From positions 1 to 39,875 of IMG/VR virus record IMGVR_UViG_3300037264_000698: DNA of 39,875 bases. One strand, written 5' to 3'. The stretch comes from a virus. The notes below the pieces were generated by a model that made no database searches, had not been told where the DNA came from, and saw nothing but the letters and a program-made list of their open reading frames with translations. Of the stretch, positions 1 through 39,875 are shown in pieces. Position numbers and translations under genes: made by a program. How positions within the stretch are numbered: position 1 is the stretch's first letter; every line of letters starts with the position of its first letter.

Positions 1-1
1 C

Positions 2-241
2 GTCTACCCAGGACGCAAGGGCTCAACTCTCTGGATGAATAAGGGGAGGGTTCTCATCTTGCGTTTTGGAGATGGTAGTAATTTTCAACCCACAGATGAA
101 CTACAGGTGCAGCCACTCCAGCCCGAGGGGAATCACCTTTACGGCATGGGACGGCCGGTGACCCTCAAGGTCATCCAGAACGTCGTCGTGATCCTCGATG
201 AGCACGACGCACCCACACGCTCTTCCCGGCGCGGCCGGTAG
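2..241 (+). CDS. Hypothetical protein, 5' end outside the window
   Basis: The reading frame is open from the first bases and ends with TAG at 239-241, so the start lies upstream of the window. About 79 residues are visible. An internal ATG at 35 could start a 68-residue protein, but the residues before it (VYPGRKGSTLW) read like ordinary protein in the same frame, so a truncated longer gene is more likely. The visible part is beta-rich looking (GRVLILRFGDGS, RPVTLKVIQNVVVIL) with a basic, serine-rich tail. I recognise no family. It lies just upstream of the replication genes. Confidence 0.45.
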   Translation, partial: VYPGRKGSTLWMNKGRVLILRFGDGSNFQPTDELQVQPLQPEGNHLYGMGRPVTLKVIQNVVVILDEHDAPTRSSRRGR

Positions 242-299
242 CGTGGTAACGTAGGGGCCGATGCCCCTGCCAGAGCAGTCCGCACACCATTTACCCAGA

Positions 300-413
300 A
301 TGGCCACACCTCGTGTTCGCAGATTTAAGATGAGAGGACAGCCATTGTGTCACTGTGGCTGCGGTAACCCTCTTCTTCCATGCAAGGATCGCCCTGGAAG
401 TGGTGTATCTTGA
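300..413 (+). CDS. Very small Cys-rich peptide, translationally coupled to the primase gene
   Basis: A 37-codon frame from ATG 300 to TGA 411-413. The peptide has a basic N-terminus (MATPRVRRFK) and a compact cysteine cluster, CHCGCG followed by a cysteine eight residues later, like half of a zinc knuckle. Its stop overlaps the TTG proposed as start of the primase-helicase (TTGA at 410-413), the arrangement seen at many coupled starts in this genome. A second in-frame ATG lies at 330. No clear ribosome binding site is visible. It could be an expressed leader or just a short open frame; the cysteine cluster and the overlap are the only support. Confidence 0.3.
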   Translation: MATPRVRRFKMRGQPLCHCGCGNPLLPCKDRPGSGVS

Positions 414-2623
414 GCGACGTTAGGTTTCTTGTTCGTCGCTACATTTCTGAGGGCTGGCAAGTCCTCCCCATTCCTGCCGGAAGAAAAGCTCCCGAGGTCA
501 AGGATTGGGTGAAACGATCCTTTGAGGAGTCAGACTTCGAGGTAGACTCCAACATCGGCATCCGCTTGGGTGACCCATCGGGTCATCTGGTGGACGTAGA
601 TCTCGATTGCCCAGAGGCAGTCGCTGCCGCGCCCACGCTCATGGTGCCCACACTTCGCAAGCACGGCCGCGAGGGCGTGGGCGTCTCGCACTATTGGTAC
701 ATCTCCAAAGGTGTCAAGAGCGAGCGGTGGTTGGACACCGATGGCAAGGTGCTCGTCGAGCTAAGGTCCACCGGGGGCCAGACGGTAGCACCACCGTCAC
801 TTCATCCGAGTGGTGAACGCTTGTTCTGGTTGGTAGATGGTCAACCTTCAGATCTTCCTGGTGAACTACCACCATCTGTTGAACCTGAACTATTGCATTT
901 AGCCGCACGTAGTACAGCTACTGTAGCACTCTTAGCTCGGCACTGGCCTACAGGATCCAGACATGTATGTGCCCGTGACGCGGCCGGGTTCCTGGCGGCC
1001 CGCAACTTGGCGGCCAAGGACATCGAGGATATCATTCGATGTGCTGCCACCATTGCTCGTGACGATGAGATTGAAGACCGAGCACGGGTAGCGCGCGACA
1101 CGGTCATGGCTTTCGATGCCGGTGGCAAGACCACCGGCGGCCCCACGTTAGAAGCTTCCGTAGGCAAGGAAGTCGTCGCGCTGTTGGTGAAGTGGTACGG
1201 TTCCAACTCAGCCATCCATGACGGGATGGTCGATGAGATGAACAAACACCGCTTTGGCACCCGCGTCGGCAAGGATTACGTGTACGGTCTAGAGGCTGAG
1301 ACGGAGGTAGTCTTTCAGCCGGCTCGTGCCCTCTTCGAGGAGTTTGTCAACCAGCGTGTCAAGGTGGGTGAGAAGGGACAGTTCTCGGAGAACGATGACG
1401 GAGTCAAGGTCAAGTCCAAGGTACCCATCTACCGTTCCAAGTTTGAGATCTGGCGTGAGCACCCGAAGAAACGGACCTACCGCAAGGTGGGCTTCTGGCC
1501 GCCACCGCTCAAGGCCCACGAGCGTGACTACAATCTCTGGAAGGGCTACGGCGCGGAGATCCTCAAGCCTGAGAACCCCGAGGATCGATCCAGTCGTGCC
1601 GCGCTCGTCGCATGGGCGGATCGAGAGATACAGCCCTTGTGTCAGCGCTACTTGGACCTGGTGCGGGACATTATTTGCTCAGGTAACCAGGAACACTTTG
1701 ACTACCTGATCAAGTGGATGGCCTTCACTGTGCAGGAACCAGGCATTCCCATTGAAGTGTCAGTGACCATGCGTGGTGATTTAGGTACAGGGAAGGGCAC
1801 GTTCGCTCGCACCTTCGGATCGATTTTTGGTCGCCACTATTCCCACCTCGACCGCACTGAACAGTTGGCTGGCAAATTCAATGCGGCCATCAGTGGTAAG
1901 ATCGTGGTGTTTGCCGACGAGGCATTCTTCGCGGGTGACAAGAAGGATCTGGGCTCACTCAAAAGGTTGATCACCGAGCCCACCCTGGCCATCGAACGCA
2001 AGGGCATCGACCTGATCGAGGAGACCAACTGCGTCCACCTGATCATGGCCACCAACAACGAACACGCGCACCAGGCGGCCTTCAAGGAGCGGCGGTTCTT
2101 CACCGTCCACGTGTCAGACTCACACCTCCAGGACCACACCTACTTCAACGCCATCAAGAAGGAAATGGACGACCAGGGCCGCGCGGCCTTGCTCACGTGG
2201 TTGCTGACCAGGCAGGTCACCCACGACGAGGTTCGCAAGGTGCCACTCACAGCGGAACTGGCAAATCAGCAAGATCATTCTATGACCTCAGAACAAAGGT
2301 GGTGGAAGGAGATCTTGCTGATGGGAGAGATTGGAGAAGAGGGTTGGCCTGAAGAGATTAGCACTAGCGCACTGCATGCTCACTATCTGAGGTGGTGCGA
2401 CGAGTTAAAGATCAACCGTCGTATGAGCGATGTAGAGCTTGGCCGCCGGGCGCTTGCACCGTGGTTGTTGGGCGAACGGAAAAGGGTCAAGGGGTCTTGG
2501 AAGCGCAACCTCATGCCTCTGACCGAGGCCCGAAGTAAGCTCGATTCATTGACTGGAACCAAAACACAGTGGTCTGAGAGCGAAGCGCCACGGACTTTGG
2601 ACCCATCGAAGATTCCATTTTAG
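410..2623 (+). CDS. Bifunctional primase-polymerase / SF3-like replicative helicase
   Basis: Likely makes primers and unwinds DNA at the phage origin. The N-terminal part (about residues 15-150 counted from ATG 380) matches the archaeo-eukaryotic primase (Prim-Pol) pattern: GWQVLPI and a lysine-rich loop, the metal-binding VDVD (D72, D74), a later SH pair (H104) and VELRSTGG. The C-terminal half is a D5/DUF5906-type ATPase: Walker A GDLGTGKGT (466-474), Walker B VVFADEA (509-515), sensor IMATNN and an arginine finger near ERRFF. I prefer TTG 410 as start: it has GGAAG at 396-400 and overlaps the stop of the upstream peptide, while ATG 380 lacks a Shine-Dalgarno sequence. A nuclease-like gene follows 13 bases downstream, then a repeat array that may be the origin. 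The function call is firm; the start is not. Confidence 0.9.
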   Translation: MSDVRFLVRRYISEGWQVLPIPAGRKAPEVKDWVKRSFEESDFEVDSNIGIRLGDPSGHLVDVDLDCPEAVAAAPTLMVPTLRKHGREGVGVSHYWYISKGVKSERWLDTDGKVLVELRSTGGQTVAPPSLHPSGERLFWLVDGQPSDLPGELPPSVEPELLHLAARSTATVALLARHWPTGSRHVCARDAAGFLAARNLAAKDIEDIIRCAATIARDDEIEDRARVARDTVMAFDAGGKTTGGPTLEASVGKEVVALLVKWYGSNSAIHDGMVDEMNKHRFGTRVGKDYVYGLEAETEVVFQPARALFEEFVNQRVKVGEKGQFSENDDGVKVKSKVPIYRSKFEIWREHPKKRTYRKVGFWPPPLKAHERDYNLWKGYGAEILKPENPEDRSSRAALVAWADREIQPLCQRYLDLVRDIICSGNQEHFDYLIKWMAFTVQEPGIPIEVSVTMRGDLGTGKGTFARTFGSIFGRHYSHLDRTEQLAGKFNAAISGKIVVFADEAFFAGDKKDLGSLKRLITEPTLAIERKGIDLIEETNCVHLIMATNNEHAHQAAFKERRFFTVHVSDSHLQDHTYFNAIKKEMDDQGRAALLTWLLTRQVTHDEVRKVPLTAELANQQDHSMTSEQRWWKEILLMGEIGEEGWPEEISTSALHAHYLRWCDELKINRRMSDVELGRRALAPWLLGERKRVKGSWKRNLMPLTEARSKLDSLTGTKTQWSESEAPRTLDPSKIPF

Positions 2624-2636
2624 AGGTAAAGGGGCC

Positions 2637-3230
2637 ATGAGAACTGCTGATCAGACGTTGCTCTCGAAGCTTGGTTTTCAGGACCCGGACAAGAAGACTC
2701 CGCTCCATGACCAGATCTGCGAGTACATTGCACTGAACTCTGTTCACGTGGCCAACTACCTCCGTGAGGACAAGTCTCAAACACCATGGTCGGTAGTTGA
2801 AGTGGAAATGGAAAGACTGATCACGAAGGGTACAGGAATCTATCAAACTCATGTTGGGTTTATTGACGTGTTCCTTTTTCTCCGAAGGCCTGACGGAGTG
2901 ACTACCTGGAAAGATGGCACTACCTCACAAAGTTTTGACGGCCGGGCCGCCTATTTTGAAGTCAAGACCAATAGGATCTCAGTCTCAGAAGCACTCAGAC
3001 AAATCAAGGTGTACAAGCAATTTATCAGTGGAGGAGTCTTTACCTCATGGGCTCTGATCACTGTCTACGAGATGAGTGACCTTGAAAAAGAACTGTTAAG
3101 AAGAGAGAATATCACTCACGCCACGGCCGCGTCTCTAGGATTCCAGGCCGCAGGCCGCGCGCCAACGCCCTTTTTTGACCAGATGGGCGATTCATCTGGT
3201 CAAGTGGTCAATCGATCTGGTCAAGCCTAA
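2637..3230 (+). CDS. PD-(D/E)XK nuclease-like protein
   Basis: 197 residues. The pattern GFIDVFLF (D77), then YFEVK (E108, K110) and, 12 residues on, a QxxxY pair (Q122, Y126) fits the PD-(D/E)XK nuclease fold, with E55 or E57 as a possible first acidic residue. It is separated by only 13 bases from the primase-helicase gene, so a role in replication, recombination or recombination-linked DNA repair (VRR-Nuc/Holliday-type or lambda-exonuclease-type) is the natural inference; I cannot tell which. An unusual feature is that the last ~17 codons, from 3175, are made of copies of the 11-bp repeat that continues in the downstream non-coding region, giving a low-complexity tail (DQMGDSSGQVV). The end of this protein has therefore probably been reshaped by the repeat array. 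Confidence 0.6.
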   Translation: MRTADQTLLSKLGFQDPDKKTPLHDQICEYIALNSVHVANYLREDKSQTPWSVVEVEMERLITKGTGIYQTHVGFIDVFLFLRRPDGVTTWKDGTTSQSFDGRAAYFEVKTNRISVSEALRQIKVYKQFISGGVFTSWALITVYEMSDLEKELLRRENITHATAASLGFQAAGRAPTPFFDQMGDSSGQVVNRSGQA

Positions 3231-3452
3231 AGCCCGAGGAATCATGAACTTACAGCAATTTGACCAGATGGCCCAGATGATCGGGCTGATTTGACGGTTA
3301 GGAAAAGATGAGCCTTTTTATCCCATATGTCTTTATAATCATCTGGTCCATCTGGTCATCTGGTCAATTCTGCTGTAAGTGGTTGATTCCACGCCACTTC
3401 GGGGTTGACCAGATGATTGACCAGATGCCGGGCTGCCAATTCATCTGGTCAA
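3175..3452 (+). repeat. Array of 11-bp TTGACCAGATG motifs in both orientations; candidate origin or operator
   Basis: Exact or near copies of TTGACCAGATG occur at 3175-3185, 3260-3270, 3405-3415 and 3417-3427; its reverse complement CATCTGGTCAA lies at 3193-3203, 3214-3224 (one mismatch), 3340-3348 and 3349-3357 (core only), 3357-3367 and 3442-3452. Copies at 3340, 3349 and 3357 are nearly end to end. Two copies sit in a longer imperfect inverted repeat (3250-3270 against 3357-3378, sharing TTACAGCA flanks) that encloses a relatively AT-rich stretch with a perfect TATAAT at 3334-3339. The array starts inside the upstream CDS and fills most of the 290-bp gap before the terminase genes. Position beside the primase-helicase suggests replication iterons; repressor operators are the alternative. 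Confidence 0.8.
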
Positions 3453-3458
3453 GTCCAC

Positions 3459-3521
3459 TTTTGTGGACAGGAGTGACCCCTTTTGTGGACAGGAGTGACC
3501 CCTTTCGGGGACAGTGACCCC
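3459..3521 (+). repeat. 22-bp tandem direct repeat upstream of the small terminase gene
   Basis: Two perfect, adjacent 22-bp copies (3459-3480 and 3481-3502; unit starts TTTTGTGGACAGG and ends TGACCCC) are followed by a shortened, diverged third copy (3503-3521) that runs into the ATG at 3522. The first copy is preceded by GTCCAC (3453-3458), which can pair with GTGGAC at 3463-3468 across TTTT. The GGGGACAG of the last copy may act as the ribosome binding site. Possible roles are protein binding (terminase or regulator) or a simple duplication; the sequence does not decide. Confidence 0.75.
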
Positions 3522-4157
3522 ATGAGTTTACACCGCTTGCCACCACCACCTGATTGGCTCGAAGAGATTCTCAAGCTCGTCGAGCCTGAGCGCCAGGCCC
3601 GCCTGATCAAAATGCAAGCGCTGGTGCGCGCGGAGGGTGGGTGTGGATCACTCCAGACAGCTAGTGGTCTGCCCTGCCGCCGGCCGCCGAAGGTTGGCTA
3701 CCCAGTCTGCAGGAAGCATGGTGAGAGAGCACCACAGACGGTGGCCAAGGCTGAGAGGCTCTTGGCCGTCGCGCGCATGCCTGCCATCGAACTACTGCTG
3801 GACGAGTTGGATCAGTACCAGGAGGTGACGTGTCCCACCTGTGGCTATCCGTCGCACAGCATCAAGGAGCGCAAACACATCGCGGGCATTGCTTTCAAGA
3901 TGCTCGACCGCACGGGCTTCGGTCCACGCTCGACTGTGGATCTCAACGCGCGGGCCATCAGTGAGAAGACCGTGGAGGTCTCGCAGATGAGCAGTGAGGA
4001 ACTGGCTGAGTTGGAACAGCTACTCGCTGCTCTCGAAGCACTGAAGACCAGACACTTGTCACGCTTGGCCGCTGAGCAGGCGCGTGAAGTGCTTGCGCCC
4101 GAGCCCCAGCGTCTGTTACAGTCTGATGTTGCACCGGCCGTAGTAGCTCGAAGCTAG
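3522..4157 (+). CDS. Putative terminase small subunit
   Basis: 211 residues, ending 185 bases before the large terminase. It probably recognises phage DNA and hands it to the terminase motor. Visible features are a C-x10-C-x10-C-x2-H zinc-binding pattern (C41, C52, C63, H66, with GxPC and CRKHG), a second CPTC pair (C104, C107), and the segment KMLDRTGFGPRST (127-138), which I associate with phage small-terminase-like proteins. The C-terminus is helical and glutamate/leucine rich. A TTG at 3483 would add 13 residues encoded by the upstream tandem repeat; ATG 3522 after that repeat is the better start. Its 3' end overlaps a tRNA-like sequence. Identity rests on position and motifs together. 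Confidence 0.65.
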   Translation: MSLHRLPPPPDWLEEILKLVEPERQARLIKMQALVRAEGGCGSLQTASGLPCRRPPKVGYPVCRKHGERAPQTVAKAERLLAVARMPAIELLLDELDQYQEVTCPTCGYPSHSIKERKHIAGIAFKMLDRTGFGPRSTVDLNARAISEKTVEVSQMSSEELAELEQLLAALEALKTRHLSRLAAEQAREVLAPEPQRLLQSDVAPAVVARS

Positions 4158-4206
4158 AGCCCTGCATTGTACGCGGGAGGTTGCGGGTCAAGTCCCGCCT
4201 ACGGAA
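4137..4206 (+). tRNA. tRNA-like cloverleaf, anticodon TGT (Thr-like), atypical or degenerate
   Basis: All four arms can be drawn: acceptor GCCGTAG (4137-4143) with CTACGGA (4199-4205), 6 of 7 pairs; D stem GCTC/GAGC (4146-4149, 4157-4160) with a 7-base loop; anticodon stem CCTGC/GCGGG (4161-4165, 4173-4177) with loop ATTGTAC, giving U33, anticodon TGT and A37; variable loop AGGTT; T stem GCGGG/CCCGC (4183-4187, 4194-4198). Departures from a normal tRNA are: no GG in the D loop, no base 26, a 6-base T loop (TCAAGT rather than TTCAAGT) and no encoded CCA. It overlaps the last 21 bases of the small terminase gene. It is either a diverged or decaying tRNA-Thr, a true tRNA with a sequence error, or a tRNA remnant. 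Confidence 0.5.
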
Positions 4207-4217
4207 CATGGGCGACC

Positions 4218-4287
4218 ATGAGCAGCGTGGCCCACCCGCGAGGGCACTCCTCGGCGGCAGCCTATGCCGTGGGGTCACGCTGCTCAT
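4218..4287 (+). ncRNA. Strongly folded non-coding element between the terminase genes
   Basis: ATGAGCAGCGTG (4218-4229) is perfectly complementary to CACGCTGCTCAT (4276-4287). The helix extends inward through a G-T and three C-G pairs (4230-4233 with 4272-4275), about 16 pairs in all. Inside lies a second hairpin, 4236-4243 with 4249-4257, around GCACT. No run of T follows, so it is not an ordinary intrinsic terminator. Nothing else in the 185-base gap looks coding. It could be a structured RNA, a control element for terL, or, as DNA, part of a terminase recognition site (pac/cos). Confidence 0.5.
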
Positions 4288-4341
4288 TCTAGATTCACGA
4301 ATCACGAATGGAGGGATGGATGATTCACTAGGGGAGTCACT

Positions 4342-5856
4342 GTGCCCGAGTTCGAGACGCTTCAGACCGGCATGGAAGCAGCCATCGGACCATTGGCTCA
4401 AGAGGCTCGCGCGCTGCGTCTGAAGACCAATCTCATCGACTTCGTGCGCGGGGCCTGGGACATCGTCGAGCCCAACCGAGACTTCATCAGCAACTGGCAC
4501 ATCGAAGAGATGTGCTTGCTCCTCCAAGACATCGCAGACGGCAAGACCAAGCGGGCCATCATCAACGTGCCTCCGGGCACAATGAAGACGCTGCTCGTGA
4601 GCGTGTTCTTCCCGTGCTGGTTGTGGGCGCGCAACCCACGCCTGAAGATTCTCACTGCTTCCTACTCGCGCGACCGAGCGTTCGATGCCAACCTGGCCGG
4701 CCGCAAGATCATCCGCTCGCCCTGGTTCCAAGAGCATTGGCCGTTGCGCCTGAAGGCTGACCAAGACGAGAAGGGACGCTTCGACTCAGTGGCCGGCGGG
4801 TGGCGTATTGCTACCTCGGTCGAGGGCGAGGGCACTGGCCTGCATCCAGACTTCATCCTGATTGACGACGCATCGACTGCCACCGACGCTCAGAGCGAAG
4901 TGGAACGTCAGGGTGTGATTCGTTGGTTTCAGGGCACAGTCACTACGCGCGGAGCAGGTGTGGATGCCGCCATCATTGTGCTGGGACAACGCTTGCACGA
5001 GGAAGACCTGTCTGGGTTTCTGTTGGGCAGCCCCAGCAAGGCATCGTGGACGCACGTGAGTTGGCCGATGCGTTTCGAGTGTGCTCGGCCGCCGTCCGAT
5101 CAGGAGACTGCAGGCTACCAGGCCGACCCTCGGGATCGACGCACGCAGGAGGGCGAGTTACTGTGGCCTGCCTTGTTCTGGGAGTCCAAGGTTGCACAGA
5201 TGGAAATGGATCTTGTGGAGGACGCTGCCGGGCAGTTACAACAGCGGCCCTCGGCCAGGGGTGGGCGCCTGTTCAAGATCGAGATGTTCCAGTACTACGA
5301 CGCACCACCCGCACTCATGCGCGTGGGCCGGGGCTGGGACACTGGAGCCACCGAGGGTGGAGGCGACCCGACCGTGGGCGTCAAGATGGGTGAGGAGATC
5401 GTGTCCAGGATCGAGAACGGTCTCAAGCTGGCGACTCCCTCGGGTCGATTCTACATACTTGACGTGGTGCGAGAAAACCTGGGGCCTGATGGTGTGGATC
5501 GCTTGTTCAAGTCCACGGCCGAACTCGACGGACCTGAAGTCGCGCAGCGAGAGGAGCGCGAGGGTGGGTCGAGCGGCAAGGCAGTCACCAACGCGCGGGC
5601 CAAGCTGCTCAAGGGCTTTGACTACGCAGAGGTCCCGAAGAACGTCAACAAGGTGATCTACTCCAAGCCCTTTCGGGCACAGGTCAACGCCGGCAACGTC
5701 TACCTACCCAGAGGAGCGTCCTGGGTGCCTCAGTATGTGAATGAGTTGCGCGACTTCCCCGCTGGTAAGAACGATGACCAGGTGGATGGCAGTGCAACTG
5801 CGTTCAACACGGTCTTGCTCGAAGAGCCTAAGCAGCAGGTGGATTGCACATGGTAA
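4342..5856 (+). CDS. terL: Terminase large subunit (packaging ATPase/nuclease)
   Basis: The motor that drives DNA into the prohead and cuts the concatemer. Of 504 residues, the N-terminal ATPase shows Walker A NVPPGTMKT (75-83) and Walker B FILIDD (171-176); a coupling-like TASYS follows strand 3 at 105-109. The C-terminal RNase H-like nuclease has GWDTGA (D333) and the late acidic cluster NDDQVDG (D478/D479), the expected metal ligands. The start is GTG 4342, with GGGGAG at 4331-4336. Length is normal for the family. The stop overlaps the next gene (ATGGTAA), implying coupled translation of the following small genes. Confidence 0.95.
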   Translation: MPEFETLQTGMEAAIGPLAQEARALRLKTNLIDFVRGAWDIVEPNRDFISNWHIEEMCLLLQDIADGKTKRAIINVPPGTMKTLLVSVFFPCWLWARNPRLKILTASYSRDRAFDANLAGRKIIRSPWFQEHWPLRLKADQDEKGRFDSVAGGWRIATSVEGEGTGLHPDFILIDDASTATDAQSEVERQGVIRWFQGTVTTRGAGVDAAIIVLGQRLHEEDLSGFLLGSPSKASWTHVSWPMRFECARPPSDQETAGYQADPRDRRTQEGELLWPALFWESKVAQMEMDLVEDAAGQLQQRPSARGGRLFKIEMFQYYDAPPALMRVGRGWDTGATEGGGDPTVGVKMGEEIVSRIENGLKLATPSGRFYILDVVRENLGPDGVDRLFKSTAELDGPEVAQREEREGGSSGKAVTNARAKLLKGFDYAEVPKNVNKVIYSKPFRAQVNAGNVYLPRGASWVPQYVNELRDFPAGKNDDQVDGSATAFNTVLLEEPKQQVDCTW

Positions 5857-6089
5857 ACGACGTCGCGTTGCCGCCGGCTCCAGCAGATGAGCGAGGCAAG
5901 ATCGCTTGTATCTACTGCAAGCGGTCGATGTCGTTTGTGCAACCCATCAAGCTGGACGGGTCTTACCAAGGCAAGCAGGTCGAGGTGGAGATGCCAGAGG
6001 GTGGATGGGTGTGCCGGTGTGGATTCAAGACGATCCCCGGCCGCCTGATGATTCTGCTGGGCGAACGACTGCGGGAGGCTACGTCATGA
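5850..6089 (+). CDS. Small zinc-ribbon protein
   Basis: 79 residues from ATG 5850, which overlaps the terL stop. It has a CIYC pair near residue 20 and a CRC triplet (WVCRCGF) near residue 56, a plausible single zinc ribbon. A TTG at 5844 would add two residues. I recognise no specific family. Its place between terminase and portal, overlapped on both sides, suggests an accessory factor for packaging or transcription; that is only inferred from position. Confidence 0.65.
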   Translation: MVNDVALPPAPADERGKIACIYCKRSMSFVQPIKLDGSYQGKQVEVEMPEGGWVCRCGFKTIPGRLMILLGERLREATS

Positions 6090-6346
6090 GTGGGCAGGAA
6101 CGTACCCAGTTTGGGCAGGCTACTCAGTGTCCTCATTGGCCCGCGTGTAGACCACAACCTGTGTTCCTGCTCGAAGCCATCGGCCCACTCTATTGGTGCG
6201 GTCAGGGACTCGACTCGCTCTCGTTCTCGAAGAACGTCAACCAGGCCGTGCGGTTCGCCCGGCGTGAAGACGCGGAGGCAGTCCGTCAACTGCTGAACAC
6301 GGACACTCGCACGCTCTGTCATAGCGTCGAGCACATGTGGGGGTAG
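6086..6346 (+). CDS. Small hypothetical phage protein
   Basis: 86 residues. ATG 6086 overlaps the upstream stop (ATGA). The core FLLEAIGPLYWCG, a spacer, then NVNQAVRFARREDAEAV resembles a widespread type of short phage protein in which one hydrophobic strand is followed by a helix that starts at an A-x-x-F-x-x-R-E-x-A motif. Function is unknown. The start chosen here gives the only frame with ordinary protein composition; an upstream extension to 5906 in the same frame would overlap nearly all of the zinc-ribbon gene and is unlikely. Confidence 0.65.
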   Translation: MSGQERTQFGQATQCPHWPACRPQPVFLLEAIGPLYWCGQGLDSLSFSKNVNQAVRFARREDAEAVRQLLNTDTRTLCHSVEHMWG

Positions 6347-6350
6347 ACCA

Positions 6351-6566
6351 ATGGCATCCAAGCATCGTCGTCAGCGTCGTCGCTCGTTCGCCCTGGGCGT
6401 CGTGGTGACGCTGTTGGTGCTGCGCTGGGCCTACGCTGAGGTGCAGTTGTCGCGCGTGCAATCGCGTGTGAACTACATCGAGACCTACCTGTTTGCTCTG
6501 GGCGGTGGCCAGAGTGAACTGGACCAGTCCCGTGCAAGCTTGCAAGCTCTGGGAGGTAGCCGGTAA
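6351..6566 (+). CDS. Small single-pass membrane protein
   Basis: 71 residues with a strongly basic N-terminus (KHRRQRRRS) and one hydrophobic segment (FALGVVVTLLVLRWAYA, about 13-29), followed by a soluble C-terminal tail of about 40 residues with possible coiled-coil character. The charge pattern predicts the N-terminus inside and the tail in the periplasm or outside. It lies between packaging and portal genes and its TAA overlaps the portal ATG (TAATG). A membrane protein here is unusual; superinfection exclusion or a holin/antiholin-like role are possible but nothing specific supports either. Confidence 0.65.
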   Translation: MASKHRRQRRRSFALGVVVTLLVLRWAYAEVQLSRVQSRVNYIETYLFALGGGQSELDQSRASLQALGGSR

Positions 6567-8101
6567 TGGAACTCGACATCCGCACCCTGACAGACATGTT
6601 GGGTGGTGGCGGTCGTTCTCGTTTGTGGAGTGTCGCCGGTAAGATGTTCTGCGGCCGGCGTGACCTCTATCGTGCCCTCGGGTACAAGCGCGCGCTGATG
6701 CCCGAGGACTACCGAGCACGCTACCTCCGCAACGCTGTCGCCAATCGTATCGTCAAGGCACTGCCCAAGGCCACGTGGCGCGGCGGTGCTGAGTTGATCG
6801 AGGACGAGGACCCCAACATCGAAACGACGTTTGAGGCCGCGTGGAACGACCTCAACAAGCGTCTCAACATCTGGGACAAGTTCTATCGCACTGACGTGTT
6901 GGCCGGCATCGGCCGTTACGCGATCCTGCTGATTGGCGCACCGGGCGAACTGGACACTCCCTTGGAGCGCGCTCGCGCGGAGGAGATCGTGTACCTCACT
7001 CCCTACGCGGAAGAGGACGCGACCATCGAGACCTTTGAAGCTGATAACAAGGACCCTCGATTTGGCCTGCCACGGTTCTACAGCGTGAAGCGCACGTCGT
7101 TGTCGAGCGCTACGGCCGTCAACTCGATCACGACCGCGCGCCGAGTGCATTGGACGCGCGTGTTGCATGTGGCCGATGGGCTCCTCGATGACAACATCTA
7201 CGGTGAGCCCAGACTGCAGTGCATCTGGAATCTGATCGATGACCTGGAGAAGGTCAGTGGTGGTGGCGCGGAGGCTTTTTGGAAGCGCGGCGACGGTGGT
7301 ATGCAGTTCGATCTCGACCCGTTGCTCGACGTGAGCGAGACTCAGAAGCTTCAACTCAAGGATCAGTTGCACGAGTACGAGCATGACCTTCGGCGCATGC
7401 TGCTCACGCGCGGGGTCAAGGTGAACAACCTCGGGTCACAGGTATCCGACTTCGGCCGTTCTGTGGACTCGATCATCTCGCAGATCAGCGCGGGCACGGG
7501 CATTCCCCAGCGCATCTTGATGGGATCAGAGCGAGGACAGTTGGCTTCGATGCAGGATCGCAGCAATTGGGACGACCGCGCGGCTGATCGACGGCTGGAG
7601 TACGCGGATCCCTGCGTGGTTAGGCCCTTTGTGGACCTGATGATCAAGCTGGGTGCCCTACCAGTGCCGAAGAACGGCGACTATGACGTGTCGTTCTCCG
7701 CCATCCGTGTCATGGACGACGTACAGCGCTCGGAGGTGGCAGGCAAGTGGGCTAGCTTGAACAGTTCGGCCGGCCAGACGGTTGTGACCCCCGACGATAT
7801 CCGCACCAGGGTGCTCGACCTGCCCCCGTTGAAGGAGAGCCTGACGGCAGGCCCCGGTGGCGGCGGTCAGGGCGATGCGGGCGCTACGGGGCCGGTGGTG
7901 CCCGCTCCTGGGGCCGACAACGCGCGAGTGCAGCCTACAGTGGCTGCGAAAGGGGGGACTGCTTGGAAGACGATCCACCAAGCGGCCGACCGATTTCGCC
8001 CGACGCGCCGAACGTATCGCCAGATCCTCCTTCAGCGAGGCCAAGCAATCCATTCCGCGCAGTCAACTGGAGGACGCCCTCAGCGTAAAGGACGAAGCTA
8101 A
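6566..8101 (+). CDS. Portal protein (DUF1073-like)
   Basis: The dodecameric portal forms the DNA channel at the head vertex. 511 residues in this frame. Features recalling DUF1073-type portals include YRARYLRNAVANRIVKALP near residues 47-65, ETTFEAAWNDLNKRLNI, GRYAILLIG, and the later segment SQISAGTGIPQRILMGSERGQLASMQDRSNWDD (split here as SQISAGTGIP and SERGQLAS). It directly follows terL-linked genes, the usual order. The last ~34 residues (FRPTRRTYRQILL onward) are arginine-rich and look out of frame, whereas the overlapping frame reads as good protein from about 7990. The portal may therefore continue into the MuF gene by a +1 shift (see separate entry). Confidence 0.9.
   Translation: MELDIRTLTDMLGGGGRSRLWSVAGKMFCGRRDLYRALGYKRALMPEDYRARYLRNAVANRIVKALPKATWRGGAELIEDEDPNIETTFEAAWNDLNKRLNIWDKFYRTDVLAGIGRYAILLIGAPGELDTPLERARAEEIVYLTPYAEEDATIETFEADNKDPRFGLPRFYSVKRTSLSSATAVNSITTARRVHWTRVLHVADGLLDDNIYGEPRLQCIWNLIDDLEKVSGGGAEAFWKRGDGGMQFDLDPLLDVSETQKLQLKDQLHEYEHDLRRMLLTRGVKVNNLGSQVSDFGRSVDSIISQISAGTGIPQRILMGSERGQLASMQDRSNWDDRAADRRLEYADPCVVRPFVDLMIKLGALPVPKNGDYDVSFSAIRVMDDVQRSEVAGKWASLNSSAGQTVVTPDDIRTRVLDLPPLKESLTAGPGGGGQGDAGATGPVVPAPGADNARVQPTVAAKGGTAWKTIHQAADRFRPTRRTYRQILLQRGQAIHSAQSTGGRPQRKGRS
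7952..8000 (+). other. Probable +1 frame switch joining portal and MuF gene (programmed site or indel)
   Basis: Up to about 7995 the portal frame reads as protein (TAWKTIHQAADRF). From there the frame one base later reads as protein (DFARRAERIARSSFSEAK) and stays coding to 10295. That second frame has no ATG, GTG or TTG between the switch and ATG 8115, so its first ~40 codons can only be translated by shifting. Two candidate points exist: a run of six G at 7952-7957, and CGA TTT CGC at 7991-7999, where tRNA-Phe on TTT could re-pair with TTC and give DRF-ARRAER. UUU-CGN is the kind of +1 site known from influenza PA-X. A sequencing or assembly indel is the simple alternative. Confidence 0.55.
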
Positions 8102-8114
8102 GACACTGTCCATC

Positions 8115-10295
8115 ATGAGCGAAGCCATCTCCACCTTCGAGTCATCGTTTGTCGAGCCGTTCTCCGTCATGCTTGCGGACGTGCAGGAAGCGGTCGGCCG
8201 CGCGACCATCGAGAGCCTGCAACAGCGTCTGCTGAGGGCTGCGGGGTTCGAACAGGACCTGCGTGATGCTTCTTTCAATCCCGACCAGGCCCGCGACGAA
8301 CAGGGTCAGTGGACCTCGGAGGGTGGTGGCACGGCCGTTAGTGAAGCAGCCCTGGGCCGGCGTTTCCCCAAGCTGGGCTTGACCGAACGTGATGTGAGCC
8401 ATAGCACAATGCCTCGCGACGAAGTCTTCGGGGGCACGACCGTGGACGGGCTGATGGTGCGGACCTACATCCCCAACACCGAGTCGATTGGTGCCTCACT
8501 CGACGACTACGAGTTGCTGCCCGGCATCCGCGAGGTACGGATGTCGGAGATGGACCCGTCGTATGGTGCCAAGTCCTACTCGGCCACCGAAGACAAGCGC
8601 ATCAACGATCTGGCCGAGGGCATCCGCAAGAGCGGCGAGATCAGTCCGCTTATCGTGGTGATCGACAAGGAGAAGTACCCCTACATCTTGGAGGGCGGCC
8701 ATCGCTATGACGCCCTGCGTCGTATGGGGAAGAAGGCGTTTCCGGCCAAGGTCGTCGTGGATACGAGCGGGGTGGACTTCCGCAGCGCCGAGTTCAACCC
8801 TGATGAGGCTCGGGATGAACGCGGGCAGTGGACGAGTGAGGGTGGAGTAGCCTTCCACGGCACCACATCATCCGCACTGCACTTCATCTTGGAAGAAGGA
8901 ATTAAGCCCCGCTCACAAGGTGGTAAGCAGAACGAGCTTGGTTCGGCTGTGTTCATCTCGACTCAAAGAACTGACGCTGAGGAGTATGCCAAGGGCACCA
9001 AGGACGGAGTGGTGTTGGAGGTGCATGTACCCGCGTCAAAGATGGACACCTTCAAAACGCAATATGGCACGGTCTACACCACCGACACCACGATTCCTCC
9101 AAGCTGGATCAAGGCCGTATACCAGCGCAAGGGTGACAGGGATAAGAACGGCCTTGAAAAGTTCACGAGGGTTCGCACCCTTGAGGCTGGTCTGTCCATC
9201 TTCGTTGTGGTGCGCTTGGGTGAAGAGGATGCACGCGCGGCCGAACTGCGGAGTGCGTCTTTCAACCCAGATCAGGCCCGCGACAAGGAAGGGCAGTGGA
9301 CCTCGGGTGGTGCGGAGTCTGCGGCCACCCCGGATATGTCCTCCAAGGAGTGGAAGAATCCGGGCTACCAGTTGGCGTCCACGGCCGCTGGCAAGACTCC
9401 CTCGGAGCCCGTGAAGACCTTCAAGGCGTATCACGTGACGCTGCGCGACAACGCCAACTCGATCCTCTCAACGGGGTTCGACATAAACCGAGTCAAGCCT
9501 CGTTGGACGAATGATCTCGCAGTGTCTCTGAACAGAGGCAAGGTTAATGCGGCCAACTACTTCATGAAGACCGCTGAGACCTCTCTGAACAGTAAGAAAT
9601 ACGCACTGTTAGAGGTGACCGTTAAGGGACGTCTGGCTAAGGATTACAACGGTGGCTACGCTCACACTCCACGGGACTTCCGGCGCGGCATCTTGGCCGA
9701 TGGTTATGACGGGCAGGACCTGGGAACGATGGTATACTTGCACAACCCCAAGGCCATCGTCAGCATCCGAGAGGTGACGCCACCCTCGCGCAAGACCAAG
9801 CGCATGCTGCGCGCCCTGGCCCCGAAGATCAAGGGCTTTGCGTTCGACCGCACGAATCCACGGGCTAAGGAGTGGATCGCGGAGCACACCGGCGAACTGA
9901 TCGACAACATGTCCACGGCCACGCGTGAAGCCATCCGCGACCTGGTGGACGAGGCCTTCGACGGCGACTTCGATACTCATGAGTTGGCCGATCAGATCAC
10001 TGAACTGATTGGCGACGACGTACGAGCCGAAACCATCGCACGTACAGAGACGATGGCCGCTAGCAACGGCGGGCAACGTGAAGCTTGGAGCCAGGCCGTG
10101 GACGACGGCCTGCTGACCGGCGATGAAGAAGAAGAATGGATCGTCACCCCAGACGATAGACTCTGCCCGATCTGCGAACCGATGGATGGCGTGCGGAAAC
10201 CCCTCGGCGGCACGTTCAACGTGGACGGGGATGAGATTGACGGACCCCCCGCGCACCCGCGATGCAGATGCACCACGGGCTTGGCTCTGAACTGA
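8115..10295 (+). CDS. MuF head-morphogenesis protein carrying ParB-like and two ADP-ribosyltransferase-like domains
   Basis: A minor head protein loaded with extra domains. The MuF fold is split: N-terminal helices lie before about 8265, and the rest follows 9790, with FDRTNPRAKEW, IARTETMAASNGG, a C-x-x-C pair in RLCPICEPMDG and the hallmark PPAHPRCRC near the end. Between them are three domains: ParB/sulfiredoxin-like (8328-8789; EGGHRYDALRRMG), ART-like 1 (8846-9257; FHGTT, then EEYA, then VLEVHV, an H-Y-E pattern) and ART-like 2 (9312-9780; YHVT, AANYF, LLEVTV). Each is preceded by the same linker, FNPDQARDxxGQWTS. Coding in this frame begins upstream near 7990, so a portal fusion of about 1,240 residues is possible; ATG 8115 is the first ordinary start. 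MuF proteins are packed in the head and can be injected, so these domains may act in the host; that is inference. Confidence 0.85.
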   Translation: MSEAISTFESSFVEPFSVMLADVQEAVGRATIESLQQRLLRAAGFEQDLRDASFNPDQARDEQGQWTSEGGGTAVSEAALGRRFPKLGLTERDVSHSTMPRDEVFGGTTVDGLMVRTYIPNTESIGASLDDYELLPGIREVRMSEMDPSYGAKSYSATEDKRINDLAEGIRKSGEISPLIVVIDKEKYPYILEGGHRYDALRRMGKKAFPAKVVVDTSGVDFRSAEFNPDEARDERGQWTSEGGVAFHGTTSSALHFILEEGIKPRSQGGKQNELGSAVFISTQRTDAEEYAKGTKDGVVLEVHVPASKMDTFKTQYGTVYTTDTTIPPSWIKAVYQRKGDRDKNGLEKFTRVRTLEAGLSIFVVVRLGEEDARAAELRSASFNPDQARDKEGQWTSGGAESAATPDMSSKEWKNPGYQLASTAAGKTPSEPVKTFKAYHVTLRDNANSILSTGFDINRVKPRWTNDLAVSLNRGKVNAANYFMKTAETSLNSKKYALLEVTVKGRLAKDYNGGYAHTPRDFRRGILADGYDGQDLGTMVYLHNPKAIVSIREVTPPSRKTKRMLRALAPKIKGFAFDRTNPRAKEWIAEHTGELIDNMSTATREAIRDLVDEAFDGDFDTHELADQITELIGDDVRAETIARTETMAASNGGQREAWSQAVDDGLLTGDEEEEWIVTPDDRLCPICEPMDGVRKPLGGTFNVDGDEIDGPPAHPRCRCTTGLALN
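8271..9311 (+). repeat. Three copies of a 19-residue linker separating MuF effector-like domains
   Basis: Copies at 8271-8327, 8790-8845 and 9258-9311 encode SFNPDQARDEQGQWTS, EFNPDEARDERGQWTS and SFNPDQARDKEGQWTS. Conserved residues are F-N-P-D-x-A-R-D, then G-Q-W-T-S, then glycines. DNA identity is high, especially between copies 1 and 3. One copy stands immediately before each inserted domain, so the linker marks module borders and could serve as a recombination point or as a processing site for the head protease. Confidence 0.85.
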
Positions 10296-10304
10296 GGCTA
10301 TCTC

Positions 10305-10526
10305 GTGATCAGAGAACATACGGTCTCGACGCTCATGACGGCAGCTAACCGAGGCATGCACCAGGTGGCTGAAGAAGCTAGTCCTGAAGAGGTGTTCTCA
10401 GCGTACGTCCAGTTGGCCCGCAACGCCGTGCTGGTGGCTCTAGACACACGGGTGGATATGGAGCCGATCCGCGAGGCTCTCATGGCCATCCTCATTCTCG
10501 CCGGCACAGACAAGAAAGCGAACTAG
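10305..10526 (+). CDS. Small hypothetical helical protein
   Basis: 73 residues from GTG 10305, nine bases after the MuF stop, with GAGG at 10294-10297 as a possible ribosome binding site. The sequence is largely helical (MHQVAEEASPEEVFSAYVQLARNAV) with a hydrophobic C-terminal half (LMAILILAG). No family recognised. It lies two bases before the DUF2213 gene inside the head operon, so it is probably co-expressed with head proteins. Confidence 0.6.
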   Translation: MIREHTVSTLMTAANRGMHQVAEEASPEEVFSAYVQLARNAVLVALDTRVDMEPIREALMAILILAGTDKKAN

Positions 10527-10528
10527 CT

Positions 10529-12454
10529 ATGTCTACACTCAGCACGCTCCGCAACCGCAGCACCCTGCTGGTGCTCACTGATTACACCACTCGCACCGAG
10601 CAGTATCACGGTCGCGAGCATCTCGTCGTGCCTGTCATCGCTCTCGTGCAGGGTGTTGTGCATGCGATGAATGCGTCCAGTGCTGAACTGGTGATGGCCG
10701 AGGAGTTTTCGCGGTCGCCCGGCGGATGGAACGGCCGCCCGGTGTTCCTCGGGCACCCGATGCGAAACGGCCGCCCGGTGTCGGGCAACACCCCCGATGT
10801 GTTGCAGGACGAGGCCATCGGCACCATCTTCAACACGGACGTCAAGCGAGAACGACTGTTGATGGAGGCTTGGATCGATGTGGAACGCGCCAAGCGCATC
10901 GCTCCGACGCTGTTGGAGCGCATCCAGGCCAAGGAGTCTGTCGAGATCTCGGTCGGTGTGTTTGTCAACGCGGACGATGCCAAGGGCTCCTACAACGGCC
11001 GCGCGTACGCGGGCGCATGGCACGACATTATGCCTGACCACCTGGCCATCCTTCCCGAAGATGCGGAGGGTGCCTGCAGTTTCGACATGGGTTGTGGAGT
11101 CAGAGCGAACAAGAGAACAACTACTACAGAGGAGGGATCAGAAGTGAAGAATATGTACGGTGACTGGCTCGAACCCGGTGCGGATACCGACGCGCTACTC
11201 AGAACACTGCGAGACATTCCCCAGGGTGAGCGAGACAAGCTCTCGGAGAGTGACTTTGCAGGACCGAATCGCTCGTTCCCAATTGCCGCACCAGAAGATG
11301 TGTCAGCGGCATCCAGTTCCTTGGGCCGAGCGAAGGGTGATCGGATGAAGATCAAGGCGAAGATCATCTCGATTGCCTATCACAAGGGCGACGACTATGT
11401 CGCTCAACTCCCTGACATGTGGAAACGCAAGTCAGATCAGAAGGTGATGCAGAAGGGGCTCTTGGCCCGTCTGCTGAGCGTGTTCCGCGACACTCAGAGT
11501 CCAGATGAGATGACGGACGGCGACTTGCGCCGGAAGCTCCTCGATGCCCTGAAAGACAAAGATCCCGATTGCATGTGGGTCGATGCGTGGTATCCTGTGG
11601 ATGACCCCACGCACGTGGTCTACACGTGCATGACACCCTCGACGCCGGCCACGGTGACGAGCGGACCTTCAGAGGTGTACGGCGGCGGTCGCACCTCCAC
11701 GTATGAAAGAGCATTCGATCTCAGCGCAAGCGGGGTCGTGACGCTCAACGATGCGTTCATCGAAGTCGAACCTGTGATGCGTTACGAGCCGGTTGAAGGG
11801 GCGCAGCCCCGCATGGCCAGTAGCGCAGAGCCCAAGACCACGGCGTCGGGCGCACCGTGTTCTTGTCACCTCAAGCCCACGGAGACCAGGGACATGACCA
11901 AGGAACAGATCACGAAGTTCCTCGACACGGCCACCGACGAGCAGCTGAAGGCTCTCTCGGCCGTTGCCGAGAAAAAGGAGCCCACAGCGGAAGAGATCAA
12001 GGCTGCAGCGGCTGCCAAGCTCAAGGCGGATGAGGATGTCAAGCTCAAGGCAGCGGAAGCGGCCAAGATGAAGGCGGCCGAAGACAAGGCGGCCGAGGAT
12101 GCCAAGGCCACGACCGATGCCAAGGCGACTCCGAAGGCCCCGACGTTCGACGAACTGCTCGCGACCGCCGACCCCTCGACGCGCGCTGCCATCAACGAGG
12201 GCAAGCGGCTGGGTGATGCGAAGCGCGAGAGCACGATCAAGGCCCTGAAGGGCACGGGTCGCTGCAAGCACACCGACGAGCAGCTCAAGGCCCTGTCGCA
12301 GGACGAACTCGACAACCTCATGGCTCTCGCGGACGTCAAGGTCGTGGACTTCGGCGGCCAGGGTGCCGTCAAGGACCTCTCGGCCGCCAAGGAAGTGCCC
12401 GCTTCGCAGGACCTCGGGGAAGCCATCCGAGCGGCTCGCGCGGCCAAGAAGTAA
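10529..12454 (+). CDS. DUF2213 head protein: probable prohead protease with scaffold-like C-terminus
   Basis: 641 residues. The N-terminal ~190 residues fit DUF2213: REHLVVPVIALVQGVVHAMN, WNGRPVFLGHP, EAIGTIFNTD, EAWIDVE, VEISVGVF and PDHLAILPEDAEGACS. DUF2213 proteins sit in the protease position of head operons. A middle part contains DKLSESDFAGPNRSFPI, a short motif found in many phage proteins, and a beta-rich region to about residue 430. From about 455 the protein becomes Lys/Ala/Glu-rich and helical (AAAAAKLKADEDVKLKAAEA), typical of scaffolding, ending in an ADPSTRAAINEG and NLMALADV segment. Location before the cement and capsid genes supports a protease/scaffold fusion that shapes and matures the prohead. 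Catalytic residues cannot be assigned by eye. Confidence 0.75.
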   Translation: MSTLSTLRNRSTLLVLTDYTTRTEQYHGREHLVVPVIALVQGVVHAMNASSAELVMAEEFSRSPGGWNGRPVFLGHPMRNGRPVSGNTPDVLQDEAIGTIFNTDVKRERLLMEAWIDVERAKRIAPTLLERIQAKESVEISVGVFVNADDAKGSYNGRAYAGAWHDIMPDHLAILPEDAEGACSFDMGCGVRANKRTTTTEEGSEVKNMYGDWLEPGADTDALLRTLRDIPQGERDKLSESDFAGPNRSFPIAAPEDVSAASSSLGRAKGDRMKIKAKIISIAYHKGDDYVAQLPDMWKRKSDQKVMQKGLLARLLSVFRDTQSPDEMTDGDLRRKLLDALKDKDPDCMWVDAWYPVDDPTHVVYTCMTPSTPATVTSGPSEVYGGGRTSTYERAFDLSASGVVTLNDAFIEVEPVMRYEPVEGAQPRMASSAEPKTTASGAPCSCHLKPTETRDMTKEQITKFLDTATDEQLKALSAVAEKKEPTAEEIKAAAAAKLKADEDVKLKAAEAAKMKAAEDKAAEDAKATTDAKATPKAPTFDELLATADPSTRAAINEGKRLGDAKRESTIKALKGTGRCKHTDEQLKALSQDELDNLMALADVKVVDFGGQGAVKDLSAAKEVPASQDLGEAIRAARAAKK

Positions 12455-12501
12455 GCTGCTGGACTTTCATCCAGTCACTCAGGACTTAGAGGTGCATTCA
12501 C

Positions 12502-12930
12502 ATGCCTGTTGTCAACACCGGAGTGGAGTCCAACGGGATCTCTGCTCACGGTACGATCATCAAGCGGAACGGCGTCGAGATTGCGGAGCTGAAGGACATC
12601 ACTCCTCCGCCCCTCACCCGAAACCCGATTGAGACCACCACGCACAACTCGGACGACGACTCGTATGTCGTCGGCATCCGGCGCAAGGGCGAACTCCAGT
12701 TCATGGTGAACTGGCTCCCCTCGGGCGAACAGACCCACGACGCTACCGATGGTCTGCTCGACGCCTGGGCGACGGGGTCGAAGGACAGCTACGAGATCCT
12801 GTTCCCAGATGGTGCTTACTGGCTCTTCTCGGGATTCGTTTCCAACATCGCTCCGAAGGCCCCGGTGGACGGTGCCCAGGAAGCATCGATCTCAATAAGA
12901 CCCAGTGGTGGTCAGGTCTTTACACCATAG
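12502..12930 (+). CDS. Tail-tube-like protein (lambda gpV type), placed in the head module
   Basis: 142 residues with a GAGGTG ribosome binding site 12 bases upstream. The order of motifs matches siphophage tail tube proteins: GTIIKRNGVEIAELKDITPPP, then IETTTHNSDD, a glycine-rich YVVGIRRKGELQFMVNW, an ILFPDGAYWLFSGFVSN strand pair, and APVDGAQEASISIRPSG at the end. Such subunits stack in rings around the tape measure to form the tube. The odd point is location: tail tube genes normally lie beside the tail terminator (here 27682), whereas this one is between the head protease and the cement gene, 15 kb upstream. It might be a decoration protein built on the same fold, but the match to tube proteins is good. 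Confidence 0.75.
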   Translation: MPVVNTGVESNGISAHGTIIKRNGVEIAELKDITPPPLTRNPIETTTHNSDDDSYVVGIRRKGELQFMVNWLPSGEQTHDATDGLLDAWATGSKDSYEILFPDGAYWLFSGFVSNIAPKAPVDGAQEASISIRPSGGQVFTP

Positions 12931-13013
12931 TTGATATCATGGGTAAAGGCTGGGCTGACAAGATGACCCGCAACGTCTGATCGCTGCGGCACACTACGTT
13001 CAACAGTTTCAGT

Positions 13014-13029
13014 AGAAGGAGATTCCGAA
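13014..13029 (+). promoter_or_regulatory. Strong ribosome binding site of the cement gene, duplicated before the capsid gene
   Basis: AGAAGGAGAT at 13014-13023, six bases before ATG 13030. The same ten bases occur at 13514-13523, again six bases before ATG 13530, and both genes start with the codons for MATNR/MATKR. The two leaders are near copies, consistent with high expression of the two most abundant head proteins and with duplication of the leader. Confidence 0.8.
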
Positions 13030-13470
13030 ATGGCAACCAAGCGTACTGTCGTCCTCAAGGGAACCCCGATTGTGAGCGAGGAAGGCACTGCCTCCGAAGC
13101 GATCAAGCCGGGCTACCTCGTGAAGGGCGTGTCGACCATCGCCAAGCAGACGGGGACCACGGGCAGCGTGCCCAAGGCCGTCGCACTCGAACGGGACGAA
13201 CTCGGAGCCGGCATCGACGACACGCACCGCGGCTCGGGGACCATCGCGGCGGCCTACGCCAGCGGTGATCGGGTCAAGGTGGGTGTGTTCAAGTCGGGCG
13301 AAGAGGCCACGGGCTACGTCGCGTCCGGTCAGAACATCGCGGAAGACGACCTCCTGGAGTCGGCCGGTGACGGCACCTACGCCGAGGGTTCGACCAAGCC
13401 CATCGCGCGTGCGATGGAAGCCCTTGGATCGGTGATCGTCGAGACGGCGCTTCGCGTGCAGTTCCTGTAA
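13030..13470 (+). CDS. Capsid cement/decoration protein
   Basis: 146 residues directly upstream of the major capsid gene. The pattern VVLKGTPI...AIKPGYLVKG, KAVALERDELGAGIDD, AYASGDRVKVGVFKSGEEATGYVASGQNI, DDLLESAGDG is typical of small beta-barrel head decoration proteins that bind capsid hexamers or trimers and stabilise the full head. A very strong Shine-Dalgarno sequence fits a high-copy virion protein. The 100-bp gap upstream (12931-13029) shows no gene and no convincing hairpin. Confidence 0.8.
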   Translation: MATKRTVVLKGTPIVSEEGTASEAIKPGYLVKGVSTIAKQTGTTGSVPKAVALERDELGAGIDDTHRGSGTIAAAYASGDRVKVGVFKSGEEATGYVASGQNIAEDDLLESAGDGTYAEGSTKPIARAMEALGSVIVETALRVQFL

Positions 13471-13529
13471 GACAACCTCGTTCGCTGCAGGATGCATGCG
13501 GACATCAAGTGAGAGAAGGAGATCTGGAA

Positions 13530-14588
13530 ATGGCAACCAACCGTAAGCGTGGCGCAGCGGCCATTGCTCTACCGAATGTGTCGGACCCTCGGACCCTCTT
13601 CGGAGGTTCCAGCGGCCGATGGGCGACGTCGATGCTGAAGAAGGCGTTCACCGAGGGGCGTGCTCTGAGTGCCGCAGCGCTGCGGACTCTGGACACCCTC
13701 CGACACGAGGACTGGAAGGTGTTTGACGACGCCCTCATCCAGGAAGCGACGATTCGTCTCGTGGGGGTGGCCGATCTGATGGCCGCCGGGCTCACGCGGC
13801 CTGTCGCCAATGCCCTGGGCAAGATGGTCTTCGGCTACGAGAAGATTACGGACATGGATCCGGCGACGACCTCGCTGGATGGCCTGAGCCGTACCACCAA
13901 CGACCGTCAGGAGTTCGATTTGTCGCAGATCCCCCTGCCGATCACCCACAAGGACTTCTTCATCAACCTGCGTATGCTCTCGGCATCGCGGGAACGCGGT
14001 GAGGGTCTCGACACCACGCAGGTCCGCACGGCGGGCCGAGTCGTCGCGGAGCAGTTGGAGAAGATGCTGTTCCAGGGCGGCCCGACCTTCGGTGGTCTGC
14101 CGATCTATGGCTACATGACCGCGCCACAGCGCATCACGTCGGTCAACTTCGATGGTACCAAGGACTGGGGCGATGCGACCAAGACGGGTCCGAGCTACCT
14201 TGCGGACTTGCTGGCGTCATTGACCGCGCTGCACGCCAATCGCATGTTCGGTCCTTACACGGTCTACGTGCCGTCCGATGCGGGCGTCGTGCTCGACAAC
14301 GACTACGTGCCGACTGCCGGGACGAACTCGACAGGCACGATTCGCAACCGTCTGCGTCAGGTGAACGGGATCAGCGACATCCGGGTGGCCGATCAGCTGC
14401 CGTCTGGGAACGTGATCATCAAGCAGGACACCGTGGACGTGGCGGCCTGGGTCCAGGGCGAGAACCTCCAGACCGTCCAGTGGGACGAGTACGGCGGGTT
14501 CGAGATCAACTTCAAGGCGTTCGCCATCGGCGTGCCCCTGATCCGTTCCGACGCGGCCGGCCGCTCGGGAGTGTGTCACCTTACGTAA
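13530..14588 (+). CDS. Major capsid protein, encapsulin-like HK97 fold
   Basis: 352 residues. The overall pattern resembles encapsulin-type (linocin/DUF6260) capsid proteins: an N-terminal LKKAFTEGRALSAAALRTLD helix, EDWKVFDDALIQEATIRLVGVADLMAAGL, ISHKDF-like PITHKDFFINLRMLSASRERG, RVVAEQLEKMLFQGG, YGYMTAPQR, and late strands PYTVYVPSDAG, RLRQVNGISDIRVADQLP and WVQGENLQTVQWDEYGG. No prohead-cleavage peptide is obvious. ATG 13530 is chosen over TTG/GTG codons upstream because AGAAGGAGAT lies six bases before it. The gene is followed by a terminator hairpin, as usual for a highly expressed capsid gene. Confidence 0.9.
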   Translation: MATNRKRGAAAIALPNVSDPRTLFGGSSGRWATSMLKKAFTEGRALSAAALRTLDTLRHEDWKVFDDALIQEATIRLVGVADLMAAGLTRPVANALGKMVFGYEKITDMDPATTSLDGLSRTTNDRQEFDLSQIPLPITHKDFFINLRMLSASRERGEGLDTTQVRTAGRVVAEQLEKMLFQGGPTFGGLPIYGYMTAPQRITSVNFDGTKDWGDATKTGPSYLADLLASLTALHANRMFGPYTVYVPSDAGVVLDNDYVPTAGTNSTGTIRNRLRQVNGISDIRVADQLPSGNVIIKQDTVDVAAWVQGENLQTVQWDEYGGFEINFKAFAIGVPLIRSDAAGRSGVCHLT

Positions 14589-14605
14589 TAGGTCGCTCCG
14601 TGGAG

Positions 14606-14646
14606 GCTGGGGATTGATCCATCTGGGGTCAATCCCAGCTTCTTTT
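14606..14646 (+). terminator. Intrinsic terminator after the major capsid gene
   Basis: GCTGGGGATTGATCC (14606-14620) pairs with GGGGTCAATCCCAGC (14625-14639), about 14 pairs with one bulged G and one G-T pair, loop ATCT, followed directly by TTCTTTT. It lies 18 bases after the capsid stop and probably limits transcription into the fibre genes. Confidence 0.8.
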
Positions 14647-14660
14647 GAGGTAGAAGGATT

Positions 14661-14978
14661 ATGGCCAACACAAGTCCACAAGCCGTTCGCATCGCCAACG
14701 AGAAGATCCGCCCGGCGGCGGATCGCTTCGGTCAGCTCTACAACTACCTGAAAGCGCTTCAGGCGGAGGCGGCGGCCGAATCATGGCTGACGCTCTTCCC
14801 GAACGACAGTCAACTAGTCGTGGACGGGTCGGCCGAGGACGGGCGGGCGCCGATCACGAACCTCGACGTGCGGTCATTCATCACGTTGGCCGACGCCTAC
14901 ATCACGTTCATGGAGCAGGCGTCGAACCTAAATCGTGATCTTGTTCTAAAGATTGCTGTTAATCCAGAACGGATCTAA
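14661..14978 (+). CDS. Hypothetical protein downstream of the capsid gene
   Basis: 105 residues, with GAGGTAGAAGGA just upstream of ATG 14661. Helical N-terminal half (RPAADRFGQLYNYLKALQAEAAAESW), a central FPNDSQLVVDGS, then FITLADAYITFMEQASNLNRD. I recognise no defined family, but short proteins of this make-up often follow capsid genes in phages of this type. It is the first gene after the terminator and lies three bases before the beta-helix gene, so it may head the fibre/decoration operon. Confidence 0.7.
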   Translation: MANTSPQAVRIANEKIRPAADRFGQLYNYLKALQAEAAAESWLTLFPNDSQLVVDGSAEDGRAPITNLDVRSFITLADAYITFMEQASNLNRDLVLKIAVNPERI

Positions 14979-14981
14979 CCG

Positions 14982-16670
14982 ATGGCACTCGCGGCAACTT
15001 CAGTCTATGAGGTTCAAACAGGAGGAGATGACACCAATAATGGTGGGATCTTTGATCCTGGTCAGACAGCTGGAATGTTTACAGATGGGGCCGCCACCTC
15101 TGCTAACACTTCAGCTCCTGTATTTACATCTGCTTCCTACAACTTTGTAGCAGGGGATGCAAATGCGTGGGTGTATATAGCTTCAGGAACAAATTGGACA
15201 CCGGGTTGGTATAAAATTGCTTCTGTAGCAGCTAATGCAGCTACCCTTACGGCTACTATTGGAACAGCTGTACTTGCAGCTGGAATTCCTACCACGGTTG
15301 TTGGATGTGCCACAGTTGCATCCCCAACAGGAGCCACATGGTCCATAGACTACTCTCAACAGACAGCTGCTGAGATTACATATACCGATCTTGCTTCAGT
15401 AGGAGCTGGTCTTCTTGTCTCATCAGTTGCTAATCCATTTGCTTCACAACAAGTTGGTAACTCAATAGTTATTACGGGTGGAACAAACTTTACAACAGGT
15501 CGATATGTTATTGCTTCAGTCGCCGTCGGTGTAGCCACTGTGATAGGGGCAGCTGACATTACAACTGGAGTTGGAGCAAATGGCACAGGCGGACTTGGTG
15601 GAGCATTGGCCTCTCCTGGACAGGCAATGGCACATAAACTCGCTGGGAACACAGTCTGGATTGCAACTGGCACCTATACAATTACTACAACAACTCAGAA
15701 TGTTAGTGGTGGAAAACTAAACGATACTCAAGTTGGATCATTGTTTTCTCGTTGGGAGGGATATGGCACTGTGAGAGGTGATCTGATAACACCTCCCACG
15801 ATACAGGTTGCTGCAACAGGCGTGACAAGTATCTCAATGTTTAATGTTAGTGGCAACTCCTCGACTTTCATCGCTCGTAATTTGATTCTAGATGGGCTCT
15901 CTAAGGCATCCATTCGGGGTTATGCCTTTGGAGGTGGTTATGGTGTGTTATTGACTGCAAAGAATTGCACAGATATTGGATGCTGGGGTAGTGGAACCAC
16001 ATTTTGGTTTCGATGTATTGCAACAGGATGCAGTAGTTCTTTTGGTGCATTCCATTCAGATGGCTACATGATTGCCTGTGAGGCCTATGCAAATTCGGTT
16101 TCAGGTTTCAATTCCACCACTGCAATTCCATGTATCTGGGATCGATGTTTATCTTATGGAAATACTGGAGCATCATCGGATGGGTTTAATCAGCAGGGTT
16201 CCAATACTGCTAATGCGATGAATTGTGTGGCTTATAATAATGGACGTGATGGGTTTCGGTTTAATAGTAATGGCACGTTTAAATCAGCTATAAATTGTAT
16301 TGCTGAGAGTAACACAGGATTTGGCTTCGGTGCTGACGCTGCAACACGTCACGCCATTTTATCCAATAATGCCACCTACAACAACACAGGAGGTAGCATT
16401 GATCCTCTCTTTAACACAGCATTGATGTCTGGAAATGTAATAGGATCCGGATCGTTCTTCACAAACGCCGCCGCCGCGGATTTTTCTTTGAACAATACGG
16501 CAGGCGCGGGTGCGATTCTTCGCGGGGTTGGCATTCCGGGCGTGTTCCCGGTCGGTCTAACGACAGGCCATCTCGACATCGGCGCAGCACAGCACGCGGA
16601 CGCGGGCGGTGGAGGCATCATCGTGCCTACACAGGCCATCGGTGTTGAGAGTCTTCACATCGGAGCATAA
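14982..16670 (+). CDS. Right-handed beta-helix (pectate-lyase-like) virion protein
   Basis: 562 residues. The centre (about 220-480) has regularly spaced short strands and asparagines typical of parallel beta-helix proteins: ARNLILDG, LLTAKNCTDIGC, WFRCIATGCS, IACEAYANSVSGF, DRCLSYGNTGAS, MNCVAYNNGRDGFRFNSNG, INCIAESNTGFGFG, LSNNATYNN. The N-terminal half is Ala/Thr/Gly-rich with FTSASYNF and repeated GTNWTPGWYKIASV / GTNFTTGRYVIASV units, an internal duplication. Beta-helices are common in tail spikes and head decorations and may bind or cut polysaccharide; no catalytic residues are evident. The gene is much richer in A+T than its neighbours up to about 16450, after which the last ~70 codons are GC-rich again, so the central domain looks imported. 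Confidence 0.8.
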   Translation: MALAATSVYEVQTGGDDTNNGGIFDPGQTAGMFTDGAATSANTSAPVFTSASYNFVAGDANAWVYIASGTNWTPGWYKIASVAANAATLTATIGTAVLAAGIPTTVVGCATVASPTGATWSIDYSQQTAAEITYTDLASVGAGLLVSSVANPFASQQVGNSIVITGGTNFTTGRYVIASVAVGVATVIGAADITTGVGANGTGGLGGALASPGQAMAHKLAGNTVWIATGTYTITTTTQNVSGGKLNDTQVGSLFSRWEGYGTVRGDLITPPTIQVAATGVTSISMFNVSGNSSTFIARNLILDGLSKASIRGYAFGGGYGVLLTAKNCTDIGCWGSGTTFWFRCIATGCSSSFGAFHSDGYMIACEAYANSVSGFNSTTAIPCIWDRCLSYGNTGASSDGFNQQGSNTANAMNCVAYNNGRDGFRFNSNGTFKSAINCIAESNTGFGFGADAATRHAILSNNATYNNTGGSIDPLFNTALMSGNVIGSGSFFTNAAAADFSLNNTAGAGAILRGVGIPGVFPVGLTTGHLDIGAAQHADAGGGGIIVPTQAIGVESLHIGA

Positions 16671-16673
16671 GCA

Positions 16674-19139
16674 ATGGCCAACAGCACGTCGCATGTCCTG
16701 CCGTATCCGATCCGCAACGCACGGTTCACCCTCGAACTGACGTTTCGGACGTCTGCAGGCACGCCTACCGATCCGACGACGCCGGACACCGAGTTTAGCT
16801 CGGACGGTGGCGCGACTTTCTCGGATTGTGCTGAGGAGATCACGACCGGCGGTGCAAACGGTCTGGGTTACTTCACGCTGACCGGCGCTGAGATGAACAA
16901 CAACATCTTGGCGATTGCAGCAAAGTCGGCGAACTGCGTGTTGACCCCGGTGACGCTGTCGCCGAGGATTCTGGCACTTATCGGGAGCGGCACGCTCTCT
17001 GCAGGATCAGCAGGTGGCGGCACGCTTGGCACCGTTCTTGCCTACGACGTCACGGGGTGCTTCATTCGCACGACGGGTGGCACGGGTGGCGGGGGCACCG
17101 GAGGTGCCAACAACCAGGCGCGGCGCATCGTGACCTACACGCCGAGCACGGGCGCCTTCACCGTCTCGCCGAATTGGGAGACGACACCGGACGCGACGAC
17201 GACATACGATGTTCTGCTCCCTGAGGGCGTCACGCTTGGGATGCTGCGGACCTTGAATCCGGCCACCGCCGGGCGACAGCTCGTGGTCGATACTTCCGGG
17301 CTCGCGGACGCCACCATGGTGAAAGTCGGCCCGACCGGATCAGGCACCGTACAGACGGCCGGTGACATCATCGGGGACACGAACGACATCCAGGGCCGCC
17401 TCCCGGCCTCGCTCACCGGCGGGAAGATGGAGTCGAATATCGGCTCCGTCACCGCCGGGATCATCGCCGCCGCGTCGTTCGCCGCGAACGCCCTCGACGC
17501 CGTCTGGTCGACCGCCGCGCGCATCCTGACCGCCGCGACGAACATCACGTCGACCGGCGGGACGACCGTCCCGCAGACCGGCGACTCGTTCACCCGGATC
17601 GGCGCGCCCGTCGGGGCGTCGATCTCGGCCGACGTCGCGCTCGTGCAGGCCGATACGGATAACCTCCAAACGCGCGTCCCGGCGGCCCTCGTTGGCGGTC
17701 GGATGGACGCGAGTGTCGGCGCGATGGCCGCCGGGGTGGTGACGGCAGCCGCCATCGCGACCGACGCAATCGACGCCGACGCGGTCGCCGCGGACGCGGT
17801 GACGGAGATTCAATCAGGACTCTCGACACTGACGGCGGCCGGGGTCCGGACAGCAGTGGGGCTGGCGAGCGCCAACCTCGACACGCAATTGGCCGATCTC
17901 CCGACGGCGGCCGAGACCGCCGACGCCGTGCTCGACGAAGACATGACCGCGCACCAGGCGCAGGGATCGCTCGGGCAAGCCATCGGCGACCCGGTCGCGG
18001 ACACCAACACGATCTATAAGGCCGTCGTGACGGACGCCGCCGACGCGACGGTCGGCCTCGACGTCGTGGCGGTCAAAGCCGAGACGGCGTCGATCCAGGC
18101 CGACACGAACGACATCCAGGGCCGCCTCCCGTCTGCTCTCACAGGCGGCAAGATGGAATCGAACCTCGGGTCTATTACGGCGGGGGTTATTGCGGCGGCC
18201 TCATTCGCCGCGAACGCGCTCGATGCGGTGTGGTCGACAGCGGTGCGCGTCCTGACGGCGGCCACCAATCTGACCACGGCCCTTGCGACTCCGACCAACA
18301 TTACGGCAGCTTCGGGCGTATCGCTTACGGCAGCCTACGACCCCGCGAAAACGGCATCACAAGCTGGCGATGCGATGGCCTTGACGAGCGGCGAGCGCAC
18401 CTCGTTGACCGGGGTGATCTGGGCCGCGCTGACCAGTGGCTTGGTAACCTTGGGAAGCATCGGGAAACTCCTGGTCGATCAGCTCGATGCGGCCATCAGC
18501 TCCCGGAGTTCACACAGCGCGGCCGGCGCAGCAACGGCGGTGCGCACGGAATTGACGACAGAGTTGGCCCGCATTGATGTGGCTGTGTCTACGCGAGGTA
18601 CAGGCACCGCCTTGGATGCGGCTGGTGTCAGAACAGCGGTCGGTTTGGGCGCAGCGAACCTCGATATCCAACTGGGCGATATACCAACGAACGCGGAGTT
18701 GACCGCAGCACTAGCGACATCTGACGATGCTGTGTTGGCTGCCGTGGCTGCAGCTAAAGCGGTGATCGATTTCATCGACGCGAAGACCACGAATCTCCCG
18801 AGCGATCCGGCCGATGAATCGCTGATCATCGACGCCACAAACGCGTTAGCGGCGGCGATTGCGGCGCTCAACAACATCTCAACGGCTCAGGTGTTGGCTC
18901 AGGTAGCGACAGCACTCGCAACGACGACCTATCCTGAGCCCGCTGGACCCCTGCCGGCGACGGCGAGTCTCGAAGCCAAGATCTCGTGGATGGCGATGTT
19001 GGCTCGCAACAAGCAAACCATTGATGGTCTCAGTGGTGAGCAACTCGTCAAGGCCGATAACGGTGCCACCGACGTGGCCAAGGCGACGACGACAACGGTA
19101 GGTGACGTTACCACACGCGGTGAATGGACGACACCATGA
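16674..19139 (+). CDS. Large repeat-containing structural protein, probable fibre
   Basis: 821 residues, strongly Ala/Thr-rich and GC-rich. The N-terminus (SSDGGATFSDCAEEI, GLGYFTLTGAEMNNN, 'PRI') is beta-rich. The middle has an internal duplication: a block of about 50 residues beginning DTNDIQGRLPASLTGGKM occurs near 17374-17520 and again near 18104-18245, with a degenerate version (LQTRVPAALVGGRMD) between. The rest has many short coiled-coil-like units (AGVRTAVGLASANLDTQLAD and AGVRTAVGLGAANLDIQLGD). Such sequences form trimeric shafts in phage fibres. Position after a beta-helix protein and before adaptor genes supports a head or tail fibre. Confidence 0.7.
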   Translation: MANSTSHVLPYPIRNARFTLELTFRTSAGTPTDPTTPDTEFSSDGGATFSDCAEEITTGGANGLGYFTLTGAEMNNNILAIAAKSANCVLTPVTLSPRILALIGSGTLSAGSAGGGTLGTVLAYDVTGCFIRTTGGTGGGGTGGANNQARRIVTYTPSTGAFTVSPNWETTPDATTTYDVLLPEGVTLGMLRTLNPATAGRQLVVDTSGLADATMVKVGPTGSGTVQTAGDIIGDTNDIQGRLPASLTGGKMESNIGSVTAGIIAAASFAANALDAVWSTAARILTAATNITSTGGTTVPQTGDSFTRIGAPVGASISADVALVQADTDNLQTRVPAALVGGRMDASVGAMAAGVVTAAAIATDAIDADAVAADAVTEIQSGLSTLTAAGVRTAVGLASANLDTQLADLPTAAETADAVLDEDMTAHQAQGSLGQAIGDPVADTNTIYKAVVTDAADATVGLDVVAVKAETASIQADTNDIQGRLPSALTGGKMESNLGSITAGVIAAASFAANALDAVWSTAVRVLTAATNLTTALATPTNITAASGVSLTAAYDPAKTASQAGDAMALTSGERTSLTGVIWAALTSGLVTLGSIGKLLVDQLDAAISSRSSHSAAGAATAVRTELTTELARIDVAVSTRGTGTALDAAGVRTAVGLGAANLDIQLGDIPTNAELTAALATSDDAVLAAVAAAKAVIDFIDAKTTNLPSDPADESLIIDATNALAAAIAALNNISTAQVLAQVATALATTTYPEPAGPLPATASLEAKISWMAMLARNKQTIDGLSGEQLVKADNGATDVAKATTTTVGDVTTRGEWTTP

Positions 19140-19363
19140 CCGAACAACAGCGCCGTTCGATCCTTGGGTTGAGCCTGGCTTGTCTGTTGACGGCTCCGAC
19201 TGGTGTTGCCACATCGGGAGGCCGTGCTCAGCTACTCTCAGCTTATGCAGCTCCACCTCAAGTGGTTCTTGCACCTGATTTGGATCGCATCATCTTGATT
19301 CGTAGCTTCGTGAAGGTCGCTACGATGCCCGGAGTGTCACGCACAGTTCGTTTAACCCCGTAG
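19136..19363 (+). CDS. Small hypothetical protein
   Basis: 75 residues from ATG 19136, which overlaps the upstream stop (ATGA); an in-frame ATG at 19124 would add four residues. The N-terminus MTEQQRRSILGLSLACLLTAP looks superficially like a signal sequence with an RR pair, but the hydrophobic stretch is short. The rest (LAPDLDRIILIRSFVKVA) is beta-like. No family recognised; probably a small virion or assembly factor because it is embedded in the fibre genes. Confidence 0.6.
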   Translation: MTEQQRRSILGLSLACLLTAPTGVATSGGRAQLLSAYAAPPQVVLAPDLDRIILIRSFVKVATMPGVSRTVRLTP

Positions 19364-19377
19364 AAAGGATTCTCATC

Positions 19378-19770
19378 ATGGCAGTAGGCCTCGCGGCAGC
19401 AACATTGAACTCCTGGCTCGACGCGCTGTGTCGGTCAGTCACCTACACCGAACCGCCCGAGTTCTGGGTGAAAATCCACCTCGGTGATCCTGGCGCGTCC
19501 GGTGCCAACAACGCAGCGGTGGAAACCACGCGTAAGCAGGCGACGTTTTCGGCGGCCAGCAGCGGAGCGATCACTACATCAGGTGCGTTGACGTGGACGA
19601 ACGTGTCCACCACGGAGACCTATTCCCACGTGTCCTATTGGGATGCATCGACAGCGGGAACGTTCCTCGGAAGTGCGGCACTCGCGTCGTCCAAGGCTGT
19701 GACGGCTGGCGACACGTTCACCATCGCGACAGGTGACGTGGACCTGAGCATCACGCCTGTCGCTGCGTAA
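19378..19770 (+). CDS. Small virion protein of the fibre region
   Basis: 130 residues with AAAGGA upstream of ATG 19378. It contains WVKIHLGDPGASGANNAAVE, then RKQATFSAASSGAITTSGALTWTNV, then YSHVSYWDASTAGTFLGSA and GDTFTIATGDVDLSI. This order (L-x-GDPG-x-x-G-x-x-N, TW, SxWDA, GDT) recurs in small beta-sandwich proteins in phage fibre regions, often annotated as tail-fibre or structural proteins. No enzymatic motif. Spacing of six bases to the next gene indicates the same transcript. Confidence 0.7.
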   Translation: MAVGLAAATLNSWLDALCRSVTYTEPPEFWVKIHLGDPGASGANNAAVETTRKQATFSAASSGAITTSGALTWTNVSTTETYSHVSYWDASTAGTFLGSAALASSKAVTAGDTFTIATGDVDLSITPVAA

Positions 19771-19776
19771 AGGTCG

Positions 19777-21276
19777 ATGGCTCTTCCCGTTTTCGTTGCA
19801 GCAAGCTCAAAAGCGCCGGCAGCGCAGGATGCTACTCCTGCGCTGCCTGCTGGTATGTCTTCGGGTAATATCGTTCTTTTGTTTGCAACGTGTCCCACTG
19901 CCAATACGATCTCAATCACGGCCGCCGGAAGCATCGCAACATGGACGCCCATATCTGGGTCTCCTGTTACCGTCACTGGTGGTGAAGCGCTGTATGTGTG
20001 GTGGGGCCGGTGGGCGTCGGGCACCACGGGGCCTACCGTGCACGCTTCAGCCTCCGATGTCATCATCGCGGCGACAGCCGCGTGGTCAGGGTGCATTGAC
20101 ACCGGCGATCCAGTCGACATCGCCAATACAGGTTCAGAAACCACCGTAGATAACTCGTTCTCGTTTGCGTCGGGTGTGTCTTCAACCCGAAACAACACGA
20201 TGGCGATCTGCGTCGCGTCCATTCTTCGTGACAGCAACACGGCGTCTGTCCCGGTGATGACGAACGCCTCCTTGGGATCACTAGCTTCTCGATTGAATAT
20301 TTGCACCAACACCGGAGCTGGTAGTGGCTTCGGAGTGTCGGAAGGCACGAAAGCCACAGCGGGAACGCTGGGTACCTGGGCCTGCACGTATGCAGCAACC
20401 AGCGCCAAGAGCTATCTCACGCTTGCACTGATTGGTGGCATAAGCGGGGTGGTGACGCCAACCGCAGAAACCGTGACGCAAAATGTAGTGGGAGTTCGCA
20501 CTCGACTGGGCGCGGTAGCCACGGCCCTCGTGGTCGCTCAAGCTGTCGTAGGCGCGCGTCAGACATTTGCTGTTGTCACGCCTACCGTAGAGACCGTCAC
20601 ACAATCGGTCATTGGCACGACGTTCAAGACCGGGGCAGCAGCCACCGTGCTGACGCTCAATCAGTCCGTGCAGGGAGTTCGTGAGACGTTCTCGGTGGTG
20701 ACACCTACCGCCGAAACTGTAGCCCAAAGCATTAACGGTGTCCGCACGACTTTTAGTGTGGTCGATCCTACGGCAGAAGTAGTCACTCAATCGGTCGTGG
20801 GCGTTCGCACGCGTTTCGGTGTGCTGGACCCAACCAATGAGATCGTGACTCAGTCGGTGATCGGCCTTCACACTGGCGTGGGTGCTGTCACAACAAATCT
20901 GGTCATCGCCCAGGCCCTGGCCGGAGTCCGTCAAACGTTCGCGGTGGTGACGCCATCAGCAGAAGTTATTGCTCAGGCTGTCGCTGGAGTGCGTGAGACG
21001 TTTGCAGTGGTAACGCCATCGGCAGAAACGTTCACGCAGGTTATTGCCGGAGTGCGTCAGACCTTTTCGGTCGTGACGCCGACCGTTGAGACGATTACTC
21101 AATTCGTTGACGGAAACGTTGAGGGGGGCGGCGAAGAGATCTTTGGGATCGTGACGCAAAGTCTTGTGATACATTTGACAGCAGGTGATCTTCCAACATC
21201 ACCACGTCGCGTGATCTCCATGACTGCTGCCGCCCTTCGGAATATCAGGATACACAAACAGAGGCCAGGTCCATGA
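19777..21276 (+). CDS. Fibre-like protein with about eleven 21-residue tandem repeats
   Basis: 499 residues. The N-terminal ~225 residues are a beta-sandwich-like domain (ASSKAPAAQDATPALPAGM, NIVLLFATCP, ALYVWWGRWASGTTGP, AYAATSAKSYLTLALIGG) similar in style to phage surface proteins. Residues ~225-445 are tandem repeats with consensus VVTPTAETVTQSVVGVRxTF. The last ~50 residues (GGGEEIFGIVTQSL, RRVISMTAAALRNIRI) are different and may anchor the protein. The regular beta repeat suggests an elongated shaft. It overlaps the fiber-tail adaptor gene by four bases, supporting a role in a fibre or appendage. Confidence 0.7.
   Translation: MALPVFVAASSKAPAAQDATPALPAGMSSGNIVLLFATCPTANTISITAAGSIATWTPISGSPVTVTGGEALYVWWGRWASGTTGPTVHASASDVIIAATAAWSGCIDTGDPVDIANTGSETTVDNSFSFASGVSSTRNNTMAICVASILRDSNTASVPVMTNASLGSLASRLNICTNTGAGSGFGVSEGTKATAGTLGTWACTYAATSAKSYLTLALIGGISGVVTPTAETVTQNVVGVRTRLGAVATALVVAQAVVGARQTFAVVTPTVETVTQSVIGTTFKTGAAATVLTLNQSVQGVRETFSVVTPTAETVAQSINGVRTTFSVVDPTAEVVTQSVVGVRTRFGVLDPTNEIVTQSVIGLHTGVGAVTTNLVIAQALAGVRQTFAVVTPSAEVIAQAVAGVRETFAVVTPSAETFTQVIAGVRQTFSVVTPTVETITQFVDGNVEGGGEEIFGIVTQSLVIHLTAGDLPTSPRRVISMTAAALRNIRIHKQRPGP
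20449..21113 (+). repeat. Tandem ~63-bp coding repeats
   Basis: About eleven units, each near 21 codons (VVTPTAETVTQSVVGVRxTFx), run without spacers. Three (starting VATALVV, AATVLTL, VTTNLVI) are more diverged and shorter. Units agree in protein more than in DNA, indicating old duplications under selection. They mark a fibrous shaft. Confidence 0.8.
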
Positions 21277-21554
21277 GCATTCAAAAGTTTCCCGGGGCCA
21301 AAGACGGTGGAGATGACCTTGACTACACCCTCGATTGGGCCGATGTGGTGGTTGCTGGTGATCCCATTGTCGCATCGGTGTGGACGATTCCGACTGGGCT
21401 TACCAGTCACGACGAATCCTTTACCACATCTACCACAACGGTGTGGCTGAGTGGGGGCACGGAGGGAGAGTCCTATATACTGACCAACGTGATCACCACA
21501 CAAGCAGATCGCATCATCGAGCGTGATGTGATTCTCAAGGTCAAGAACCTGTAA
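21273..21554 (+). CDS. Probable fiber-tail adaptor protein
   Basis: 93 residues from ATG 21273, overlapping the upstream stop. The motif order LDYTLDWADVVVAGDPIVASVWTIPTGL, then TTTVWLSGGTEGESYILTN, then RIIERDVILKV fits the short phage proteins annotated as fiber-tail adaptors, with a D-x-x-x-D-W start, SxWxxxxGL middle and a W-L-x-G-G-x-x-G-x-x-Y turn. They are small Ig-like beta-sandwiches thought to link appendages to the neck or tail. Its place between fibre-like and connector genes agrees. Confidence 0.7.
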   Translation: MSIQKFPGAKDGGDDLDYTLDWADVVVAGDPIVASVWTIPTGLTSHDESFTTSTTTVWLSGGTEGESYILTNVITTQADRIIERDVILKVKNL

Positions 21555-21564
21555 AAGAGGAACT

Positions 21565-22137
21565 ATGGTCACTACACCAGGCGCATCAAACGCAGACAGT
21601 TGGGCCACTGAAGACGACCTGGAGGCCTACGAGGCAACTCGGTTACCCCGTATTTCAGGCTTCAGTGATCTCACCTGCGACGAAAAGGAAGCAATCCTTC
21701 TCGCTGGATGTCGTGAGATAGAGGCATGTTTCGAGTGGAACGGCTCGGCTGCATCAAGCACGCAGTCGTTGACGTGGCCCCGCTCGGGCATGCTCACGCG
21801 CACGGGGTATGCGATTCCCACGAACATCAATCCCCAAGAGTTGAAGAATGCTCAATGTGAGTTTGGACTTCAACTCCATCTGAGCAATCGGCTCAGCGAC
21901 AACGATCCGCTCAAGAAGGGCATTACATCCATTAAGGCCGGCTCGGTAGCTCTGACCTTTTCGGATGTACAGGGTGGGGGCCAGACTCGAGAGTCTGCTG
22001 ATGTAGCCGTTCGCAAGCAACAGTCTGATCTCAACTACGTGTCTGACGTTGTACCCAACGAAGTGCGTAGACTGCTGGTGCCCTCTTGGTTCAAGCAGAA
22101 CAGCATTTCTCGACCTCTTGTGTTTGAGGCTTACTAA
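21565..22137 (+). CDS. Head-tail connector (DnaT-like/gp6-like adaptor)
   Basis: 190 residues. It shows the pattern of DnaT-like phage adaptor proteins: SNADSWATEDDLEAYEATR near the start, KEAILLAGCREIEACFEWNG, SLTWPRSGM, IPQELKNAQ-like NPQELKNAQCEFGLQLH, KAGSVALTF and VPNEVRRLLVPSWF at the end. Such proteins form the ring that binds under the portal after packaging. It precedes another connector gene by two bases. Confidence 0.75.
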   Translation: MVTTPGASNADSWATEDDLEAYEATRLPRISGFSDLTCDEKEAILLAGCREIEACFEWNGSAASSTQSLTWPRSGMLTRTGYAIPTNINPQELKNAQCEFGLQLHLSNRLSDNDPLKKGITSIKAGSVALTFSDVQGGGQTRESADVAVRKQQSDLNYVSDVVPNEVRRLLVPSWFKQNSISRPLVFEAY

Positions 22138-22139
22138 CC

Positions 22140-22556
22140 ATGGGTTACGAAGATCTCATTCGATCATCCGTCGCTGACATTTTGTCTCCACAATTCGAGT
22201 CGATGAAACTCGATGTAGTGCATGAGGCATGGATCGGTGACAATGGCCAGGGTGCCGATGCCTTTGCGGCTCCCGTCATCCGTCGAGCCTTGGTGGACCT
22301 GACCAAGCGGCAAAGGTTCACGGCTGCCGGGGCCGTGGTGATGACGTTTGCCACCCTGACGTGGCTCGACCCCATCCCCGCGACGACCCCAAACGCCGGC
22401 AAGGTGAGGGAACAGCCCATCGATCCGCGCGACGTGTTTCGGCTGCCTGACGGCGGGACGGCACCAATCGTGCAGACGGGAGGGTTTACTGATTCCGCAA
22501 CTGGCCAACCCTTCGTTCCCGAAACCATTCTCGGCTCGGTGGTGCGTGGGTCTTAA
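22140..22556 (+). CDS. Head-closure/neck protein
   Basis: 138 residues, starting two bases after the adaptor stop. Features such as VRRALVD-like VIRRALVDLTKRQRF, TLTWLDPIP, IDPRDVFRLPDGGTAPIVQTGGF and GSVVRGS at the C-terminus fit head-closure (Hc1-like) or stopper proteins, with a beta-barrel and a D-x-F-x-L-P-D-G turn. It closes the DNA channel and provides the docking surface for the tail. After it the neck gene order is broken by a six-gene glycan cassette; the next neck gene is at 27293. Confidence 0.65.
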   Translation: MGYEDLIRSSVADILSPQFESMKLDVVHEAWIGDNGQGADAFAAPVIRRALVDLTKRQRFTAAGAVVMTFATLTWLDPIPATTPNAGKVREQPIDPRDVFRLPDGGTAPIVQTGGFTDSATGQPFVPETILGSVVRGS

Positions 22557-22595
22557 CACGACGGCCATGTTTGTGGTCAAAGACTGACCCATTAT

Positions 22596-23255
22596 ATGGG
22601 CATGCATGACATTGACTGGTGGCATTCCATTGATTTGGGTAATGGTGTTGTCACACCTGGTCGAGTCTTTCCTGCGGGAGAGACACACAAACTCTGCCTT
22701 CCCGATCTGACAGGTAAAACCGTTCTCGACATAGGCACGTGGGACGGTTTCTACGCGTTTGAAGCTGAGCGTCGTGGCGCGGCCCGCGTCTTGGCTACCG
22801 ACTCTTTCATGTGGCATCGTGGTACCGGAAGAGCAGGATTTGATTACGCTCATTCCGCCCTCGGGTCACGCGTGGAGTCGCTAGAGATTGACGTGATGGA
22901 TCTTTCCCCTTACGTCGTTGGAACTTTCGATGTGGTGTTATTTCTGGGAGTTATTTACCACCTACGTCATCCTCTGATGGCTCTTGAAAGGGTAGTGAGT
23001 GTCGTGAAAGACCTGCTGGTGTTGGAAACATATACGGCATCCAACACCCAAGTAGGTCGAGAGTACTTTCAGGAGACTCGACCGGCTCTGGTGTACACGG
23101 AGTCCGAAAGCCCTCGCTGTTACGATCATAAGTTCTTCGGCCCAAACTCTGCCCTGATTCACCACTGGCTCAAAATGGTGGAGTTCAACGCTGTCACGGT
23201 TCACCAAGACCATCGTTTGGTCGTTCACGCACACAAATTTCAGGAGGCTGCGTGA
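22596..23255 (+). CDS. SAM-dependent methyltransferase, CmoB-like
   Basis: 219 residues. Rossmann methyltransferase motif I is VLDIGTWDGFYAFEA (43-57), motif II includes ARVLATD, and motif IV is FDVVLFLGVIYHLRHP, all close in style to the CmoB/DUF1698 group. CmoB itself modifies tRNA uridine 34, but many relatives lie in glycan loci, and here the next five genes handle sugars, so a methyl group on a sugar is the likelier target. It is the first gene of the cassette, 40 bases after the head-closure gene, with weak start signals (ATG 22596 or 22602). GTGA overlap with the next gene. Confidence 0.8.
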   Translation: MGMHDIDWWHSIDLGNGVVTPGRVFPAGETHKLCLPDLTGKTVLDIGTWDGFYAFEAERRGAARVLATDSFMWHRGTGRAGFDYAHSALGSRVESLEIDVMDLSPYVVGTFDVVLFLGVIYHLRHPLMALERVVSVVKDLLVLETYTASNTQVGREYFQETRPALVYTESESPRCYDHKFFGPNSALIHHWLKMVEFNAVTVHQDHRLVVHAHKFQEAA

Positions 23256-23842
23256 TTCCCATCTGGTTGTTGAGAGGCCGACTGGGCAATCAGATGTTTC
23301 AACTGGCCTACCTCTACGCTCAACAGCAGCGCGGACTGACCCCCGACATTTGGTTGCAAGATCCCCGACACTTCGAGGGCTCTGAAGATTATATCAAGAG
23401 GGTGTTTGGCGAGGGTATCAAGCCCCAGCCCTACGTCTCGTTGCACGTGCGCCGGGGTGATTACGTCAAGCATCGGATGTTCGTCCAGTTATGGGAGACG
23501 GACTACTACGACCAAGCCATCGCTCTGTTTCCTGGAGAGCAGTTCTTAGTATTCTCGGACGACATTGAGTGGTGTAAAAAGCACTGGGGTATGCACGAAA
23601 GAGGACTCGCTGAACGCTTTGGTTACTCCTCTGATCGATTCAATTTTGTTACCCCCGGTGATGAGATTCAGGATCTCAATCTGATGGCCGGCTGCCGATC
23701 CAATATCATTGCCAATAGCTCGTTCTCCTGGTGGGCGGGCTTCCTCAACCCCAATCCGAACAAGACCGTCGTGTACCCTCTAGCCTGGCACACAGACGGA
23801 GTCCAGCGCGTAGGCTTTCCGAAGGAGTGGCGCGGGCTATGA
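23252..23842 (+). CDS. Alpha-1,2-fucosyltransferase-like glycosyltransferase (GT11)
   Basis: 196 residues from GTG 23252, overlapping the upstream stop. The GT11 signatures are present: GRLGNQMFQLAYLYA (9-23), HVRRGDYV (65-72, GDP-fucose binding), FSDDIEWCK, and LMAGCRSNIIANSSFSWW(A). Family members normally run near 270-300 residues; here the region between the first and second motif is only about 45 residues, so this is a compact version. It would move fucose (or a similar deoxyhexose) from GDP-sugar onto a galactose-type acceptor. No GDP-fucose synthesis genes are in the window, so donor supply would come from the host. Confidence 0.88.
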   Translation: MIPIWLLRGRLGNQMFQLAYLYAQQQRGLTPDIWLQDPRHFEGSEDYIKRVFGEGIKPQPYVSLHVRRGDYVKHRMFVQLWETDYYDQAIALFPGEQFLVFSDDIEWCKKHWGMHERGLAERFGYSSDRFNFVTPGDEIQDLNLMAGCRSNIIANSSFSWWAGFLNPNPNKTVVYPLAWHTDGVQRVGFPKEWRGL

Positions 23843-24993
23843 AGTCACTGATGTGGATTGGGGACGCAGCTTGCAGCAGTGGGTTTGGCCGGGCGTCCGA
23901 TCAGATCCTGAAGGTGCTGTCCAAACAGTGGGAGGTGTCAGTCATCGGCATCAACTACAACGGTGATCCCCGCGACGACTACAGCTACAAGATCTACCCG
24001 GCGTGGTCAGGGCGGGATCCCCTCGGGATCGGCCGGCTGCCTGAATTGCTTGACAAGATCAAGCCCGAGGCCATCGTGGTGCAGACGAACCCATGGCATG
24101 TGCCTGTGTACAGAAAGGCTTTGCATCTCAACGGTTACGGATGCACACCTGTGGTAGGCATCATTGCTGTGGAGGGCAAGAACTGTCGGGGAGAACAACT
24201 GAACGGGCTCAAGAGGGCCATCTTATGGACGGAATTTGGCCGCGACGAAGCTACCAAGGGCGGTATGCGGGTGCCCTCCGATGTCATTCCGCTGGGCGTG
24301 GACACTGAGGTGTTCAAGCCTGGTGATCAAGTGGCCGCGCGGAGGTTCCTGGGCCTTCCTGGTGTTCCAGAAGACTCGTTCATCGTGTTGAATGTCAATC
24401 GCAATCAGTCGCGTAAGCGGCTGGACCTGACGATCATGTTCTTCGCGGAGTGGATCCAGTCCAAGGGCATTCGAGATGCCTACCTCTACCTGCACGTGCT
24501 GCCCGGCAGTTCGGTGGCCATCGACTGCGACCAGTTGGGTTTCTACTGTGGCATCTCCGACCGTCTGATTCTAGCCGCGCCACGCGACACCTACAGGGGT
24601 GCGCCCGAAGCGTATGTGGTGGCAGCCAACCAGGCGTCGGACGCTTACCTCACGACTTCCCTCGGAGAGGGCTTCGGGCTTACGGCGATTGAAGCGATGG
24701 CTTGTGGCAAGCCCGTGATCGCTGGTCGCTATGCAGCCCTGGCCGAGTGGGCGGCACCGGCGGCCTTGTTGGTGGACTGCAATTCTGAGGGAGTGATGCC
24801 TGATGTCAACGGCATGATCGGCAGCGCGCCAGCCAAGGAAGCGGTAGTGCAAGCTCTGGATTTGGTGTACACCGATAAAATCACGCGGGGTTTTCTGGGC
24901 GCTCAGGGTCTGAAGTTGGCGCGGGATCCCAAGTTCAATTGGACGAACATCTCAAACCGCTTTGCTGTATCGATCCAGGAGGCACTTCTGTGA
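23839..24993 (+). CDS. Glycosyltransferase family 4 (GT-B fold)
   Basis: 384 residues from ATG 23839 (ATGA overlap). The N-terminal Rossmann half starts MWIGDAACSSGFGRASDQILK; VIPLGVDTEVFKPGD is typical of GT4, followed by NVNRNQSRKRLDL in the donor domain and the E-x7-E signature in GEGFGLTAIEAMACGKPVIA (E277, E285) that holds the nucleotide-sugar. A retaining sugar transfer to a growing glycan or a virion protein is expected. Length is normal. It shares tight overlaps with the fucosyltransferase and FkbM genes, indicating one translation unit. Confidence 0.88.
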   Translation: MKSLMWIGDAACSSGFGRASDQILKVLSKQWEVSVIGINYNGDPRDDYSYKIYPAWSGRDPLGIGRLPELLDKIKPEAIVVQTNPWHVPVYRKALHLNGYGCTPVVGIIAVEGKNCRGEQLNGLKRAILWTEFGRDEATKGGMRVPSDVIPLGVDTEVFKPGDQVAARRFLGLPGVPEDSFIVLNVNRNQSRKRLDLTIMFFAEWIQSKGIRDAYLYLHVLPGSSVAIDCDQLGFYCGISDRLILAAPRDTYRGAPEAYVVAANQASDAYLTTSLGEGFGLTAIEAMACGKPVIAGRYAALAEWAAPAALLVDCNSEGVMPDVNGMIGSAPAKEAVVQALDLVYTDKITRGFLGAQGLKLARDPKFNWTNISNRFAVSIQEALL

Positions 24994-25607
24994 TCACACG
25001 AGCGGAGATCCTTGCTCTCGTGATGCGCCCCAATCCAATCATTCTTGATGTGGGTGCGAACGACGGTGAACATACCAAAATGTTCATGGAGTTATTCCCA
25101 CAGGGGCAAATTTACAGCTTTGAACCAGACCCACGCGCGGTTGAGCGATTCTGTGCACAGATCTCAGGTGCGCGCCTGTTCGTGGGTGCGGTGGGTGCGA
25201 CGACAGGCCTTCAGCCCTTCTATCAAAGCTCCGGCACGCCGGCCCCAGAAGCACGTCGCGACTGGGACTTTTCTGGGTCATTACGTCGTCCTAAGCACCA
25301 CTTGAGACGTTATCCGTGGTGTCATTTCGACACAGTGATTCACGTGCCTGTGACTACCCTTGACACCTGGGCGCGGGCGGTCGGTGTGGATCATATCGAC
25401 TTCCTTTGGGCCGATGTGCAAGGTGCTGAACGTGATCTCATTGCCGGCGCGGGGGAAATCCTGCAACGGACCACATACCTGTACACGGAATACAGCAACG
25501 AGGAACTCTATGATGGCCAAGCGTCATTGGCCGATCTTGAAGCGATGTTGCCAAACTTCCGTGTACTTACGCTTTACCCAGACGATGTGCTCTTTGAGCG
25601 ACGATGA
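24990..25607 (+). CDS. FkbM-family methyltransferase
   Basis: 205 residues from GTG 24990 with CAGGAGG at about 24976-24982 and a GTGA overlap. Motifs: IILDVGANDGEHTKMFMELFP (17-37), IYSFEPDPRAVERF, then VTTLDTWARAVGVDHIDFLWADVQGAERDLIAGA, all hallmarks of FkbM methyltransferases, which O-methylate sugars and macrolides. In this setting the likely acceptor is a sugar made by the neighbouring transferases. The GTG choice is supported by the ribosome binding site; starting further upstream would overlap the GT4 gene by 50 bases. Confidence 0.88.
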   Translation: MITRAEILALVMRPNPIILDVGANDGEHTKMFMELFPQGQIYSFEPDPRAVERFCAQISGARLFVGAVGATTGLQPFYQSSGTPAPEARRDWDFSGSLRRPKHHLRRYPWCHFDTVIHVPVTTLDTWARAVGVDHIDFLWADVQGAERDLIAGAGEILQRTTYLYTEYSNEELYDGQASLADLEAMLPNFRVLTLYPDDVLFERR

Positions 25608-26533
25608 TGGAAGCATATCAGGATCGGTGGGTGCGTGGATTGACCCTAGAACCTGGGGCTCGGGAGTGTGCGACACGCTTTGAGATCGTGCGCCGTTTCT
25701 GCGAGAGGTTCACCCGACCGTTCACCATGCTCGATCTTGGAGCATCGCTAGGTTACTTCAGTCTTCGTTTGACAGAGATCTTTCCCAGGGCCACATGCGT
25801 AGCGATTGATGATGATCCGCGTTTGCTCGACGGATGCATAGCCAACGCTGCCGAACGTGTGATTCACCTCCGAAAACGATTGTCCTCTGCTGACATGGAT
25901 ACATTGGGGTCCTGTGAGCACTTTGATGTAGTGCTGGCGTTGAACGTCCTGCATCACTTCGAGGACTGGCCTCGTGCCCTCAACGCTGTGATGCATTTGG
26001 GAGATCACACGTTCGTAGAGACCCCCGCCCGCACGGAAACAGCAGCGCACAATGGGTTAGCCGTCGAAGCACTATATGATTCCTTGGAAGCACATCGCCC
26101 CATTCAATTTGCACGAGTCGCGAGTCATCTAGGAGATTGGCAGCGACCGTTCTGGTACTTTGATACCACCAAGACTACGTTGACGCGGGCATACTGGGAT
26201 GTGCCAGAGGACGTTCCCCTCGGAGGTATCACCATCACATCGACGGTCACAGAAAAGATCGTGACCTTCCAACGAAAAAACGAGACCAGAGAATGGTATG
26301 CTGGTATCAATCTGCAAACCTATCTCGCGCTCAATGGCGTGTGGCCATCTCGTGAAAAGCTTGCTAGCTTGATCGAAACATACCCCCGACCTACACCGCG
26401 ACACGGTGATGTGCAGTCTTGGAATTTCGTAGTCGATGGGCAGCATGTACGTCTCATTGATGGCCAAGATGACCGTGCTGTATTTGAAGATGACTTCTAT
26501 CGAATAGGACGTATCGTCAGAGGGATCCCATGA
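25604..26533 (+). CDS. SAM methyltransferase with a C-terminal kinase-like segment
   Basis: 309 residues, ATG 25604 overlapping the upstream stop. The first ~190 residues are a class I methyltransferase: MLDLGASLGYFSLRL (42-56), CVAIDDDPRLLDG, and FDVVLALNVLHHFEDWPRAL. The last ~70 residues contain HGDVQSWNFVV (267-277) and VRLIDGQDD (283-291), spaced like the catalytic loop and metal-binding loop of aminoglycoside-phosphotransferase-type kinases, but the N-lobe with the ATP lysine is not visible. This may be a truncated kinase lobe or a similar-looking acceptor-binding segment. Third methyltransferase of the cassette. Confidence 0.78.
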   Translation: MMEAYQDRWVRGLTLEPGARECATRFEIVRRFCERFTRPFTMLDLGASLGYFSLRLTEIFPRATCVAIDDDPRLLDGCIANAAERVIHLRKRLSSADMDTLGSCEHFDVVLALNVLHHFEDWPRALNAVMHLGDHTFVETPARTETAAHNGLAVEALYDSLEAHRPIQFARVASHLGDWQRPFWYFDTTKTTLTRAYWDVPEDVPLGGITITSTVTEKIVTFQRKNETREWYAGINLQTYLALNGVWPSREKLASLIETYPRPTPRHGDVQSWNFVVDGQHVRLIDGQDDRAVFEDDFYRIGRIVRGIP

Positions 26534-27288
26534 AGCTTAGTGTAATCTGTGTCACCCAGGGTGATCCAAGGGTCACGCCCTTTCTCCACGACATGGCATC
26601 GTTGGCTAGCTCCCTCGGTGCCGAGATGATCTTCGGGGTTCACGGTGCGCAGGCCATGATGCTGTTGGAAAAGCATCAAAACCATATCGTGGAGGTGCAG
26701 GGCAACTATCTGGAAGAGATGCTGGATCCAGTCATCCAAGCTTGCAGTGGCGACTACGTGCTGCGCTTGGACGATGACGAACGGTGTTCTCCGGGTTTGG
26801 TCGAGTGGCTTCGCTCGGACGAGATGCTCAAACGGGACTCGTGGTTCTTCTCGCGGTGTCACCTGTGGCCAGACATCCAGCACGTGCTCTCGGAGCAGCC
26901 CTACTTCCCCGATTTCCAGGCCCGTGTGTCAGTCAAACGCCAAGCCCGGCGGCCGGCCCGCATCCACGCTCCGCACGTCTACCCGGCCTACCGTGCCCCG
27001 GCGTCGGCCTACCTGGAGCACCACGTCTTCCTGACCAAGACGCGGGCGGATCGTCAGGTCATCACAGCGCGCTACGAGACCATCCGAACAGGAAAAGAGT
27101 TTCTGCCTGAGCAGGTGACCTATGCGTTTCCCTACGATGAGCTCAATCCAGTGGTGGAGCCTTTGGGCTCTCCTCTGTTGCAGCGCTTGGCCGAGGACAC
27201 GATCTGGTGGAGACAGGTGGGTCAACGACTGCCATCCAATCTCGATCAAGAACTGAAAACTTGGCGCGCTAACAATCCGCAAGGATAG
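26530..27288 (+). CDS. GT2-like glycosyltransferase (GT-A fold)
   Basis: 252 residues, ATG 26530 overlapping the upstream stop. It begins LSVICVTQGDPR, the usual first strand of GT2 enzymes, has GDYVLRLDDDERCSPGLVEWL with the D-x-D-type metal site (D81-D83), and a later FPDFQARVSVKRQ strand. The C-terminal part (LEHHVFLTKTRADR, ARYETIRTG) resembles acceptor-binding ends. It probably adds one sugar to the glycan. It is the last gene of the cassette; the tail/neck gene order resumes five bases after its stop. Confidence 0.78.
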   Translation: MKLSVICVTQGDPRVTPFLHDMASLASSLGAEMIFGVHGAQAMMLLEKHQNHIVEVQGNYLEEMLDPVIQACSGDYVLRLDDDERCSPGLVEWLRSDEMLKRDSWFFSRCHLWPDIQHVLSEQPYFPDFQARVSVKRQARRPARIHAPHVYPAYRAPASAYLEHHVFLTKTRADRQVITARYETIRTGKEFLPEQVTYAFPYDELNPVVEPLGSPLLQRLAEDTIWWRQVGQRLPSNLDQELKTWRANNPQG

Positions 27289-27292
27289 ATCG

Positions 27293-27682
27293 ATGGCTGG
27301 AGCCAGTCTGACCGGCGGCCGGAAAATGAAAGATGATGCGAAAAGATTCGGGAAGAACTTCCCTGATCATGTAGGTCGGGCTCTCTATCAAGAGACCGAG
27401 GTTGAGGCCACTGAAGTAAGAAAGCGGACTCCTGTAGAGTATGGGAATCTTCGAGCATCTGAGCACGTCGAAGGTCCCATTCGACAATGGCGGTCGATCT
27501 ATACTATGATTGTTGCTGGCGGGCCATCCGCGCCCTACGCCATTTACGTACACGAAGATCCTGACGCGTTTCACAAAGTTGGGCAGTGGAAGTACATTGA
27601 GTCGGTGCTGTTGGAGAGCCGACCCTTCATGGCTGCACGAGTCGGTAAACGCATCGACTTGAATGCAGCTTGGAACTCATAA
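27293..27682 (+). CDS. Neck/tail-completion protein (HK97 gp10-like)
   Basis: 129 residues. The pattern RALYQETEVEATEVRKRTPVEYGNLRASEHV, then IVAGGPSAPYAIYVHEDPDAFHKVGQ, then KYIESVLLESRPFMA is typical of HK97 gp10-like proteins, with the R-T-P-V-x-x-G-x-L-R-x-S motif and the Y-A-x-Y-V-H-E motif. These proteins join head and tail. It follows the glycan cassette and its stop overlaps the next start (TAATG). Confidence 0.82.
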   Translation: MAGASLTGGRKMKDDAKRFGKNFPDHVGRALYQETEVEATEVRKRTPVEYGNLRASEHVEGPIRQWRSIYTMIVAGGPSAPYAIYVHEDPDAFHKVGQWKYIESVLLESRPFMAARVGKRIDLNAAWNS

Positions 27683-28110
27683 TGTCCTGGACTGGCGACT
27701 TGGTTATTCTCTGCGAAGACGCTAGCGTCGGCACGCTGGGAGTAGACATCTTCGTCGGGTCCAAGGCCAACATACCGATCTTGGCGTCGGGTGAGGCTAC
27801 CCTGACGATCACGGATACGTCGGGCTCAGGTCCCGAGCGCACGCAGAACAGGACGATCACGCCCGCCTACATCCGGCCGGCGGCCCAATTCCTCACGCGT
27901 GCGGGTACGAGCGCACAGGCGCGCGAGAAGGCCCAGGCTGCTTACGACGCCGTGGTGGGCATCCGCAACAGTTTGATCTGGGACACTGGGTACGTGTCCT
28001 CTGGTTGGTACCGTGAAATCAACCCTCTGCAAGAACCCTTCGACGCGGGCGTCGATGATCGCAAGCAGGCCCGCTACTCGTTCAACGTCATCGCCGTCAA
28101 ACGACCATAA
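27682..28110 (+). CDS. Tail terminator-like protein
   Basis: 142 residues from ATG 27682. The segment AYIRPAAQFLTRAGTSAQAREKAQAAYDAV, then GWYREINPLQEPFDAGVDDRKQARYSFNVIAVKRP, matches the style of siphophage tail terminators/minor tail proteins that cap the tube: an N-terminal short-chain start (not visible as clearly here) and a QEP-F-D-x-G-x-D-x-R-x-x-x-x-F-x-V ending. It follows the gp10-like gene and precedes the chaperone, the standard position except that the tube gene is missing from between. Confidence 0.75.
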   Translation: MSWTGDLVILCEDASVGTLGVDIFVGSKANIPILASGEATLTITDTSGSGPERTQNRTITPAYIRPAAQFLTRAGTSAQAREKAQAAYDAVVGIRNSLIWDTGYVSSGWYREINPLQEPFDAGVDDRKQARYSFNVIAVKRP

Positions 28111-28118
28111 GGAGCACC

Positions 28119-28499
28119 ATGAGCGACCAGAAAGTATTCACCCTCGACGACCTGAAGCGGCCGGAAACCAACGACGTCAAGTACGACACCGTGGAAGCCT
28201 ACGGTGGCATCGTCAAGATTGGTTCCTTGTCCTCGGAAGACATGCTGCAGTGGATCGAGAGCAACGGCGACCCCGACAAGAAGAAGCGCGCCGGCCTTCG
28301 GCTCCTCGTGAAGTCCATCGTGGACGAGCAGGGCGCGCGGTTCCCCGAGTCGGACCACGACGCGATCCTGGAGATCTTCAAGCGGAAGGACGCCCAGGAC
28401 AACGGCCGCGTGCTGGAGAAGGTGCTGCGCCTGAACGGGTTCCCCGTGCCGAAGGACGGCAAGGAATCGGATCCGGTGGGTGAAGCAAAAAAGAGCTAG
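28119..28499 (+). CDS. Tail assembly chaperone, short form (gpG-like)
   Basis: 126 residues, with AAGGAG upstream of ATG 28119. Acidic and helical (SLSSEDMLQWIESNGDPDKKKRAGLRLLVKSIVDE), as in gpG-type chaperones that bind the tape measure while the tail tube polymerises. The gene ends GEAKKS-stop, and the AAAAAAG that encodes KK is a classic -1 slippery sequence, so a fraction of ribosomes continue into the next frame to make the longer form. Position directly before the second chaperone part and the tape measure is diagnostic. Confidence 0.88.
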   Translation: MSDQKVFTLDDLKRPETNDVKYDTVEAYGGIVKIGSLSSEDMLQWIESNGDPDKKKRAGLRLLVKSIVDEQGARFPESDHDAILEIFKRKDAQDNGRVLEKVLRLNGFPVPKDGKESDPVGEAKKS

Positions 28500-28528
28500 G
28501 GCAAGGCAGCGAGTTTCGCCGCTTTGCC
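28487..28528 (+). promoter_or_regulatory. Programmed -1 ribosomal frameshift site (slippery heptamer plus stem-loop)
   Basis: The heptamer A_AAA_AAG at 28487-28493 is exactly in phase with the short-form frame (GCA AAA AAG AGC TAG). Six bases later GGCAAGGCAGCG (28500-28511) pairs with CGCCGCTTTGCC (28517-28528), 11 of 12 positions, around loop AGTTT. After a -1 slip the frame reads GAG CTA GGG CAA and stays open to 28936. All three parts of a -1 site (heptamer, spacer, stem-loop) are present with standard spacing. Confidence 0.92.
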
Positions 28529-28936
28529 ATGCGCTTGGCTCTGGCCCTGGGGCAACCCAGTGTCACGAAGATGCTGAAGAGCATCTCGTTCAAGGAACTG
28601 ATGCAGTGGCGCGCGTACGACAAGATCGAGCCCATTGGTCAGAAGCGCGGGGACTTTCAGGCCGCTTCCATTTGCGCGGCCACCATGAATGCTGTCCTCC
28701 TCAGTAAGGGGATCCGATCCAAGTTTCGGGTGTCGGATTTCATGCTGGAGTTCAAAGAGGAAGAAACGAAGGTTGAGACGACACCCTCTGGGTCGCCGCC
28801 AGCAGACTGGCAGCGCTTGAAGATGTTAGCTCGGATGCATTACGCCGTCAGCAAGGCAGAACAAGCACCGAAAACGTCTAAGGCACAGACACCCAGACAG
28901 CCACGAATTACCAGGCCGTCAAGGACACGCAGATGA
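28493..28936 (+). CDS. Tail assembly chaperone, frameshift extension (gpT-like)
   Basis: Translated as the C-terminal part of a gpGT-type fusion: 125 residues of the upstream gene plus about 147 residues here, roughly 272 in all. The frame is open before its first ATG (28529), which lies just behind the stimulatory hairpin and has no ribosome binding site, so separate initiation is unlikely. Contents: EFRRFAMRLALALGQPSV, ISFKELMQWRAYDKIEPIG, GDFQAASICAATMNAVL, as in T-domain proteins where a W-x-A-Y/F motif follows a helical region; the last ~50 residues are basic. The T part recruits tube subunits to the tape measure. Its stop overlaps the tape-measure start (ATGA). Confidence 0.88.
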   Translation, partial: ELGQGSEFRRFAMRLALALGQPSVTKMLKSISFKELMQWRAYDKIEPIGQKRGDFQAASICAATMNAVLLSKGIRSKFRVSDFMLEFKEEETKVETTPSGSPPADWQRLKMLARMHYAVSKAEQAPKTSKAQTPRQPRITRPSRTRR

Positions 28937-31872
28937 GTGTAGACATCGGAACCCTCGCAGGTAAGATCGAGTTTGAGGACAAAATATCTTCTACGATGGA
29001 TATCGTGCTCACCAAAATCGACAAACTGGAGGCAAGTTTCGGCGGTCTCAATACCAGTGTGAAAACGACGGCTGAGGGTTTTCTCATAGCCGAATTGGCC
29101 ATGAAAGCTGTCGATAAGGTCTTGGAAATTGGTATCGATCTCATCCGAGACTTTACGACCGAAGGTGCGACTATTGCGGATGTAGAAGATAACTTCAATC
29201 GTCTGGCAGCCGGTGCCAACCGTGCAGGCGAGACGATGTTGGGCATCCTGCGCGAGGGCACTCACAGCACTATCACTGACTTCGAGTTGATGAAGACTGT
29301 GAACGATCAGTTCTCGGCCGGCATCCATCTGACGGATGAGCAGATGCGAACGTTGGCTCAGGGCGGGTTTGCCCTCGCTCAGGCCAAGGGCATCGCCGTG
29401 CAAGATGCCTTCGAGAAGCTGAACCAGGCAATGCTGACTGGGAACACTAGGTCCATTCGGTTCCTGACTGGTCAGATCGATCTCACCAAGGCCGAGGATG
29501 ACTACGCGAAGAAGCTGGGCACCACATCAGATCGTCTGACCCCCCTCGAAAAACAAGAGTCTGCACGAGAAGCGATTTTGCTGAAGGTGGCTGAAGCCAC
29601 TACTCGATTGGGGGAACAGACAGATGGAGTGGACGAGATCATCGCTCAGGTGTCCACCTCTTGGCACAACTTCTACGAGGAACTGATCAAGAACGTGGCC
29701 GCATCCCCAAACGTGGTGGCCGCGTTTACCACCGTGCGGGACGCCATCTACAGTGCTCTGGGTGGAGACACCGAAACCATTCTCGCGAACTTCCAATCTG
29801 GAGTGAACGCCGTGGCCGACAAGGTCACGGAGTATGCCCCATTGATTATTGACTGGTTCGTGCGTGTGAAGAACACGGCGGTGGCTTTCTACGGAGGTGC
29901 CGTAGAAGCCTGGGACAAGTACGGACCTACCATTGTCAATGGCTTCAGTACGATTCTGGATTGGATCGTCAAAGTCTACAATTGGGTGGTCACATCTTGG
30001 CAGGCATTGCCTGACTGGCTGAAGACAGTAGCCGAACGTACCGCCATTACTTCCGTGGGGTTGTACCTGCTGGGTGCTGGAGCATCAAGTGCGAGCAGTA
30101 TGATCTCCAATTTGATTGGCTACGCAGGCAATCTCACCACTACCTTTTCGGGTCTGCCGGCAGCCATCTCGAACATCGTGGGTGGTTTGACCCAGATGGG
30201 GGTGTGGATCAAGGTGCTCGACTTCTCTTCCATTGCAGATGCAGGAGCGTCTTTCAAGCTCTTGGGTGGTGCGATCTTGGGCACCATCGGACCTCTTGGC
30301 ATCGCTACGGCTTATGCTGCTGCTCTGTACGGTGCCTATGAACTAGGCAAGTGGCAGCCCATCAGCGACTTCTTCATGGACCTGGGCCTTCGTCTTCAGG
30401 GGTTCAGCGAGGCTGAACGCGCAGCCATGATCGAGGCTGATAAACAGACGCAGGCCATGTTGGCACAGACGGAAGCCCACAAAAGTGAACAGGAGGCTCT
30501 GGATCTTCTCGACAAACTCATGACGCGAGTGAGAGACTCGATGAAAGACGTCACAGAGAGCTTTAAGAATCAGGGTCAAGAAGTCGCTGCCACGACCAAC
30601 ACCACGCGTGCGTACTTGGACGCCTGGGACAATCTGCACAGACTGGGCAAGACGTGGAAGGACACGCTGGATACCATCAATGTGTCCATCAAGGACAGCG
30701 TGATGCACTACGCGGCCCTGGGCGCGTCCGCTGAAGACTTGATACAAGCTTTCCCCAAGCTCACAAAGGCCCAGGCTGCAGCGGCAGCCGAGTCAGTCAA
30801 GGCATCGCAGTCCGTGCGTCAGGTGACACTCGAGACTTTTGAGATCATCGCCAAGTCCCACGGCGATAACATCAACGACTGGATCAAGGGCGAACGAGAG
30901 AAGTTGGCAGCCACGCTGCAGTCTCTCCAGTTGCAGGGCGAGTTGACCACCGACATGCTCAACGCAGAGATGGCCAAGTTCGATGCCACAGTGGATGCGG
31001 AGATCCGCAAGCGCGAAGAGCAGAGTCAGTTCACCAAGACCTTCTACGAGCACGAAGTGGACATGGCGCGAGCAGCCCTAGACCTGATGCTGTTGAACAC
31101 CGGGGCTTACACCGACGCCGAGATTCGTGAAGCTCGACGTGCTTTGGAAGAAAAGCTTCGTATGCTTGAGCACTGGAGGGCTTATGCCGATCAGGCTTAC
31201 ACAGATCATACACAAGTGGTCAACGACGAAGCTGAAAAACAGAAAAAGAGCATCGAACAGATCGGGGACACTTGGAGGAATCGAGTCGGTGGTGCTGTGC
31301 AGGAAGTGACGGACAAAATCCGAACACTTTCTGGGGAACTGATTACCGCAGCCGAACGAGCAAAACGAATGGCGATGGGTGGAACGTTCGCCCTTGCACC
31401 GTTGTTTCCTGGCTCGGATCGTGGGGAAAGAGATACCAGCGGAGAGTGGACTGTTTCAAAAATGCAGGCCGAGGTACGCCGCATTGAACAGGGTTACGCT
31501 CTTCACCCCGGAAGAAGATCCGGTGGTGTGGGAGATACCGGCATCAACCCACGCGATGCTCGTGGCTGGGTTGACATGTTGAACGAACAGCAGTTGTATG
31601 AGCAGCTGAAGCAGGCACTGCACGCTGCTGGAGTTCCTGGATATCGAACCGGAGGGTTTGGTGACTTCGGTGACGGCACACTGGCCATGCTGCATGGTCG
31701 AGAAGCGATCATCCCTCTCGGATCAGGTGGAGGCATGTTAGCCCCCAACTTCTACTTTACGATGGAAGGCCTTCTGATGGACTCAAGTCCTGGTGGGAAG
31801 GCTGCACTACAGCGGGTGGTGATCGATGCCTTAACGTCGGTCATGCGCGGACAACTTCAGTTTTCAGCTTAG
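28933..31872 (+). CDS. Tape measure protein
   Basis: 979 residues; sets tail length and is ejected with the DNA. The N-terminal ~300 residues are helical with the usual motifs (FEDKISSTMDIVLTKIDKLEASFGGL, TTEGATIADVEDNFNRLAAGA, DQFSAGIHLTDEQM, AFEKLNQAMLTGNTRSI). The centre has hydrophobic stretches (VGLYLLGAGASSASSMI, GAILGTIGPLGIATAYAAALYGAY) that could insert in the host membrane, followed by charged coiled coil (about 500-790), and a glycine-rich end with GYRTGGFGDFGDGTLAMLHGREAIIPL, common at the C-terminus of tape measures. At about 1.5 angstrom per residue it implies a tail near 145 nm. Start overlaps the chaperone stop. Confidence 0.93.
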   Translation: MSVDIGTLAGKIEFEDKISSTMDIVLTKIDKLEASFGGLNTSVKTTAEGFLIAELAMKAVDKVLEIGIDLIRDFTTEGATIADVEDNFNRLAAGANRAGETMLGILREGTHSTITDFELMKTVNDQFSAGIHLTDEQMRTLAQGGFALAQAKGIAVQDAFEKLNQAMLTGNTRSIRFLTGQIDLTKAEDDYAKKLGTTSDRLTPLEKQESAREAILLKVAEATTRLGEQTDGVDEIIAQVSTSWHNFYEELIKNVAASPNVVAAFTTVRDAIYSALGGDTETILANFQSGVNAVADKVTEYAPLIIDWFVRVKNTAVAFYGGAVEAWDKYGPTIVNGFSTILDWIVKVYNWVVTSWQALPDWLKTVAERTAITSVGLYLLGAGASSASSMISNLIGYAGNLTTTFSGLPAAISNIVGGLTQMGVWIKVLDFSSIADAGASFKLLGGAILGTIGPLGIATAYAAALYGAYELGKWQPISDFFMDLGLRLQGFSEAERAAMIEADKQTQAMLAQTEAHKSEQEALDLLDKLMTRVRDSMKDVTESFKNQGQEVAATTNTTRAYLDAWDNLHRLGKTWKDTLDTINVSIKDSVMHYAALGASAEDLIQAFPKLTKAQAAAAAESVKASQSVRQVTLETFEIIAKSHGDNINDWIKGEREKLAATLQSLQLQGELTTDMLNAEMAKFDATVDAEIRKREEQSQFTKTFYEHEVDMARAALDLMLLNTGAYTDAEIREARRALEEKLRMLEHWRAYADQAYTDHTQVVNDEAEKQKKSIEQIGDTWRNRVGGAVQEVTDKIRTLSGELITAAERAKRMAMGGTFALAPLFPGSDRGERDTSGEWTVSKMQAEVRRIEQGYALHPGRRSGGVGDTGINPRDARGWVDMLNEQQLYEQLKQALHAAGVPGYRTGGFGDFGDGTLAMLHGREAIIPLGSGGGMLAPNFYFTMEGLLMDSSPGGKAALQRVVIDALTSVMRGQLQFSA

Positions 31873-31882
31873 GAGTATTCTC

Positions 31883-32440
31883 ATGCCTCAACAGTCTTGG
31901 CAGGAAACACTAATCACGTCACAGGTCGACGGTTCGGCGTTAACGGCGGCGGCGGCGGCATCGTGCATTCCGGCTGCAGCGAAGTTCACGTTGCCCGGCA
32001 ACTTCTTCAAGAACCTCGGACAACAACTGCTGATCAAAGCCTCGGGTCGGATCTCTTCCGTGATCACCACGCCCGGTACGGCGCGGTTTGATCTTCGATT
32101 CGGCGGCACAGTCGTGTTCGACAGTCTGGCGGTGCTGCTCGACAGCGTGGCGGGGCACACGAACGTCGGCTGGAGTTTGGAAATACTCCTGACGTTGCGA
32201 GCCCTTGGGGCTAGCGCCAATCTGATGGGTCAGGGGCTGTGGACGAGTGAAGACATCCTCGGTGTGCCGGCGACCGCCCCGAAGGGCGTGTTGTCAGCGA
32301 TCCTTCCGTGGAACTCCGCGCCGGCCGTGGGCAACAACTTCGATTCGGCGGTCTCACAACAGGTGGATTTGTTCTTTACGCAAACGGTGGCTACGGGTTC
32401 GCTCACCTGCCACCAGTACTCGTTGATCTCACAGAACTAA
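31883..32440 (+). CDS. Putative minor tail protein, beta-rich
   Basis: 185 residues, with TTAGGAG upstream of ATG 31883. It reads as a single beta-sandwich: FTLPGNFFKNLGQQLLIKASGRIS, TARFDLRFGGTVVFDS, WSLEILLTLRALG, SAVSQQVDLFFTQTVATGSLTCHQYSL. I recall similar proteins next to tail genes in other phages but can name no defined family. Lying between tape measure and hub, where distal tail proteins are found, it may be part of the tail tip; the sequence itself does not prove it. Confidence 0.6.
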   Translation: MPQQSWQETLITSQVDGSALTAAAAASCIPAAAKFTLPGNFFKNLGQQLLIKASGRISSVITTPGTARFDLRFGGTVVFDSLAVLLDSVAGHTNVGWSLEILLTLRALGASANLMGQGLWTSEDILGVPATAPKGVLSAILPWNSAPAVGNNFDSAVSQQVDLFFTQTVATGSLTCHQYSLISQN

Positions 32441-32441
32441 C

Positions 32442-34913
32442 GTGTTCTTCGGACCTCGACGATTTCGGCGACCTACCATTGGGGCAGATACAGCACCACG
32501 GGTGACGGCGATCACGCCGACCGTGGGGCCTGTCGTAGGTGGTACAGCGGTAACCATCACCGGGGATCACTTCGTTGTTCCCGGCGACGGCACATTGCCT
32601 ACAGTGTCGATTGGCGGGGTTCCTGCCACAAGCGTGGTGATCGTGAACCGTCAAACGATCACCGCGATCACCGGGGCACACGCGAGGGGTGTCGTCGATG
32701 TCAGCGTGACGGTAGGGTCTCAAACCAGCACCCTAGCCTATAGCTTTAGCTACTCGTCAAGTCCTGAACTGATCATCACGATCAACGGTGTGGAGACCGG
32801 CGTTCGACTCGACGGAAGCTGCACCCTTCGGGACGTGCTGAAGGTGCCGTCCACGTTGACGTTCACCGTCAACGATACCGAACCGGCTCGCGGGGCCTTC
32901 GTTGAATTCTCGATCTCGGGCGTGCTTGAGCCTCTGCTACGCGGCACGATTCAAACCGTGATACAGCACTACGATGATGGCCCTGACAATCCGAGCTGGC
33001 AGGTGGTAGTCAACGCCTTGGCGTTGGTCAATAGTCATCATCCAATCGGCACGTATGCTCAGATGTCGATCACGGATATCGTCATCGACATATTTGATCG
33101 GTTTGCCCCCGACAGTTACACCACCCATCACGTGCAGTCGAATCTGCCGTTAGCCTCCGTGACGTTCGACGGCACCAAAACCATCCTGCAATGTCTGAAT
33201 GAACTCGCGACGCTGGGTGGGTGTTCCTTCCACTGGAGCCGCGAGGACCTGCACTTTTTTCAGACCGAGACTCCTGATGAGACACCTGAAAGCCTCGATG
33301 ACAACGCGGTGTATCTCCAAAACACGCCATCTGTCACTCAGACTCAAGACGACTCGCAGCTACGGAATCGTGTTTACGTTAAGGGCCAAACCCAGACTCT
33401 TCTTGATGCTGTGAATCCAGGAGCTGCAATATTGCGTCTGTCTGATACCTCTGGTTTCGCGGGTGGCATTCAAGCATATAGCGGATCTCAAGTGTTTAAT
33501 TACACCGGGATAGGCGACAGTTCGCCCAATTTTTCGTTGTGGACGGGCGTAACGATGTCACCTACGGCTCGGAGTCGAACCTGTGTTCTTTGGGTACCTG
33601 AGCTTGGAAAGTTTTTCTCGGTTACGAACAGTGACACGGTCTATTCTTCTGACGGAATCAACTGGACCGTCTTAAATCCTCCCTTTAACGGTGCTTGGAC
33701 TGATTTGGCCTGGTCACCTACACTAGGCATGCTGGTAGCTGTTGGAACGAGTGGTGGTACCAACGTAATTGCCACGTCAGTTGATGCAGGTGTGACTTGG
33801 ACTCTTCGTTTGGCCAGCGGTGGGTTTATCGGATTTTCTTGTGTGATGTGGATGCCTACGTTAGGCATGTTTGTAGCTGGTGGAACGGCTATCACCACAG
33901 CTGCAACGATCTATACGTCATCAGATGGCATTACTTGGACTCAAAGATTTACTTCAGCTTTTGCGGGATCCGTCATTGCAATGACATACTCTTCGTCATT
34001 GAACATGATCGTTGCCGTAGGATCGTTCGGCAGAGTGGCCTCTTCATCAAATGGTATTACGTGGAGTGAAACTACAGTTCTAGCTGGCACGTTTAATTCA
34101 GCGGCTTGGTCGCCTGTCTCTCAAGTGTTTCTTTTCGTGGGAGCTGCGAGCATTCAAAGGTCCTTAGATGGAATTTCTTTTTCAACCGTAACCAATCCCA
34201 TAACATCTCAGGTCTGGGGAAAAATTAAGTGGCAAGATGAACTAGGTGTATTTGTCATGCAGGCAAATGGCATTGCACTAGCCACGAACACCGCAACTAC
34301 GCCAGATGGAATAACCTGGTCTACCTACGGTGGTATTCAAACGCTTCAAATGAGCGGTGCCGGCGGCGTATCTCAAGCCTATAGCCCTACGTTGAGAAAA
34401 TTTATTGCGGTAGGCATCACCACGGGGTCTAGACAAGCCGCTTTCATTTCTCCTGGTCTATCGGACGCTTTGGTAGGTGTCACGAATATTACATTGCCAT
34501 TGTTAGCTGGCGCAAGCGTGGGGATTTTTGTTCAAAGAGACAATCAAATATCTCAGGCAGCATTAGGTGCGCTGATGATCGGACCCAATGGTGGACCCAC
34601 CGATGGCGTGTATGACTACACCCTAGTGAACACCGCTCTTCGTTCGGTTGAGGAGTGCAACGCGGCCGGTGATGCGGCACTGTTCCTGTATAGCGAAGCC
34701 ATCAAAACGTTGACTTACCACACGCTCGACCCACATGCCCGAGCCGGTCGATTGGTGCATGTAGATCTGTCGCCGGAGGGCTACTTCGGCGACTTCATGA
34801 TTCAAGACGTGACGATCACCCTCCGTGATACGCCCGGCGTCTACCCTCTGCGAAGGGTGACTGCCTGTAACGTGTGGCAAACGGTGGAAGACCTGTTACT
34901 TCGTATTCAGTAG
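32442..34913 (+). CDS. Tail hub-like protein with IPT/TIG domain and inserted Asp-box propeller
   Basis: 823 residues from GTG 32442. Residues ~18-105 form an IPT/TIG Ig-like domain (ITPTVGPVVGGTAVTITGDHF, VSIGGVPATSVVI). Residues ~110-320 read like a tail hub/baseplate protein (LIITINGVETGV, LTFTVNDTEPARGAFVEFS, QMSITDIVIDIFDRF, TILQCLNELATLGGCSFHW), and the same type returns after ~710 (EECNAAGDAALFLYSEAIKTLTYHTLD, GRLVHVDLSPEGYFGDFMIQDV). Between them (33400-34560) lies an A+T-richer insert with six Asp-box units, S-x-D-G-x-x-W (SSDGINWT, SVDAGVTWT, SSDGITWT, SSNGITWS, SLDGISFS, TPDGITWS), about 45 residues apart, typical of a beta-propeller. The insert likely gives host-surface binding. 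Confidence 0.78.
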   Translation: MFFGPRRFRRPTIGADTAPRVTAITPTVGPVVGGTAVTITGDHFVVPGDGTLPTVSIGGVPATSVVIVNRQTITAITGAHARGVVDVSVTVGSQTSTLAYSFSYSSSPELIITINGVETGVRLDGSCTLRDVLKVPSTLTFTVNDTEPARGAFVEFSISGVLEPLLRGTIQTVIQHYDDGPDNPSWQVVVNALALVNSHHPIGTYAQMSITDIVIDIFDRFAPDSYTTHHVQSNLPLASVTFDGTKTILQCLNELATLGGCSFHWSREDLHFFQTETPDETPESLDDNAVYLQNTPSVTQTQDDSQLRNRVYVKGQTQTLLDAVNPGAAILRLSDTSGFAGGIQAYSGSQVFNYTGIGDSSPNFSLWTGVTMSPTARSRTCVLWVPELGKFFSVTNSDTVYSSDGINWTVLNPPFNGAWTDLAWSPTLGMLVAVGTSGGTNVIATSVDAGVTWTLRLASGGFIGFSCVMWMPTLGMFVAGGTAITTAATIYTSSDGITWTQRFTSAFAGSVIAMTYSSSLNMIVAVGSFGRVASSSNGITWSETTVLAGTFNSAAWSPVSQVFLFVGAASIQRSLDGISFSTVTNPITSQVWGKIKWQDELGVFVMQANGIALATNTATTPDGITWSTYGGIQTLQMSGAGGVSQAYSPTLRKFIAVGITTGSRQAAFISPGLSDALVGVTNITLPLLAGASVGIFVQRDNQISQAALGALMIGPNGGPTDGVYDYTLVNTALRSVEECNAAGDAALFLYSEAIKTLTYHTLDPHARAGRLVHVDLSPEGYFGDFMIQDVTITLRDTPGVYPLRRVTACNVWQTVEDLLLRIQ

Positions 34914-34923
34914 AGGATTCCCC

Positions 34924-35409
34924 ATGTCTCCTTCTGTCAAAGAGGAAGCACTCCGAGAAGAGCGATTGAACGCCCGCTTGGATCGCATCGAACAAGAGTC
35001 TCAGGCTCGTGATGTTCAGGTCGCTGAGATCTCTACCGCCATCAACCTGATCAAACTAGAGCAGGCTCACTTCAAGGAACTGTTCGACGCCCGGTTGCGC
35101 GTGATCGAGAGGACTCAGGAACTGGGGCTGAACAAGATCGATCAACTGGGCAATTCCATCATGGGGATGGCCAGTGCTTCGGAGAAGAGCCCTGCCGGCC
35201 GAGAACTGAAGGCAGACATCAACGTGTTGCAAACTCAACTCGACGACAACAGGACTAGGCTGGATCGCCATGCCACGCTGCACACAGATGTGATTAGGTG
35301 GCAGAATCGCATTGAGGGTGTGCTGGCCTTGCTCAAGTGGGTGGGCTTGCCGGCCGGAGCCACGGCCCTGTTAGCTCAAGTGCTGCACGCGTTAGGGATT
35401 TTGCCCTAA
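34924..35409 (+). CDS. Coiled-coil protein with C-terminal membrane segment, holin-like candidate
   Basis: 161 residues. A long charged helix (about 5-125; EEALREERLNARLDRIEQES, LKADINVLQTQLDDNRTRLDRHATLH) leads to a hydrophobic end, LALLKWVGLPAGATALLAQVLHALGI (about 134-159), sufficient for one membrane span. This plan resembles XhlA-type proteins and other holin-associated proteins, and the gene opens the region that ends with the endolysin. It could also be a tail-to-membrane protein. No second membrane protein is found nearby except the SPFH gene. Confidence 0.55.
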   Translation: MSPSVKEEALREERLNARLDRIEQESQARDVQVAEISTAINLIKLEQAHFKELFDARLRVIERTQELGLNKIDQLGNSIMGMASASEKSPAGRELKADINVLQTQLDDNRTRLDRHATLHTDVIRWQNRIEGVLALLKWVGLPAGATALLAQVLHALGILP

Positions 35410-35448
35410 AGGAAAATCACACATGGTTCTTTTAGCCTGAGGGAAAAC

Positions 35449-36981
35449 ATGACACCTAACCGCGCTGAGCACATCAACCTCACAGGACGGCTGGAAGACT
35501 GCTACCAGCATCACCTGCCCGACAAGACCAAGCGGGATACCTACGTCGATCCCGAGGGATACGCTCTCTGGACTGGCGTGTACCTGGAACAGCGGAAGAC
35601 ACTGGCGCATGAGGAGGCTTGGAACGAGACGGAACGGCAGATCCACTTAGCCGGCATTCCGCAGGTACCTCTTCCCGTGCTCACGTCGGGCACGCATCGC
35701 AATCCTCTGATCGGGGAACTGCGTCGAGAACGGGACGCATTCCTCGACAACACCGGCCTGGTGCTGCCTACCTACGCGCATGCGGGCGACTGGTTTGCCC
35801 TCTACGTGCGCGACCGCATGCGCGTACAAGCGGAGATGCACGACACCAGCAGCGCAGAGTTCCATGGTGTGCGGTCTTGGATGACCCTCGGGTGTGGCAA
35901 CGACCAGCTCTGCCCGATGTTCGACGACCGTGGCCGTCCAACCTTCTGGCGTGGCTTCGAAGTGGGACCGAAGCTGACCGCTGGCTACACGCGTTACGCG
36001 GAGAACTTCATGGCCGATCTGCAGTCCGAGGGATTGCGTCTGGTGTGGAGCCAGGGCGACCCCGGACAACTTGGTGCCACGATGGCCCAGCGGTGTGACT
36101 ACGCTCGGTGGTTGGCTCAACTGACCATCGACATCCCGAACGTGATCGACTTCGTGGACGCTGGCAACGAAGCCTGGCAGAATGATTCTTACCGACTCTA
36201 CTCCGATGGCAACCCGGAGGGCGTGGCGAACATGCAGCGCTTCATCCAGGCGTTCAAGGATGCTGGCGGCCGAGGTCTATGCTCCACCACGTCACCGCCG
36301 AGCGAAAACGGTGACGACCTGGTGCGATACTCACCCAAGCCCTGTGATGTCTACGACGATCATTCGTTCCGAGGAGATCGTTGGTATGACAAACGCCGTC
36401 ACCCATTTGCCACGGCTTACGAAGGTAAGCCGATCCTATGGCATGGTGGTCGGAACGGTATGCAATCGGAACCTCCGGGGCACGGCACTTCCGTGTCAGC
36501 CATCGCCAACATCGAGGAACTCGACAACGAGGCCTTGGGCGATATCGCCGTGATGTCCGTCATCTCACGATGCGCGTTTGTGTGGTTCAGCGGCGCTGGT
36601 GTCAAGATGGACCCACAACTGGACGACGAGCGTGGCTTTTGGACCGTGGCCAAGGCGATCAACACCCTGCCGCGCGATATTATGCGGTTCCGCACGCTGC
36701 ATCACAGCGGTGAGTCCTGGCGACACAATCGCGTCTTCATCTTGCCAGATAGCGTAGTGGATCCCAGCGTGCGTTGCGACGGCGCGATCCATGACGACGG
36801 CCGGTTTGCCTACATCATGGACGGCCCCTCGGGCACCCATCGATTTACGATAGCTCGGTCCTTCACCGGCACGATCACCAACCTCGGCACACTCGAGACT
36901 CATCCCTTCAGCCACCAGGCCGGCGAGAGGGTGGACGTCAGTTGGATCCGTGGACGCTTGGTGCAAGGCAGGGTGATCTAA
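35449..36981 (+). CDS. Putative glycoside hydrolase, TIM-barrel (clan GH-A-like)
   Basis: 510 residues, with TGAGGG ahead of ATG 35449. The region about 180-400 reads as a TIM barrel: GYTRYAENFMADLQSEGLRLVWSQGDPG, IPNVIDFVDAGNEAW with NE at 240-241 in the place of a GH-A acid/base, RFIQAFKDAGG, DVYDDHSFRG, KPILWHGGRNGMQSEPPG (E341 possible nucleophile), AVMSVISRCAFVWFSG. The last ~100 residues are beta-rich (FAYIMDGPSGTHRFTIARS). It probably degrades host surface glycan or cell wall, as part of the virion or during lysis. I cannot assign a GH family. It overlaps the next gene by one base (TAATG). Confidence 0.6.
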   Translation: MTPNRAEHINLTGRLEDCYQHHLPDKTKRDTYVDPEGYALWTGVYLEQRKTLAHEEAWNETERQIHLAGIPQVPLPVLTSGTHRNPLIGELRRERDAFLDNTGLVLPTYAHAGDWFALYVRDRMRVQAEMHDTSSAEFHGVRSWMTLGCGNDQLCPMFDDRGRPTFWRGFEVGPKLTAGYTRYAENFMADLQSEGLRLVWSQGDPGQLGATMAQRCDYARWLAQLTIDIPNVIDFVDAGNEAWQNDSYRLYSDGNPEGVANMQRFIQAFKDAGGRGLCSTTSPPSENGDDLVRYSPKPCDVYDDHSFRGDRWYDKRRHPFATAYEGKPILWHGGRNGMQSEPPGHGTSVSAIANIEELDNEALGDIAVMSVISRCAFVWFSGAGVKMDPQLDDERGFWTVAKAINTLPRDIMRFRTLHHSGESWRHNRVFILPDSVVDPSVRCDGAIHDDGRFAYIMDGPSGTHRFTIARSFTGTITNLGTLETHPFSHQAGERVDVSWIRGRLVQGRVI

Positions 36982-37865
36982 TGGAGAAGTGGTTTGCTCC
37001 GAACGTAGCCAGCGACATCCTGCCGCTCTTCGAGGGGCAGGATGCCTGGCCTAATGCCCGAGGGCAACTCTCGACCTTGCAGATGTACATCCAGAACGTG
37101 CTGGCCGACGAGCCAGGGCAGATGGGTGTGGCGGGCAACACCTACCCTGCGCTCTGCGACGTGCATGCCTTCGAGCGTCTCCGCGACTGGGGCCTGGCTC
37201 TGGCCATCGAGGGTGGGGCCGTCAAAACGTGGAGCCACGACGGCCACCAGGCGTTGGACGGATTACTTCGGGCCATCGACCGCGTGCGCGATGCCAGCGG
37301 CGAGGTGGCGGCCGTGGCACTAGACGAGCCCCTCGGGGCTCGGGATACGTGTCACCTCACCACGACGCAGGTGGTGGAAGCTACGTGCTATGTGATCGAG
37401 GGCATTCGTGCTCACGGCGTTCGCAGCGTAGGCATCATCGAACCCTATCCCTCTCTGTTTGCGGCAGAGATCATCGAGGAGTGTGAATTGATTCAGCGGG
37501 CTGGGTCCTCGCCGTCGTTCCTGCACTTGGATGTGGACCGCTATGGCATTCGTGATCAAGTGCACGGTCGTCATTTGTCCATCTCGCAAGTGCGTAGTGC
37601 CCTTGGCCGGATGCAAATGACCTGCACGGCTTGGGGCATCCCTCTGGGCGTGATCATGTTCGGTCAACGCGTGAGTGCTGTTGCGGCCTATCGCGATTCC
37701 GTGGTTACATGGTCGCAGCAGTTGTTCGACTACCTCGGTCAACGGTGGCCTGACCGCAAGATCATCCAGTCGTGGGAACTGGCCCCGGATGGCAGCCTGA
37801 CGTTGCCCTACAACTTGCCGGAGACTGATCTGAACAGCCACACGGCACTCATCACCCAGGTGTAA
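36981..37865 (+). CDS. Putative TIM-barrel protein, possible second glycosidase
   Basis: 294 residues from ATG 36981. Features suggest a (beta/alpha)8 barrel: ALCDVHAFERLRDWGLALAIEGG, GEVAAVALDEPLG, YVIEGIRAHGVRSVGIIEPYP, FLHLDVDRYGI, WGIPLGVIMFGQ and RKIIQSWELAPDG, with acidic residues at strand ends (DEP, EPYP, DVD, WE) as in glycosidases. No family recognised. The N-terminal FEGQDAWPNARGQL and direct coupling to the upstream hydrolase gene suggest the two act on the same substrate or in the same structure. Confidence 0.5.
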   Translation: MEKWFAPNVASDILPLFEGQDAWPNARGQLSTLQMYIQNVLADEPGQMGVAGNTYPALCDVHAFERLRDWGLALAIEGGAVKTWSHDGHQALDGLLRAIDRVRDASGEVAAVALDEPLGARDTCHLTTTQVVEATCYVIEGIRAHGVRSVGIIEPYPSLFAAEIIEECELIQRAGSSPSFLHLDVDRYGIRDQVHGRHLSISQVRSALGRMQMTCTAWGIPLGVIMFGQRVSAVAAYRDSVVTWSQQLFDYLGQRWPDRKIIQSWELAPDGSLTLPYNLPETDLNSHTALITQV

Positions 37866-37867
37866 AC

Positions 37868-38416
37868 ATGGAAAGCGCTCTCGCGTGGATTGGGTGGATC
37901 GCTGAGTGGTTCGCTCGTTTTGTGCCGCGTCGGTCGATCTTGGACACCACCGAGGGTGCCATCAAATACGTGTACGGTAATCAGCCTCACTATTGTGGGC
38001 CTGGCCTACATTGGTGGTGGCCGTGGACGACTACATTCGTCGAGTACCCCATCGCGCGTCAGACTGATCGTCTGGAGACGCAGACGATGGAAACCAGCGA
38101 TGGCAAGACGTTCATCGCCAGCGGCACGATCACCTATGAGATCTACGACCTGATGATGCTGGTGACGACCACCCATTCTCCCTCACAGTCGATCATCGAG
38201 ATTGCTGGCACTGTGTTGCACGATGTGATGTGCAAACCGACCTGGGCTGAACTGCAAGGTGAGCAGCGGGCGGGCACGCTCAAGACCAAGTTGAAAAATG
38301 CCGCGCATGGAGAACTGCACGGCTACGGAGTGCGAGTGATCCGCTTCAAGCTCAACACGTTGGCGCGCGGCCGAGTGTTGAAGATCTCCCAGTCTACTGC
38401 CTCGGAGGAAAACTAG
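37868..38416 (+). CDS. SPFH/stomatin-like (Band 7) membrane-associated protein
   Basis: 182 residues, two bases after the upstream stop. The N-terminal ALAWIGWIAEWFARFVPRR is an aromatic amphipathic or hairpin membrane anchor. Then a compact SPFH domain: ILDTTEGAIKYVYG, PGLHWWWPWTTTFVEYPIARQTDRLETQTMETSDGKTFIASGTITYEIYD (quoted in parts: PGLHWWWPW, TMETSDGKTF, GTITYEIYD), HDVMCKPTWAELQ, and LHGYGVRVIRFKLNTLARGRVLKI. Stomatins and HflK/HflC form oligomers that organise membranes and regulate proteases or channels. The long C-terminal coiled coil of cellular members is absent. Presence in a lysis region is unusual for a phage. Confidence 0.8.
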   Translation: MESALAWIGWIAEWFARFVPRRSILDTTEGAIKYVYGNQPHYCGPGLHWWWPWTTTFVEYPIARQTDRLETQTMETSDGKTFIASGTITYEIYDLMMLVTTTHSPSQSIIEIAGTVLHDVMCKPTWAELQGEQRAGTLKTKLKNAAHGELHGYGVRVIRFKLNTLARGRVLKISQSTASEEN

Positions 38417-38418
38417 TC

Positions 38419-39057
38419 ATGAAGACCGTCCTCATCGCGGGCACACACGCGTGGCGCAACGACGGCCGGCAAGAGTGGTATTGCCCTGGCAGCCCTTTTG
38501 CAACCTTCCTTGAGTCGCAGCACGTGAGCCCACTATTTGTGCCAGACACCGTCACTGAGAAACCCCAGCCCTTCGTGTGGTCCACAGCCATCGGCGGTGT
38601 AGGCTGGGGTTCCGGCGACCTAGTCGCGTGGGCCGCAGCCGGAGTCAGCCTGTTCCAGTTGGTCGTCCCACCCCTCTGCCCCGAACGTCGCGTGCCTGCG
38701 GCCGGCCTGGCTCTCATTGCCCACTCCCACGGACTCCAAGTGGCCCTCTACGCGTGCGCGGCCGGGCTGAAGGTGGACACCCTGATCTCGGTCAGTTCCC
38801 CAATCCGCAAGGACATGACGGCTACGGCTCAGCGGGCGCGACCCAACATCCGTCACTGGCTGCACCTACACAGCGATGGTTCCGACAAGATGCAATGGCT
38901 CGGGGAATTGTTCGACGGCCACCTTGGTATCGTCCGCGCGCATCCGTTGGCCGATGTCAACGAGGCTACCCCAGGTGTGGGTCACTCCGATGTGCTGAAC
39001 AGGCCAGAGGACTTCCACTACTGGGTGGACCGTGGTTGGCTCAAGGGGCTCGCATGA
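38419..39057 (+). CDS. Alpha/beta-hydrolase (esterase/lipase-like)
   Basis: 212 residues. The nucleophile elbow is AHSHG (S103) after a hydrophobic strand (AGLALI), followed by QVALYACAAGLKVDTLISVSSPI; a late GHSD (H189) fits the catalytic histidine, and an acid may be D in HLHSDGSDKMQ. The N-terminus VLIAGTHAWRNDG is the usual first strand with an oxyanion-type turn. No signal peptide. It is wedged between the SPFH gene and the lysozyme (ATGA overlap), so it may cleave a lipid or ester in the envelope during lysis, by analogy to LysB, or modify host lipids. The substrate is unknown. Confidence 0.72.
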   Translation: MKTVLIAGTHAWRNDGRQEWYCPGSPFATFLESQHVSPLFVPDTVTEKPQPFVWSTAIGGVGWGSGDLVAWAAAGVSLFQLVVPPLCPERRVPAAGLALIAHSHGLQVALYACAAGLKVDTLISVSSPIRKDMTATAQRARPNIRHWLHLHSDGSDKMQWLGELFDGHLGIVRAHPLADVNEATPGVGHSDVLNRPEDFHYWVDRGWLKGLA

Positions 39058-39566
39058 ACGCCACACGCCTAGCAGCACAACTGATCTTGCACGAGGGTCT
39101 GCGGCTGACCCCCTACGTGGATACCGAGGGCAACTGGACCATCGGCGTAGGCTACAACATCACTGGCCGAGGGTGGTCCTCCATGGAGGAAGCTCTTGGG
39201 CGTGCCGTGGCCCCGAAAGACGGTATGACGGAGAAGGCTCGCATCACCAAGGCTGAGGCCATGCAGATGCTGCGCGCAGATATCACGCGCGTCGAGCAGG
39301 CCGTGCGAGTCCACTTTCCCACCTACGATCAGTTGAACGAGGTGCGGCAGCGAGTGGTGATGGACATGGCCTTCAACATGGGCTTTAAGGCTCTGGGGTT
39401 TCACCAGACCATCGAGGCCATCAAGCAGAGTGACTGGTCGCGGGCGGCCAGGGAAATGTACAAGTCGAAGTGGGCGCGGCAAGTAGGCGACGGAGAGGGT
39501 GGACGCTTTGACCGTTGCGACCGCCTGTCGAAGATGCTGTTGACTGGCGTGGACTACACGTCTTAA
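39054..39566 (+). CDS. Endolysin, T4-type lysozyme (GH24)
   Basis: 170 residues from ATG 39054, overlapping the upstream stop. HEGLRLTPYVDTEGNWTIGVGYN carries the T4 lysozyme catalytic triad with its exact spacing (E14, D23, T29). Later parts, QRVVMDMAFNMGFKALGFHQT, AAREMYKSKWARQVGDG and GRFDRCDRLSKMLLTG, match the C-terminal lobe. It hydrolyses the MurNAc-GlcNAc bond of peptidoglycan. No signal peptide or anchor, so release needs a holin. Length is close to T4 lysozyme (164). Confidence 0.95.
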   Translation: MNATRLAAQLILHEGLRLTPYVDTEGNWTIGVGYNITGRGWSSMEEALGRAVAPKDGMTEKARITKAEAMQMLRADITRVEQAVRVHFPTYDQLNEVRQRVVMDMAFNMGFKALGFHQTIEAIKQSDWSRAAREMYKSKWARQVGDGEGGRFDRCDRLSKMLLTGVDYTS

Positions 39567-39581
39567 CCAAAGAGGCTGCTC

Positions 39582-39875
39582 ATGTCATCGAAGCGAGACG
39601 TCAAGTGCAAGGGCAAGTGCGGAACGATCATCGCCCGAGAGTCTGTAACGGGCTACTGTCAGAAATGCTTCACGGTGAAGCGAGCCAAGGACGCTCAGGC
39701 ACGAGAAGTCAAATGCAAGGGACAGTGCGGCACGATCATCGACAGAAACACGGTCACTGGTTACTGTGCTTTCTGTCTGAACGCCAAGCGCACTCAGGAT
39801 GCTCTGGATCAAGCTCATCGCATCGCGGCCAGCAAGCCCAGCGACATGGACATGCTGAAGCGTGACAACTCCGAT
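39582..39875 (+). CDS. Tandem zinc-ribbon protein, 3' end outside the window
   Basis: ATG 39582 with AAAGAGG upstream; 98 codons run to the window edge without a stop. Two 24-residue units, VKCKGKCGTIIARESVTGYC(QKCF) at 39600-39671 and VKCKGQCGTIIDRNTVTGYC(AFCL) at 39708-39779, each have C-x3-C-x12-C-x2-C, four cysteines suited to one zinc. A 12-residue basic linker separates them. Two zinc ribbons suggest nucleic-acid or protein binding. Function unknown; it may belong to the operon after the lysis genes. Confidence 0.7.
   Translation, partial: MSSKRDVKCKGKCGTIIARESVTGYCQKCFTVKRAKDAQAREVKCKGQCGTIIDRNTVTGYCAFCLNAKRTQDALDQAHRIAASKPSDMDMLKRDNSD

Follow-up and report, generated by a model that had tools for sequence, protein, structure and literature searches.

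A six-gene glycan-enzyme cassette in the connector-Neck1 slot of an uncultured tailed phage: a probable virion-glycosylation island

Introduction

Why would a run of sugar-modifying enzymes lie among the neck genes of a tailed phage, and on which surface would its products act? We addressed this question for a 39,875-base IMG/VR fragment from an uncultured tailed phage (the whole stretch, hereafter the window), for which no near match was found among deposited phages. In the literature examined, virion glycosylation is reported by experiment for a few mycobacteriophages, in which it affects antibody recognition.

Results and discussion

Layout of the cassette and identity of its genes

Six co-directional open reading frames occupy positions 22596-27288 of the plus strand, exactly as a first-pass annotation of this DNA had placed them. 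Its claim that they lie between two structural neck genes also holds, with a connector (its relatives match phrog_3881) upstream and Neck1 (phrog_5) downstream (Table 1). At each of the five internal junctions, stop and start codons overlap by exactly 4 bp (GTGA, ATGA, GTGA, ATGA and ATGA); mechanically listed starts of the GT4 gene (23731) and the FkbM gene (24939) lie further upstream than the coupled starts at 23839 and 24990. The outer edges carry gaps and no overlap, with 39 bp between the connector and gene 1 and 4 bp between gene 6 and Neck1. The GC content of the six-gene block (0.56) equals that of its flanks, and the operon is uninterrupted, without promoter or terminator enrichment across the region.

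Table 1. Cassette genes and adjoining structural genes in the window
Feature	Position	Strand	Evidence
Ad1 head-tail adaptor, conserved upstream flank	21565..22137	+	phrog_477 2.6e-23
Head-closure/connector, upstream slot boundary	22140..22556	+	Homologues in L019, L025, L026 and L049 match phrog_3881; synteny
Gene 1, SAM methyltransferase, CmoB-like catalytic half only	22596..23255	+	PF08003 8.1e-12
Gene 2, GT11 (alpha-1,2-fucosyltransferase-like), compact	23252..23842	+	PF01531 4.9e-25
Gene 3, GT4 glycosyltransferase, conserved anchor of the island	23839..24993	+	PF00534 6.9e-12; phrog_2170 1.1e-31
Gene 4, FkbM-type methyltransferase	24990..25607	+	PF05050 4.8e-17
Gene 5, WbdD-like methyltransferase, reduced kinase-like C-terminus	25604..26533	+	WbdD profile and Foldseek
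Gene 6, GT2-like (GT-A fold) glycosyltransferase	26530..27288	+	DDD motif; model and fold search
Neck1/tail-completion protein, downstream slot boundary	27293..27682	+	phrog_5 3.7e-8

Sequence motifs accompany these assignments. SAM motif I is present in the cassette methyltransferases; the PF08003 alignment of gene 1 is confined to model positions 111-271, and a PDB profile matches mo5U34 MTase (1.2e-5). Gene 2 keeps the catalytic motif HxRRxD as HVRRGD, and the GT4 protein carries an EX7E motif at 277. Gene 6 has a sub-threshold GT2 match by Pfam (PF00535, 0.019); its DDD motif, conserved in nine relatives, and an AlphaFold model (pLDDT 80) that matches GT-A-type nucleotidyl and glycosyl transferases in a fold search support its assignment as a GT2-like enzyme. 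Hydropathy analysis detected no transmembrane segments in the six proteins, all of which are predicted to be soluble.

Gene 5 is predicted to be a reduced WbdD

Gene 5 (309 amino acids) matches PF08242 (4e-9), ranks WbdD first in profile searches (1.4e-13 to 2.4e-13) and returns WbdD as all of its top five Foldseek hits. It shares with WbdD of E. coli O9a the order of a methyltransferase domain followed by a kinase catalytic loop; the C-terminal segment reads HGDVQSWNFVV...RLIDG, and the loop HGDV-x-x-WNF...LID is invariant in four gene 5 homologues, down to ~52% identity. In contrast to WbdD, gene 5 belongs to a phage and has no counterpart to most of the kinase N-lobe or to the C-terminal coiled coil. 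Only the catalytic-loop segment aligns, with no complete kinase domain bearing a G-rich loop found in the protein, and the C-terminal ~110 amino acids were modelled at low confidence. These features identify gene 5 as a putative reduced WbdD, comprising a methyltransferase and a kinase catalytic loop, which could plausibly cap a glycan with a methyl or methyl-phosphate group. We make no claim of kinase activity, the kinase part being poorly modelled.

GT4 recurs beside Neck1 across a large phage lineage

The adaptor and gene 5, each used as a single-protein query against viral sequences, gave no matches, but Neck1 and alignment queries did retrieve relatives, most of whose records are fragments; against GTDB, the Neck1 query gave weak matches only. 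Neck1 alone recovered four relatives, and GT4 adjoins Neck1 in all four. A GT4-profile search recovered many contigs in which GT4 immediately precedes Neck1; to avoid the selection on GT4 inherent in that query, the search was redone with a Neck1 profile, counting only loci with at least 1.2 kb of upstream sequence (n = 64). GT4 was adjacent to Neck1 in 39 of these loci, within ~4 kb in 10 and absent in 15, giving 49/64. This estimate is less biased than that from the combined set of 72 dereplicated lineages (GT4 in the slot upstream of Neck1 in 61, absent in 11), since the latter also draws on contigs retrieved with the GT4 query.

GT4 is the last gene before Neck1 in most slots. Of 54 GT4-Neck1 junctions, 40 have a GT4 stop codon that overlaps or abuts the Neck1 start, and in 50 the two lie at most 15 nt apart. 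Such recurrence of the slot architecture in dozens of independent contigs is far beyond chance. Throughout a large lineage of mostly uncultured siphophages, the connector-Neck1 slot is an island devoted to glycan genes.

Mapped onto the Neck1 tree, absence of GT4 requires about five changes. The GT4-bearing L019, L126 and L137 group with L127 and L128, which nest among them, indicating that both gain and loss of GT4 have occurred. The slot is nearly empty in L127 and L128 (at most 173 bp), where GT4 is absent throughout the possibly partial records, and the boundary genes abut in L138. GT4 distances correlate weakly with neck and tail gene distances (Spearman 0.15-0.24), and for this reason we do not claim strict vertical co-inheritance.

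Accessory genes are exchanged around the retained GT4

Recurrence of the cassette in related phages, proposed in the first-pass annotation as a check, was confirmed: L091, L092 and L093 carry the same six genes in identical order. Cassette genes in these records share 53-73% amino acid identity, beside 50-76% for the connector, chaperone and tape-measure genes; MCP, MTP and decoration proteins exceed the cassette genes, at 82-88%. Within this trio, most cassette genes are under purifying selection, and the few changes in GT2 and Neck1 make their dN/dS uninformative.

Elsewhere the slot contents differ. The order is FkbM-MT2-GT11-GT2-GT4 in L095 and GT11-GT4-FkbM-GT2 in L101; GT4 stands alone in L005 and L116; an aminotransferase and a hexapeptide acyltransferase accompany GT4s in L004 and L022; and GT2, a methyltransferase, a B12-radical SAM enzyme, further GT2s and GT4 make up the slots of L019, L025, L042 and others. 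An NTP-transferase is also among the variable genes. For 92 further slot proteins, the Pfam families listed (25 of 32) were all glycan/nucleotide-sugar enzymes, methyltransferases or radical SAM/B12 proteins (by type: glycosyltransferase, methyltransferase, radical SAM/B12, sugar aminotransferase, acyltransferase and NTP-transferase). Because the families listed are all of glycan type, we regard the slot as specialised and not as a hotspot for genes of any kind. Against PHROGs, the same proteins gave one tail-fibre match and a 'DNA methyltransferase' family in six.

Three details of individual relatives stand apart. The neck-slot islands of seven to eight relatives encode B12-binding radical SAM enzymes (for example L019:4443-6047 and L039:5115-6731), which may perform unusual sugar chemistry in phages, C-methylation or similar. 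The neck order is permuted in L137:3336-11179, with Neck1 before Ad1 and two GT4 copies, one of them before a tail protein. The GT4 at L005:8863-10396 has either a C-terminal extension overlapping Neck1 by ~146 nt in another frame or a frameshift.

A probable virion target and its rivals

We consider the block likely to be a virion-glycosylation island within the late structural operon, with swappable accessory genes around a retained GT4 core. The late, assembly-linked expression proposed in the first-pass annotation agrees with the uninterrupted operon, its lack of excess promoters and terminators and the GT4-Neck1 stop/start coupling in relatives. Its preference for a virion over an O-antigen target likewise gains support from the hydropathy result, the lack of a tyrosine integrase match in eight records, the glycan-only slot and mycobacteriophage precedent, and our best inference is that the enzymes act on the virion and not on the host surface. 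Since cluster O mycobacteriophages reportedly use such enzymes to modify their capsid and tail tube, the virion is favoured, and the capsid (MCP) and/or tail tube are the most likely first candidates as acceptors.

The annotation's suggested acceptors, Ser/Thr-rich proteins encoded upstream, gained no support from comparison. Searches of 12 related records, three of them with the same six genes, found neither of the two large proteins that we tested (16674-19139 and 19777-21276), though these searches were run without a positive control; we therefore rejected such proteins as a conserved acceptor. The window alone appears to carry the candidates encoded at 14661-21554, and in L091 the distance from MCP to Ad1 is ~0.3 kb. 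Nor do the MCP, MTP and decoration proteins bear obvious Ser/Thr-rich tails that would mark a clear acceptor.

In the mechanism that we propose, the cassette enzymes would be produced alongside the head-tail connector proteins and would modify nascent virion proteins in the cytoplasm, drawing on host nucleotide sugars. A host source of donors is probable because no match to the GDP-mannose dehydratase family was found in the window or in seven related records; fucose as a component is suggested by GT11 membership only. GT4, the conserved core, is probably the protein-linking or a key elongating transferase, given that it is almost always present, occurs twice alone and usually overlaps Neck1. 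GT11 and the GT2-like enzyme would then lengthen a short oligosaccharide, and the three methyltransferases would decorate or cap it, gene 5 perhaps closing it with a methyl or methyl-phosphate group, in the manner of WbdD on the O9a O-antigen. With accessory genes swapped in one slot, the coat chemistry would therefore be exchangeable while the core is retained.

The enzymes could instead act late on host-surface glycans (LPS/O-antigen or capsule), blocking superinfection or re-adsorption of progeny. O-antigen and capsule loci typically encode GT11, GT4, FkbM and WbdD-like enzymes, and WbdD itself, the nearest named enzyme to gene 5, caps LPS O-antigen (PMC3482155), which counts against a virion target, as does the position of GT4 outside the head block in Synechococcus S-EIV1 and Tetrasphaera TJE1. 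However, families for a lipid-carrier initiating enzyme, flippase or polymerase were not found in the slots examined, the location within the neck operon holds in all slot-bearing relatives, and mycobacteriophages with analogous cassettes are reported to modify their virions. The six proteins also lack the membrane segments, by hydropathy, and the eight records searched the tyrosine integrase match that would point to serotype conversion of the gtrABC type, in which a membrane flippase and a lipid-linked glycosyltransferase adjoin an integrase or att site. Host-surface modification is accordingly unlikely.

We give less weight still to the possibility that the slot is a general moron hotspot whose glycan genes are passengers with no role in the virion, which we judge quite improbable. 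The island is evidently dispensable, as the slot measures at most ~0.2 kb in L127, L128 and L138, with no GT4 in the L127 and L128 records, and its content varies; yet that content is limited to glycan-type enzymes among the Pfam families listed, GT4 is kept across deep lineages and coupled to Neck1, and selection preserves most of the cassette in L091-L093. Glycosylation of phage DNA bases (hypermodification) is very improbable. Phage glycosyltransferases can act on DNA (Pyle 2024, cited in PMC12619734), and the relative G023 has a thymidylate-synthase family gene; against this, none was found in the other seven records, window included, a comparison limited by fragmentary records and by other pathways. 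Hypermodification would call for a modified-pyrimidine synthesis gene together with a DNA glycosyltransferase. FkbM- and WbdD-type methyltransferases act on glycans, and the slot sits in the structural rather than the replication module.

Comparison with known systems

The virion-glycosylation reading finds its closest parallels in mycobacteriophage clusters O and J, with which the window shares an overlapping run of several glycosyltransferase and methyltransferase genes in the head/neck block. In cluster O (Corndog, Firecracker and Catdawg; compared here through Firecracker and Catdawg, relatives of Corndog), an overlapping O-methyltransferase and three glycosyltransferase genes lie inside the head-gene block in the order portal-OMT-GT-GT-GT-protease-capsid. 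Two papers (PMC11600133, PMC12363180) report, on the basis of Freeman 2023, that capsid and tail tube are glycosylated by these enzymes. Unlike the window's cassette, between connector and Neck1, that of cluster O lies between portal and capsid protease; the Firecracker enzymes have no sequence match to the window's six, and no GT11, GT4 or WbdD-like gene is annotated in cluster O.

Cluster J (Optimus and Thibault) resembles the window in combining glycosyltransferases with a methyltransferase, in the order GT-kinase-MT-GT-GT-GT-...-GT between capsid and connector, and Optimus gp14 is homologous to gene 5 (5.6e-23). It differs in its separate, overlapping kinase and methyltransferase genes, other glycosyltransferase families and other boundary genes; the role of these insertion genes was unknown when they were reported in 2013 (PMC3706429). 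Pontimonas phage phiPsal1, Microcystis phage Mae-JY09 and Synechococcus phage S-CBS4 have a GT4 homologue within the head module, accompanied in phiPsal1 and S-CBS4 by a methyltransferase and a second glycosyltransferase homologous to slot glycosyltransferases of the relatives. In contrast to the connector-Neck1 arrangement, GT4 in these three phages lies between portal/MCP and adaptor/neck genes, with fewer genes.

Implications

Collectively, the differing slot content of dozens of related phages suggests that these viruses cover their own particles in sugars that can be swapped. We see an even chance that the connector-Neck1 junction serves this siphophage lineage as a dedicated exchange site for virion glycan programs, in which a near-universal GT4 core, coupled in translation to the neck gene, is combined with modular, swapped sets (fucosyl/methyl, amino-sugar/acyl, B12-radical-SAM and WbdD-type capping) to give switchable particle 'serotypes'. 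These would include methylated or methyl-phosphate caps, which the literature examined does not describe on virions. If particles are indeed the target, sugar-coated virions may well be common, given the island's presence in dozens of divergent environmental phage lineages, and GT4 coupled to Neck1 would offer a sequence signature for finding glycosylated virions. This would also raise the question of which selective forces shape the surface chemistry of particles outside animals.

Other features of the window

Between MCP and Ad1, a block of ~7 kb (14661-21554) holds mostly unrecognised Ser/Thr-rich open reading frames; MCP and Ad1 lie near each other in L004, L005, L011 and L091, and the open reading frame at 14982-16670 has a GC3 of 0.34 vs ~0.5-0.8 around it. 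The block is likely to be a recent insertion. The tail-tube gene has moved: in the subgroup of the window, the major-tail-protein gene (12502-12930 in the window) is found upstream of the capsid gene, but in most GT4-bearing relatives it lies downstream of the tail-terminator-like gene. A single long open reading frame at 7857-10295 combines a Mu-F-like head morphogenesis domain with a ParB-like segment.
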